This document shows positions 1 through 64,000 of a stretch of DNA of 64,000 nucleotides, in pieces. The translations under genes were made by a program, and so were the position numbers. Numbering within the stretch: the stretch's first letter is position 1; every line of letters begins with the position of its first letter. This DNA comes from Gibbula magus (lineage: Eukaryota; Mollusca; Gastropoda; Trochida; Trochidae), in contig OW388299.1 in NCBI GenBank assembly GCA_936450465.1, forward strand, positions 39,815,548 to 39,879,547, read 5' to 3'. A model generated the notes under the pieces. It was not told where the DNA came from and did not search any database. It saw only the letters and a list, made by a program, of their open reading frames with translations.

Positions 1-31
1 TAAACATTTTAACAGTGTATTTTGTCCCATC

Positions 32-381
32 ACTTTCTTCCCACAGAGGTCACTCCCTTCAAATTTTCTTTTTTAACCTGATTGATTCTGAGCAATTTCT
101 CTGCTAGAAATAGAGAAACCTAATTGGTTGCATCAGAGGTTAGTTGAGCAATCACCAATGTTTCAAACTGAGCATTCTGTAACTATCAAATGACTAGAGC
201 TTCTTCATCTGTGCAATGTGCACATATTGTAAACTTACAAGACTTTACAGATTCTGATTGGACAAAAATAAGGATGTTACCACCGCCAGGAGAATATGTG
301 AGAATAATGAAATATCACCTATATGTAACATAGGTTATGATAGAAAATCTGAAGGGAGTAACCTCTGTGGGAAGAGAATGG
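32..381. mobile_element. Foldback MITE with 9-bp TSD
   Basis: Arms of about 40 bp: CTTCCCACAGAGGTCACTCC near 38 pairs with the inverted GGAGTAACCTCTGTGGGAAG near 355. TGTCCCATC occurs at 23-31 and 382-390, a perfect 9-bp target duplication, the Mutator size. Confidence 0.75.
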
Positions 382-464
382 TGTCCCATCGAATGCAGGT
401 ACTTATTAGAGTCCAGTGCTAGTAAGAGGAAATATGGTATAATCTGCTTTGTGCGATGAACATG

Positions 465-830
465 TTCCGGTGCAGGGCTATCCTTGGTTTGTTCCATCCA
501 AGGCTTGCAGGTTTCACAGCAATATGAAGCCACAATGGTGTTTCAGGCATTCTTACAATAAGCCTAGTAGTTGTGATATAAATAAATTATTCTCAAGTGG
601 CGTTAAACCCCAAACCTCATCTCGCTTGTTGCCAACAAGGTAAAGTTACTTACAATGCTACACAGAATTTCATCATAGTACCACCTTAGATTCGCTTGTC
701 TCACCCGATACTAACAGGTTTTGCTGCAAATGTATTGCCACAATGGTGTTGCGGCCTTTCTCCCTGCAATAATAGTAGCTGTGATGTAAGTGAAATACTC
801 TTAAAAGCGGTGGTAAACCTCCAAAGTTTC
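465..830 (+). repeat. Two 3' fragments of the tRNA-derived SINE in tandem
   Basis: Two copies of the SINE body and tail (about 465-620 and 648-830), each running from the CAGGTTT..GCAA motif to AGTGAAAT..GCGTTAAACC or a variant. Heads are missing. Confidence 0.75.
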
Positions 831-1047
831 TCACATTTTAAGTGCTATCAGAAGTAAAGGAAAATCGGGAAATTAGAAATATAGTACGAATATATGTACA
901 AGTGAAATTGAAATGTGAGTGGTACACTAGCGTTTTCACACACAGTTAGTTTCACTGATTTCAATGTATTGTAACCCTCTACCTGCAAGTTCTTGCATAT
1001 TCCAGGTTAGCCCTCTTTAGCTCATAGCCAATCCCAGAATATTCCCG

Positions 1048-1221
1048 CAGGGATTGGGAAACACACCTTTGACAATGGGCAATTTTTAGGGCTTTTAGTC
1101 ATTTTTGGAATTTTAAATGGGCCATTCCCCATATAGCAATAGTAAAATTTGAAATTTTAATGGGCCATTTTTTCATCCAATGTGCAAAATGACCCATGGC
1201 CCCTACTTTTCCCAATCCCTG
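1048..1221. mobile_element. Short hAT-like MITE
   Basis: Ends CAGGGATTGGGAAA and TTTTCCCAATCCCTG about 170 bp apart; ATTCCC occurs on both flanks with a one-base offset. Interior has repeated ATGGGCCATT. Confidence 0.7.
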
Positions 1222-1544
1222 ATTCCCTTTTAGTTGGAATTCTTGTAAAGGGGCTACTCGGTAATTCAGTATTAAAATGTCTTATCTTACACAACTTCTG
1301 AATAAGTGCCCCTCCTGAATTTATTTTAGTTAAGTGCCCACGGCATATAAATGATTCATTATATTAGGTCTGTTTACAGAATGAAGTTCAAGGTGACATG
1401 ACATGATGTAAGAATCAGTGTTAGACTGAGGTTAAGTTGACTTGGAAAATTGTTTGTGATGTAAACTGGGTTGTGTAGCTGAATATGACCTTGTACTATA
1501 TTCAATTATGATGTAAATATATAATTAGAAATCTTTACACATGC

Positions 1545-2310
1545 TACAATGAAACTTCCTTAGTTGTGATATGAGAAACATGGCAAAATCCAACTTCCCC
1601 CACTAGTTATAGCTTGCACAAGTTTCCATCAATGGCTAATATAAGCCTTGCAGTATTTTTTTACCTTTTATGTGTTAGCATAGCAGCATACTCCACTTTG
1701 ACTTCAAAGTGTGCACTGCTACACTAATACAGACAAAATAACAAAATGCTGCAAGGCTTACAGGCTTGGAAACTTTCGCGAGTTATGACGAGCGGGGGAA
1801 GTTGGCTTTGTGGAATAAGTTGAGCAAAATCATGTATGTTAAATAATGTCTTTGGTTGCCTTTACTTTGCTGTAATAAGCATCTTAATGACCAAACTGTT
1901 TAGAGTTGCCAAGTTACAGGAATATTGTCACAAAGTGGCTGATCACTATGTTGGGCTATCCCTGATTCCGAATGAAACTTCCTTAGGTGTGATACAAGAA
2001 GCTTAGCATGAAGACATGATAAATATGACATGGGTGTCCTCTGCATTGCTGAACTTACTCTAATAAATCAATTGGTGCCATTCTGTGTGGCCAATTGACA
2101 GGAATTATAGTAAAGGTTTTTCTATTGGCTGAAAATTGGCTATCCCTGATTCTGAATGAAACTTCCTTAGATTTAATACAAGAAGCATAGCAAGATCACA
2201 TATGATAAATATGACATGGGTTCCCTTCACATAGCTGGACTTAATCTGCTGAGTCAATTACTTCAAACAATTCTGTGTGGCTAATTGACAGGAATATTGT
2301 AATAGAGGCG
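1545..2310 (+). repeat. Duplicated non-coding blocks
   Basis: GAATGAAACTTCCTTAG followed by related sequence occurs near 1547 (partial), 1969 and 2153; the last two copies are 184 bp apart and extend to TGTGTGGCCAATTGACAGGA. The first copy is split by the MITE at 1591. Confidence 0.8.
1591..1804. mobile_element. CAACTTCC foldback MITE (Mutator-like), copy 1
   Basis: Starts CAACTTCCCCCACTAG, ends inverted GGGGGAAGTTG; inner arms carry ATGGCTAATATAAGCCTTGC and GCAAGGCTTACAGG. No clear target duplication. Inserted in a block that is duplicated downstream (1545-2310). Confidence 0.8.
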
Positions 2311-5300
2311 CAGTCCACTGGCGAAAGATTAGCTATCATGCTTCTGGATTCCGGGAACTGCATATAAAGGGTTAAACCTTACCTCCCATTGTTGACTATC
2401 AGCCCTTAAAGGCCCACTATGCTCCTGAATAAAACACTGGAAGGCGTAAATTCAATTAGTGGGAAAATGGAACTAGCGTTACTCCTACGCAGCTATGTTT
2501 CCGTTGCGCAGTGGCCTACTCGCCACTACTTGCCGTACAAGCGCGAATATGAATGCATTTTAATCGAAACAAATACTTCTAACTGTCTGTTTTGTTTTAC
2601 ATGGTAATTGTCTCTTATCATAATAAAAAAAAGAAGGGAATCGGCAAACTAGCTAAAGGACTTACGTATCGCTCTTCAAGAAACATGTATCTATATATCA
2701 TTTTGTAAATAACAAAAGTACAATTGTGATGATTTTGCAAGTATTTCGCATGCGAATATACAATGATGACAAAGATTAGAATAACGAACCTGTTTTCTCC
2801 ATGAGCCTTATAATCCATGTACTATAATAATCGTCCTATGTCAGCGATAAGTTATTCTTCAAATGCCAAATCTGCTTGTTGGAGGTTTTTCGCCAAAGAA
2901 CACAGAATACAAAGCTCATCCTATCCCTAAATTCCATTGGTGGAATATATGTTCCAACCTTTCAGTGAACGTTTAATTGGCTGACAAATATCTAGACTGA
3001 CAGTCGCATTAATGTTATTTCATGATTGTTTGTGTGTCACCTAGACCGGACTTTTGACAATTAACATGACAATTGAAATGCCGCCGGTCACCGACATGGC
3101 ATTTGTTATATAATTGAACCGGTCCAATAAACTTGTTATCTGTAAAAACATAATTACACTACTCAGCGTATATGACTTTGTTCAGCTTAATTGCGTAAAC
3201 TAATTTGCTGTCACAACACTTCTCTCTTTTGAAGAAACATCTATATGGTATGTTAAATTGAGAATTTGTATTGGAGCTATCATCGTATTTACCCTACCAT
3301 TACGTTTTCATTTACGAGAGTGTGTATTAGGCTGCATCTGGTAACATAATTCATTCATTCGATCGTGTTCTATAAATGTGTATAATCATATTGTATATGT
3401 GTGCGTGTACAATGGTGCAATCTTAATGTTAATTTCACTGAGCTTGTTGAAAATCTTATACATAAAATATTTTGTTTATGGTTTGCATTACATTAAAATA
3501 TGTTGATTGACACACTTATAATTATAGTAACCTTTTATATCTGATACACAATGTAACTTTATTACACTTATTGATATACTTTGTCACTGATATCAAACGT
3601 ATATACAATCGTACAAGAGTAAACGAATGTTTCTTTACAACATGTTTCAATATAGCATCCATATTGCAAGGAAATGCTTGAGCAAAGAACCACGAAAATC
3701 GTGTACTGCTAAAATCCATCCACAATGTTATCGTTAAATCTAAAAGATTTTCGGATTTTTCATAAATCAATCTTTGTTTCTTAATTATTTCTTATCATCT
3801 ATTGCCTTGCTGATATGTAACGTTCAACATCTTTACAAGTTTAACGCCTTCAATTGTGTCTTGTAATCTGGTACCATATACATGCCTGTTGGTTTAATAT
3901 TTTATGATTGTTCAATGTATGCAACTTATTTGTTTGTTTGGTGTGTTTGCAGTTTGTAGGGAGAGGCATTTATGCAAGCATTTTTTTGCTTGTTTGCCGA
4001 TTCCGTCACTTTTTCAGTGTTTTAATACGTTTAAACTATATCAAGCGTTATAGCAACAAATAAAAAAACTTTAAATGAAATGTAAGATTAAACCTTGATT
4101 TTTCGCCAAACACGGAGACATATTTTCAGGAAATCGACGTCACACTTTTACCTCTCTTATGCATTCCTTGAAATCATCCAGTAGCATTTTAATTCTATTA
4201 TTAGTATTATTAAGCACCTTGATAAACTACGGCTTTCTTTGTGAAATATCGTAATAAATTTGTTGAAACACAATCATGGATGAACATCACATGAAGTATG
4301 GTTATAATAAACAACATATACGCGTGTATATGTACTTGTAACCCTGTTTGTCAACCCATCTTTCCATGTAAGATCCTGAAATAAATGCCGTTTAAATAAT
4401 ATACGAGTACTTACATTTACATTTAATCCCGTATGTGAAGTTGTATTGTGGAAGAAGACTCCGTAATATTGTATCAACAACCTGTCAATTAATTGCGAGT
4501 TGAAAATGGTTATATTAATTTTGTCTCATGATGATATAATATTATCAGTAATAATAATGTTAATAAATATATAAAAACTTACTCTTCAAATACGTCATCT
4601 GAAGCCTGAACAACTCAGGAAGAGGTGTACATATCGGTGTGTGGTGAGATGTTTTGGGTGTCAATTACTTTGTCGGCGACTTATCTTATTCTCTTCACCG
4701 GCATTTTCTATTCGTAACATCTTTGCTGTTTTGTCAGACACATGATTTTATCTATTTCACATTTTATGATGCTAATACAACCTGTACCCACACCGTTTTG
4801 TTATTGTACTAATTGTCTGCAAAGGTAAGGATAATAAATGAATCTAAATCTGAAATGTCTCGTTTGTTTGAACAACCAATCGTTCAGTTACCTACCAAAC
4901 TATTTATTAATACATGCAAAGCAAAATATAACCTATATCCAGGCTTTTTAGCACGAGTTACGTTTTGATTACGAATCCCGATTGAGACGAGTTTACTTTG
5001 GATACGAAAAGCCGGCGATCGCTCGCCTGCACCTAGTTTGCGTCACGTGACCTCGTTACACATTGCGTAACGGTCTCTACCGCAGTCTCAAGATCGCTTG
5101 GACCAGACTTCCTTTAAAGTAAACATTTTTCTCAAGGAGCGGAGGCGCTCCTAACAAAATATGTTTATGAGCAAAAGAAAATTGCAAGGAGCACACATGA
5201 AATGAGATCGCTTCAATAACCTAGAGATCAATTAATGTAGAGCACAAAACTGTAAGCTAGCTAATATTCAACACTGTTTTGAAGCTTTGTGATGGATAAT

Positions 5301-6689
5301 GGTTAAATTTGGTGGGAAAAAAGAATTTGTTAAATGGATCCCAAATTGGTTGCTATGTTGAGGCCTGAATTACGTTGTAACCTAGCGACTCATGACAAAG
5401 TGTTGTGAAGGAAAACCTATCCTTTATTCCTTGGTTTCATTCCCATGGGGCGGGCTGGGGTTGTGGGTTGGGGGTTGGGGGATTGTTCAATGGGTTTGAA
5501 ACACCCTCAAGCCAACCCCTCCCCCTCCCTTTTGAATTGTTTTTCCATGTAAATTTGATGGACGTCAACACCGCAAGTGAACTCACTCCCTTGAAACTAT
5601 CTGTATCTGCCTATGAATCCTAAGATGATCTTGTAATTGTAATGCAAGCAACTTCTTGACCTGAGGTCAAACGTCCATGGACAATACTTTATTGTGTACA
5701 GATCGTGTGCATTGTTCTTTTGTAGCTGAACAATACATCCTATTGTTCAAGTTCTCATAATCAGCCACGATACCCATGCAATATTGAAGTGTGAAATAGT
5801 TATTTTGTTTTCAGCTGATATGGTGATAAGACACCGGGGAAAGGAAAATGTTTTATCTTGCTCATGATACTGGTTTTGAGTACAATGGCAGTATTCTTTC
5901 TGGGGGGGAGGGGGGTGTTGTGTTATTGCCAATTCTGAACATTGGACCCTTTGCAGTAGGGGTGAAACGGTACATAACTACATTTGTTGAACTGCAATAT
6001 TTTGCTTTCATTTGTGTGCATCAGAGTATTTACGGTTTGTACTGTATATGGCGCATACCACCCATATTTAATATTATTAGTTTCATGAAATATATCCAAA
6101 ATGTCAAATTTTTGGGAATTTTCTGTTCATTAGATTTTATTTTACAACAAAGGTGTTGTTTTTACTTCAGTTTGTTGCATCCTAATTACTCTACTTTCAT
6201 CCATCTTTTAAATATAGATTTTTCAGTTCCATGTGTATTCAATTTATCTAGATTTGTTGAATAAGGATCTAGACTGTATTAAAGGCTCTTATTTCATACA
6301 TTGGGCAGAACTATAATACCATTATTGATGAAATAACCGTCCAGGATGTAGCAAAAATGTATTTAAATGGGATGCTTCTATTTGCTTGAGTTTGTTATAG
6401 GTAACCTTACAACAGTAGACATTTAGGAAGTATAATATTTAAGAGACTGTTAGAAAGTCTTGATACAGGTTTCAGCACTGGTTACCTAGCTGAGATATGC
6501 ATCTTATGTAGAAGCTACAAGTTCCTCCTTGTGCTATTTATAGACAACTAGGTCACGGAGAAGACTGCACATTTACACACATACATCTACATTAACACTG
6601 CAGATTCCACTTCTTTCTGAGGGAGGCTGGAGTAGACTTGCTGTGGGTTTCAAATGTTATTTACTCGGTACTTTTAATTTCAATGTTCG
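2311..6689. other. No gene recognised
   Basis: AT-rich non-coding DNA. Short open frames (longest 138 codons at 5848) have no domain, no codon bias and no splice support. Apart from the 4960-5110 island and G-rich runs near 5440 and 5900, I see nothing. Confidence 0.6.
4960..5110. promoter_or_regulatory. CpG-richer island with a TCACGTGA box
   Basis: A local rise in CpG in AT-rich DNA with GCCGGCGATCGCTCGCC and the palindrome GTCACGTGAC near 5041. TCACGTGA is an E-box bound by bHLH-Zip factors such as USF and TFEB. No adjacent coding exon was recognised, so promoter activity is only a guess. Confidence 0.3.
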
Positions 6690-6960
6690 GCTGCTGATCA
6701 AGGGGTCTTGGGTTTGCTAGGGGCTCGGCAACTTTGTCTGCAGTAGAGAACTGTTCTACACGCAGTAAGGTTTGGGTACAATGCTACATTAAATTTCAGC
6801 GTAGTGCCACCCATGGTTCGCTAGTTCAAGCCGATGCTCGCAGGTTACACCGCAAACTATAGCCACATGGCGTTGTGGGCTTTCTCCCTGTCATAGTACT
6901 AGCAGCCTTGATGTAAGAGAAACACTCTTGAATGTGGCTTTAAACCCCAACTCTCCTCAT
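6690..6960 (+). repeat. tRNA-derived SINE, 5'-truncated
   Basis: Starts in the tRNA-like head (GATCAAGGGGTCTTGGGTTT), continues GCAACTTTGTCTGCAGTAGA and ends in the AAACCCCAACTC tail. Confidence 0.85.
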
Positions 6961-7149
6961 CTCACTTCATTTCTTTATGACAAAGGCTAGAATAGACTTG
7001 CCTTGAACCTGGAAATGTTATAAACACTGCAAATTATTTCTTATGGAGGCTGGAAATGTCATTTACACAACAGATTCAACTTCTTTCTGATGGAGGCTGG
7101 AGTAGACTTGATTTGAGTCTAGAAATGTTATAAATTCAACATCTGTCTG

Positions 7150-7477
7150 GGGCGGGATAGCGCAGTGGTAAGTGCGTTCGGCTTCGGATCAAGAGGTCCA
7201 GGGTTTGAATCCCGCCAGGAGCACGGCAACTTTGTCTGCAGTAGAGAACTGTTCTACACGCAGTAAGGTTTGGGTGCAATGCTACACTGAATTTCAGCGT
7301 AGTACCACCCATGGTTCGCTAGTTCCAGCCGTTGCTCACAGGTTTCATCGCAATGCATAGCCACATGGCGTTGCGGGCTTTCTCCCTGCCGTAATACTAG
7401 CAGCCGCGATGTAAGTGAAATACTCTTGAAAGCGGCGTTAAACCCCAACTCACTCACTCACTCACTCACTCACTCAC
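7150..7477 (+). repeat. Full-length tRNA-derived SINE with 14-bp TSD
   Basis: Best-preserved copy. Pol III A-box-like TAGCGCAGTGG near 7158 and B-box-like GGTTTGAATCC near 7202; unique body; GCGGCGTTAAACCCCAACTC then a CACT-rich tail. TCAACATCTGTCTG occurs at 7136-7149 and 7478-7491, a perfect target duplication typical of LINE-driven insertion. Confidence 0.95.
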
Positions 7478-7680
7478 TCAACATCTGTCTGATGAAGGCT
7501 GGGGTAGACTTGCTTGTTGCAGATTTTAGATAGACTGATTACTCGTCACGAAGTATCGCATGTTTTTGGTCAGCCAATGAAACGCCATGATTTGAAATTT
7601 GATGGTTGTTAGCATCCAGACACTGCCAATATTAATCGAGTTCGAGTCCTTTAATTTGCTGGTACTTATAACGATATAAC

Positions 7681-10421
7681 AGTGTTTCCGGTGACTTTCA
7701 AAATCACCAGTCCATGGGACTGGTTAGCCTCAAATATACCAGTCCAATAATATTTTTGCCAGTCAACAAAGTTTCCATGTTAATAAAGAGACTTTTGTAA
7801 AATAAAACATGACTTTAATGTGTTTGTGTTTCATTTTTAATTGTAACAAGAATACGTTTACATAATACAGATTTACACATGTATTTTAACTGAATCTGCT
7901 GCTTCTGAATCTGTGTAACGTGAAGGGATTTTCACAATATGTTATCCGTATACAGTTAATTACACTTTCCTTTTTCTATTTTTTCTGAATTTGTCTGCTG
8001 CTTTTGTGTAATTGAAGGGATTTTCACACGTATCATGTGCATGCATGTTTAGAATCATGAGATTGTTCATGCGTCGCTCCACGAGTCTATTTCTGCTGGC
8101 AGTATGGATTCGATTTTGGAGGCTGAACCCTCTCTCGGCAGGCACGCTACTCACCGGTATGGTTAGCGCAATTTCAGCCAGAATACAGTAATCAGGGAAG
8201 ATGTCAGCATATTCAGTTATCAGAACTTTGCAATTCGTGTCAAAACTTCCACTCCCAATGCCAGAATTGACACGCTTGAATTGCTGGAATTCACGAATCG
8301 AACGGTCCCGGTCGATATGTGGCATCGTGACGTCATTGTTGTCTTGTCCAATCACTGGACAGAAGTGATCTAGCAACACTGTCAGGGAATCCCCACCATA
8401 ATCTGCAAGATTTTCCTTTGTCTCGGGGTATTTGTTAGGATTTAGAACGTTGTCCAACGCTTGAAGAATGTCCAATGATTTGTCAGGGAATCTTTTATCA
8501 AGTGAATTGACAAGTTCTTCAATGAAACATTTACGTGTTTTGTTAAATGCTTCGACCGATCTTTTGTCAGCATAGGTCACTTTAATCCCCCTGAATTGTC
8601 CCTCTTTCAAATTCTGGTCAATGATCTTTTCATGTTCCCCCTTTTCAGTGATTAACTCTAAAAGAGATTCTTTTGTAGAAACAACCATAGGTCTTATGAT
8701 AGACAGATTCAGGGTTTCTCTTTGAAAAACCGTAACTAGTTTTTCCATTAAAGGCAAAACGTCGCTCAACATGTATGTGGTTGCGATGAAAGAATATGTT
8801 TTCAGTTTTTTGGAAATTCCCGTTGCTGCAGTATTGTTGCGTTCAGCCCCCTCTTCCTCAATTTCCATTACTAATGCCGGCCAGTTGCTTTTTGTAGATT
8901 TTACAGCCCGACCTAACGAAAGCCATCTAACAGTGCAGGGTTGTTTTACGCTGGAAAACTCTGAATCGTCTAAAACTTCACTCAGTTCCCTTAGTCTAGC
9001 ATATCTCGTTGCTGAGTATTGATAGAGTTTGTACACCTGATTCAATGTATTGCGGTACTCTGTAATAGTCCCTGAAAGTTTGGCAGCGTCCTGTGAAGCT
9101 AAAGCCACACGATGTGCGATACAATGCACGTGAATTAGGTAAGGGGAGTCTATGGTAAGTCTGACACCGACGCCAGTTTTGCGGCCTGTCATAACACTTG
9201 CGCCGTCAGTACCCAATCCAATGATTTTTTCTAGTGAAATGCCCCATTGTCCTGTTACTTCTCGTACTTTCTCAGTAATGCACTCGGCATTCCCACTATG
9301 AACAGTAAAGTTTCCTAACAGAATAGTTTCTGCTTTGCCACGGTGAACTATGCGAGCAAACATGATCAGTTTTTTTTCAACGGTAACGTTTACAGTTTCA
9401 TCCATGATAAGACCGACGAAACGACTTCTTGACAATTTTTCTTTGAGATTATCCATGGTACACTCTGTTAACGCTTCTTCCATTTCGTCGATTGAGTCAG
9501 AATGTGAATATATAACTCCGTTTAGTGAAGAACATCCATTTCTTTTTTGTAAATCAATCAGGCCCTTGAACTTATTTCTAGGTACATTTTCATGCGCCAT
9601 GTACAATACAGTACGCATCATAGCAGTTAGGCTGTCGTCATTTTGCTTCTGGAAATCACTTATGTGAGACTCCATTGCCTTTTTATGTGACAGACGTACA
9701 ACTGCCTCATGGTGACTGGCGCTATCTCGATGCTCTTTAAGAGCAGATTTCTGGAAATTTATACAACCTTTTGTAAAGCCGTTTATTTTGTTCGCAGCCT
9801 CACAAATACGACAAAACATAAGCCCAGCTCCTGACTGTTTAGACGTGTCACCGTGATTATCATACCGTAACCAAGGAAATTCCTCTTTCCAGTCATTATT
9901 GAATTTTCGGGATCTCTTTGGTTTTGATTCATCGTTTGTTTTGGTTGAATTTGTAGTTGACTCACTCTCGTTAACATCTGGTTTTCGCTTAGAGCCGAGA
10001 AAACCAGACAGTGTCGTCTGCTTTGACATCGCCATTTTAAATATCCAAACTTAAATATTCATTGAGTCACCCTTTACACTTTATCACTGGCCCCGATAGA
10101 GCATTGCTAACTGATACAGTATACTCTCACGCCAAAATGCATCGCTCTCATATACATAAACACTCGTTCGAGGCTAAGCATTGTTACTAAAATTGGACAG
10201 GGAATTCCATGCAGGTTTCGCTTTCGGCGCAGATTGCTAATATTTTCCTAGAGATTTCGTTTGTAACTAAATTAGTTGTTGGTATCGTTCAAAGACAAGT
10301 TAGTGATTAATTAACCAGGTAAATATATTGCCGGTCCACTGGACTTATTGGCCATAAATATACCGGTCCTTTGACATATTTATCGGTAAAATACCGGCAT
10401 ATGCCGGTAAACGGAAACACT
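7681..10421 (-). mobile_element. hAT DNA transposon, apparently complete
   Basis: Ends AGTGTTTCCG (7681) and CGGAAACACT (10421) are perfect 10-bp inverted repeats. Flanks GATATAAC (7673-7680) and GATATACC (10422-10429) are an 8-bp target duplication with one mismatch, the size expected for hAT. Alternatively the ends are CAGTG...CACTG with a shorter duplication. Subterminal repeats of the type CCAGTCC/CCGGTCC occur at both ends, as transposase-binding sites often do. The element sits inside an older dispersed repeat related to 59300-59520. Confidence 0.88.
7960..10035 (-). CDS. hAT-family transposase with N-terminal zinc finger
   Basis: One 691-codon frame without introns. Seen: basic, Ser/Thr-rich N-terminus; a CxxC...H...H finger at about residues 53-109 (C75, C78, H102, H108/109); catalytic-type acidic residues D212 (GLIMDE) and D277 (GLGTDGASVMTG); C305/H308 (HCIAH); R370-W371 (CTVRWLSLG); and E634 in VSSVPAERGFS, followed by the hAT C-terminal dimerisation region (RNRLVERRMNNLMILN) and a basic tail KFRKNRKRKV. 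It resembles the C17orf113/ZNF862-like branch of hAT proteins. All key residues are present, so it may be active or only recently silent. About 50 bp of the 3' coding end are partly duplicated just past the stop (7893-7942 versus 7985-8032). The start is the first ATG of MAMSK. A domesticated gene is less likely because both element ends are present. Confidence 0.93.
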   Translation of the reverse strand: MAMSKQTTLSGFLGSKRKPDVNESESTTNSTKTNDESKPKRSRKFNNDWKEEFPWLRYDNHGDTSKQSGAGLMFCRICEAANKINGFTKGCINFQKSALKEHRDSASHHEAVVRLSHKKAMESHISDFQKQNDDSLTAMMRTVLYMAHENVPRNKFKGLIDLQKRNGCSSLNGVIYSHSDSIDEMEEALTECTMDNLKEKLSRSRFVGLIMDETVNVTVEKKLIMFARIVHRGKAETILLGNFTVHSGNAECITEKVREVTGQWGISLEKIIGLGTDGASVMTGRKTGVGVRLTIDSPYLIHVHCIAHRVALASQDAAKLSGTITEYRNTLNQVYKLYQYSATRYARLRELSEVLDDSEFSSVKQPCTVRWLSLGRAVKSTKSNWPALVMEIEEEGAERNNTAATGISKKLKTYSFIATTYMLSDVLPLMEKLVTVFQRETLNLSIIRPMVVSTKESLLELITEKGEHEKIIDQNLKEGQFRGIKVTYADKRSVEAFNKTRKCFIEELVNSLDKRFPDKSLDILQALDNVLNPNKYPETKENLADYGGDSLTVLLDHFCPVIGQDNNDVTMPHIDRDRSIREFQQFKRVNSGIGSGSFDTNCKVLITEYADIFPDYCILAEIALTIPVSSVPAERGFSLQNRIHTASRNRLVERRMNNLMILNMHAHDTCENPFNYTKAADKFRKNRKRKV

Positions 10422-11380
10422 GATATACCAACCATAAGCAGGGAATTGACGTAGCCTTGCAGAATAAGCTGATTACATCCAAAATGGCAGCCGACAAGAC
10501 GAAAAGTTTTTTTTTTTACGGCTATTATAAAATAAATTTATCTTAAAGTTTGTTGTTTTCCTTTATGGTAATATATAATTTAGGGAACTTCAGTAAATAA
10601 CATCACTCAGGAAATAACCCTTAAAATGTTCTCTTATATTACTTCTTTTGAAGAGAGCAGTGTTCTGAGCCCGAGACAGCACACTACGAGTCTGCACACT
10701 CGAATTTTAAAAAATTATAAAAAAATTATTATATTGGGAATGAAAGGAAAGAACAATATTATCCTGTTGATGCAATAATTTTTCTAGACAAACAATAATT
10801 CTAAAGAGGCAACATAAATGGTTATAAACCAAAGTTAGGATATTTAGAAAATAAAATTGTATCTTATATCCAGATACAGAAAATGTTTTTTCAGGTATTT
10901 GTCAACTTTATATTTACTACTTGGAAACACACTGAGTCTGTACCAGCAACTTATGGATTTATGTATCTGTGTACATGTACATTTGTCATGTAACATTGCT
11001 ATTTCCCTGTACTGCAAAATATGGAGGAAATAAATGGAGTCTGCACATCGTCTGTGTTTTACTGTAGAATTTGTGGCATGAAAATTCCTCGACATCTTGA
11101 CATTAACATTATACATTCCACTGCAATTAAAAATTTATTATCTGTATGTATGTATCTGTTCTGTTTTAATTCCATAAAAAAATGGAAGTCTGTACTTAAT
11201 AATTAGGTGTTATGGTTTGCTTATTGTTAACCTTTTTCTATCCAGAACTGTATCATTTGTTTTTTGCGGTGTAATAGTGCAGTAGTTTGGCTGTGGATCA
11301 AGAGGTTCAGTATTTGAATCTCACAAGGGATATTTTAGTTGGTTGTCATACGTATCTAAACAACACATTTGCTGATTTAA

Positions 11381-11737
11381 AGGGGCAGTAGCACGTTTTT
11401 TGCAAATTTTGATTTTTCAAATTGCCCATCTATAATGATAGTTTATGTCAATTATATTTACTTTAGAGGGAAAAACATCTTATAACATAAACCAATTATC
11501 CGTAGTGGTAATAACGGTGTTGCGTATAAAGCAAAAATTGCTTGGCGGCCATTTTATTGTGAACACATTTTATTATTTCGAATGACAAAAATGACTCCCA
11601 TGGCATTACAGAACCATGTACACTCATATTTTAACTTGATTTTTTGAAGAGCGAAGGGTGTTTTACTATTTGTGTGACATTATTTTTCAAATACATTTCA
11701 TCGACTTATTTCAGCGAAAAAACGTGCTACTGCCCCT
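11381..11737. mobile_element. TTAA MITE, subfamily B (AGGGGCAGTAGCACG), copy 1
   Basis: AGGGGCAGTAGCACGTTTTT at the left, inverted AAAACGTGCTACTGCCCCT at the right, TTAA on both sides. Contains AAAATGG-type spacer and TTGCTTGGCGGCCATTTTA. Confidence 0.92.
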
Positions 11738-12820
11738 TTAAGTTCAGATAATTTCACTGGATTTTCTGATTTAAGTTTAAATAATTTCACTGGATTTGCA
11801 TTTTTGAAACCCAATAGCCAAATATATATTTATTATTTGATTTCAATGAAGATCTAGCAAAAACCTTAAACATGTGCAGAAATTACACGTCCCATTTACG
11901 TGAAATGTTATGTGACCTTTTAAACACACCCAAATCTGTAGTTTTTTCTTTTATAGATAAATTTCCAAAATTTTGTTTGACTAATTAGCGCCTGCCCTGT
12001 GGTACATTGTCCAGTTTTTTATCAAAAGTCCAGACGTTCACAATCATGTTGTCAATATACTGAATGAACTACACGGTGACATTAAAATCATAATTTTCAG
12101 CAACAATCGGAACTTCTAAAAAAAATAACTCCATTTAAAACGCTTGATATAAATGTGACTCCAACAACATACTTAATTACTTATGTTACTGTGTACCTCT
12201 AAGGTAAAACATGTAACAGTTATAAAAGCAATAAGCTATTCATGCAAGTCTAGATTATCTTGGAATTTTCATTACTGCGAAGAAATTACTTTCCCAGATG
12301 TATTCTGTTATGTAGATAGTTTTTCATTTTCTTTTCTCGAAATAGAATGATTATGATGTAGTGAAATCATACGATTTGTTGAATCTTATTACGTTTTCAT
12401 GAAATAATGGTATTTCTGAAACACTTGTTAATCATTTTGTAAACAATATTGCAGTTATCTAGAAATGTGGCTAGTCTTTACTGGTCTTAACTAGTCTGTA
12501 CTAGTAACTTCTAGCAGAATGCTGTAATATTGCCCTAACATAATTAAACAATAACTCGCTCATTTCTCAACAGAATTTTATTTTCGTACTGTAATAAATT
12601 GAATTCGTGCTGTGTAATTTGGTTTTGAAGTTAGTGGGAAAATGCAGTTTGAATGAATATTTATTTTGTTGTTGAATCCTGATATTGTAAATTGAATATT
12701 CATCAGGTCATATTTGTGTTTGAAATTAATAATAGCTAGGCATTTATTTAAGGATTTATGTATTTTGAACTATAACTTCCAGTCTATACCACAGTAAATT
12801 TTGTTTGTTTAGGGTATTAA

Positions 12821-13311
12821 AGGGACACTCCGTATGTTATTGTAGTAACATAGGTCAAAAGTTACCAAGAGTGTTATTTTATCGAGAAGTAATCACTGTT
12901 GTCGAAAATAACTCTTTTAGTGCCAATCTGGTCAGTACAGTTACATTATCAAGATGTTTAGTCGTGATTATGACCAAAAACCAGACAATGTTCCGCGGCT
13001 GCCGCGCGTCAACTGTTCAAACATAATTTTTAAAAAACTTACATGTAGCAGACAAAGAGACAGATATTGGTTGGCACTGTTCAATGGAACATACACCTGG
13101 TAAATGTGTAAATGGGGCGCATGAATTCGGCTTTTTATCGTGTATTTAAGCCGCTGCTTGAGTTACATTGAAAGCAAGTTATTGTCAAATATTTGGCTTA
13201 GGGGATACATATGCAAGTCGAGTGTGATGATTTGGACGTAAATCAGGACATTTGATATTTTTGTATGTATCACATCTAAAAACAATTTCATGAAAAACAT
13301 GTAGTGTCTCT
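12821..13311. mobile_element. TTAA MITE, subfamily A (AGGGACACT), copy 1
   Basis: AGGGACACTCCG at the left, inverted AGTGTCTCT at the right, TTAA on both sides (12817-12820, 13312-13315). The TTAAAGGRR terminus is typical of T2/Kolobok-type MITEs. About 490 bp. Confidence 0.88.
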
Positions 13312-14244
13312 TTAAACAGTTCAGTCTTATAGCAATAGAATAATCAATGATCTTATATTCTTCTGGGCTTACACACATATGTCAGTGTCATACCAAAATG
13401 TCACAAGTAAACAGGTTTGGTAAGGTCTTAATATCAATTTAAGTTCACTCTCTGTGTTTGCCCTTTCAAGCCTTTCTTAAAGTTTTTTATCCTAAATGTC
13501 AGACTGTAATCAATGAAGTGCCGGTAACATATACTGTAGTTTAAATCATACCGTTATGAATGATAAAAGTCAGTACTAAAAGGCTAAATAAATAATTAAA
13601 TGTTTCTCGGGCATCGAAACATCACTTTTATTTGTGCATGGGACCGCATTTTAGTATTCCTTAAAAAAATAAATTAAGAATTTGCTGTATCATTTTTGTT
13701 CCCTAAATCCATTTGTCCACCAAATATACATGTACATGTCTGCAGATATGATGTTACCATGTCCAAGTTTTATTTGATGGAAAAAATAAAATGTACTCCT
13801 CCGTCATAATAAATTTTTCCAACAAAAAATGAAGTTCTACCGGCCTCGCAAAAGAAACATCTAACGTTTTTATGCAGACAAAGTATTCCACATCTATTGC
13901 AGCTATTTTCAATGTTTTGATGTCATGAGTTCCCTTTTAAGTGTAAGAAATACATGGCTTTTAGATAGTGAACAAATGTAACATTGTCATGTTTGGGACC
14001 ACACTTTCTGCAATAGTACACTTTCTTTTTTGGAATGAATCTCTTGTGGGATTCACAGCTTTATATGCACTGTAAATCTTGGTCAACAACGCATGATCCT
14101 ATGAACTTCTTGATGGATCTAGGACATAGACTACCTTGCTGCTCAAAGATAGAATTTCCATCCCACCAGGTACCCAGTCAAACTGCTGTGCAGACAGTGG
14201 CAGAAGATATCCTTGATCTCATTGATTTTCCTATTTTGTAATTG

Positions 14245-14440
14245 TGGGGATGTAGCTAAGGTGGTAGAGTGTTCACTCATCACCTGGAAGTTCCGAGTTC
14301 GATTCCCAGCTGCGTCATACTCATACCAAAAGATGTTACCAAAAGAGTTTTTGCTTATTGCGTGGCACTCAGCATTATAAGGATAGAACAGTGCTTGAAC
14401 TGGTGCTGCACTGTGGGTGCCGGGTGCAGTGCACAAAAAG
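14245..14440 (+). repeat. Second tRNA-derived SINE type
   Basis: Head GATGTAGCTAAGGTGGTAGA (A-box-like) and GAGTTCGATTCCCAGC (B-box-like), then a body with TTGCGTGGCACTCAGCATTA. It cannot fold as a tRNA acceptor stem (GGGGATG versus CTGCGTC), so it is not a tRNA gene. Confidence 0.7.
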
Positions 14441-14993
14441 AATTTCCAAATTTACATTGTTACGATTGTATAAATTTGCACGTTACAAGGTTATGTAATA
14501 ATTTTCATGTAAACTCATAAATTTCAATGTTGGTCATTTCACAATTATTGATGAACTTTTCTGCAAGCTTTCTTCACAGCATTTTGAGAAACTCATCTTT
14601 TGAATGAGAATGTTATTTTTGTCCAGGAACCAGAAGCAGTAATATAGATTAAACGATTTACGATTGGATCATAGGGTCACAGAGTGCTAATATCTGTAGG
14701 GGAGAGAAATATTGATTCTGTCTTCAAACACAAATTTCCATTAAAGAAATGGTGTGGACTTCTCTTTACAGCAGTCAATAGCTAATTTTGGTTTTGAAGT
14801 TGAAAAGATGTTAAAAATTTTAACCCTTTGACTGCAGAGACTGGAAATCTGCCCATCTTGTCATTGGCAAATCCTAGATTATTCCCTTTGTTAGTGAGTT
14901 AACATGACCGTAAACTGACCACTTAGAATGGTTTGTCACTAATGAATTCAGCAGCTAAAATGTTAATCCTCAGATCCTTTTCTTCCTTGTTAT

Positions 14994-15200
14994 CAACGTC
15001 CCCCACAAGTCATAACTCATGTCAGTGTCTAGCACTGGCTAATTTAAACCTTGCTGCATTTTGTCACCTTTTCTGTAAAATTTCTGATCTCATATCAAGT
15101 CCATGTGCACCACTGTACTCTTGCAAAGAAAAGCTGGTGAAATGCAGCAAGGATTAAATTAGCCAGTGCTGTTGCCAGTTGTGCCTTGTGGGGGAAGTTG
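14994..15200. mobile_element. CAACTTCC foldback MITE, copy 2
   Basis: CAACGTCCCCCACAAGTCAT at the left, GTGGGGGAAGTTG at the right; arms with CACTGGCTAATTTAAACCTT and its inverse. Flanks match only 5 of 9. Confidence 0.8.
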
Positions 15201-15446
15201 TCTTGAGTTGTTATAAGTTTGTGTCGTGAGAAGTCTTTAAAAAAATACATGTTCCCTTGAATGGATAAGCACAGTGGTTAAAACATGCACCCTCAGAAGT
15301 TCGGATTTGATTTCTACTAAAGGGCTAATAAACTGTAATCTGGAAAACTGTTGTAAATGTACTTTGGTTTTGGTGAAAAATACCATTGTATGCCATTCAC
15401 TGCAAATCAAAGCCAGAATATTGTTGCATGCTTTCTTCTTTCAATA

Positions 15447-15749
15447 GGATAGTGCAGTGGTTAGCACGTTTGGCTACAGATCAGAGATCCAGGGTTCGAA
15501 TCCCGCCAGGGCCTCGACTACTTTGTCTGCAGTAGAGAACTGTTCTACACGCAGTACGGTTTGGGTGCAATGGTGGAATGAATTTCAGCGTAGTATCACC
15601 CATGGTTCGCTAGTTCCAGCCGATATTCGCAGGTTTCACTGCAATGCATAACCTTGGCATAGCGGACTTTCTCCCTGCAATAATACTAACGGCAGTGATA
15701 TAAGTGAAATATTCTTGAAAGCATCGTAACCTCCAACCTCACCTCACCC
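15447..15749 (+). repeat. tRNA-derived SINE with 12-bp TSD
   Basis: Head GGATAGTGCAGTGGTTAGCA, B box GGTTCGAATCC, tail CCTCACCTCACC. CTTCTTTCAATA at 15435-15446 and 15750-15761. Confidence 0.93.
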
Positions 15750-16402
15750 CTTCTTTCAATAACACATGTAGTCAAGTGAAAGTTAAGAAAAATTAAAAGA
15801 ACCCTTATCTTATCAAATGCAAGAGTTCCTCTCAAATTTATGCTAATTCACAGGCTTTTCTTTCTTATTAAACAAGTAGAATAAGCACTTCTACTCCACA
15901 ATTTTCAGATAACCTGACATGTGTTTATTATAAACGTAGACAAAATATTCAAGACATTTATGTCCCTAAGGTGGTTTCTAGATGTTTTCCTCATGTGAAA
16001 CGTGTTTTTATAGCCGGAATGAGATGATACGTCAAAATGTTAATCTCATTGTTTTCATCTTCTGACACTCCTGTTAGTGTCTGCAGTTAACCCTTTTAAC
16101 TGTAGGTCTTGTGGGATATCTTTTCTTTATTTGGTGGGCATTTGTGTTCAGATTCGCTTCATTTCATTCCGTATCGCTAAATTATGATGCAAGTTTGTCT
16201 CTTTATGTGTGCATTTCAATGCTTTTCGTTGCAATTTGATTTTTTCTTTGGGTGGCCTGTTTCAGGAAAGTTCAGAAGTTTAGAGACCTTTTATCATTTG
16301 ATACAACAACTGCCCCATGTTATAATATTTTTCGCTATTTCTCAATTTGAAATACTTGTTTTTCACTCAAATTGACACCTGTTTTGAAAAAGTAGTTATT
16401 GT

Positions 16403-16430
16403 CAGATAGATAGATAGATAGATAGATAGG
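16403..16430 (+). repeat. GATA microsatellite
   Basis: About six GATA units. Other short tracts: TA near 61196-61216, ATTA near 62465-62487, CTGT/CCGT near 57200-57235. Confidence 0.9.
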
Positions 16431-16683
16431 CCAAGATATGTCATGAATTTAGACCTTGATTAATTTGTAAACTTGCTCGCTGTCGCTGTTGCTGAATATT
16501 CATTATGTGTAAACTCTTGACCTTGTTGAGTCTGAAGTCAATTAGCCTTTCAAGACTCACTCTCCTTTTGCTTTCAGGCTGAACTTAGTAATGGCTGTCT
16601 GGTCTTTACCTTGAATAAATGTATAAAGAGTGTTATGTTTTTGTGGAAATGAAATTCAAGAGGAGACATTCCTAGTTACACAT

Positions 16684-17150
16684 GGGCAGGGTAGCGCAGT
16701 AGTTAGCACGTTCAACTTCGGATCAAGAGGTCTGTGGTTTGAATACTGCTAGGGGCTCCTCAACATTGTCTGTCGAGAACTGTTCTACATGCAGAAGGTT
16801 TGGGTGCAATGTTACACTGAATTTCAGCACAGTACCAGCCGTTGCTCGCAGGTTTCACCGCAATGTATAGCCACATGGCGTTGCAGGCTTTCTCCCTGCA
16901 ATGATACTAGCAGCCGTGATATGAGTGAAATACTCTTGAAAGCGCCGCAAAACCCCAAATCACCTCAACTCACCTCTACACGCAGAAGGTTTGGGTGCAA
17001 TGTTACACTGAATTTCAGCGCAGTACCACTCATGGTTTACTAGTTCCACTAACAGGTTCACCGCAATGTATAGCCACATGGCGTTGCAGGCTTTCTCCCT
17101 GCAATAATTTTAACAGATATAAGTGAAATGTTCTTGAAATTACCTCACCA
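16684..17150 (+). repeat. SINE with duplicated 3' half
   Basis: A full SINE (16684-16975) is followed directly by a second body (about 16975-17150) that starts at CTACACGCAGAAGGTTTGGG, the same place inside the unit. Shared private changes (GCAGAAGG, GCAATGTTACAC) show the second half was copied from the first. Confidence 0.88.
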
Positions 17151-18120
17151 CGTGTTTACACATAGTATTTGGCAGTGTATGTCCATAAAGGAATGGAATA
17201 ACTACAATTTTCCCAAGGATTCTTTTCATATTATGAATAGAGGTTCATTACGGATACAGTTACGGATACGGATCCTGTAGAGTTTTTATGACGTTCACCT
17301 TCATTTCGAGGTCCAGTGAGACATTTTACCCTTGTCAGTCTGATATCTCGGGAACTGTTTGCTGGATTCTCTATGTATCTTATACAAAGCTTCTCCAAGG
17401 GAAGTGGTCAGATTAGATTTTGACGACCTTGACCTTCTGAAGGTCACAGCGAAACTGAAGTTTTTGGCATGTGAACTTGCGTGTTAAGCTTGTCAGCTCA
17501 ACCTTGACATCAACTTCAGTGAGAATCTACAACTTTGAGTTTCAATAACCACACTAAAACAAATCAAGTCATAAACTAAATGACCTCTTTGTTTTTCTTT
17601 AAATTTAATGTGATAATTTGCGGCGGGGGACCATGTTGCCTTACTGACAATTGCTTGATCCAACAATTTCACAAAGGTGTGTTTATCCCATGGAAATACT
17701 TTTATTGGATGTTTTGAATTTAAATGAGTAGATATCCCCGAATCTGTGCCCAAAGTGATCCAGAAAAGCTTTTTCTTAAAATGGGCGTTTTTTTGTAATA
17801 ACTACCTCTTAATAATCTCATAAAATGTCTGTTGCCTTGATATCATTTTAAACTTTTTAATAACATAAACATTTGATGAAATTGTAGACAAATGTATTGG
17901 AGTTTGAACTGATAAATGACTGGGGTCGTAAGGTCCTGATGTAGACAGTGACAGCACGTGTTCACGACAGTTAACAAACAAGGTGAACAATGTCAACATT
18001 GACACTAAATGAGGTTACAGTTTGACCTGCATGGCAGATAATGAATAGGAAAATGGCTGATACTCAGATGAATATTGAGATTAGTCACAAAACCGTAAAT
18101 ATCCCCCAAAATAATAGATA

Positions 18121-18284
18121 CAGTCAAGCCGCGATAATCCGGCCACCGATAATCCGAAACTCGCAGTTTCCGAACGGTAGGAAGATGTAACCAAACTAAT
18201 CTCTTTAGTAGTCACTTTAGTAGTTTCACTATCCGAACGTTTTTGATGAAAAACGGAAGATTTCGGATTATCGAGGCCTGACTG
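18121..18284. mobile_element. pogo/Tigger-like MITE
   Basis: Ends CAGTCAAGCCGCGATAATCC and inverted CAGTCAGGCCTCGATAATCC, with TA on both sides. The CAGT...TAATCCG terminus and TA duplication fit Tc1-mariner/pogo elements. 164 bp. Confidence 0.87.
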
Positions 18285-18311
18285 TATATATGATACATGT
18301 AGTACATTGAA

Positions 18312-18539
18312 CAACTTCCAACCGCAAGGCATAACTCTTGCCAGTCTCCATTACTGGCTGATTTAAGCCTTGCAGTATCTAATTTCCCTCACTTTGTTGT
18401 ACCAAGATAGTGGATTGGTGCACCTGAAATGCACAGTGGTCCCGGATTTTCAAGCACAGAAATCTTAAGGAAATACTGCAAGGCCTGAATCAGCCAGTAA
18501 TGGAGACTGGCAAGAGTTATGCCTTGCATTGGGAAGTTG
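18312..18539. mobile_element. CAACTTCC foldback MITE, copy 3
   Basis: 228 bp, arms about 75 bp, ends CAACTTCC/GGAAGTTG. Flanks TACATTGAA (18303-18311) and TACATTGTA (18540-18548), 8 of 9 identical, support a 9-bp target duplication. Confidence 0.9.
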
Positions 18540-19076
18540 TACATTGTATTTATGATATGATAATTGTAAAATTCTGTGTACTATGAGTGAAATATACCTC
18601 TAAGAACACAGTAGTAATAACATGTTATTTTCATTGAGTACAGTGAACATAAATATGTTATCAGTACTCGAAGGTAAAAGTTTAATCTTCAACTTCACTA
18701 ATGATGTCATACTGTCACTATGGCAAGAGGCTGTTCCTAGTGGCTGCTTTACATTACATTTTTGGCATACTTACAATGATTTCTTCATATGATAAAAGAA
18801 TATCAGATTCTGTCTATCCTTGAAAAACACTAATTTTTTTTGGAAAAATACCATGTTTATTGAACAAACAAAAAATCCTTATAAAGAACAATAAAAATAA
18901 TAGGGTGTATCTAAATGCCATATAAATAACAAAGATTTTGTTCATATATTAATAGCTATACATGTAATACCGGTAAAGGAATTTGCGATTTTCACAAACT
19001 AAATAATTTGATTGATTCCAAAACGTTCAGAATTACCAATTTACAGGAATCCAAACTCTTGAACAAGAATCATGTT

Positions 19077-21100
19077 GGGGATGTGTAGTGTGTAGTGTTT
19101 TTCGCTTTGAGGAATTGCTGTGTGTGTGTTCAAGAGTGTGAAAGAGTTCAACTGGACTAAATTTTAGTTGGAAAATATTTTGTATTCATTGTCAAAGATC
19201 CTCTTAATAGCAAGTCAAAATATTATATCATGGAATGTAAGGGCATGGCCAGATTACAATGGGTCATCTACTACTTATGTAACCTTGACAACTAATAGAA
19301 CTAATTACTTAGCTTCATAATGTAAATATTTACACATATTCATTTAAATCTTGTTCAATTTGATATACTGAAAATTCTCATGGGCAACTACAAAGATATT
19401 TGCACATGCTCTGTGACAAACAAATTACCAAAAAACAATCCCTTTACATTCACATCAACAATTTCAAACAGGTGTCAAAATGAGTCATAAAAATATGCCC
19501 CCTCCTAGTAAACAAGTAATTTTAATGAAGGAAGCGAGTGATAAGATGACGTATTTGTAAAACAGCTGATCCTGTGTGCTCTGCAATGTGCTAGGTCATT
19601 CCTAAATTCAGCATTGATTGTGTTTGATGTCTTCTGGCCATCTCCCAGTGTTTACTGTGACTCATGAATCACTACCAGTCTTGTTCCATTACTCTAGCCT
19701 TAACTTAAGTCTCCTTTGATTTGAATATATTTTAGTCACATAGAAAAGGATTAGGAACAATTTCTCCTATTTAGAATACCCTCCTTATAATATAAGTCTA
19801 TAATAATAATAAGTTTCCTTTAAGGGACAGTGTTGGAATCACAAGTCAAACGTTATAAATGTTTGTTTTTTTTATTGATAAGTACTGGCTGTTGCTGAAA
19901 TTTACCATTTTAGTGCTAGTTGATTAAGTATAATGACAATATAAAGGTGAGAGTCACAATTTTTTATTAAAAAAAACCAGACAACAGACTGTGGCTGGGA
20001 CTCGTCAATTAGTCAGTAATTTGGGAAAATTAACTATATAAATGACAGATTTGGGTTGGTAATGTTTAATAGGTCATAACTAACTTAGCATGTAAACATA
20101 ACATAGCTTGTAAATGGAACGTGTAGTTTAGTTCCGTTCCTAGATTTTAATTGAAAACAAGTAATTATTTGGCCATTGGGTATGAATTTCATGTTGAGTG
20201 AACTTATTTAACTTAAATCAGAACATATGAAAGCCAAATAACAATGTTTTCAGGTTTTAACAGAGAGAGTAAGATTTCAAAGATTTCAAAGAAATTTCAA
20301 GAAATCAAATTTAAAAAGGGTAGATATTATCCCCCGCCAAGAAGTAGAGGGGGGACAAAGGTTTGAGCTGTGTTATGTGTAATGTTAGTGCCAAATATTC
20401 TGAATAAGACAATAATTTTCAAACTTTAGCAAGTCTACAAAACCCCTTTCTACCACCTGCTGAAGTGTTGCCAGCTATTTATAGCGCTGACATAGTAACC
20501 CACAACTTGGCAGGCGGCCATTTTACCTGAAGCAAATGGCACAATAAACAGTCTTGTGTTGATCTAGGCGTTAGCTTCATTATAAGCATGGATAACTTTA
20601 CCTGAATATATACCTTCTGTTAATACTTATAGTGAGAATATGAGATATAACTGATCATTTTCTTTACCTTATGTAAATAATGAAGTCAGAATACAAAATA
20701 TGTAACTGATAATTTTGTTACTGTATGTAAATACTGAAGTGAAAATATGAGACAATTTCTTGTTTAACTTCAAACAAATATATATCAATAATTAAACTGA
20801 TTATTGATAAACGATAGCTTTATTGTGTTTTAGCATTTTACTTTTGATTACTTTTGCTTGAAATAAATCTGCATGTCACCATGACAACAGATTCACTTGC
20901 GTGTTAAAAACAGAAAAGCTCGAGAAATAAATAGAGATGTGATAGAAAGTATACAATGATACTCTTGTGAGCTTTGTCGAGTGTTCTATAAATAGACTGT
21001 GTTAATTGGGGTGTGTAGTGTTTCACGCTTTGAGGAAGTGGCTGTGTGTGTGTTCAACTGGACTAAATTTTAGTTGGAAAAATATTTTTTATTCAAAGTG
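19077..21100 (+). repeat. Dispersed pair of about 110-bp repeats
   Basis: Copies at 19077-19190 and 21006-21100 share GTGTAGTG, CGCTTTGAGGAA and AACTGGACTAAATTTTAGTT. Sequence between is AT-rich and non-coding. Confidence 0.7.
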
Positions 21101-21368
21101 AAAATTCCTCAACATTTCTGGGTTTGCAATGTATTCAGGTTTCTAGATTTTAAATCTAGACTTTGTGCCCCATTTCTAAATTTAATAAATCTAAACACAT
21201 TTAAAATTTCTAAATACTTAGCAGTGATAACAAGGCAAGGGAATTGGAAAATTTAATTGAAATGTTTTTTTTGTATCCCTTAATTTATTTGTGTCGGCCA
21301 TTCCTGAATCGTCAATTACAGTGCTACCTGCTTATGTTATTGACATTTGAGGAGATTTTCCTGTGTAT

Positions 21369-21650
21369 TTGGGTGTGATAGGGCAGTAGTTAGCATGTTT
21401 GGCTTCAGGTAATACACTCAAGGCTTTGAATTATGCCAAGAGCTTGTCAAGTTTGCGAACTGTTCAACATGTATGATTTGAATCCTACACTGAATTTCAG
21501 TAGTCTGCAATACCTTCATTAGTTCGCTAGTTCCAGCCGATGCGCGCAGAATTCACCGCAATGCATAGCCACATGGTGTTGAGGATTGTCTCTGTACTAG
21601 CCACCATGATCATGATATTATGAGTCCCAAAACCCAAATTCTACTCTCCT
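21369..21650 (+). repeat. tRNA-derived SINE, degraded
   Basis: Head GGTGTGATAGGGCAGTAG, body GTAGTCTGCAATACC..GTTCGCTAGTTCCAGCC; many changes, tail almost lost. Probably an old copy. Confidence 0.75.
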
Positions 21651-22309
21651 GTGTATGGCATTAGGTCTTATGACAGTCTGATTAAAATCGAACCTGTCCC
21701 GAGGATTTAAATCTGCAAAAAAGTTCATATCGGGATATAAACTGATTCTATAGATTCCTGAGCTGAGATAATAATGCATCTACCGGATATGAACAGGTTC
21801 TGTAGATTCCTCGCCACAAGATCGGAGGACAAATGTATAGGCGCATATAGGAGCTTGTTCCTTACCAGTTTAGCGCAGACAAAGCCCAGTCAAATAGCTG
21901 ACCAGTCACATCATAGTTTTTAAATTGTCACTGTTTTGGAAGCAATTTGGACAGACAAAAGGATAGCTGTTTGGAGTTACCTGCCCCTAGCTTCTTGCAC
22001 TGAAAGCTTTTGTCGGAGGTCTTGTGATTAGTTAACTGAATTACGTCAGAACATGCGAGAATATGGGCTGTTATCAGACGATTCTGCAAGGAAACCTCCG
22101 AATAATATGAGTTCATATCCCGATAAATGGACTATTTTGCAACTTTTATTCCTCTGAAAATTGTCTGACTAGGTCTTATGCTGAGGTCGGATACTATACA
22201 GAATCACAATTTTAGACTCAACTAAAGAAAGAGAAGACCTCTGTTTTTCCAAGTAAAACACTTTTGAGTTTATGATTAATATTGTTGATGTTTTCTTTTA
22301 TTGTTCCAG

Positions 22310-22362
22310 ATATATGGGAATCGGTCTATCCACTCAGGGTGTCAACATGAACCGCCTCCCGG
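22310..22362 (+). CDS. RANBP9: RanBP9 exon: SPRY segment YMGIGLS
   Basis: 53 nt. Acceptor TTGTTCCAG just before, donor GTGAGT after. It enters with the last base of a Gly codon, reads [17 protein letters not shown] and leaves one base of the next Gly. First exon of the gene seen in the window. Confidence 0.93.
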
Positions 22363-25300
22363 GTGAGTTGAATTTGATTGCTGCATTTGGTTTAACAACA
22401 CTAAGGTCGAGTGGACGCATGTGCTTTGACGTTTCAAATCAAACATATTGAACACGCCACCGTGTCAAAAGTCTCCTCAACAATCAACATAAGCAATTAA
22501 ATTTTTTGAAAAAATAGCTGAGAACAAGTGTTTGATTTGCAAACCCCATACTCAAATCCACACATCAATTGTTCCTCAAGTGTGTTGAAAGGGAGATAAT
22601 TCTGGATGGATAAGCTTATGTCCTGTCAGGGGCTTGTCAAATTTGTCTGCAGAGGAGAATTCTTCTAATATTTTGGTGCAATGCTAAACTGAATGCCATT
22701 GCAGTACCACCAACGGTTAGCTTTCACAAAATGAGTGTGAATTGTTGTTTTACCAGAAAGAGAGAACCAAATATGCAATTGTTGTGCATTTGTAAGCTTG
22801 ACACACTTTCGGTATGCATGAAGTTGGTCAAATTCTGTTTTAACCTTTAGCCTGCTGGATAGTCTGAGTCAACCTGTCATCCAACAGTGTAATAATCGGA
22901 GTATATAACTAATTACATAGACTCAGGTGATAATAGATTCTTTACATATATTTCAGTGGCGCATCCAGACATTTTCAAAGGAAGGGGGGGGTCACTCAAT
23001 GAAAAGGGGGGTGTTCACCCCTTGAACCCCCTGGATCCACCACTGATTTTCACTTTCTAACATAATCTAAGTGCAATTTTACATGACAGCCATTTTGTTG
23101 TCCGAGTGTTAACCCTTTACCTGCGAATACAGTAATACTCATGGCTTGCTTCTCGCTAGATCCTGGCAAATCTTCTTCTTTTTGTTAACATTTCCTGTAA
23201 TTAAGCCACTCAGAATGGAATAGCTATAAGGAATTTGTATATACAGATGAAGGGTTAGTAATGTGTTTTTACCAGAACATGATCATAATTTGTCCAATTT
23301 CTTAGGTTGGGATAAACATTCCTACGGTTACCATGGAGATGACGGTAACTCGTTCTGTTCATGTGGAACCGGCCAACCATACGGCCCGACCTTCACTACA
23401 GGCGACGTGATTGGCTGCTGCCTCAATCTGATCGACAACAGTTGCTTCTATACAAAGAATGGGGTCAATCTTGGTGAGTTTAATCCTTAGGGAAATTTAG
23501 AGAAATTTACCAGGCAAATCATTTAACTTTCAGTTATTTTTTTTTTTGTGGACAATTCCAAATAAAATCTTTAAAAATTTTGCCTATTGCAGTGTGATAA
23601 TACAACTATTTTTTATCACATATTCTGGTTTTGTCTGGTCTATCTGATATGTATACTAATAACCTAATCACTTTCTGTCTCTGGAAAGCTTGCTTGAGTA
23701 TTATATTTGATAATATTTCACCTGCAAGAAGAATTTATAAAGTATGGCCAGTGTATTGTTAAAAAGTCTTCCATGACATTGCTGGATACTCGTTTCTGAT
23801 TGGCTACGTGTTCGGTTTCAATTTTAAATTTACTCGCTATCAATCCAGTATAACAAGTCTCTGATTCATCTCCATTCTACCATGACCGTTACCCAGGGAC
23901 TTTTTTTGTCGAATGCTGACCGTGCGTACAACGACAGCGCGCGAGCTCCGAATTACGTTTATCTCCTAAGTGAAAGCGAGATGTTGGTGTACTAAAATAA
24001 AATGTCTTTTCCTTTTTGAAATTGGTCTGTTAACATATGTTTTTTTATTGTAAGATAATCTTAGAAATACATGCCTTTAAGATACTGAACAAATGTAACA
24101 TACATGTGGCTGGTTGGGTAATCTGATGGTATAGTCAGTGCTGGAGGTTGGTGCCTGACTGATGGTGTGGGTTCGAATCCCCAAAAAATGGTTGTACTAT
24201 TGCCTGATCCCAACAAAACAATTTGTACGCAAAGATATTCTTTAAAAAAGCAGCACCTTTGACACAAAATTAACCAGGAAATTAATTTTCTTTTCCAGGT
24301 GTTGCTTGTACTGACTTGCCGGTAAGTTCACATTTTCTACATTCATAGACAATATGAGTTTATTTCTAAGGTACACTGGATTAAAAATTAGAAATATTGA
24401 AAACATTATGTTAATTTGTCATAAGATGATCTTATGTTTTGCACTAAATACGTATTCTCTCCACCCCCTCTTTTCAGAGGGTTTTGCTGGTTGGGGTTAT
24501 TCTCAGGTTATAGACCACCCCCAATTTTGCCAGATGTTCCATGGTCTTATAATATTATTTTAAGTTAAGTGTCAAAAACCTACATAAAACCTATTCAGAC
24601 TGTCTTACGGTCTCCGGTATGAACATTCATCTGAGTTGGGGTCTCTCCCGTCTGAAAGCCCACCCCCATGTTTTCAAGATGTTTATTTGCCTGGGCCCCC
24701 TTTCACAAAGCACTAAGGTGATCGTAAGTCACTAAGGTAGCCTTAGCGCAATGTTAAAGGATGGGAGATAAGGTTAACCTTAGTAAAGGTAGCTTTGTGA
24801 AAGGAGGCCCTGGCCCCCTGGTCTTATACCTGAGAGAATACGGTATATGAACGTGGACCGTGACCATGTTGACTTGCAAGGCAGTGGTTTGTGTGTTCAA
24901 TCGAGATTTGATTGAAATAAATGTAAATACAAATCGTTTGCACTGACTTGGTGTCCTGTTTCTTCACACATTAATGTCAAACCCAATTTACATCTTTCTA
25001 ATCTGACATCCCATTAAAGGGGAATCCTTTGAATATAGATTGATACTCAGGGCACAATATTTCACTACTTGTGCAGTATGGTTCATCTGTTTGAGAGGCA
25101 TTCTAGAGTTTGGTGTTCTGAAGAAATTATATTTATGGATGGATGTTGTCAATGTTTGTTCACAGAACAAGCTGTACCCAACAGTTGGACTCCAGACTCC
25201 AGGAGAGGTTGTGGAGGCAAACTTCGGACAGAGTCCATTTGTCTTTGATATAGAAGACTACATGAAGGTAACAAATAGCGATTATTGGTAAACATAAGCT

Positions 25301-28300
25301 GTTTATTAAGAACGGGTATAATCATATCGGTATTCATATTTGACATTTGAGAAAGATACGCTAAATTCTTTCAAGCATAGGCTGCCCTTCCACAATTGCG
25401 ACATTTAGAACCCAATGTTATGGACAAAGCGTGACTCCATAACATTGTTTATGATGTCACGTAAATATGACATTGTGATAATTTGCCCCTGGGCATCGTA
25501 TGAAAATATCGCCGCAAATGGCTGCATTAATGCCGAAGCGGCGTTAAACAATAACTCACTCGTATGAAAATATGAATCGTGTATGATTGTCCTCATTGGT
25601 AATAAACCTTTTTACAAGAATCTATGTTACAGTGTTCAAGCCAGGATTTAAAAATGTGGGGCCCAAGGGCCCCCTCCTTATAAAAAAGAGGGGCCATCTG
25701 GATATTTATGGGGCCTTTAAATATGTTCAATAAAAGATTTCAAAGATAACAGTCTTGTTTTATTTTATCATGTTTAGTAGAGCTGAGTATCACAATTTCA
25801 TGATTCTACTAGTATCAAGATACATTTGAAATTCAAGAATACTGACCAATTATAGTATAACCAAAAAAAACAGTCCCATATGAAGCTGAAAAATGGTTTT
25901 CCAAACATATTGGTCAACAAAAAGTCAAATTTGAAATGAGAAGGGTATTATATGTGTGTACATTATATGTACTATTGGAAACTGGTTGCTGTGAAAATAG
26001 TTTGCATAATTCCATAAATTGTTAATCATCACAAATTTGACAGTATTGTAAAAAATCTAAGGTCAAAACACATTCAATGACTGGTTGAAAAGTTTAGCAA
26101 AAATGTTGCCGATATGTCAACAATGTTACATGACATGACATCATTGTGAATAACAAATTACAATTTGGAATAACAATTATCAAAACCAATCTTCGTTATT
26201 GATTTTTAAAAATATATTTTCAAAGATATTCAGCATTCTGACAACATTATTAATTAGTCTAAATATGGTTAACGAAAACAAAACTAAATCATCTAATATC
26301 GAATGTAACTCGATTATCACAAGTCAATACTTTGAGATTTAATTAGCTACGAATACGAATGCTTTCGTTAATATTTTATTAAATTAAATTCATAATAATA
26401 TTTAATTTATATTTCATGAAGTCAGTTTTGAGATAAAATAAAATGAAATAATATGCCGTAATGTCCGTAAAGTTAAATATCGCCACTTCTCGCCGAGTGG
26501 GTAGGTTATTTATAGCACAGCACATGTGTTTTCATTGCTGGCATCGTCGTTATTAAACCCTGTAACATCCATGTTTTGAATTAATTATTTCATAAATACA
26601 TATTAATCTATCATGTTAAGCGATTTATGTATAATTTAAAGGATATATGACTAAAAGTTATAATTATATCGACTTTGTTTCGTTTCGAACCTTCGCTTCA
26701 ATTGTTTCGTAAACAGTGGCTGTTCCGTGCCCCTCCCTTGCATAACATTAAAACCAATCAGCAAGCTCACTTCCTTAGATACCGATGAGGCTAAATGGAA
26801 CAGCCAAAGATCAAAATAGTAACAGCATGTCAGAAATTAACGAGACATTGCGAATGATAAGTGATAAACTTCCGGGTTTCGTTTCGATATTTAATGATGT
26901 GAGTTTTATTTCAAATGATAAACTGTTGTTTTCAAAGACAAGTGCACACTTGCTTTAAGAAACTAATAAATTCAATGCGGCCTTTGGGCGCATACAGGTG
27001 AATATTTTTGCGTCAGAACCAAATACTATGCGTGAATCCCGCAATCCCGCAGCCTTGCTTGAACACTGATGTTACACAATGAGAGTAAAAAGTCACCAAC
27101 AATAGCAACTTTGATATTTTAATGAGCTCATGTGGATCGGAAATTTTGAAGTGGGGGATTCACTCATTGGCCCATCAAATTTGCATGCCTCCCGCTGCTT
27201 CTCAAAGAATAATCCTGTTCTTTGCCGAACGAGGGACTGGATAGAGCAGTGGTTAGCGTGTTTGGTTTTGGATCAAGATGTCCTGGGTTCGAATCCCATC
27301 ATGGGCACGGCAACTTTGTCTGTAGTAGACACGCAGTAAGGTTTGGTTGCAATGCTACACTGAATTTCAGCATAGTACCACCTATGGTTCGCTAGTTCCA
27401 GCCGATGCTCGCAGGTTTTACCGCAATGCATAGCCACATGGCATAGAGGGCCTTCTCCCTGGCGTAATACTAGCAGCCATGATATAAGTGAAACCCCAAC
27501 TCACCTCACCTTATCGCCAAACCTAGAAGACTTTCTAATGTCATGGTTCTTTAGATTGAAGGCTTTGATGTTGATAAATATTTGATGAAATAAAAAAGTG
27601 TTGATGTAATGAAATCTTGTGTTTACAGGAGTGGCGTATGAAGACTGGTCTAACCATCACAAGATTCCCTGTGTCCGACAGACGAGGGGAGTGGTCCACC
27701 GCCCTACACAGGTACATCCGCCCAGCAGAACTTAACCCTTTACATGCTAGATTAACTAGAGCAAAACTATTCCTGAGTTGCTGAAGCACAGGGAGCATAA
27801 GTTGTTAACGAAATGAAAACAAAAATTTTAAAATTTAAAAAAAAAATGTAAATAAGAAATACTTTTATTAAATTTACCGTAGTCATTAAAACAAATTTAG
27901 GAAATTTAAATTAAAAAATTAGGTCATTGAAAAGTAATCACTATATATACACCGATATTTCATATTTCAAAGAAATGCATTACATCCTCCAAAACTAAAT
28001 GAAGTTGATCTATTTGCAGGATTGTATCCACGTATCTAGTCCACCATGGATACTGTTCCACAGCTGAGAGTTTCACCAAGAGCACCGACCAACCCATAGA
28101 AGAAGATCTCGCATCAATCAAGAACAGACAGAGTATTGTCTCCTTCATTTAACAGGGCTCTTATAGTCCTTACATTGGACCAAGAGGGAAATAGATTTAA
28201 AAGATTTGGGCATATTTCATTGCAAAAAAAACCCTTTATATACCTGCCACATGACCATCCTACTGTTGCACTTAACAGCTCTTTTCGATTGTAATGCTAC

Positions 28301-31300
28301 ACGTTAATCGCACCAGTGACTGATGATCTGACAAAGAATTTATATACTCATAGGGTTTGGGACAGGGCAGTGGTTAGTGCATTTGGTTTCGGATCAAGAG
28401 GTCCTTGGTTCGAATCTGCCTTGGGCTCAGCAACTTGCTGTGGAGAACTGTTCCACATGAAGTAAGGATTAGGTGCAATGCAACACTGAATTTCATGTAC
28501 CGCTTATGGTTCGCTTATTCCAGGTTTCACTGCATTGCATGGCCACAAAAATGTCGTTGCCGGCTTTCGTCCTACAATAATTCTAGCAGTTGTGGTATAA
28601 GTAAAATATTCTTGAAATCGGTGTTTAGCCCCAAATCACTTCACCTTCAGTTTTTAAGTTACATTTTGAGACATAGAATGCAGCCATGATGTAAGTGAAA
28701 TCACCAACCCCAAAATCACTTCACCTCAATACCGGTAGTTCATGATCATTAGCATTGAACCCATTCAAACATCTTCAAAGCACCAAAACTACAGAATTAA
28801 AAAATTAAATTATCTGTAAATATCCATATTTAATAACTAAATGATACAGAGCTCACAGTTACCATTATACAAACTGATATTTGAGATATCTTCAGCTTCT
28901 GCTCACCAAGATCATTTCTCTCCAGGAATACAGAAGCTTGTGCTGGCTGGAAGAATGGGGGAGGCGATCGACGCCACACAACAGCTTTACCCAGGTCTTC
29001 TGGAGCGCAACCCAAACCTCCTGTTCACCCTCAAATGTAGACAGTTCATAGAGATGGTGAACGGGACGGACAGTGAAGTAAGAGGAGCAGCAATGAGGAG
29101 TCCAAAATCACGTCACAGCAGCGGAAGCAACCGCTCCTCACCGAGCATGAGTCCAGTGCATTATGGGTGCGGAGGCAACTCCCTGCATCCTCAACGATCG
29201 TCTGGAGGATCAGGAAGCAGCAGCCCAAGTCGTTCATCTGTGAAAAGTCATAGTTCTGGAACTTCCCAGAATTCCTCACACAATCAGTTGGACTCTCGCA
29301 GAATGGAGGATGAGTTGAATGCGGCAAATAACGATCATGTGTCAATGAACGGTAGCTCTCGTCTGATCGAGAACGATGACATTGAAATGAGTGACGGACA
29401 TGTGGAGGACGGTGTGATTACAAATGGAACTTCTGGAAACGGGTGTATGAACGGCAATTCTCATGCCGGTGATGATGAGGAAATGGGTAAGGTGTAGAAT
29501 TTGTATCTTAATGATTGTGGTAAGTTGTAAGATTTGTTGGATGACAGTGTTGCTTCTATAGTGAGGACTTGCGTAATCATAAAGATGAATTATAGGTGGG
29601 AAACGATACACTTGAGCTTTCGGTTCGGTATGCATTGCAGTACAAAACCATTTGTTTGTTACATTTTGCTCCAAGAATTCTAAGGCTTGAAAAATTCATC
29701 AAAATTTCAATACATGAAAACATATGGTAGATTAAAAGAATACAAGCATGTACTCCGAAACTTTGTTTATCTAAAAATGTAGAAGTTGTTATCCGCAACC
29801 ACTGAGTCGATGATAAGTGCACAAAATAGACATATCATCATTATTATCTAGAAAATCCTTTTCCTTGATTACAAGAAGTCCTTGTCTTGAAATATGTTTC
29901 TGTCTTTCAAGGATGTCTTTTGAAACCATCAGATCAGATAACATATGGTAGATTAAAAGAAATCAAGCATTTACTCCGAAACATTGTTTATCTAAAATTA
30001 TAGAAGTTGTTATACGGAACAACTGAGTCGAGTGCACTAAATAGACATATCATCATTATTATCTAGAAAATCCTTTTCCTTGATTACAAGAAGTCCTTGT
30101 CTTGATATTTTGTTCTGTCTTTCAAGGATGTCTTAAACCATCAGATCAGATAAATTCTGATTGAATTGTAACAGGACAAATACTTAAAGGATAGATGAAA
30201 TGACATATGGTCAAAATCGGATTCATTAAAATGGGATGTCAATTTGACAATTGCTCGATTTTAAATTCCTGAAATCGGTCCATAGATTACTTAAAGGGGC
30301 ACTGTGTCCAGGATAAAAATGAGATCACTTTTATCTTTCTTTGGTGTTTAGCTTGTCTGCTTATGACTTATGGTCTGTTTCACTGATTACATGCAGTAAT
30401 CTTTACTACCAATTACTTCAATTGTCTAACATTTGGGGACTGTGACTCGTTAGCAGACACGTCAATCACCATAGGTAGATAAAAGTGATCTCATTTTTAT
30501 CCTCGACGCAGTCTGCCTTTAAATACGGCTTTTTAAAAAAACGCCTTATTTCTCTCCGGCGACCAGAATGAAAGTCTGCGGGGGTGTGGCCCCTGAAGGG
30601 ATGACTTCTGTGACGTATCAGGAGGAATCTGATTTTCGGCGATAGACATAATTCAACGTAATTTCGCAACATTTTGATTGTTAATTTCACAAAGAAATCT
30701 TCAATAAACCAACTTAAATTTCCCATATATCAAATGTTTAGATATCCAATTACCGGTAGGTAATTCCGCAGATGACAATTACACAATTGTTACATAAACA
30801 TGTCTTTTTGGCGATGTAATACACCTCATAAATTCATTTAGTGGCAGTGATAATCATCATTAATTATTTAACGAGACGTGGCGGAGTACCTGTCTTACCG
30901 GCCCCGTCTATCGCTAATCACAGTCACGCCTCAGTGAGCATTTACAAAATGAACCTTCCAACTGATTGCGCTAGTGTTAAAATGGGTGAATTAAGATCGT
31001 TATAATTATCAATTGCATGTGGATATTGTCTCGATTTATGCTCAATTGATTCCGATGTACAATATACGTAGAGGTAATCCTCTGTCATTATTGAGAAAAA
31101 TGCATTTCATCAGATCTTTAATAATTATATATAATTATAATTAATAATTAATAATAACAAGAGTATGCCTGTTTGTTGCAGAGGTAGATTCACCGTCAAG
31201 TCGCAAACAGATGTGTGGAGGTAGTCAGGCAGCCATACAGAAGATGCTCCAGTTCGGGCGTGATCTCAAGTCCATGAGTATACGTCTGAGGAACCAGTTC

Positions 31301-32651
31301 GGCAAGAACGAGGCAAACAAGAAAGCTCTACAAGTAAGTTGGATCTAAAGTATATTTTCCTTGGAAAAGGAGCTACAAGTGACATCACAATTTGAACTAA
31401 AACATGGTTTTAAATTATGATTAACTATCACTCAATTTTAAACTCATCAGGCCTGAAAGGCCAGATGGGCTTATGGCATGGGCTGTTGTCTGGCGTCGAT
31501 CAGACGTTGTCTGTAAACTTTTCAAATTTTCAACTTCTCCTCCAGATCTGCTACCCCCAAAAGCTCAAATGACAAATATCTGTGTGGCAGGTGTTCGTAG
31601 TGAAACCCTTTAAACATTTTTTCCGAAGCCAGTTGACAAAGAAAGCTACAATTTTCAAAATAAATCTTTATTGGAGACTGGAATTTTTTCATTTGGTCTT
31701 GATCCCTTCCTCAAAGTTATGACTTGATAATATATTATAATAATAGATTATTTAATCTTGTTGTTTTGCAGGATGCCTTTAGCTTGTTAGCATATGCAGA
31801 TCCCTGGAGCAGCCCAGTCGGAGTTCAACTGCAATCTGTTCAACGTGAACCCGTCTGTGCAGCTCTCAACAGTGCCATTCTAGGTGAGGAGTAGACAATG
31901 TAGCCCATGAACAGTGATGAAAATGTTTCTGTTGACAGATTTTGCTGATGCTGTTTTTATAAGTAATTTTATGTAAGGTTCTGCTTTGAAACTTTCATGC
32001 ATGCCACCAGTCAAGTTTCCCCGCAAGCATAACTCACATGTTTCCATCACTGGCTAATTTAAGCCTTGCTGCATTTCATCGCCTTTTCTATGCTAGCAAA
32101 TCCAGGTGCAGCATGCTGCTACAATGGCACAGAAAAGCTGGCAAAATGTAGCAAGGCTTAAATTAGCCAGTGATAGAGACTGGAGCGAGGGAGGGAAGTG
32201 GGTCCTCTTCATCAATAACTTTATATATAAAAAATGCCTAGCAGCGCGCACCATGAAGTTAGGTGCAACATGGTTCAGAAAACAGAAAAGTTAACAAAAT
32301 GCAGCAAGGTTTAAATTAGCCAGTGATGGAAACTGGTATAGGTTATGACTTGCAAGGGAATTTAATCACCAGTAAACCGCCTTTCCTAATATATCTTGCT
32401 CAAAACAAAAATCTCACTGTCTATATACTCAGTAGAATGATTTAAAAATTTTGTCTGCAAACTAAAAGTGAAAGTATCTTTAAGATAAACTCTTCTTTAA
32501 TATTTAAATTCTCCTTTCAGAATCGTATGGCCTACCAAAGCAGCCTCCTCTAGAACTAGCGATAGCTCAGGCCACCCAGTGCATGAGACTCATGTCCAAA
32601 GAAGGACTGGGAGCTTGTGCGTTCGCCAGTGTATCAGACTATCTCCACTAG
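22310..32651 (+). CDS. RANBP9: RanBP9/RanBP10 orthologue, C-terminal ten coding exons
   Basis: Seen: ten exons with GT-AG borders and matching phases: 22310-22362, 23306-23473, 24299-24321, 25166-25267, 27629-27711, 28020-28132, 28926-29486, 31182-31333, 31772-31883, 32521-32651 (TAG at 32649). Joined they read about 498 residues without a stop. In order: the C-terminal half of a SPRY domain ([18 protein letters not shown], then [17 protein letters not shown]), a LisH motif ([17 protein letters not shown]), a CTLH segment ([20 protein letters not shown]), a Ser/Asn/Gly-rich linker, and a CRA-type C-terminus ending FASVSDYLH. Known: RanBP9/10 scaffolds the CTLH/GID E3 ubiquitin ligase in nucleus and cytosol; most invertebrates have a single gene ancestral to both vertebrate copies, so the symbol is for the pair. 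The SPRY start and N-terminus were not found between 1 and 22309. Orthology is very secure; exact exon borders are by eye. Confidence 0.96.
22603..22735 (+). repeat. SINE fragment
   Basis: Contains TCAGGGGCTTGTCAAATTTG and CAATGCTAAACTGAAT; 3' part missing. In the first RanBP9 intron of the window. Confidence 0.65.
22954..23045. mobile_element. Small foldback MITE
   Basis: CAGTGGCGCATCCAG at the left pairs with CTGGATCCACCACTG at the right; interior rich in G and C runs. In the RanBP9 intron between 22362 and 23306. Probably hAT-type by its CAGTGG end. Confidence 0.65.
23306..23473 (+). CDS. RANBP9: RanBP9 exon: SPRY core
   Basis: 168 nt between TTTCTTAG and GTGAGT. Reads from [14 protein letters not shown] to FYTKNGVNL, the most conserved part of the RanBP9 SPRY domain. 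An open frame continues a few codons into the intron; those codons are not coding. Confidence 0.95.
24299..24321 (+). CDS. RANBP9: RanBP9 23-nt microexon (SPRY)
   Basis: Only 23 nt between TTTTCCAG and GTAAGT. Reads GVACTDLP, matching the GxAxTDLP step of vertebrate RanBP9, and joins both neighbours in phase. Too short for ORF-based gene finding. Confidence 0.88.
24693..24810. mobile_element. Foldback MITE with GGGCC...TTTCACAAAGC ends
   Basis: GGGCCCCCTTTCACAAAGC pairs with GCTTTGTGAAAGGAGGCCC. Inner arms around ACTAAGGT/ACCTTAGT are also complementary. In a RanBP9 intron. Confidence 0.75.
25166..25267 (+). CDS. RANBP9: RanBP9 exon: end of SPRY domain
   Basis: 102 nt, 34 whole codons, between TTCACAG and GTAACA. 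Reads [20 protein letters not shown] through [11 protein letters not shown] hAT-like insertion (25631-27067) and a SINE (27229-27512) lie in the following intron. Confidence 0.94.
25495..25563 (+). repeat. Tail of another SINE family
   Basis: AATGGCTGCATTAATGCCGA then AGCGGCGTTAAACAATAACT. The same tail occurs at about 57140-57199 with CACT repeats. Confidence 0.65.
25631..27067. mobile_element. Non-autonomous hAT-like element
   Basis: Ends CAGTGTTCAAGCCAGG (25630) and, inverted, CAGTGTTCAAGCAAGG (27068). Flanks TATGTTAC and GATGTTAC match at 7 of 8. About 1.4 kb, AT-rich, no coding frame seen. Lies in the RanBP9 intron before exon 27629. Its ends share AGTGTT with the 7681-10421 transposon. 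Confidence 0.8.
27229..27512 (+). repeat. tRNA-derived SINE in RanBP9 intron
   Basis: GGACTGGATAGAGCAGTGGT, GGTTCGAATCCCATCATGGG, body, tail AAACCCCAACTCACCTCACC. Ends 117 bp before exon 27629. Confidence 0.88.
27629..27711 (+). CDS. RANBP9: RanBP9 exon: SPRY-LisH linker
   Basis: 83 nt between GTTTACAG and GTACAT. Reads [20 protein letters not shown] then EWSTALH and leaves AG for the next Arg, equivalent to the vertebrate stretch between SPRY and LisH. Confidence 0.92.
28020..28132 (+). CDS. RANBP9: RanBP9 exon: LisH and start of CTLH
   Basis: 113 nt between TTTGCAG and GTATTG. Carries the LisH dimerisation motif ([20 protein letters not shown]) and the start of CTLH ([11 protein letters not shown]). 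The exon must end after CAG-A so that the Arg codon is completed by GA of the next exon. Reading through the donor gives a stop within seven codons. Confidence 0.93.
28352..28735 (+). repeat. SINE plus tail duplicate
   Basis: Full but diverged copy to about 28648, then a second short tail (GCAGCCATGATGTAAGTGAA ... CACTTCACCTC) at about 28680-28733. Confidence 0.78.
28926..29486 (+). CDS. RANBP9: RanBP9 exon: CTLH and Ser-rich linker
   Basis: 561 nt, the largest exon of this gene in the window. It starts after CTCTCCAG, not at the upstream ATG at 28841, which is intronic. It opens with [20 protein letters not shown] (CTLH), continues through [17 protein letters not shown] and [14 protein letters not shown], then a low-complexity Ser/Gly/Asn linker likely to be disordered. 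Donor GTAAGG. Confidence 0.95.
29720..30160 (+). repeat. Tandem duplication, 221-bp period, in RanBP9 intron
   Basis: ACATATGGTAGATTAAAAGA at 29720 and 29941; about 90% alike through AAACCATCAGATCAGATAA. Confidence 0.88.
30295..30518. mobile_element. TTAA MITE, subfamily C (AGGGGCACTGTGTCC), copy 1
   Basis: TTAA flanks; left AGGGGCACTGTGTCCAGGAT, right ATCCTCGACGCAGTCTGCCT; GATAAAAATGAGATCACTTT has its inverse near 30485. In the RanBP9 intron after 29486. Confidence 0.88.
31182..31333 (+). CDS. RANBP9: RanBP9 exon: start of CRA region
   Basis: 152 nt between TTGTTGCAG and GTAAGT. Reads [20 protein letters not shown] then [20 protein letters not shown] and NKKALQ. The CGGSQAAI motif marks the start of the RanBP9 C-terminal CRA region. 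Confidence 0.94.
31772..31883 (+). CDS. RANBP9: RanBP9 exon: CRA middle
   Basis: 112 nt between TTTTGCAG and GTGAGG. Reads [17 protein letters not shown] and [14 protein letters not shown], near-identical to vertebrate RanBP9. Confidence 0.95.
32012..32364. mobile_element. CAACTTCC foldback MITE, copy 4, rearranged
   Basis: Left arm CAAGTTTCCCCGCAAGCATA; two right arms (near 32150 and 32307), each with TTAAATTAGCCAGTGAT. In the last RanBP9 intron, 150 bp upstream of the terminal exon. Confidence 0.75.
32521..32651 (+). CDS. RANBP9: RanBP9 terminal coding exon
   Basis: 131 nt after CTCCTTTCAG. Reads [20 protein letters not shown] then [20 protein letters not shown] and YLH, stop TAG 32649-32651. 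Ends exactly where vertebrate RanBP9 ends. Confidence 0.95.
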
Positions 32652-32770
32652 TACAGAGAAGCGGGGATAGCCCTCGTCACTATCAGGGTCCTACTCTCTA
32701 CATGCCTTCCTTAACCAGCTTCTTCAAGTTAGTCATCGAACATAGAGTCACATGCAAGATACGAGACCCC

Positions 32771-33027
32771 AAGGACGCTGGATAGTCTTGCTAAGGAACG
32801 CTGGACGGTCTTGCTAAGGGAAGCTGGACGGTCTTGCTAAGGGAAGCTGGACGGTCTTACTAAGAGAAGCTGGACGGTCTTGCTAAGGGAAGCTGGACAG
32901 TCTTGCTAAGGAACGCTTGACGGTCTTGCTAAGGAACGCTTGACGGTCTTGCTAAGGAATGCGTGACGGTCTTGCTAAGGGAAGCTGGACGGTCTTGCTA
33001 AGGGACACTAGATGGTCTTGCTAAGAG
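32771..33027 (+). repeat. 23-bp minisatellite in RanBP9 3' UTR
   Basis: About eleven head-to-tail copies of a 23-bp unit with core GACGGTCTTGCTAAGG; starts are 23 bp apart (32777, 32800, 32823 and on). Variants carry TAGTCTT or CTTACTAAGA. It begins about 120 bp after the stop codon. Confidence 0.9.
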
Positions 33028-34217
33028 CCGCTCAAAGATTTTGGGTCTTAGTATTGACCTGCTGCGGCGAACCAGGGCCTCCCTTTTTCAATTTGTGAAA
33101 ATTCCTGGATGACGTGTCACATTTTGTGAAAATTAGCTGAAGACAGGTCATTACAAAAGGTTGTAATTTTGTTAAATGTTGACTGCTTGCAAAGTATGTA
33201 TCTTGATACCTCCTGTCAATTCTTTGGTAAGGACAGATATTGGTGTTTGGATGGGTCTTTGCAAGACTGACATACATGTATTTGCGAGGATCTTGTATAA
33301 CAATGTTGATGACAAGGCTCCTGTGAGTTCTTGCCACAATGGTTTTTGCACAGCAAGTATGTTTGAGTAAAGCTCTAGTTGATATGTTTTTTGCAAGGCC
33401 CATTTTATCAAAACTATAAGGAAGGTATTGACACAAACTCTCATCGAGCTTATCATTTACACATTTCTTGAGCATTTAGGAAAGCAGGAGTTAAATCTTT
33501 CCCTGACAGGTCATGGACAGCAGTTTTTTTGCACTAAGTCACAAAGCTCTCTCTGAAAGTCAAGAAGCAAGATGTCTGACTTTGTCTGTGCTTGATTCGG
33601 GACCCGGTATGCAGCCGGAAGCGATGAAACTGGCGAGTGCTTTGAAATGACCAGTGATGGTGGTGTATAATGGCGGAGAAATGTTATCCTTGCGACTATT
33701 TTTATGACTTTGTGACAATTAGATAACTGATTTATTTCAAAATACTCCTGGTTATTTAAATCAATACATTACACACTGTTAAAATGTTAATCAAAGTTTT
33801 GAAATATTTAAAAAAATACTTGTATGATATAAATGTTTATTGAAGCTAGTTTAAAGGGTGATGACGTCTTCCTGTCTGTACGCAGTTACACTGGTTTCAA
33901 AATAAGCCTGGTCGAGGAACCGCCCACGCCGGTCACGTGGTCGGTGTATATGCCGCTTAAACGAATCAAGCATAGCTGTTGTGATTTTTTGACCGAGTCA
34001 AAGATGAAATTGGGCAGGTCAGTGACCTGGGACTTACAGATTTTTTAACCTCCGTCAAGTGAAGATAATGAACTTTCATCAACTAATAAACAGTCCTCAC
34101 TGGTTTAAAGTACTTGTAGGTTAAAGGATAGGCAAAGCTACTGTGCAACTTTTTGTAAGTGACTTTCCACATTAATGAAGAACTGGTTGACTGCACATCA
34201 TATCTTCACCAAGGTTG

Positions 34218-34288
34218 AACAGGAAGATTTTCTGGATGACAACTTCTTTAATGTGAAAATAAGTTGTTATCCAGAAAATCTTCCTGTT
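34218..34288 (+). repeat. Near-perfect hairpin, pre-miRNA-sized
   Basis: Arms 34218-34244 and 34262-34288 (27 nt) are reverse complements with one mismatch, separated by a 17-nt loop. A direct repeat CTTCACCAAGGTT lies on both sides (about 34204 and 34324). It could be a small MITE or a miRNA-like precursor in the RanBP9 3' UTR; sequence alone does not decide. Confidence 0.7.
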
Positions 34289-35554
34289 CTTCTGTATGCC
34301 ACTTCTAAATGTCCTTCGAAGACCTTCACCAAGGTTCTATTGAAAAGAGTTTTGAGGAGTGAGATAGTTTTGACCCATTGTATCGTGTTTACAGGTCTCA
34401 TTGGTGAATGATTCTTCAACAGAAATATTGTACATACTTTAAAGTTTAAGTTGAAGAATGTATCATATCAGAATGTCTACTTTTGTGTGAGATCCGCTGA
34501 CTATTCCAGAGGGCATCTCAGTTTTGTTACAAATATAAGATCTTAAGAATGGAATTATAGATAAAATATAGGCACAAACATTACTTATTTGAAGGCTTTG
34601 GTACATTTTTCGATTATTTCTAAAAGGAATTCTGAAGTTTGAAGGTAGACAAAATTACTGTGTTTAAAAATAGGTCAAATGTTTAGGGTAAACAGTTTTA
34701 AATTTTGATAGCATTATGTGATTTTTAAAAATTTTAACCTCAGATTCGACAAAATATTTGGACTTATTTTCAAATTCACACGCTACTTGATGTACCATTT
34801 TGAAAATCCATAATCTTATCAGAGTTCACACGATTGCATCTGCCTTATTGGAACATCTCATAAATGTTCAAAATTCAAAATGGCCGCCACTAAATGAATT
34901 CAACCTGGAATGATGTTCTAGTGAATCGGTAAACTGCTGGTTGTGTTTACAACAGGAGTATAGATATATCACAATGGAGATGTTATGTTTGTGTATCGAA
35001 AACAACAGCTATGTGTACTGGTTTGACAAATGTGTACAGATGTATCAACATATTGATATTATCGTGTGTGGGGGTTGTGAACTTAGTTGTCTCCCCTTAC
35101 TTTGGCCTTGTTTGAATTCCTATTTAACGTTATTGTAAATTTCATGCTGATCTATTGCCCATTCTTGCTTCAATTTATCAAACATTTGAAGATATATGAA
35201 ATCCAAATTGACTTCACACCCTTACAAAAAAGGGGAATAAAGTTTTTGTATTCCATCAACATTTTAAACAAAGTTTTGAAAAAAGTTTTTGGATCATTGT
35301 TTTATTTTTGGAGTTGTTAAAAATTGATATGGAAAAAAAAAAACTATGTTAAAATACATCTCCATCACCTCTAGATGTTTATTCATGAAGATTTGTTTAT
35401 AGTGCTTTTATTCCTAAATTTTCAAACATGACAACATTGTATTTGAAATAAAATGAATTTGTCTAATACAGGAAATATTGAATGGTTGTTACTGATCACA
35501 TACTTGTACAGAAGTAATTGACGTGACCTTGTTATGACATGTGACTTGACCCAG

Positions 35555-35880
35555 GAAAAAGTTTTCATAACCCAGGAATGAGTATATACGACCCTTTGAC
35601 CTGCGTTATGACAGACTTGTTTGTGTCACCTAGGAATAGGTTGACATGACCCAGGAATAGGATAACATGACCCAGGAATAGGTTAACATGACCTAGGAAT
35701 ATGTTGACACAAGCCTTTGACCTGTTATGACAGTGTGACTTGTTGCCGTTGTTGGTATGACCTGGGAATAGGTTTACATAATCCAGGAATATATTTATAC
35801 AACTCTTTGACCTGTTGATGAATTGACAGACCTTGATTGAATGTATGTGACCCGGGGTCATGTTCAAATGACCCAAGATA
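35555..35880 (+). repeat. GACCCAGGAATAG minisatellite, irregular
   Basis: Roughly 22-bp units around TGACCCAGGAATAGGTTGAC with TTTGACCTG variants. About a dozen imperfect units. Confidence 0.8.
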
Positions 35881-35930
35881 TGTAATTATGACTATGGGAT
35901 GAATTGATATGATCCTGGGATGAATTGATA

Positions 35931-36208
35931 TGGTTCAGATCAAGAAGTCTGGGGTTTGAATCCCGCCAGGGGCTCGTCAACTGTGTCAGCTGTAAAGAAC
36001 TGTTCTACATGCAGTATGGTTAGGGTGCAATGCTACACTGAATTTCAGTGCAGTACCACCCATTGTGCGCTAGTTACAGCCGATGCTCGCAGGTTTCACC
36101 GCAATACATAGCCACATGGTGTTGCGGGCTTTCTCCCTGCAATAATACTAGCAGCCGTGATAAAAGTGAAATAAGCTTGAAAGCGGCATTAAACCCCAAC
36201 TCACCTCA
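35931..36208 (+). repeat. SINE between two GACCCAGG arrays
   Basis: Begins in the head (GATCAAGAAGTCTGGGGTTT); full body and tail. It sits between two related minisatellites (35555-35880 and 36588-37110). Confidence 0.85.
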
Positions 36209-36587
36209 ATTGATATGACAATATGAAATGTCATTTCTCTCTCCATGGAGGTTACTCATATCTTCCCACATAACCTCTTTTGCACTTTGCCTCGGTGCTC
36301 GCAAGATCCCCTGACAGTAAATTTGTTTGCATGGACACTGTCCTTATTTTTTTCCCCCCAAAATATGTCTAACATCTCCGACTGACTTCTGTATTGTAAG
36401 ATACAACTAACTTTGCAACCAATCAGGATTCTTTATTGCTGGCATAATAAAACATTACAAACTCAGATTAGAACAGAGGATTACAAGGGAAAAAAACTTG
36501 AGTAACTTCTGGGGAGATAATGGAAAATGTCAACATTCAAATCAAGGACTAGCTTCATGCCCCTGGTACTTTAACTGAATCAAATTG

Positions 36588-37110
36588 AGTCCAAGGATTT
36601 TATTGATGCGACCAAGGATTATATTGATACGACCCAGGATTTTATTGATACGACCCAGGATTTTATTGATATGACCCAGGATTATATTGATAGACCCAGG
36701 ATTATATTGATAGACCCAGGAATATATTGGAACGGCCCAGGATTATATTGATACGACCCAGGATTTTATTGATATGACCCAGGATTATATTGATACGACC
36801 CAGAAATATATTGATAGACCCAGGAATATATTGATATGACCTAGGATTATATTGATAGACCCAGGAATATATTGATACGGCCCAGGATTATATTGATACG
36901 ACCCAGGATTTTATTGATACGACCCAGGATTATATTGATATACCAAGGATTATATTGATACGACCCAGAAATATATTGATATGACCCAGGAATATATTGA
37001 TATGACCTAGGATTATATCGATACGACCCAGGAATATAGACCTGGAATGATTTGACGTGACCCAGAGATATGACAATGTGACCCCAGATAAATCGTTGTG
37101 ACCCAGTGTG
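36588..37110 (+). repeat. GACCCAGGATTTTATTGATAC minisatellite, 21-bp
   Basis: About 23 units of 20-21 bp with core GACCCAGGATTATATTGATA. Shares GACCCAGG with the array at 35555-35880. Open frames on the minus strand here are repeat effects. Confidence 0.92.
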
Positions 37111-37629
37111 ACCCACCGCTGACTCCAAAACAGTTTGATCACACCCGACAATGATCCGAGTGGGATTAGAATTAGATCTCGATTTGTTCAGTTGTATGTT
37201 CAGTTGTATGACTATGTTCAGTGACAGATTCTGCAGTGTTGAGCCCTGCCTGTATATATGTATAACATCGGAGGCCTGTTCAATGAGGGGGGAGCTCTAC
37301 TGTGTTGAGCCCTGCCGTATACATGTACAACATCTGAGGCCTGTTCAAGAGGGGGAAGCTCATTCCGTGCAGCACCAGTGCACAATGAAGTTGGTTCTGT
37401 AACAGTGGCAATTTGTTAAAACTATTGAACGGGTTGGTTTTGAGCTGATTGATATATTTTCGTAAATTTCTTATGGTTGAGGATACATCACTGTACTGTT
37501 CTCTAGCTTTCAGTGAAGAAAGAAAATAAGTTTTGATCAGGTCATTTTACGTTGTTATTTTCTTGAAGAAATTTGTTTAAATTCAATTTCATTACCAAGT
37601 TCCAGTTTTCGAAGCTCTCAAAGCATTAA

Positions 37630-37854
37630 AGGGACACTCTGTTTGTTATTGTAGTAACATAGGTCATGAATTCGGCTTCTCATCGTGTATTAAGCCGTTG
37701 TTCGAGTTTCATTGAAAACAAGTTATTGTAAAATATTTGATGTTAGGGGTTACATATGCAAGTCGAGGGAGATAGTTTGGACATAAATCAGGACATTTGA
37801 TATGTTTGTATGTATCAAATCTAAATAAATTTCATGAAAAACATGGAGTGTCCC
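37630..37854. mobile_element. TTAA MITE, subfamily A, copy 2 (short)
   Basis: AGGGACACTCTG ... GGAGTGTCCC with TTAA flanks; an internal deletion of copy 1 (shares AACATAGGTCA and the stretch from TGAATTCGGCTT to the right end). Confidence 0.87.
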
Positions 37855-37933
37855 TTAAAGATAGACTGAATGAATGTAAATGTTTCATAGCTGGATCCAC
37901 ATAAAGAACTTCATAATTCTTTTTTGAAACATG

Positions 37934-38200
37934 TGGATTGAACATTTATTGAACCATTGGTCCTTATGTTTCAAGACATTAATTTTGTCATAACTCATAA
38001 TAACGCCATATGGATTTTAGTGTTCCCAAAAATGATGGAATTTTTCAATAGAACAGCTTATTCAGCAATTATTCAACATTTATTGAACCATTGCTCCTAA
38101 TGTTTCCATACATTAATTTTGTCATAACTCAAAATAATGCCATATGGATTTAAATGTTCCCAAAAATGAGGGAATTTATCAACAAACCTGGCCAGCCTTT
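37934..38200 (+). repeat. Tandem duplication, about 136-bp period
   Basis: ACATTTATTGAACCATTG at about 37938 and 38074, alike through CCATATGGATTT and GTTCCCAAAAATGA. Confidence 0.85.
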
Positions 38201-39081
38201 TTCAGCCATTATACAGTGGAGGTCCTCTGAACCGGCAGCCCTTGAAACCGAAACTGGCACAAACATTTGGTCCCAAAACTATTTTGTTCTCTAAACATAT
38301 GCACTTGCGCTTGCAATACCTCGTTTTTAACCAGTCTCAACGAGAGCTTCAACTGTTTCACCAGAGTGGATTCTCATCCATAGATATAAATACTGGATCT
38401 TTTCGGAAAATTAAATTTTATCTTCAAATATTCACTGCAAGTCTTTGATCTTCGAGTAAGGAGATGAACAGAAATATTGGTAAAGTAATATCACAACAAG
38501 ACTCTGTTCCTATAGTTGAACAATTTGAGATTTGATTTTAATGATGTTGTACATTGCTCTTAATGAGCGTCTATTGTTACTGACAACTGTTTAATTTATT
38601 CATTTGTGATAATGATTTTAATTAGACTCACTAAGAATGTATGTAGTTTCAATATTTTATTATTCTCATTGCTCCTTAGATTGATGAAGTGAGGGTTATT
38701 ATTATGCCTATTGTGAGAATGTGTGATATATGACAATAAAAACAATGTTTGTATCAACAAGGTGTTTTGTGATTTTGTTTTGTTTTGTTCAAATCTTACT
38801 TTAAAAGTGCATCCATTGTGTTTCATAAAATTTTATTTGGCTTTAATACGTTCCAACTCACCACATGTGCTGTCTACAATACAAATAAATTCATCCAGCT
38901 TGCATATTTATTCCAAATCACCAAATATCATAATTACTAGTTTCCAATTAAAATTGAGTAACATCATTATGCATGTGCAGAAACACAATGGATGGACCTT
39001 TAACCCTTTCACCATACATGCCTAAAATTAGGCACGTAAATGTATTAGCGTTCAGGTTTCTTTGTGGTGAAAGGGTTTTAA

Positions 39082-39657
39082 AGGGGCAGTAGCACGTTTT
39101 TAGCCAACTTCCCAATGCAAGGCATAACTCTTGCCAGTCTCCATTACTGGCTGATTTAGGCCTTGCAGTATTTCCTTAAGAAATCTGTGTTTAGAAATCC
39201 AGGCCCGCTATGCATTTCCAGTGCAGCGATTCACTGCCTCGACACAAGAAAGCTAGGGAAATACCGCAAGGGTTAATCAGCCAGTAATGCAGACTGGCAA
39301 GAGTTATGCCTTGCGTTTGGAAGTTGGTTTTTAGCAAAATTTATTTTTTCAAATTTCTCATTTATAATGATAGTTTATCACATTTAAACTAACTTTAGAG
39401 GGTACATCATCTTATTACACAAACCAATTATCTGTAGTTGTAAAAACTATGTTGCGTATAAAGCAAAAATTGCATGGCGGCCATTTTATTGTGAACACAA
39501 TTTATTATTTTGTGTTACAAAAACGATTCCCATGGCTTTACCGAAACATGTACACTCATTTTAAAATTTATTTTCCGAAGAGATAAGGATGTTTTACTAT
39601 TGGTGAAATTATTTTCAAATAAATTTCATCGACTTACTTGAGCAAAAAAACGTGCTA
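39082..39657. mobile_element. TTAA MITE, subfamily B, copy 2, interrupted and truncated
   Basis: Begins AGGGGCAGTAGCACG after TTAA; the Mutator-like MITE 39105-39326 is inserted near its left end; the right end stops at AACGTGCTA and runs into a SINE copy. Confidence 0.88.
39105..39326. mobile_element. CAACTTCC foldback MITE, copy 5, nested
   Basis: 222 bp with ends CAACTTCC/GGAAGTTG, flanked by perfect 9-bp GTTTTTAGC (39096-39104 and 39327-39335). It interrupts the left part of the T2-like MITE at 39082-39657. Confidence 0.93.
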
Positions 39658-39665
39658 AAAAAAGG

Positions 39666-40396
39666 GGGCCGGATCAAGAGGTCTGGGGTTCAAATCCCAT
39701 CAAGGGCTCGGCAGCTTTGTCTGATGTAGGGAACTGTTTTACATGCAGTATGGTTTGGGTGCAATGCAATACTGAACTTCAGCACAGTACTACCCTTGGT
39801 TCGCTAGTTCCAGCTGATGCAGGTTTCACAGGTCTTACAGGCTTTCTCCCAACAATAATACTAGCAGCCATGATGAAAGTGAAATACAGTGCCAGCCGTC
39901 ACAATTATGTTGCTGGCTTACATTTTCCGAATCAGAAATCAATGGGCGTTCACATGATATTATTAGTATTTATATACAATTTTATTTTATTGAGAAATGA
40001 TAAATTAAAAATATTGAACGTATTTTCAATCACAAAACTGCCTGCAGGTGCGTGTTTGATGTCGTAATAAAAATTTTACCTATTCGATTCAATAGTAAGT
40101 GCATGCAAATGGATATATTTTACATGATTATGTTCGGAGTATCCTAAACAATCCAGCAGGCTAAAGGTAAACCATGTGCACTTTCAATGTTACTGTAAGG
40201 TTGGATGCAATGCTACACTTAATTTCAGTACAGGACCATCCATGGGTTGCTAGGTCCAGCCGATGGTCGCTGGTTTCACTGCAATGGATAGCCACAATGG
40301 TGTTGCAGGCTTTCTCCCTGCAATAATACTAGCAGCCATGATATAAATGAAATTATTTTGAAAGCAGCGTTAAAACTCAAATCGCCTTACCTTCAA
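39666..40396 (+). repeat. Two partial SINE copies
   Basis: One at about 39666-39892 begins at GGCCGGATCAAGAGGTCTGG and loses its tail; a 3' part at 40195-40396 runs from GGTTGGATGCAATGCTACAC to AAAACTCAAATCGCC. About 300 bp of unrelated AT-rich DNA lie between. Confidence 0.78.
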
Positions 40397-40420
40397 TTTT
40401 AGTTACTCCATGGTTCAAAC

Positions 40421-40518
40421 CATCCTCGATAATCCAGCGCTATTGTTCCGATAAATCTATACACAAGCGCGCTTGTGTATAGATTTATCGGAACAATAGC
40501 GCTGGATTATCGAGGATG
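40421..40518. mobile_element. 98-bp perfect palindrome with 9-bp TSD
   Basis: Centre between 40469 and 40470; the two 49-bp arms are exact reverse complements with no spacer. Flanked by GGTTCAAAC at 40412-40420 and 40519-40527. The arm contains CCTCGATAATCC, also in the terminus of the pogo-like MITE at 18121. Confidence 0.92.
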
Positions 40519-40585
40519 GGTTCAAACTGGAATGTCCCTAAAATTTTGTTTCTACAAAAAATACCTCGGGAGACCCCTCTCTTAA

Positions 40586-40916
40586 AGGGGCAGTAGCAAT
40601 GTTTTTTTTCACTCAAAAAAGTTAATGAAATGTATTTGAAAAATAATGTCACTAGTAGATAAACGCCCTTCTCTTTTTGGAAAATCAAGTAAAAAAAATG
40701 AGAATCGCTTTTGTTATTCGAAATAAGAAAAGGTGTTCACATTAAAATGGCTGCCATGCAATTTTGGCATATTAAGCAACACCATTATTACTACTATGGA
40801 TAATTGATTTGTGTAATAAGATGTTTTACATTCTAAAGTAAATGTAAATGACAAACTATCATTATAAATAGGAAATTTAAAAAAATAAATTTGTGCAAAA
40901 AACGTGCTACAGCCCC
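40586..40916. mobile_element. TTAA MITE, subfamily B, copy 3 (inverted body)
   Basis: AGGGGCAGTAGCAATG ... ACGTGCTACAGCCCC, left flank TTAA, right TTGA. The body runs in the opposite sense to copy 1. Confidence 0.88.
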
Positions 40917-41699
40917 TTGAATTGGACAGGATGACAAGGAATTATTTATTTACTCTATTGTTACAAGAGTAAAACACATCCAATTTAAACTCATTTGTGG
41001 TAATGTCATTTGGCATATCAATATCTGATAAAGTACAAGAGCTTTTTGATATTCAACCTCTTTATAACTGTATTTTAATAAAGAAGTTGAATATCCAAAC
41101 AAAAAGTCCTTATAACAATATAATAACTGGAACTTTGAACTGAACTTTGATCATTAAAATAACAACACAAAGGTACTTTTGACGTTTGTCATTAGACCAT
41201 GGGTTAGTTTTAAAACTTTCAAATAAATGTTGTTTACAGACTAGGAAACCAAAACTTAATATTCCCTGTGCCAAAGTCAACCTGAGTTGCCGAATGTCAG
41301 CATAATGCATCACCGACAGGAGGGCCCAGATTGCAAATATTGTTTCTTTTAATTGCTTACCTCGATGATAATTTCCTGTAAGAGGAGTAAACATGAAATC
41401 CATTACACCGTGTGCGTCTATTTTGGTAATCTAAAAACAGAAGTTTTCATAAAATCATTCTTATATATATATAACATCCATATGCCTCAATAAAATGAGC
41501 AATATGTTTGGACATGATGAGAACATTCATATTTATTAAATAGATTATTAAAAAATATATATTCCATCAAAAACGCATTGAAGCAGAACAAAATGTCGTT
41601 ATCAAGTATAGATATCGCATCAGTTTAGGCAGTGCTGCTGGTCATGTTTACAACTGGTCAAAGGGGGGTAACTCTAAATTACTTACATAAGAATGTCAA

Positions 41700-41970
41700 C
41701 AAAAGTTGTCCGCGAGTGCTTGAGCTTGGAAACTTCCAAGCGTGACGAACAGGGTTTATTCGTATTTGAAGACTTACACACCAACACATACTGCCTGTAA
41801 GGGCATAAACTATCAAAGGATTACAAGCAACACAGCTTTATTACACGTGATCAAAAGGATTTCATCTCTCAAAAAACGAAGCTGGCTTGCCAAAAATGAA
41901 ACCAAGCTGAATCGGGCTCCGTCGGTCATCAACTTCACCTGAAAATAACAGACATCCAAATGACTTCTCC
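41700..41970 (+). promoter_or_regulatory. DCAF11 5' region
   Basis: Directly upstream of the start codon. Contains the inverted repeat GCTTGGAA-AC-TTCCAAGC at 41724-41741 and two upstream ATGs, one (41960) overlapping the coding start out of frame. No TATA box or start site can be assigned with confidence. Confidence 0.4.
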
Positions 41971-42086
41971 ATGGGTTCGAGTAATTCACGAAGAAGAATG
42001 AACGAGGGACAGACGCAATCGAGCACGGGGGGCGACCGTGAAGAGGATACTGATTTGAGAGCAATCTTAGCACACCTGATTCGCAG
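41971..42086 (+). CDS. DCAF11: DCAF11 coding exon 1 (start codon)
   Basis: 116 nt. ATG at 41971 (CTCCATGGG) gives MGSSNSRRRMNEG, equivalent to vertebrate MGSRNS; ends ILAHLIR plus AG before GTGAGA. An out-of-frame ATG at 41960 opens a 13-codon frame that ends inside this exon (TGA near 42001). Confidence 0.9.
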
Positions 42087-45000
42087 GTGAGAATTTGGAA
42101 CGCTGAAATTTTGCATTTTTAATAACACAATTAGTCCTAATTACGTAACGCGTCTTATTTTCTTATGACATTTATTCCAAGAATATTAATCGTTTGTCTA
42201 AACGTATTAATTTCGTTGGATTGTTTTATAAATGTTTTTATTTTGATACCTGCAGGCCTTTGATAGAAGTATCTAAATGTGACATGATGTTTACTATCTA
42301 TCAGCTGATTTTGATTGACATTTGAAATTAACAAAACAAACCCATGTCTATTATGTTCTGTTACATGACTGACCATAACATATTTAATTGATTTGGATGA
42401 TTAATTTATCTAGTTATCTAATGTACCTTGATCATGACATAGGTAAAATATATGTAGGCCATGACCTACTTTGATGTAGGTAAATAAGAACAGGTGATAA
42501 CAAATGCCTCATAAATCTAGGCCAATAGTGATTAAGATCTAAAAACAAATCTTTATTATTTCTAAACAGTAATATAATCTAAATTTTAATCAATTTGCTA
42601 AATATAATTTTTGGTTTAATTTTGTCTAATTACTGGTTCAGTCTAGACTATGATGACTTGCATATTTCTTATCTTATGCTTGGTTACTGTCACACTAATA
42701 TTGATTAATTCATACATGAGTAAGTAACTGTTATTTCATTTCATACATGAGTAAGTCACTGTTAATCAAGTGCTAAATACAAAGTGAATGTAATTATTTT
42801 GGTGGCAGTTCAAACAAAACATGTCAAAATAACAAGAGATTAACTTCCTTGTGGGTTTGTTCAAAACATCTGGACAAAATATAATTTTAAAGGGTCACTA
42901 TAGCAAAAGTATTTTAATGTGGAAATATGTTCACAATGTATGCAGAAGCTCATTAGAATTAACTACAGTTCTAATATACCATGTTTTCTTGAATACAACC
43001 CAGATCTTGAATATAACCAGGGGGTCATGGGGTGCTGAAGTAAATACAACCCGGATCTCGAATATATCACAGACCTTGAATACAACAAGGGGGTCATGGG
43101 GTGCTGAGGTAAATACAACCCAAAACTGGAATATATCACAGACCTTGAATACAACCAGGGGGTCATGGGGTGCTGAGGTAAATACAACCCAGATCTTGAA
43201 TACAACAAGGGGGTCATGGGGTGCTGAGGTAAATACAACCCAAAACTGGAATATATCACAGACCTTGAATACAACCAGGGGGTCATGGGGTGCTGAGGTA
43301 AATACAACCCAGACCTTGAATACAACAAGGGGGTCATGGGGTGCTGAGGTAAATACAACCCAAAACTGGAATATATCACAGACCTTGAATACAACCAGGG
43401 GGTCATGGGGTGCTGAGGTAAATACAACCCGGATCTCGAATATATCACAGACCTTGAATACAACCAGGGGGTCATGGGGTGCTGAAGTACATAAAACCCG
43501 GATCTCGAATATATCACAGACCTTGAATACAACCAGGGGGTCATGGGGTGCTGAGGTAAATACAACCCAGACCTTGAATACAACAAGGGGGTCATGGGGT
43601 GCTGAGGTAAATACAACCCAAAACTGGAATATATCACAGACCTTGAATATAACCAGGGGGTCATGGGGTGCTGAGGTAAATACAACCCGGATCTCGAATA
43701 TATCACAGACCTTGAATACAACAAGGGGGTCATGGGGTGCTGAGGTAAATACAACCCGGATCTCGAATATATCACAGACCTTGAATACAACCAGGGGGTC
43801 ATGGGGTGCTGAGGTAAATACAACCCGGATCTCGAATATATCACAGACCTTGAATACAACCAGGGGGTCATGGGGTGCTGAAGTAAATACAACCCGGATT
43901 TCGAATATATCAACCAGGAGGAATTTAAGGCCTACCGTATTTCCTCGAATACAACCCAGGCCTTGAATAGAACCTGGGGGTTAAGAGGGTGCTGAACAAA
44001 ATAGAACCCCAAGGTTGTATTCGAAGAAATACGGTTCACACCATTTTGTGATGAGAATTAAAATTATATTTTTGAGAAACAGAACTATTGGATAAACATT
44101 TATCATTAAATATGAATTTTGATGAATTTTAAAACAGTTCATCATAAACATGCTGACAAAATAAAACCAAATTAAAAACAAAACTGCAAAATAGTTTATT
44201 TGTTTCAAATCAGACATAATCAAGTTCCACGGACTCATTAGAAAAACCCTTACAGTCAAAGACTAAGACCTTTGAAGAAGTTTGGCTTCGGATCGTGTTT
44301 CGATTCCCGCCAGGATCACGACAACTTTGTCTGCAGTAGAGAACTGTTCTACACGCAGTACGGTTTGGGTGAAATGCAACACTTAATTTCAGTGAAGTAC
44401 CACCCATGGTTCGCTAGTTCGAGCCGATGCTCGCAGGTTTCACTGCAATACAAAGCAAAAGGTGTTGCAGGCTTTCTCCCTGCAGTGATACTAGCAGCCG
44501 TGATATAAGTGAAATACTCTTGAAAGCGGCGTTAAAGGAACACTACGCGTTTTTCATGAAATTTTATTTAGATTTGACACATACAAAAATATCAAATGTC
44601 CAGATTTATGTCCAAATCATATCACTCAACTTGCATTCGTAACCCCTAACGCCAAATGTTTGACATTATCCTACCTCATGTAAGAATGTCGATCAAGGAT
44701 TGGTCCACGTGACCCTGAACAAATAACAATATTCACCCTAACCCAGGTGGATAAATGTCACCGAGGGTGATAAAAGCCTTATACCCCGCTACCGAAATAA
44801 AGCGTGCGTCCACGTCAGTCAGTCCATGTCACGTGATACAGTTTATTTTGACTCTAACCCAGATTTGTTGCTTCTTTGAGTAAACGATGTTCGAGCATTT
44901 CTGTTTGTTTTTAATAATATTTTGAGACATTCGGTAGGATAAAAACGTTATAACATTCAGTTGAGGTTTACATCGTGAATTATAAGACCCTTATTATTTT

Positions 45001-45855
45001 TTATTCTACTCGCCTCCGGCTCGTAGAATAAAAAATAATGCGGGTCTTATAATTCACGATGTAAACCTCCACTGAATGTTATAACTTATAATATCTTGCT
45101 TTCAATGAAACTCAAGCAGCGGCTTAATCCATGATAAGAAGCCGAATTCATGCGCCCCATTTACATGTATACCTGTTATATGTTCCATTGAACTGTGCCA
45201 ACCAATATTTGTCTCTTTGTCTGTTACATATAAGTTTTCAAAATTATTTTTGAACAGTTGATGCGCGCCAGCCACGAAACATTGTCCAGTTTTCTATCAT
45301 AATCATGTCTAAACATCTCAATAATGTAACTATACTGAACAGATTGGCACTTAAGGAGTAATTTTCAACAACAGTCATTACTTCGAGATAAAATAACACC
45401 CTTGGTAACTTTTGACCTATGTTACTACTATAACATACGGAGTGTCCCTTTAAACCCCAAATCACCTCACCTCACCTTTAAAGTAACTTAGTCATTGTAG
45501 TCGATGAATGACTGATTTCATTGGATAGAAAGTAGGGCTAGAATCCTTGGTACTTTTGCTTCTAGGTGATTTTGCTAGTATCAAGAAATATGACCGATAT
45601 TCTACAGAAGCTAATGGAGAAGAACTGACATGTGGGAATAGCATGAATATACTTAGAAAATATCCATTACGAACAATAAACAAATTGAATTTAATCATAC
45701 ATCAAATCATAAATACACAGATTGGAATATCCTATTCAGAAAAACACACCCTTTTCTTTTATGTAAAACCTGTACAGTTTGTAAGGAACATAAATAAATG
45801 TATGTCTCTTAGACAGCTGACCCCAAGTTTGGGTTGATCTGGAAAAGGTGTGTGT

Positions 45856-45894
<39 letters not shown>

Positions 45895-48800
45895 GAGGGG
45901 AGGGTTCACCTAAGGGGTTGAACAAATTTACATGCAAACATTTTCAAAGGTGGGGTGGGTGGAAGCACCACTACCCAGTCATGTGAGGCATGTGGGGTGA
46001 TATGAATTTAATCTTTGGGTCATGGAGGGTGTAAGTCTAGGCTCAAATACAAGAGGCATTATGTGAGGATTGGGGGAGGGGGTTTGAATGGACCCGCCAT
46101 GCTCAGCCATATGGGGCATGTATGAATGTAGTTGTGGTGCTAATACTTTATAGAAAATATGGAGGGGGGGAAGCAAAGGGAGAAAGGGAGGATAGTCCTT
46201 CCAGGCAGGAGGCAGGAGGAGGGGAAATATTTGGGTCATGGCAGGAGGAGGGGAAATCTTTGGGTCATGGCAGGAGGAGGGGAAATCTTTGGGTCATGGC
46301 AGGAGGAGGGGAAATTTTTGGGTCATGGCAGGAGGAGGGGAAATCTTTGGGTCATGGCAGGAGGAGGGGAAATCTTTGGGTCATGGCAGGAGGAGGGGAA
46401 ATCTTTGGGTCATGGCAGGGGGAGGGGAAATCTTTGGGTCATGGCAGGGGGAGGGGAAATCTTTGAGTCATGGCAGGAGGAGGGGAAATCTTTGTTTCAT
46501 GGCAGGGGAGGGGAAATCTTTGGGTCATGGCAGGGGGAGGGGAAATCTTTGAGTCATGGCAGGGGGAGGGGAAATCTTTGGGTCATGGCAGGGGGAGGGG
46601 AAATCTTTGGGTCATGGCAGGGGGAGGGAAAATCTTTGGGTCATGGCAGGGGGAGGGGAAATCTTTGGGTCATGGCAGGGGGAGGGGAAATCTTTGGGTC
46701 ATGGCAGGGGAGGGGAAATCTTTGGGTCATGGCAGGGGGAGGGGAAATCTTTGGGTCATGGCAGGAGGAGGGGAAATCTTTGGGTCATGGCAGGGGAGGG
46801 GAAATCTTTGGGTCATGGCAGGAGGAGGGGAAATCTTTGGGTCATGGCAGGAGGAGGGGAAATCTTTGGGTCATGGCAGGGGGAGGGGAAATCTTTGAGT
46901 CATGGCAGGAGGAGGGGAAATCTTTGGGTCATGGCAGGGGAGGGGAAATCTTTGGGTCATGGCAGGGGGAGGGGAAATCTTTGAGTCATGGCAGGGGGAG
47001 GGGAAATCTTTGGGTCATGGCAGGGGGATGGAAAATCTTTGGGTCATGGCAGGGGGAGGGGAAATCTTTGGGTCATGGCAGGGGGAGGGGAAATCTTTGG
47101 GTCATGGCAGGGGAGGGGAAATCTTTGGGTCATGGCAGGAGGAGGGGAAATCTTTGGGTCATGGCAGGAGGAGGGGAAATCTTTGGGTCATGGCAGGAGG
47201 AGGGGAAATCTTTGGGTCATGGCAGGAGGAGGGGAAATCTTTGGGTCATGGCAGGAGGAGGGGAAATCTTTGGGTCATGGCAGGAGGAGGGGAAATCTTT
47301 GGGTCATGGCAGGAGGAGGGGAAATCTTTGGGTCATGGCAGGAGGAGGGGAAATCTTTGGGTCATGGCAGGAGGAGGGGAAATCTTTGGGTCATGGCAGG
47401 GGGAGGGGAAATCTTTGAGTCATGGCAGGAGGAGGGGAAATCTTTGGGTCATGGCAGGGGAGGGGAAATCTTTGGGTCATGGCAGGGGGAGGGGAAATCT
47501 TTGAGTCATGGCAGGGGGAGGGGAAATCTTTGGGTCATGGCAGGGGGAGGGGAAATCTTTGGGTCATGGCAGGGGGAGGGAAAATCTTTGGGTCATGGCA
47601 GGGGGAGGGGAAATCTTTGGGTCATGAAGTTCTTACAGGTTATGGTGGTCTCTTATTTCAAGCTGCTATTATTGCTATTTTAGAACGTTTGTGCTCTTTG
47701 TGCAATGTGAACCTTTGAATGGTCAAGCCTGTACTAGAGACATAACAATAGAGGTTACACCATATAAGACAAATTATTATAAAATTGAGATCAATAAATT
47801 ATTGATCTCAATTTCTTCTTTATGGAATGCACAATGTTTCTGTGCTGTTCAGGGCTCGAGATAAGATGTGTATCCACGTGAATATGCATTAATATCCCTA
47901 TATTCATAAAATCTATGAGTGAAAGATACTCACAACATAATTTTCGTTCTAAGATTAACATGATGATTTTATGGAAAGATAATAATGATAATCTGATTAA
48001 TAAATCAGAAACAACTTCACATTGGTATAAGGAAAAGTGTAACCTGCGTTTTCCAACACTTTAAAAAATAAACAATTACCCATTCTTTGATTTCATTTGA
48101 TATTTTATGAATTTTGATGAACAAAATACCCATTATCAGGTCCACTGGGACCTTGCCCCTTCATCACGTGAATGGTGAACTTTAAATATATACTTGTAAC
48201 TTTCTCCATAGAATGCAAAGGTTATAAAGATTATATTTTGTTATGGCATACTTTGACCAATGTGGATTATAAATAGTAAATTTGGTGACTGGGTAGTGTC
48301 TTATTAAAAAAAAAAAAAATTCCCAGAAAATCAAATCTTATCTTGGAAATAGAGTTTGACCATATACATCCCTTGTTGTTCACAGCGTAATGGCTTGTAC
48401 TAATAAATTGTCTATGTTTAACAGTGGACAGATTCGGATACTGAGTTCTGATGGAGTGCCCTCTGATGAAGAGGATTCTGATGAGACCGAATACATTGGA
48501 AGTGCTTCTGTAGCACCTGATGGTGAGATATGATTCAGTATTACATTGAAAGTGCTTCAGTAGCACCTGATGGTGAGATATGATTCAGTATTACATTGGA
48601 AGTGCTTCTGTAGCACCTGATGGTGAGATATGATTCAGTATTACATTGGAAGTGCTTCTGTAGCACCTGATGGTGAGATATGTTTCAGTATTACATTGGA
48701 AGTGCTTCTGTAGCACCTGATGGTGAGATATGATTCAGTATTACATTGGAAGTGCTTCTGTAGCACCTGATGGTGAGATATGATTCAGTATTACATTGGA

Positions 48801-51800
48801 AGTGCTTCTGTAGCACCTGATGGTGAGATATGATTCAGTATTACATTGGAAGTGCTTCTGTAGCACCTGATGGTGAGATATAATTCAGTATTACATTGGA
48901 AGTGCTTCTGTAGCACCTGATGGTGAGATATGATTCAGTATTACATTGGAAGTGCTTCTGTAGCACCTGATGGTGAGATATAATTCAGTATTACATTGGA
49001 AGTGCTTCTGTAGCACCTGATGGTGAGATATAATTCAGTATTACATTGGAAGTGCTTCTGTAGCACCTGATGGTGAGATATGATTCAGTATTACATTGGA
49101 AGTGCTTCTGTAGCACCTGATGGTGAGATATGTTTCAGTATTACATTGGAAGTGCTTCTGTAGCACCTGATGGTGAGATATAATTCAGTATTACATTGGA
49201 AGTGCTTCTGTAGCACCTGATGGTGAGATATGATTCAGTATTACATTGAAAGTGCTTCTATAGCACCTGATGGTGAGATATGTTTCAGTATTACATTAGA
49301 CCTGCTTCTGTAGCACCTGATGGTGAGATATAATTCAGTATTACTTTGGAAGTGCTTCTGTAGCACCTGATGGTGAGATATGATTCAATATTACATTGGC
49401 AGTGCTTCTGTAGCACCTGATGGTGAGATATAATTCAGTATTACATTGGAAGTGCTTCTGTAGCACCTGATGGTGAGATATAATTCAGTATTACATTGGA
49501 AGTGCTTCTGTAGCACCTGATGGTGAGATATGATTCAGTATTACATTGGAAGTGCTTCTGTAGCACCTGATGGTGAGATATAATTCAGTATTACATTGGA
49601 AGTGCTTCTGTAGCACCTGATGGTGAGATATAATTCAGTATTACATTGGAAGTGCTTCTGTAGCACCTGATGGTGAGATATAATTCAGTATTACATTGGA
49701 AGTGCTTCTGTAGCACCTGATGGTGAGATATAATTCAGTATTACATTGGAAGTGCTTCTGTAGCACCTGATGGTGAGATATAATTCAGTATTACATTGGA
49801 AGTGCTTCTGTAGCACCTGATGGTGAGATATAATTCAGTATTACATTGGAAGTGCTTCTGTAGCACCTGATGGTGAGATATGTTTCAGTATTACATTGGA
49901 AGTGCTTCTGTAGCACCTGATGGTGAGATATGATTCAGTATTACATTGGAAGTGCTTCTGTAGCACCTGATGGTGAGATATAATTCAGTATTACATTGGA
50001 AGTGCTTCTGTAGCACCTGATGGTGAGATATAATTCAGTATTACATTGGAAGTGCTTCTGTAGCACCTGATGGTGAGATATGATTCAGTATTACATTGGA
50101 AGTGCTTCTGTAGCACCTGATGGTGAGATATGATTCAGTATTACATTGGAAGTGCTTCTGTAGCACCTGATGGTGAGATATGATTCAGTATTACATTGGA
50201 AGTGCTTCTGTAGCACCTGATGGTGAGATATGATTCAGTATTACATTGGAAGTGCTTCTGTAGCACCTGATGGTGAGATATAATTCAGTATTACATTGGA
50301 AGTGCTTCTGTAGCACCTGATGGTGAGATATGATTCAGTATTACATTGGAAGTGCTTCTGTAGCACCTGATGGTGAGATATAATTCAGTATTACATTGGA
50401 AGTGCTTCTGTAGCACCTGATGGTGAGATATGATTCAGTATTACATTGGAAGTGCTTCTGTAGCACCTGATGGTGAGATATGTTTCAGTATTACATTGGA
50501 AGTGCTTCTGTAGCACCTGATGGTGAGATATGTTTCAGTATTACATTGGAAGTGCTTCTGTAGCACCTGATGGTGAGATATGATTCAGTATTACATTGAA
50601 AGTGCTTCTGTAGCACCTGATGGTGAGATATGTTTCAGTATTACATTAGACCTGCTTCTGTAGCACCTGATGGTGAGATATAATTCAGTATTACTTTGGA
50701 AGTGCTTCTGTAGCACCTGATGGTGAGATATGATTCAATATTACATTGGCAGTGCTTCTGTAGCACCTGATGGTGAGATATAATTCAGTATTACATTGGA
50801 AGTGCTTCTGTAGCACCTGATGGTGAGATATAATTCAGTATTACATTGGAAGTGCTTCTGTAGCACCTGATGGTGAGATATGATTCAGTATTACATTGGA
50901 AGTGCTTCTGTAGCACCTGATGGTGAGATATAATTCAGTATTACATTGGAAGTGCTTCTGTAGCACCTGATGGTGAGATATAATTCAGTATTACATTGGA
51001 AGTGCTTCTGTAGCACCTGATGGTGAGATATAATTCAGTATTACATTGGAAGTGCTTCTGTAGCACCTGATGGTGAGATATAATTCAGTATTACATTGGA
51101 AGTGCTTCTGTAGCACCTGATGGTGAGATATAATTCAGTATTACATTGGAAGTGCTTCTGTAGCACCTGATGGTGAGATATAATTCAGTATTACATTGGA
51201 AGTGCTTCTGTAACACCTGATGGTGAGATATGATTCAGTATTACATTGGAAGTGCTTCTGTAGCACCTGATGGTGAGATATGATTCAGTATTACATTGGA
51301 AGTGCTTCTGTAGCACCTGATGGTGAGATATAATTCAGTATTACCATGGAAGTGCTTCTGTAGCACCTGATGGTGAGATATAATTCAGTATTACATTGGA
51401 AGTGCTTCTGTAGCACCTGATGGTGAGATATAATTCAGTATTACATTGGAAGTGCTTCTGTAGCACCTGATGGTGAGATATAATTCAGTATTACATTGGA
51501 AGTGCTTCTGTAACACCTGATGGTGAGATATGATTCAGTATTACATTGGAAGTGCTTCTGTAGCACCTGATGGTGAGATATGATTCAGTATTACATTGGA
51601 AGTGCTTCTGTAGCACCTGATGGTGAGATATAATTCAGTATTACATTGGAAGTGCTTCTGTAGCACCTGATGGTGAGATATAATTCAGTATTACATTGGA
51701 AGTGCTTCTGTAGCACCTGATGGTGAGATATAATTCAGTATTACATTGGAAGCGCTTCTGTAGCACCTGATGGTGAGATATGTTTCAGTATTACATTGGA

Positions 51801-54800
51801 AGCGCTTCTGTAGCACCTGATGGTGAGATATGTTTCAGTATTACATTGGAAGCGCTTCTGTAGCACCTGATGGTGAGATATGTTTCAATATTACATTGGA
51901 AGCGCTTCTGTAGCACCTGATGGTGAGATATGTTTCAGTATTACATTGGAAGTGCTTCTGTAGCACCTGATGGTGAGATATGTTTCAGTATTACATTGGA
52001 AGTGCTTCTGTAGCACCTGATGGTGAGATATGTTTCAGTATTACACTGGAAGTGCTTCTGTAGAACCTGATGGTGAGATATAATTCAGTATTACATTGGA
52101 AGTGCTTCTGTAGCACCTGATGGTGAGATATGATTCAGTATTACATTGGAAGTGCTTCTGTAGCACCTGATGGTGAGATATAATTCAGTATTACATTGGA
52201 AGTGCTTCTGTAGCACCTGATGGTGAGATATAATTCAGTATTACATTGGAAGTGCTTCTGTAGCACCTGATGGTGAGATATAATTCAGTATTACATTGGA
52301 AGTGCTTCTGTAGCACCTGATGGTGAGATATAATTCAGTATTACATTGGAAGCGCTTCTGTAGCACCTGATGGTGAGATATGTTTCAGTATTACATTGGA
52401 AGCGCTTCTGTAGCACCTGATGGTGAGATATGTTTCAGTATTACATTGGAAGCGCTTCTGTAGCACCTGATGGTGAGATATGTTTCAGTATTACATTGGA
52501 AGTGCTTCTGTAGCACCTGATGGTGAGATATGTTTCAATATTACATTGGAAGTGCTTCTGTAGCACCTGATGGTGAGATATGTTTCAGTATTACATTGGA
52601 AGTGCTTCTGTAGCACCTGATGGTGAGATATGTTTCAGTATTACATTGGAAGTGCTTCTGTAGCACCTGATGGTGAGATATGTTTCAGTATTACATTGGA
52701 AGTGCTTCTGTAGCACCTGATGGTGAGATATAATTCAGTATTACATTGGAAGTGCTTCTGTAGCACCTGATGGTGAGATATGATTCAGTATTACATTGGA
52801 AGTGCTTCTGTAGCACCTGATGGTGAGATATAATTCAGTATTACATTGGAAGTGCTTCTGTAGCACCTGATGGTGAGATATGATTCAGTATTACATTGGA
52901 AGTGCTTCTGTAGCACCTGATGGTGAGATATGTTTCAGTATTACATTGGAAGTGCTTCTGTAGCACCTGATGGTGAGATATAATTCAGTATTACATTGGA
53001 AGTGCTTCTGTAGCACCTGATGGTGAGATATGATTCAGTATTACATTGGAAGTGCTTCTGTAGCACCTGATGGTGAGATATGTTTCAATATTACATTGGA
53101 AGTGCTTCTGTAGCACCTGATGGTGAGATATGTTTCAGTATTACATTGGAAGTGCTTCTGTAGCACCTGATGGTGAGATATGTTTCAGTATTACATTGGA
53201 AGTGCTTCTGTAGCACCTGATGGTGAGATATGTTTCAGTATTACATTGGAAGTGCTTCTGTAGCACCTGATGGTGAGATATAATTCAGTATTACATTGGA
53301 AGTGCTTCTGTAGCACCTGATGGTGAGATATGATTCAGTATTACATTGGAAGTGCTTCTGTAGCACCTGATGGTGAGATATAATTCAGTATTACATTGGA
53401 AGTGCTTCTGTAGCACCTGATGGTGAGATATAATTCAGTATTACATTGGAAGTGCTTCTGTAGCACCTGATGGTGAGATATGATTCAGTATTACATTGGA
53501 AGTGCTTCTGTAGCATCTGATGGTGAGATATGATTCAGTATTACATTGGAAGTGCTTCTGTAGCACCTGATGGTGAGATATGATTCAGTATTACATTGAA
53601 AGTGCTTCAGTAGCACCTGATGGTGAGATATGATTCAGTATTACATTGGAAGTGCTTCTGTAGCACCTGATGGTGAGATATGATTCAGCACCTGGACCCA
53701 TGATAGGTGTCAATTTCAATTTGACAGCGACAGCTGATTGACAATGCAGCTGACAGCTGTGCAAGTGGAAATGAGAAGCAAAAGAATAATTGACTGCAAA
53801 AATAAAAACCATCTCCATAATTTTAGATCTTTGAATTAATTGTTTTTATTTATAAAATGTATTATTATGATTTTTTTTTTCAGCTGATGACAATCCAGAT
53901 ACATCTGCAATAGATGTAAGTATTTTCAAGTATTTTGTTGATGGAAAATATTCTGAATTTATCAATTTTAACATGAACATAACTAAGAAACATAAAGAAA
54001 GTATAATCCCTTCAGTTTTGTAATGTTGATCCGTTTATTCATATAGACAATACTTTCAGGTGAATACAACATCAACCATTGTTTTGAAGCGCTGTCTGCT
54101 TAAAAAGAGATAAGCATTAAAAGTGGGTAAAAAATACCCCAGGCATAAAACACCCCCATCACAGCTACAGCGTTTGTTAGGCCATGTTATGTCATACACA
54201 ACTAATGGCTGCGCTGCCTTAATGAGAAACCTGTGACTGTCCTTTATTGAGACATTTTTTGCCAATAATTCGTTTAAAACTTAAATACAACTTTTGACAA
54301 TGTAAGGTTCTAATAGAATGGATATTTGTGCATATTTACAATTTTTGCAGTTATGTTAGGCTAATTTTTGTGGATTCTGTCATTAGACACCAAGCGTCTC
54401 CTGTGTTTCACGTCACAAGGCCCAGCAGGTTTCAGCGGCGTCCTAAAAAAACGTTATAAAAGGTGTTTATTGGTTGAATTGACATATATCAAGTCGAATC
54501 CTCGTCATCTTGGAATATGCTTGAATAATAAACGAAAAGTGATATGATCAGGGTTTGTGGTTCTTAAAGAGGCAAGGGGCGGGATAGCGCATTGGTTGGC
54601 ACGTTCGGCTTCGGATCAAGCGGTTCGTGGTTCGAATCCCGAAGGGGCACGGCAACTTTGTCTGCAGTAGAGAACTGTTCTACACGCAGTAAGGTTTGAG
54701 TGCAATGCTGCACTGAATTTCAGCGTAGTACCACCCATGGTTCACTAGTTCCAGCCGATGCTCGCAGTTTTCACCGCAAAGCATAGCCACATGGTGTTGT

Positions 54801-57800
54801 GGGCTTTCTCCCTGTCATAATACTGGCAGCCGCGCTATAAGTGAAATACTCTTGAAAGCGGCGTTAAACCCCAACTCACCCCACCTCACCTCTTTAAGAG
54901 GCTTTTTCTTTTCTTATTTGTATAATAAAATTCTTCATTACTACCAGTAACCAAAATATCTGATGTTTGTTGCCTTTGACCTGTCCTAAGAAAAGGGTTA
55001 AACAGCGTCAATCAATTTATTTTTTAATTAGACAGATAATTTTCAAATTTCTTTAATCAAAATTCAATGCTTAGATTTATTATTGATAATTTTATTTTAA
55101 TTTTCAAGATGAACGACATCCACAACATTGTGATGCGTCAAACGGGGCGCTCAGTATGTCGTCCACATCCGTACAAGAATATTGTCCCCCATCTTGTCAA
55201 ACAGGTACGCATTTTTGATATACCATTATTGATGAAAAGGATCATAGTGTTGACCATTGCAATCACTTCATTTCAACAGAAATACTGATATAATAAATGG
55301 AATATCTGTTTTTCTTGACAAATACTATGTCTATATCTCATGTAAGCTTTTGAGGTTGAAAAGTTTATAATTTACTTGTGTCACTTGTGGCATCATTTTC
55401 AACCTCTTCACTGGTATTATCAAAGGGTGTTCATAGATTTTTATTGAAAACAAGTAATTGTTATATATTTGGCATTTAGAGATGAATATGCAATTTGAGT
55501 GAGATGTTTTGGACTTAAAAGGAGAGTTCTATTGGGGTACTTTTTGTGGAAACGAAATTCAAGAGGATATTCAAGTTTACACATGTTATTAATACATGCT
55601 TATAACACAGTCAAATTGAAACAAATTAATGAAGTTAATATTTTGATGCCATCTTATCTCACAACTTGATAAAGACAAGCGCACATTTGTTGAAAAATGA
55701 AAAGAGGACTGAAGCCATTCATCGGCTCTGCGAGTGGGGAAAACTTTGCTGTGATCTAACAGTACATTGTTTATTAGTTTTATTCTATGTTATGTGTTAC
55801 GAGGTTAATGTTCTATCGGTGTATATGTTTTATTATAAAAAAGTGTAAAATTGGGTTAAATACAGCATGTTTTTATTTCACGTAATGCCAAGAAACCAAG
55901 ATCACAGATGCTGCCGATAGAACCATGATAGAATTTTCCTTTTAAATCAGCAAATATGGTGTTTTGACACATATGAAAGTCAAGTAAAATTTTACGAAAA
56001 ATACTTTGTCACTGGTTGGCATAATGTCAGAGCACTGAAGTTATGTCAATACAACGTTGGGTACACGAGATATAAATATCCAAATAATCATTGTATGTCA
56101 TGGACCCTGTGAATTCTGTTGAACCCCATCTTTTAAAAGAATGGTCACATAGGACCCCAAGGAGGGTTCTTTCGGGGTATTTTTAGTGGAAACGAAATTC
56201 AAGAGGATATTCAAGTTTACACATAAATGTTATTAATACATGATTAAAACAAAGTGAAAGATACTAATGAAGGTAACATTTTGATGACCACTTTATATTT
56301 CGCAAATTGATAAACACATGCAAACATTAAAACAATGAGAACTGAAACCATTCATTGGCGCTGCGAGTGGGGAAATCTTTGCTACAGTATAACAGCTAAG
56401 TGTTTATTAGTGTTATGACATGTTTTGTGTTGCTATGTGAATACTCTATCCGTGTATGTCTTTAGTTATTAAAAATTTGCAAAATTAGGTACAATATAGC
56501 ATGTTTTCATTTCACGTAATTAAAAAAAATCCTGTATAGTGACAGAACTCTACCTTTAAAGATTACATCTTTGGCAGCATTGATGAAATGCCCTTGAATA
56601 TTAACTTGGGTTATGGCTTTCACATCCTTTGAAGCCAGAACCGTTTTGTTTCAGAGAGAAGCCGGAATGAACAAACAGCAACAGTTTACTGTGGGGGACT
56701 GCTGCGCAATCTACAATAGGTAATTACAAGTGCAAAATAAAATGCTAAAATATGTATCATATCCTTTTTATTCCAGGGGGCGGGATAGCGCAGTGGTTAC
56801 ACGCATTCAGCTTCGGATCAAGCGGTTCGAATTCTGCCAGAGGCACGGCAACTTTGTCTGCAGTAGAGAACTGTTCTACACGCAGTAAGATTTGGGTGCA
56901 ATGCTACACTGAATTTCAGAGTAGTACCACCCATGGTTCGCTCGCAGGTTTCACCGTAATGCATAGCCACATGGCGTTGCGGGCTTTCTCCCTGCCGTAA
57001 TACTAGCAGCCGCGATACAAGTGAAATACTCTTGAAAGCGGTGTTAAACCCCAACTCACCTCACTCACCTCACCTTTTTATTCCACCAGTATGTTATACA
57101 GTGGGATATAGTCGTTGCCCTGTCCTTCTGTCCGTCTCGCCGCTAATGGCTGCAATACTGCCGAAGCGGGGTTAAACAATAACTCACTCACTCACTCACT
57201 TCTGTCCGTCCGTATGTCGGTCTGTCTGTCTGTCCTTCCGTAATCAGGAGCAGAACGCCAAAACCCTTCATGATAACTTTGCATGTGTATTATCAAATAA
57301 TTTTGGTGCCTTTTTTGGTAATTTCAAATTTCAGAAACTTTTATTTTATTTTGTGTTAAAAACGTGTTAGATTTGGACTTTGTTCAGGGGTAGTTTCATT
57401 TCCGAAGCAGAACTCCAAAATCCTTCATCATTCCTGAAATTTTGCATGTGTATTACCCACCTGCTGAAGTAGTACTTTAAAGCAGGGATGCAGAAATCGG
57501 TCTATTTGCCGGACATGTCCGATTGTAAATCCAGTTTGACCGATTGGAAAATTGACCTATCGGACATCAGTTGACCGATTGCAGAAAATAAAAGGAAAAC
57601 TAAACTTACAAGCATTAAATAAAGGCAAACAGCCCTGCTTGTGTCGGTCATAATTGTTTATGAAATTGAAATACGTTGATCCAGTCAAGAAGTCACATTT
57701 ATTCTTCACAGCACGAGGCACGACATCAATCGTCATTATCTACAGTAAATTATAATTGTCTGCAGAAAAAACACTTACCGTTTGATATTTAATTGAAATT

Positions 57801-60800
57801 TTTAGTGTCATTTAGTGACTGAAAGATGTGACCCATTTCACAACATTATTTACGAAAAAGATTTCATTAACATCGCATTGTAAACAAATTTTGTCAAAAA
57901 TAAACATTGCATGAACGTGTGGCTTCACCGTACCGGTGATTCATGAATTTGTTACAGATTAAGATTTTGCTACTTTGAATCTCGATAAATTTAATAATAT
58001 CTCAGTCATAAAACATAGGTAACATATTGTAACAAATTATGATAGATCAATAACGATGTATGGTAAAGCTATTATACAAATTCAAAATAAATAAACCTAT
58101 CAAAAACGAATAATTAGCAATATTATTTCACGAGGCGTTATGTAGTCAAACACCGTTTGTATGACGCTACGAACACGCGATCGCATTTACATGATGACAC
58201 ACGTTATAAAGAGGTATGCTAATTTAAAAACTCCAATTTCTCTTGCGTTTACATTAGTTCTTTTTATTTTATAATTATTTATCTCCAATTGCGAAATATG
58301 TCTCCAAATAAAATATAAAAGTAATCTTATTAGAATAAGTTCAAATTCGTAACTACATCTTGAATAGGAAATAGCCGTATGGAAAATATGTGGACCACGT
58401 GCTCTGCCGAGTTGTGAGTTTACATAAATTATATCGCTATTGAAAACGAGTTCCTTTGAATTTAAAATGATTATTTAGAAGGTACATATCATTTGGTCCA
58501 TGATTTGAACTTTAGATGAACTATGTGCAATTAAATTATTTGAATTTTCTCGTCTATCTTGACGCAAATTCGCTTGTAAACTCGCTTGTGTAAACTCGCT
58601 CAAACTAGCACTGTCGGTAAATCGTAGTTGGTAAACATTGATTTTAAATTATGAACCATTTTATGCATGTTAATGATAAATTTAATAGTTATCGTTAATT
58701 GCTTTCGTGTTATGTTTTATAGTATGCAATGAATGAAGAACCAACAAATAGTAATACTTTCTCATACTTTATTCATACTTCTCTTCTCTTCTACTTCTTA
58801 CTTCCGGGTTTGTCTTTTTGGGTCAAAGATGAAATGTCCGACTGGCAAAAATTTGAATCTGCATCCCTGCTTTAAAGATATACAAGTATCTTTCAAAATG
58901 TGTTTTACAAATTATTATAGTACTCACATCCAGCACCATCAAGGTATTTGTATCCTTAACTCTTCTTTAAACCCAGGGGGCTTAATAGCGCAGTGATTTG
59001 CGTTTTTGGCTTCGGATCAAGAGGTTTGTAGTTAGAATCCCGCAAGGGGAACGGCAACTTTGTCTGCAGTAGAGAACTGTTCTACACACAGTAAGGTTGG
59101 AGTGAAATGCTACACTGAATTTCAGTGCAGTACCACCCATGGTTCGCTAGTTCCAACCAATGCTTGCAGGTTTCACCGCAATACATAGCCACATGGTGTT
59201 GCAGGTTTTTCTCCCTGCAATAATACTAGCAGATGTAATAGAAGTGAAATACTCTTTAAAGCTGTGTTAACCCCAAATCACCTCACCTCTTTAGTCCCCT
59301 GATCCCCTGTAGTGTTTCGCCTCGTATCGATAAATGTCCATTATTCATCTCTTTTTATATTTCTTGTGAGCCAATGAAATTCTATTTTGAAATTTGTTGG
59401 TTGCTCATCAGTCTTCCCATTTGGGCACTGTCATTGGTTGGTTTTATATATAGCATGATGCGATGCAAAAGTTGAGTAGGAGATCAGGGGTTTGAAGTAG
59501 CCTTGCGTATACAATACTCAGATGTAACAGGGTGGTGATAAAATTAACTGCAGACTTTTCAGTATACTGTTTCAAGCATGTTATATTTATTTAACCATGT
59601 TATATTTTTTCACTATCTAAATGGCAAGTATTTCTAATGCATTCAGCCTAGCACCAATTTACGTCTATCAGAGGGGTATTGAATGTAAAATTAGCTTAAC
59701 TATCGATTGTTGGACCTAAATTTTTGTCGAGGCGAATTGGTCGTGTTGTAAGCTGTTGGTACGGTCAATGTTAGTGATAGTTGCCTTACTCTGAGGGCGT
59801 GGGTTCGAATCCTGCATGGGACTCCGCTTGAAAAAGTACAAGAATTTGTACTATTGAAGGTAGTGTTATCCCAAATATAACCGTGTTATATTTGTTCACT
59901 ATCTAAATGGCAAGTATTTCTAATGTTTCAAGCAGGTTTTGACCTAGGGCTAATAATGCTAAACAGCACTTACAATCACTTATTGTTCAATCAAGCATAT
60001 TTTGGACAAAGAAGGCACTGCCCATCATTTATTCTGCAATAAAATACTGGGTTTTTTTTTACGTCACGGAACAATTGTCCCACACATAAAAAGCAGCGGC
60101 ATCATGATGTCACTCTCAGTGACCCTGATGGAGAAGTGTAATAGAGTAGCCTTAAAGGGACACCGCGTCGAGGATAAATATGAGATAAAAAAAGAGCTGA
60201 TAAACTTGTCTGGTAACGAGTCACAGACCCCCAATTTCACACAATTGAAGTAATTAGTAATAAAAACTACTGCATGTTAACAGTGAAGCGAAGTGTAACT
60301 CGTTAGCAGACATGTTAATCAGCTTTTTTTATACCTCAATTTTATCCTCAACGCAGTGTCCCTTTAACCATCATGTGCTTAAGAATAAAGTACAATTTTG
60401 CCCTGAACCATAATTAAACTACCTGGTCAAAGGTTGACTTCACTGCTTTTTGCTCCAGACGTATCCTGCGATATTTGGACATATACAAAACAATAGGTGT
60501 TTCAATATTTCTTTCAATAAGAATATTAGTAAGTCACATTATGAATTAAACACTTAAAATGTTCAATACTATGAGAAAAGTAGTTATAGGTTTCATTTAC
60601 AACAAATTAGACAACTTCCATCTGCAAGACATAACTCATGTCAGTCTCCATCACTTGCTAATTTAAACCTTGCTGCAATTCCTTAACTTTCCTGTGCTAA
60701 AATAGTGGTGTGCTGCACCTGCATAGTTGGCTCTGATTCACTAGCACAGAAACATCAAGGGAATGTGTCAAGGCTTAAATTAGCCAGTGGTGGTGGCTGG

Positions 60801-62707
60801 CGCTAGTTATGCTTTGTGGAGGGAAATTGTTAATTGGAATGAAAATGAGACCAATGGAATATGACATTTCTGACGAGATATTTTGTTATATTATCAGTTT
60901 CTTGCCCAACAACTCTACAAAACTGGCTTCCTATCACCACAAGGCATTCTGTGGAACGTTTTCAAAAGAGGGAAATATTTTTCTATCAGCAGCACAAGGT
61001 ACAGTTGTTTATGTTTTTCTTAGTTTTGGATATAACAAAAAATATATTTGTATCTCCAAATTTAATATATGAAATAAGTGAAAATACAGATTTGTGCAAT
61101 TTTGTAAACAAAGCAATAACTATTTTGGCTAATATTTGCACAATATACTGATATATTTTTTACTGACAAATTTATATAAATTATATCATGAAAGTACATA
61201 TATATATATATATATTAAATAAAGTTAAACGAAAAATAATTTTTAAAATAAGTTTTATGTTTAATGAATAACCAATAATGCATTTTGTAGCTATTCATAA
61301 AAGTTTAATTGCAATAACTGACAAATGAAAAAAATTACAAATAAATTATAATTATTTCAGATCAGCATATTCGTATCTACGACACATTGAACGACGAGTT
61401 TAGATTGTTTAAGACAATACGAGCCCGGGATGTGGGATGGAGTGTTCTTGATACAGCGTTCAGGTGAGAAATATTTATTGAAATGAACAGTGGTCGGAAA
61501 TGAACGCACCAGTATTTAGTTATGTGATCTATAAGGTTAAATTACCATTTCTAATCCCTGAAATTGAAAGCAAAGAGGTTTTATCATGTCATGGTCCGTT
61601 CGACTGTCCCGTAAGGACTACCTGTCTTCTGAAATCAACACTATTTCTGGCTCACAGAAAGTAAATGAAAAAGAGGTAAAAAAATTTGATTGTACTAACG
61701 TATCATAAAAGGTTTTATTGTAACAATTATTCTTGTTTTCAGCCCTGACGGCAACTATGTGATTTACTCGAGTTGGTCAGACTGCAGTAAGTTCATGCCA
61801 TACACTTGGCAGTTCCTTTGATTTTCTATTTGTTCAATATGAAGAATTTTTTTATTTTGTCTTTTTTCTTGGAACTTTGTTGTATTCTGAATCTGTTCAT
61901 ACTTAAAACATTTGCCTATGATCCCTATGTAGACATCTTCACAACGTCACAGGCGTAACGAAAAGATTTCCATATCTTCTCCTTCCGCCCTTGACCTCAA
62001 CCCTCGCATTTTCAGTGCTAAGATTTAAACGTACTGCAGGCTAATCGGATAAGCCAATCAGAAGACAGTTGTATTGCCTCTGTGACTGTGTCTATCGTCG
62101 CTTATTTTGAATTGGTTCCGAATGTAAACAGCAATTTCATTGGCTGTATGTTAGCAGATGGTAAGGGACGTAACTCGTGATCACAATAGGTGTCGCTGAT
62201 TCGTTTCACCACTTCTGGCTAGGTTGAAGGCAAGGTAAAAAATGGAGAGATCTCGATACATTTTCACCTTGCCGTGGGAAGATGTATGTAGAAGTCTCTT
62301 AAAGGAAAGGTTCTATAGGAGTCTCTGCAATTCTGCTTTTATGTATTATGTGAAATGAGAAGAAATGCTTTATTCTTACTATTTATACAAATGTTTCTTA
62401 TTTTAACATAAATACACCATTTGAAAACTAAACTTTTCTAAATTATGTTGTGGTTGAAATATAACTCTTAATTAATTAATTAATTAAACACAATTGAAAT
62501 AGATGATAGAGGGTATTCTAAGTTTGATAACTTGTTCAAACAATGGGATAATGTTTAAAAAAAATTATTTTTGAACTTTTCAGTTCATTTATGCAACATA
62601 TACGGAGATCATGACGTTCACGAGGCACTGCCCCTGTTGCCAGGCGACCAGAGTTTCTGTATATTCTCTTTGACGTTTTCCTCTGACAACAGAGAAATTC
62701 TTGGAGG
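41971..62707 (+). CDS. DCAF11: DCAF11 (WDR23) orthologue, first nine coding exons
   Basis: Seen: exons 41971-42086, 48425-48522, 53884-53915, 55109-55204, 56655-56719, 60898-60998, 61361-61463, 61743-61786, 62584-62707, all GT-AG and in phase, about 259 codons without a stop. The N-terminus MGSSNSRRR, the acidic stretch REEDTDLRAILAHLIRRSGQ reading across exon 1-2, FLPNN plus HHKAFCGTFSKEGNIFLSA, then IRARDVGWSVLDTAFSPDG and YSSWSDCIHLCNIYG match vertebrate DCAF11 in order. Known: DCAF11/WDR23 is a WD40 substrate receptor of the CUL4-DDB1 E3 ligase and restrains NRF2/SKN-1. The remaining WD repeats lie beyond the window. Introns 1 and 2 are packed with tandem arrays (see other entries). Identity is very secure; exons 3-5 are the least conserved and rest on phase and splice signals. 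Confidence 0.94.
42977..44034 (+). repeat. MITE-like element expanded internally into a 69/51-bp minisatellite
   Basis: Left edge TACCATGTTTTCTTGAATAC (42977) resembles a sequence near the right side, TACCGTATTTCCTCGAATAC (about 43933), and the inverted right edge ends GAAGAAATACGGT. Between them lie about 14 units of 69 bp or 51 bp (23 or 17 codons), all multiples of three, so open frames of 371 codons (+) and 316 codons (-) appear on both strands. The unit shares GAATACAACCC and CAGGGGGT with the terminal sequence. Confidence 0.8.
44536..45449. mobile_element. TTAA MITE, subfamily A, copy 3, inside a SINE
   Basis: AGGAACACTACG at the left and CGGAGTGTCCCT at the right; TTAA at 44532-44535 and 45450-45453. 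The flanks are the two halves of a SINE tail (GCGGCGTTAA and ACCCCAAATCACC), so insertion into the SINE is certain. It is interrupted by about 420 bp (roughly 44670-45090) that include a long hairpin. Confidence 0.93.
44947..45085. repeat. Long hairpin, 63-bp arms
   Basis: Left arm 44947-45009 and right arm 45023-45085 are near-perfect reverse complements around a 13-nt loop (TCGCCTCCGGCTC). Part of a foreign segment within the subfamily A MITE. Confidence 0.9.
45856..45893 (+). repeat. 38-base G homopolymer
   Basis: Uninterrupted run of 38 G, preceded by GTGTGT and followed by AGAGGGGAGGG. Homopolymer length is error-prone in assemblies. The flank to about 46150 is purine-rich and low in complexity. 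Confidence 0.9.
46205..47630 (+). repeat. 29-bp G-rich minisatellite, about 49 copies
   Basis: Unit of 29 bp (some 28) with core GGGTCATGGCAGGAGGAGGG followed by GAAATCTTT. Three main variants: AGGAGGAGGGG, AGGGGGAGGGG, and a 28-bp AGGGGAGGGG form; some units read GAGTCAT. All three + frames are open over long stretches because the unit lacks stops; this is a repeat effect, not coding. Lies in DCAF11 intron 1 with the G-rich strand as the sense strand. Confidence 0.96.
48425..48522 (+). CDS. DCAF11: DCAF11 coding exon 2 (founder of the 50-bp array)
   Basis: 98 nt after TTTAACAG. The entering T completes AGT, giving SGQIRILSSDGVPSDEEDSD then ETEYIGSASVAPD. Vertebrate DCAF11 has RGQVRL at this place. 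Donor GTGAGATAT at 48523. The last ~30 nt plus the donor are repeated 103 more times downstream. Confidence 0.88.
48491..53690 (+). repeat. 104 x 50-bp array of a duplicated exon end and 5' splice site
   Basis: Seen: the motif AGTGCTTCTG recurs exactly every 50 bp from 48501 to 53651, giving 104 units with no indel. Unit 1 is the real end of DCAF11 exon 2 with its donor (CCTGATG then GTGAGATAT). Units differ mainly at TGATTCAG / TAATTCAG / TGTTTCAG and by rare markers. Each carries a donor-like GTGAGA, and most carry a TTCAG acceptor-like site. The array fills most of intron 2, which otherwise is only about 190 bp. It lacks spacers, so it is not a CRISPR. Confidence 0.98.
53691..54575. other. 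Non-array part of DCAF11 introns 2 and 3
   Basis: About 190 bp of single-copy sequence with a T-rich tract before exon 3, then AT-rich intron 3 sequence after 53915 up to a SINE. No other structure seen. Confidence 0.6.
53884..53915 (+). CDS. DCAF11: DCAF11 32-nt microexon
   Basis: 32 nt between a T-rich tract ending CAG and GTAAGT. Reads ADDNPDTSAID, continuing the acidic region; phase agrees only if exon 2 ends at the first donor of the array (48522). Confidence 0.75.
54576..54893 (+). repeat. tRNA-derived SINE in DCAF11 intron 3
   Basis: Full copy from GGGGCGGGATAGCGC to CACCTCACC; flanks TCTTAAAGAGGC and TCTTTAAGAGGC look like a slightly decayed target duplication. Confidence 0.92.
55109..55204 (+). 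CDS. DCAF11: DCAF11 coding exon 4
   Basis: 96 nt, 32 codons, between TTTTCAAG and GTACGC. Reads MNDIHNIVMRQTGRSVCRPH then PYKNIVPHLVKQ. Corresponds in position to the NEIKTQVELATG region of vertebrate DCAF11, with low similarity. Confidence 0.8.
55519..55941. mobile_element. TTAA MITE, subfamily D (AAGGAGAGTTCTAT), copy 1
   Basis: TTAA at 55515 and 55942; left AAGGAGAGTTCTATTGG, inverted right AAGGAAAATTCTATC. Shares long stretches with 56159-56555, for example GGAAACGAAATTCAAGAGGA. Confidence 0.8.
56159..56555. mobile_element. TTAA MITE, subfamily D, copy 2
   Basis: Left AAGGAGGGTTCTTTCGGGG, right GACAGAACTCTACCT then TTAA; the left TTAA is lost. Lies 100 bp before DCAF11 exon 5. A small fragment of the same family is at 16638-16683. 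Confidence 0.75.
56655..56719 (+). CDS. DCAF11: DCAF11 coding exon 5
   Basis: 65 nt between TTGTTTCAG and GTAATT. Reads REAGMNKQQQFTVGDCCAIY then N and AG of a Ser. Corresponds to the vertebrate RERGLCHRGSFSLGEQSRVI step. Confidence 0.82.
56776..57072 (+). repeat. tRNA-derived SINE with 13-bp TSD
   Basis: Starts GGGGGCGGGATAGCGCAGTG, 57 bp after DCAF11 exon 5. CCTTTTTATTCCA at 56763-56775 and 57073-57085. Lacks part of the B-box region. Confidence 0.92.
57483..58869. mobile_element. Non-autonomous hAT element with 8-bp TSD
   Basis: Inverted ends CAGGGATGCAGA / TCTGCATCCCTG flanked by perfect CTTTAAAG (57475-57482 and 58870-58877). Near the ends the motif CGGACA/GACCGATT recurs in both orientations. 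About 1.39 kb, AT-rich, no transposase frame. In DCAF11 intron 5. Confidence 0.9.
58975..59292 (+). repeat. tRNA-derived SINE in DCAF11 intron 5
   Basis: GGGGGCTTAATAGCGCAGTG to CACCTCACC; flanks TCTTTAAACCC and TCTTTAGTCCC are a decayed target duplication. Confidence 0.9.
59650..59830 (+). repeat. Third tRNA-like repeat type
   Basis: TTACGTCTATCAGAGGGGTA, then GTGGGTTCGAATCCTGCATG. A related copy is at 63400-63540 (TTACATCTATCAGAGGGGTA), and a looser relative at 24105-24200 with GTGGGTTCGAATCC. Confidence 0.6.
60156..60363. mobile_element. TTAA MITE, subfamily C, copy 2
   Basis: AGGGACACCGCGTCGAGGAT ... ATCCTCAACGCAGTGTCCCT with TTAA on both sides; shares GGTAACGAGTCACAG with copy 1 in inverse. 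Confidence 0.9.
60612..60829. mobile_element. CAACTTCC foldback MITE, copy 6
   Basis: CAACTTCCATCTGCAAGACA at the left, inverted GTGGAGGGAAATTG at the right; flanks agree 6 of 9. Lies 68 bp before DCAF11 exon 6. Confidence 0.8.
60898..60998 (+). CDS. DCAF11: DCAF11 coding exon 6 (first WD repeat)
   Basis: 101 nt between TATTATCAG and GTACAG. Reads SFLPNNSTKLASYHHKAFCG then TFSKEGNIFLSAAQ, close to vertebrate HFLPND...QKAFCGIYSKDGQIFMSA. Longer open frames through this exon run into introns on both sides. Confidence 0.94.
61361..61463 (+). CDS. DCAF11: DCAF11 coding exon 7
   Basis: 103 nt between ATTATTTCAG and GTGAGA. Reads DQHIRIYDTLNDEFRLFKTI then RARDVGWSVLDTAF; RARDVGWSVLD is a DCAF11 signature. 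Confidence 0.96.
61743..61786 (+). CDS. DCAF11: DCAF11 44-nt exon 8
   Basis: 44 nt between TTGTTTTCAG and GTAAGT. Reads SPDGNYVIYSSWSDC, matching PDGNHFLYSSWSDY of vertebrate DCAF11. Confidence 0.95.
62584..62707 (+). CDS. DCAF11: DCAF11 coding exon 9
   Basis: 124 nt between ACTTTTCAG and GTAAGT. Reads IHLCNIYGDHDVHEALPLLP then GDQSFCIFSLTFSSDNREIL and GG. The next exon (vertebrate ANDGCLYVFD) was not found before 64000. Confidence 0.95.
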
Positions 62708-62864
62708 GTAAGTGTTATTAGATATTTATCATATTCGCGTGATTAATATTTTGATGGCTTCCTATCTGTCTGTTCATGTAGGTTTTGGTTTTGAAAAAAG
62801 TTATCAAGAACAATGAGCGGATATACCTCAACATGTCAACATCTCTCGACTAATTTGATGATTA

Positions 62865-63376
62865 GAGTAAAGTCCTACAATTTTGTCCAGTCGTAATATT
62901 CCGTCCAGTTTTCAAATAAAGGCGAATTTACAGCCTGTCCTACCCCCAAAACGTTGTCTTGTTTGTTATTTTTCTTGCTAGGAATAGCAGTCACATGATA
63001 TTAGTCACATGATACAAATAGCAATGTTGAATGGTTGATACAACGGGACGTAGCTGTTATGTCACGACCTTCCCGCCCGGGAGACTTGAAAACGACATAA
63101 ACAAGTGGACGAAATTATAATACAGTGTCTCTGATACTTAAAACTGTGTGGACAATATTACGAGATGGTGGACGAAATTACTCGACGCATACCCTTACGT
63201 TTACGCTATTTCATTCATAAGAGTTACCCCACTTAGAATATCATCCAATCTTATAACAAAGACTCTTCGCCTCGGGCTGACTGTTGAACGAAAAGTGCCG
63301 AGTGAGGCCAGTGAGGGTTAGAATCCCGGCGAGCGAGGTCAACCGTTAAAGTGGACGAAATTTGAGGACTTTACTC
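62865..63376. mobile_element. MITE with GAGTAAAGTCCT ends
   Basis: GAGTAAAGTCCTACAATTTT at the left pairs with AAATTTGAGGACTTTACTC at the right; TA on both sides. Contains repeated GGACGAAATT. After DCAF11 exon 9. Confidence 0.7.
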
Positions 63377-63537
63377 TATTCTGATGATTTCATTGGGAGC
63401 TGTGCCACTTTACATCTATCAGAGGGGTACTGCTTGTAAAAATAGCTTTAACTACCACTTTGACCTCTGAGTTGATAAGCTGTTGGACAGATGGTACTAT
63501 TGGTGCTTGACTCTGAGGAAATAGGTTTGAATTCTGC

Positions 63538-63810
63538 AGGGGGCGGGTTAGTGCTTTTGAATTTGGAACAAGAGTTTTGAATCCCATCAGGGGCACGGCA
63601 ACTTTCTCTGCTGTGAATTGTTCTACACGCAGTAAGGTTTGGGTGCAATGCTACACTTAATTTCAGTGGACTACCACCCATGGTCCGCTAGTTCCAGGCG
63701 ATGCCTGCAGGTTTCACCGCAATGCATAGCCACCATGATGTTGCAGGCTTTCTACCTGTGATATAACTAGCAGCCGTTATATAAGTGAAATACTTTTGAA
63801 GTGGCATTAA
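63538..63810 (+). repeat. SINE whose tail is cut by a TTAA MITE
   Basis: GCAGGGGGCGGGTTAGTGC to GTGGCATTAA; the expected ACCCCAACTC tail is replaced by the start of the MITE at 63811. Confidence 0.88.
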
Positions 63811-64000
63811 AGGGGCAGTAGCGCGTTTTTTTGCTTAAATAAGTCGATGAAATGTATTTAAAAAATAATGTCACCAATAGTAAAACACCATTCTCTCTTC
63901 GGGAAATCAAGTTTAAAATAAGTGTACATAGTTCGGGAAACCCATTGGAATCGTTTTTGTAATTCAAAGTAATAAAATGTGTTCACAATAAAATGGCCGC
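63811..64000. mobile_element. TTAA MITE, subfamily B, copy 4, cut by window end
   Basis: AGGGGCAGTAGCGCGTTTTT starts directly after the TTAA of a SINE tail (GTGGCATTAA, 63801-63810). Right end outside the window. Confidence 0.88.

Follow-up and report, generated by a model that had tools for sequence, protein, structure and literature searches.

An exon/donor-junction minisatellite in DCAF11 intron 2 of Gibbula magus and similar arrays in an SLC22-like gene

Why should an intron open with a hundred copies of its own 5' splice site, and do those copies matter to splicing? The question is raised by DCAF11 intron 2 of the snail Gibbula magus, which lies in the window examined here (the whole analysed stretch of 64,000 nucleotides). 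TRF on the window reported an array at 48492-53688 with period 50, 103.9 copies, 97% match and 0% indel, and a unit-by-unit reading gave 104 units of 50 bp each, comprising 17 unit types and 0 indels; both agree with the preliminary description of an indel-free 50-bp array of about 104 copies. Unit 1 consists of the final 31 nt of DCAF11 exon 2 and the first 19 nt of intron 2. The array therefore starts at the exon end, runs on into the intron and takes in the host exon's own donor, present in 104/104 units, while unit 104 differs solely at columns 48 and 50, at its junction with unique intron. The earlier proposal that the exon 2 end and its donor founded the array is likewise supported, and the last unit continues into the intron. 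Feature coordinates are listed in Table 1.

The exon containing unit 1 has a translation collinear with DCAF11 (PDB chain 9ptu_A, E=2.4e-64). Alignment of 11 relatives further supports this identity, as the join of exon 2 to exon 3 through the first donor is collinear with them, and residues 1-42 of Haliotis DCAF11 align to 41971-42084. When the reading frame was computed for all 104 donor choices, the first donor gave the open DCAF11 frame and each of the remaining 103 donors led to a stop at codon 75.

Table 1. DCAF11 features and its intron 2 array (positions in the window)
Feature	Position	Strand	Remark
DCAF11 exon 1, coding part (MGSSNS...HLIR)	41971..42086	+	donor CAG/GTGAGAAT
DCAF11 exon 2, ends ...SVAPD + G	48425..48522	+	its final 31 nt supply the exonic portion of unit 1
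Donor-junction minisatellite	48492..53691	+	104 x 50 bp; per unit 31 exonic + 19 intronic nt
First donor GTGAGATAT	48523..48531	+	sole donor giving the DCAF11 frame
DCAF11 intron 2	48523..53883	+	5361 nt; 211 nt minus the 103 extra units
Unit 2 (G8A T18A)	48542..48591	+	equals unit 103 (53592-53641)
Units 17-27	49292..49841	+	11-unit type string repeated in units 44-54
DCAF11 exon 3	53884..53915	+	32 nt; frame shifts if skipped
DCAF11 exon 4	55109..55204	+	
DCAF11 exon 5	56655..56719	+	
DCAF11 exon 6	60898..60998	+	
DCAF11 exon 7	61361..61463	+	
DCAF11 exon 8	61743..61786	+	
DCAF11 exon 9	62584..62707	+	gene extends beyond window

The donor itself, ATG/GTGAGATA, shows no variation from -3 to +8 across 104/104 units. 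It matches U1 at 5/11 bases of CAGGTAAGTAT (-8.1 kcal/mol), ranks fourth in strength among the 9 donors of DCAF11 within the window, and is equaled or exceeded by only 75/6573 (1.1%) of GT sites outside the array. The genome's own U1 starts ATACTTACCTG at 3/6 loci, namely those read at the 5' end; the remaining 3 are minus-strand loci read from the far end. The initial picture of some 104 near-consensus U1 sites thus stands as to the identity of the copies and needs correction as to their quality, the match to U1 being moderate. In six other arrays of the window, a scan of either strand returned no GT site as strong as -8 kcal/mol. Folding of four DCAF11 units as RNA gave z=-1.85, with 7/200 shuffles folding equally well.

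We propose, with a probability of roughly 0.7, that the array is a donor-junction minisatellite that arose by tandem duplication, that it is tolerated because the first donor remains intact, and that its copies are mostly passive. A 47-bp stretch over the exon 2/intron 2 boundary (TACATTGG...GATTCAG) would have been duplicated in tandem, the join carrying 3 filler bases (TAT), and the copies would later have expanded within the array through block duplication. The order of unit types bears a sign of the latter: an 11-unit type string recurs 27 units on, and in 200 shuffles the longest repeat had a mean of 5.2 and a maximum of 10. One variant is common to both array ends (units 2 and 103). All of the matches listed (at least 48) from a search of the 1.47-Gb assembly (140 contigs) fall in the DCAF11 array, the match counts being lower bounds. 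The first donor probably stays in use because exon 2 is defined together with its unchanged acceptor immediately upstream of 48425, leaving the 103 further copies intronic; at most, slight leakage would yield mRNAs that retain extra units, one or several, and carry the codon 75 stop.

The preliminary description regarded such an array as without a described counterpart, a view that does not survive comparison with human genes. The human IFI6 (6-16) minisatellite, reportedly the subject of a 1995 paper by Turri, Cuin and Porter, has a unit of 12 nt, so that its copies keep the frame; the snail unit differs in being 50 nt, which is no multiple of 3, and splicing from the later donors would run into a stop in frame. 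The IFI6 minisatellite supplies several splice donors, two downstream units being used (PMC4526556), and in supplying several donors the snail array is similar. The closer precedent is the VNTR of human ABCA7 intron 18, which contains the exon 18 donor, has a 25-bp unit that opens with the GT of that donor, and reaches ~12-427 units in kilobase-scale alleles (PMC5954066). Both arrays lie directly after an exon, include that exon's donor and number tens to hundreds of units. One-unit retention, described there for ~2% of ABCA7 transcripts, is length-independent and shifts the frame (PMC5954066), as one retained unit would break the frame computed for snail DCAF11. The two differ in that the ABCA7 unit begins at the donor GT whereas the snail unit begins 31 nt inside the exon, and in that the human VNTR is described as polymorphic, disease-linked and backed by RNA evidence (PMC5954066) while the snail array is known from the sequence of one assembly. 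Among vetigastropod relatives, intron 3 of a TSSK1-like gene of Haliotis discus hannai holds a 27-bp minisatellite that varies between individuals; the excerpts of that report mention no exon end or donor in the unit (PMC6905558). A single donor-founded array is already precedented in human genes.

Donor-junction array formation also recurs within this genome. An SLC22-like gene carries its own exon-end/donor array at 5/8 donors checked: TRF arrays span the donors of exons 1, 4, 5, 6 and N, start 10-49 nt before the exon end, and consist of mutually unrelated units of 59, 38, 40, 73 and 34 bp in 11-62 copies. Pfam returned no family for two single-exon peptides or one partial joined peptide of this gene, and the exon 1 peptide alone had no match in PDB at E 0.1, with chance matches only at E 10; these earlier nulls are outweighed by the collinearity of the gene with Haliotis asinina SLC22 (E=6.9e-114). 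In 0/6 donor arrays (DCAF11 and the five SLC22-like) is the unit length a multiple of 3. By comparison, acceptor-spanning arrays occur at 0/29 acceptors checked in three genes, the third of which, RANBP9, has no donor array. Donor arrays may recur because a donor-spanning copy spares the first exon end and donor; an acceptor-spanning tandem copy, in turn, would set a decoy acceptor upstream of the true one.

The six arrays also bear on whether the copies are passive. GT is lost in 25/28 copies of the SLC22-like exon 4 array, which is the expectation for passive copies. Against passivity, GT is kept in 212/215 copies over the other five arrays, and the DCAF11 donor core falls within 15 consecutive invariant columns (P about 0.019 under random placing), which could hint at constraint. 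General selection on donor copies was rejected, as comparison of the donor core with the rest of the unit is inconsistent over the six arrays. The core is less variable in three (DCAF11 exon 2, SLC22-like exons 1 and N), where 17-23% of 9-column windows are equally conserved, equally variable in SLC22-like exon 6, and more variable in exons 4 and 5.

Alternatively, the copies could control dosage as in human ABCA7, competing for U1 so that exon 3 is skipped or unit-extended mRNAs are made in proportion to array length; DCAF11 output would then change with copy number. We regard this as the most serious competitor, if a rather unlikely one. DCAF11 exon 3 has just 32 nt, and either its skipping or use of the second donor would bring an early stop; skipping of ABCA7 exon 19 is described as growing with VNTR length (PMC5954066). 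The extra-unit isoform of ABCA7, however, did not increase with length; if the analogy holds, array length should affect exon 3 skipping alone.

It is considerably less probable that the U1 sites act by holding U1 along the intron, suppressing premature polyadenylation or delaying splicing. The array does offer identical U1 matches in every unit, 20 per kb, compared with 0.58 per kb for + strand GT sites of at least that strength in the rest of the window, and a single AATAAA lies downstream of it in the intron, at 53801. Yet the array contains neither AATAAA nor ATTAAA, and it was the array itself that lengthened the intron, so telescripting would guard mostly the array's own length. The GT loss in SLC22-like exon 4 and the lack of consistently better conservation of the donor core further count against it; U1 competition and telescripting were examined by way of polyadenylation signals, duplex energies with U1 and conservation per column and are unsupported, and titration of U1 through one locus seems implausible to us.

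A true DCAF11 copy number far from 104 is very improbable: assembly errors are frequent in tandem arrays and the count comes from one assembly, but the 17 unit types follow a patterned order between unique flanks at both ends, the assembly is chromosome-scale, and similar arrays are present at other loci. That the units are cassette exons or recursive sites, each pairing its donor with a weak acceptor (TTCAG) and spliced unit to unit, is hardly credible, for although ATTCAG or TTTCAG precedes a 34-nt exon-like part and columns 43-46 are invariant, the three unit forms have 6-7/17 pyrimidines before the AG vs 9-13 in 8 real DCAF11 acceptors, and neighboring donors and acceptors stand only 16 nt apart, less than an intron needs.

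The locus would be a natural experiment in which the spliceosome chooses one donor among 104 identical ones spaced 50 nt apart. Six arrays in two genes, five of them at five SLC22-like exons and with unrelated units, would make donor-founded arrays a recurrent genome feature, and their presence on donors yet on none of the acceptors checked raises a testable question. Tentatively, and against the odds as we judge them, exon/5' splice-site junctions may be preferred birthplaces of minisatellites in this snail lineage, through a process acting on donors rather than acceptors (candidates being selective survival and a junction lesion linked to transcription or to U1), with many introns opening on tens to more than 100 copies of their own donor. 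The recurrence as counted concerns two genes; three of the six arrays were found through targeted looking, and the other three are all within one gene. Our literature search, in which few subscription papers were covered, found no account of a genome-wide class of donor-junction arrays.

A crude scan for exon-founded arrays, covering 200 kb sampled at 20 chosen places on C1-C16, gave 0/45 array-and-strand cases, with a donor score that would miss SLC22-like exon 5. As background, arrays of 300 bp or more, 14 in all, make up 16,171 of the 200,000 sampled bases. Finally, at least nine clusters are found on C1 at 2.69-5.24 Mb. Four are (AGGTG)n-like, one of those being mixed (C1:2915550-2915782); among the remaining five, two have, by eye, no exon at the array and two are exon-founded.

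The tandem array in the Gibbula magus DCAF11 gene straddles the donor (5' splice site) of exon 2, and the preliminary description of it as an indel-free run of about 104 equal-length copies, founded on the exon/donor junction, is confirmed. Unit 1 is the exon end itself, TACATTGGAAGTGCTTCTGTAGCACCTGATG/GTGAGATATGATTCAGTAT (31 exonic and 19 intronic nt; slash, exon boundary), and the final unit passes from GATTCAG straight into unique intron sequence. Comparison with the flanking exon and intron sequence puts the repeated part at 47 bp, with TAT at the copy-copy joins. When two units were searched against the genome (1.47 Gb in 140 contigs; the window lies on the 77-Mb contig C11), all 48 matches listed fell inside the array. 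The host gene, downstream of RANBP9, is identified by the protein translated from its joined in-frame exons: this matches DDB1- and CUL4-associated factor 11 (9ptu_A, E=2.4e-64) and is nearest, among the proteins listed, to abalone Haliotis cracherodii (75-76%). Joined through the first donor, exons 2 and 3 are collinear with 11 relatives, bar one extra residue near the exon 2 end. By computation the frame is open only with this donor: any of the remaining 103 leads to a stop at codon 75, and skipping of exon 3 (32 nt) causes a frameshift to a stop.

The units fall into 17 types, with a mean difference of 3.1% among units 1-103, and these types are block-structured. An identical string of 11 types occupies units 17-27 and 44-54; the longest repeat in 200 shuffles averaged 5.2 and reached at most 10. 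Units 2 and 103 carry an identical pair of changes, and thus both array ends retain a variant absent from the middle.

The donor, ATG/GTGAGATA, is invariant in 104/104 units. Scoring of all units thus upholds the uniformity of the proposed near-consensus U1 sites, while their strength is middling: pairing with the U1 5' end is -8.1 kcal/mol, fourth among the nine DCAF11 donors in the window, and outside the array 75 of 6573 GT sites reach this strength. The donor falls within invariant unit columns 26-40 (P ~0.019 for such a run, with random placing of 16 variable columns in units 1-103), a hint of constraint that is not repeated over the six donor-founded arrays. The earlier U1-based suggestions, such as titration and telescripting, lack support.

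Donor-founded arrays are not confined to DCAF11 in this genome. Three closely spaced AGGTRAG motifs occur at 31,235 places genome-wide versus 14,974 for the reversed control, an excess to which (AGGTG)n repeats, seen among the listed matches, contribute and which is therefore not used as an array count; single sites are about equal to control (56 vs 50 in a 200-kb genome sample). The clusters listed numbered nine, all on contig C1. Setting aside those resembling (AGGTG)n left five, which were opened; two proved exon-founded, both SLC22-like and on the minus strand. Reading the 10 kb adjoining exon 1 (stretch L040) brought three more. Translated together, the exons give a protein that aligns throughout with Haliotis asinina SLC22 (44% identity, E=6.9e-114) and has collinear exon ends; we treat them as one gene, read in stretches that lie 22 kb apart (L040 and the late-exon stretch L037). 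The five units are unrelated, and the arrays thus arose separately.

Coordinates and properties of arrays and other features
Feature	Location	Strand	Unit and copies	Remarks
DCAF11 exon 2 array	window 48492-53691	plus	50 bp x 104	
DCAF11 intron 1 minisatellite	window 46211-47626		29 bp x 49	G-rich; ~0.8 kb before exon 2
DCAF11 intron 1 composite array	window 42987-43912		51/69 bp	units with GAGGTAAATAC, a weaker donor-like motif, away from exon end
hAT-type transposase-like ORF	window 7960-10050	minus		open, 696 aa; zf-C17orf113, Dimer_Tnp_hAT
SLC22-like gene, L040 + L035	C1:4303001-4315400	minus		with L037, one gene, five junctions, each with its own minisatellite
SLC22-like exon 1 array	L035, C1	minus	59 bp	found via motif search
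SLC22-like exon 4 array	L040, C1	minus	38 bp x 28	not looked for
SLC22-like exon 5 array	L040, C1	minus	40 bp x 62	not looked for
SLC22-like exon 6 array	L040, C1	minus	73 bp x 18	cut at stretch end; not looked for
SLC22-like exon N array	L037, C1	minus	34 bp	late exon, ends ELYPTPIR; found via motif search
U1 snRNA gene matches	C15:48140667-48173802		spacing mostly 704 bp	in tandem

Exon coordinates were compared with array coordinates for donors and acceptors (3' splice sites). In the SLC22-like gene, where the positions of the final two exons come from tblastn alone, founding arrays sit at 5/8 donors (exons 1, 4, 5, 6 and N; not 2, 3 and N+1) and 0/8 acceptors; a 21-bp array starts 62 nt past the exon 3 donor without including it. 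DCAF11, with its continuation beyond the window, has arrays at 1/13 donors and 0/12 acceptors, and RANBP9 at 0/8 donor positions (at one of which the scan showed no clear donor) and 0/9 acceptors. Without the three arrays that led to the genes (DCAF11 exon 2, SLC22-like exons 1 and N), the count is 3/26 donors versus 0/29 acceptors. The 200-kb sample holds 14 arrays of 300 bp or more; at this density, by our arithmetic, ~0.1 array starts would be expected in the 50-nt stretches preceding 26 donors, and the three observed, all in one gene, are no more than suggestive. In a crude scan of this sample, 45 array-and-strand cases yielded no further donor-founded array.

Nor is the arrangement undescribed, as had been supposed: two human genes offer precedents for the kind. 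The human ABCA7 intron-18 VNTR (~12-427 units) contains, like the DCAF11 array, the donor of its own exon; a frameshift mRNA retaining one unit accounts for ~2% of transcripts, and longer VNTRs give more skipping of the next exon (PMC5954066). The IFI6 minisatellite likewise provides several donors (PMC4526556). By analogy, ABCA7-like side effects are plausible in the G. magus arrays.

The likeliest origin is frequent tandem duplication combined with survival of those duplications that span a donor. Arrays of at least 300 bp make up 8% of the genome sample, and in so repeat-rich a genome tandem duplications would be frequent. Those across a donor could persist, since they leave the original exon end with its donor untouched, whereas duplication across an acceptor would turn the first copy into a decoy. 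The copies would thereafter be mostly passive. GT is lost in 25/28 copies of the SLC22-like exon 4 array and kept in 212/215 copies of the other five donor arrays.
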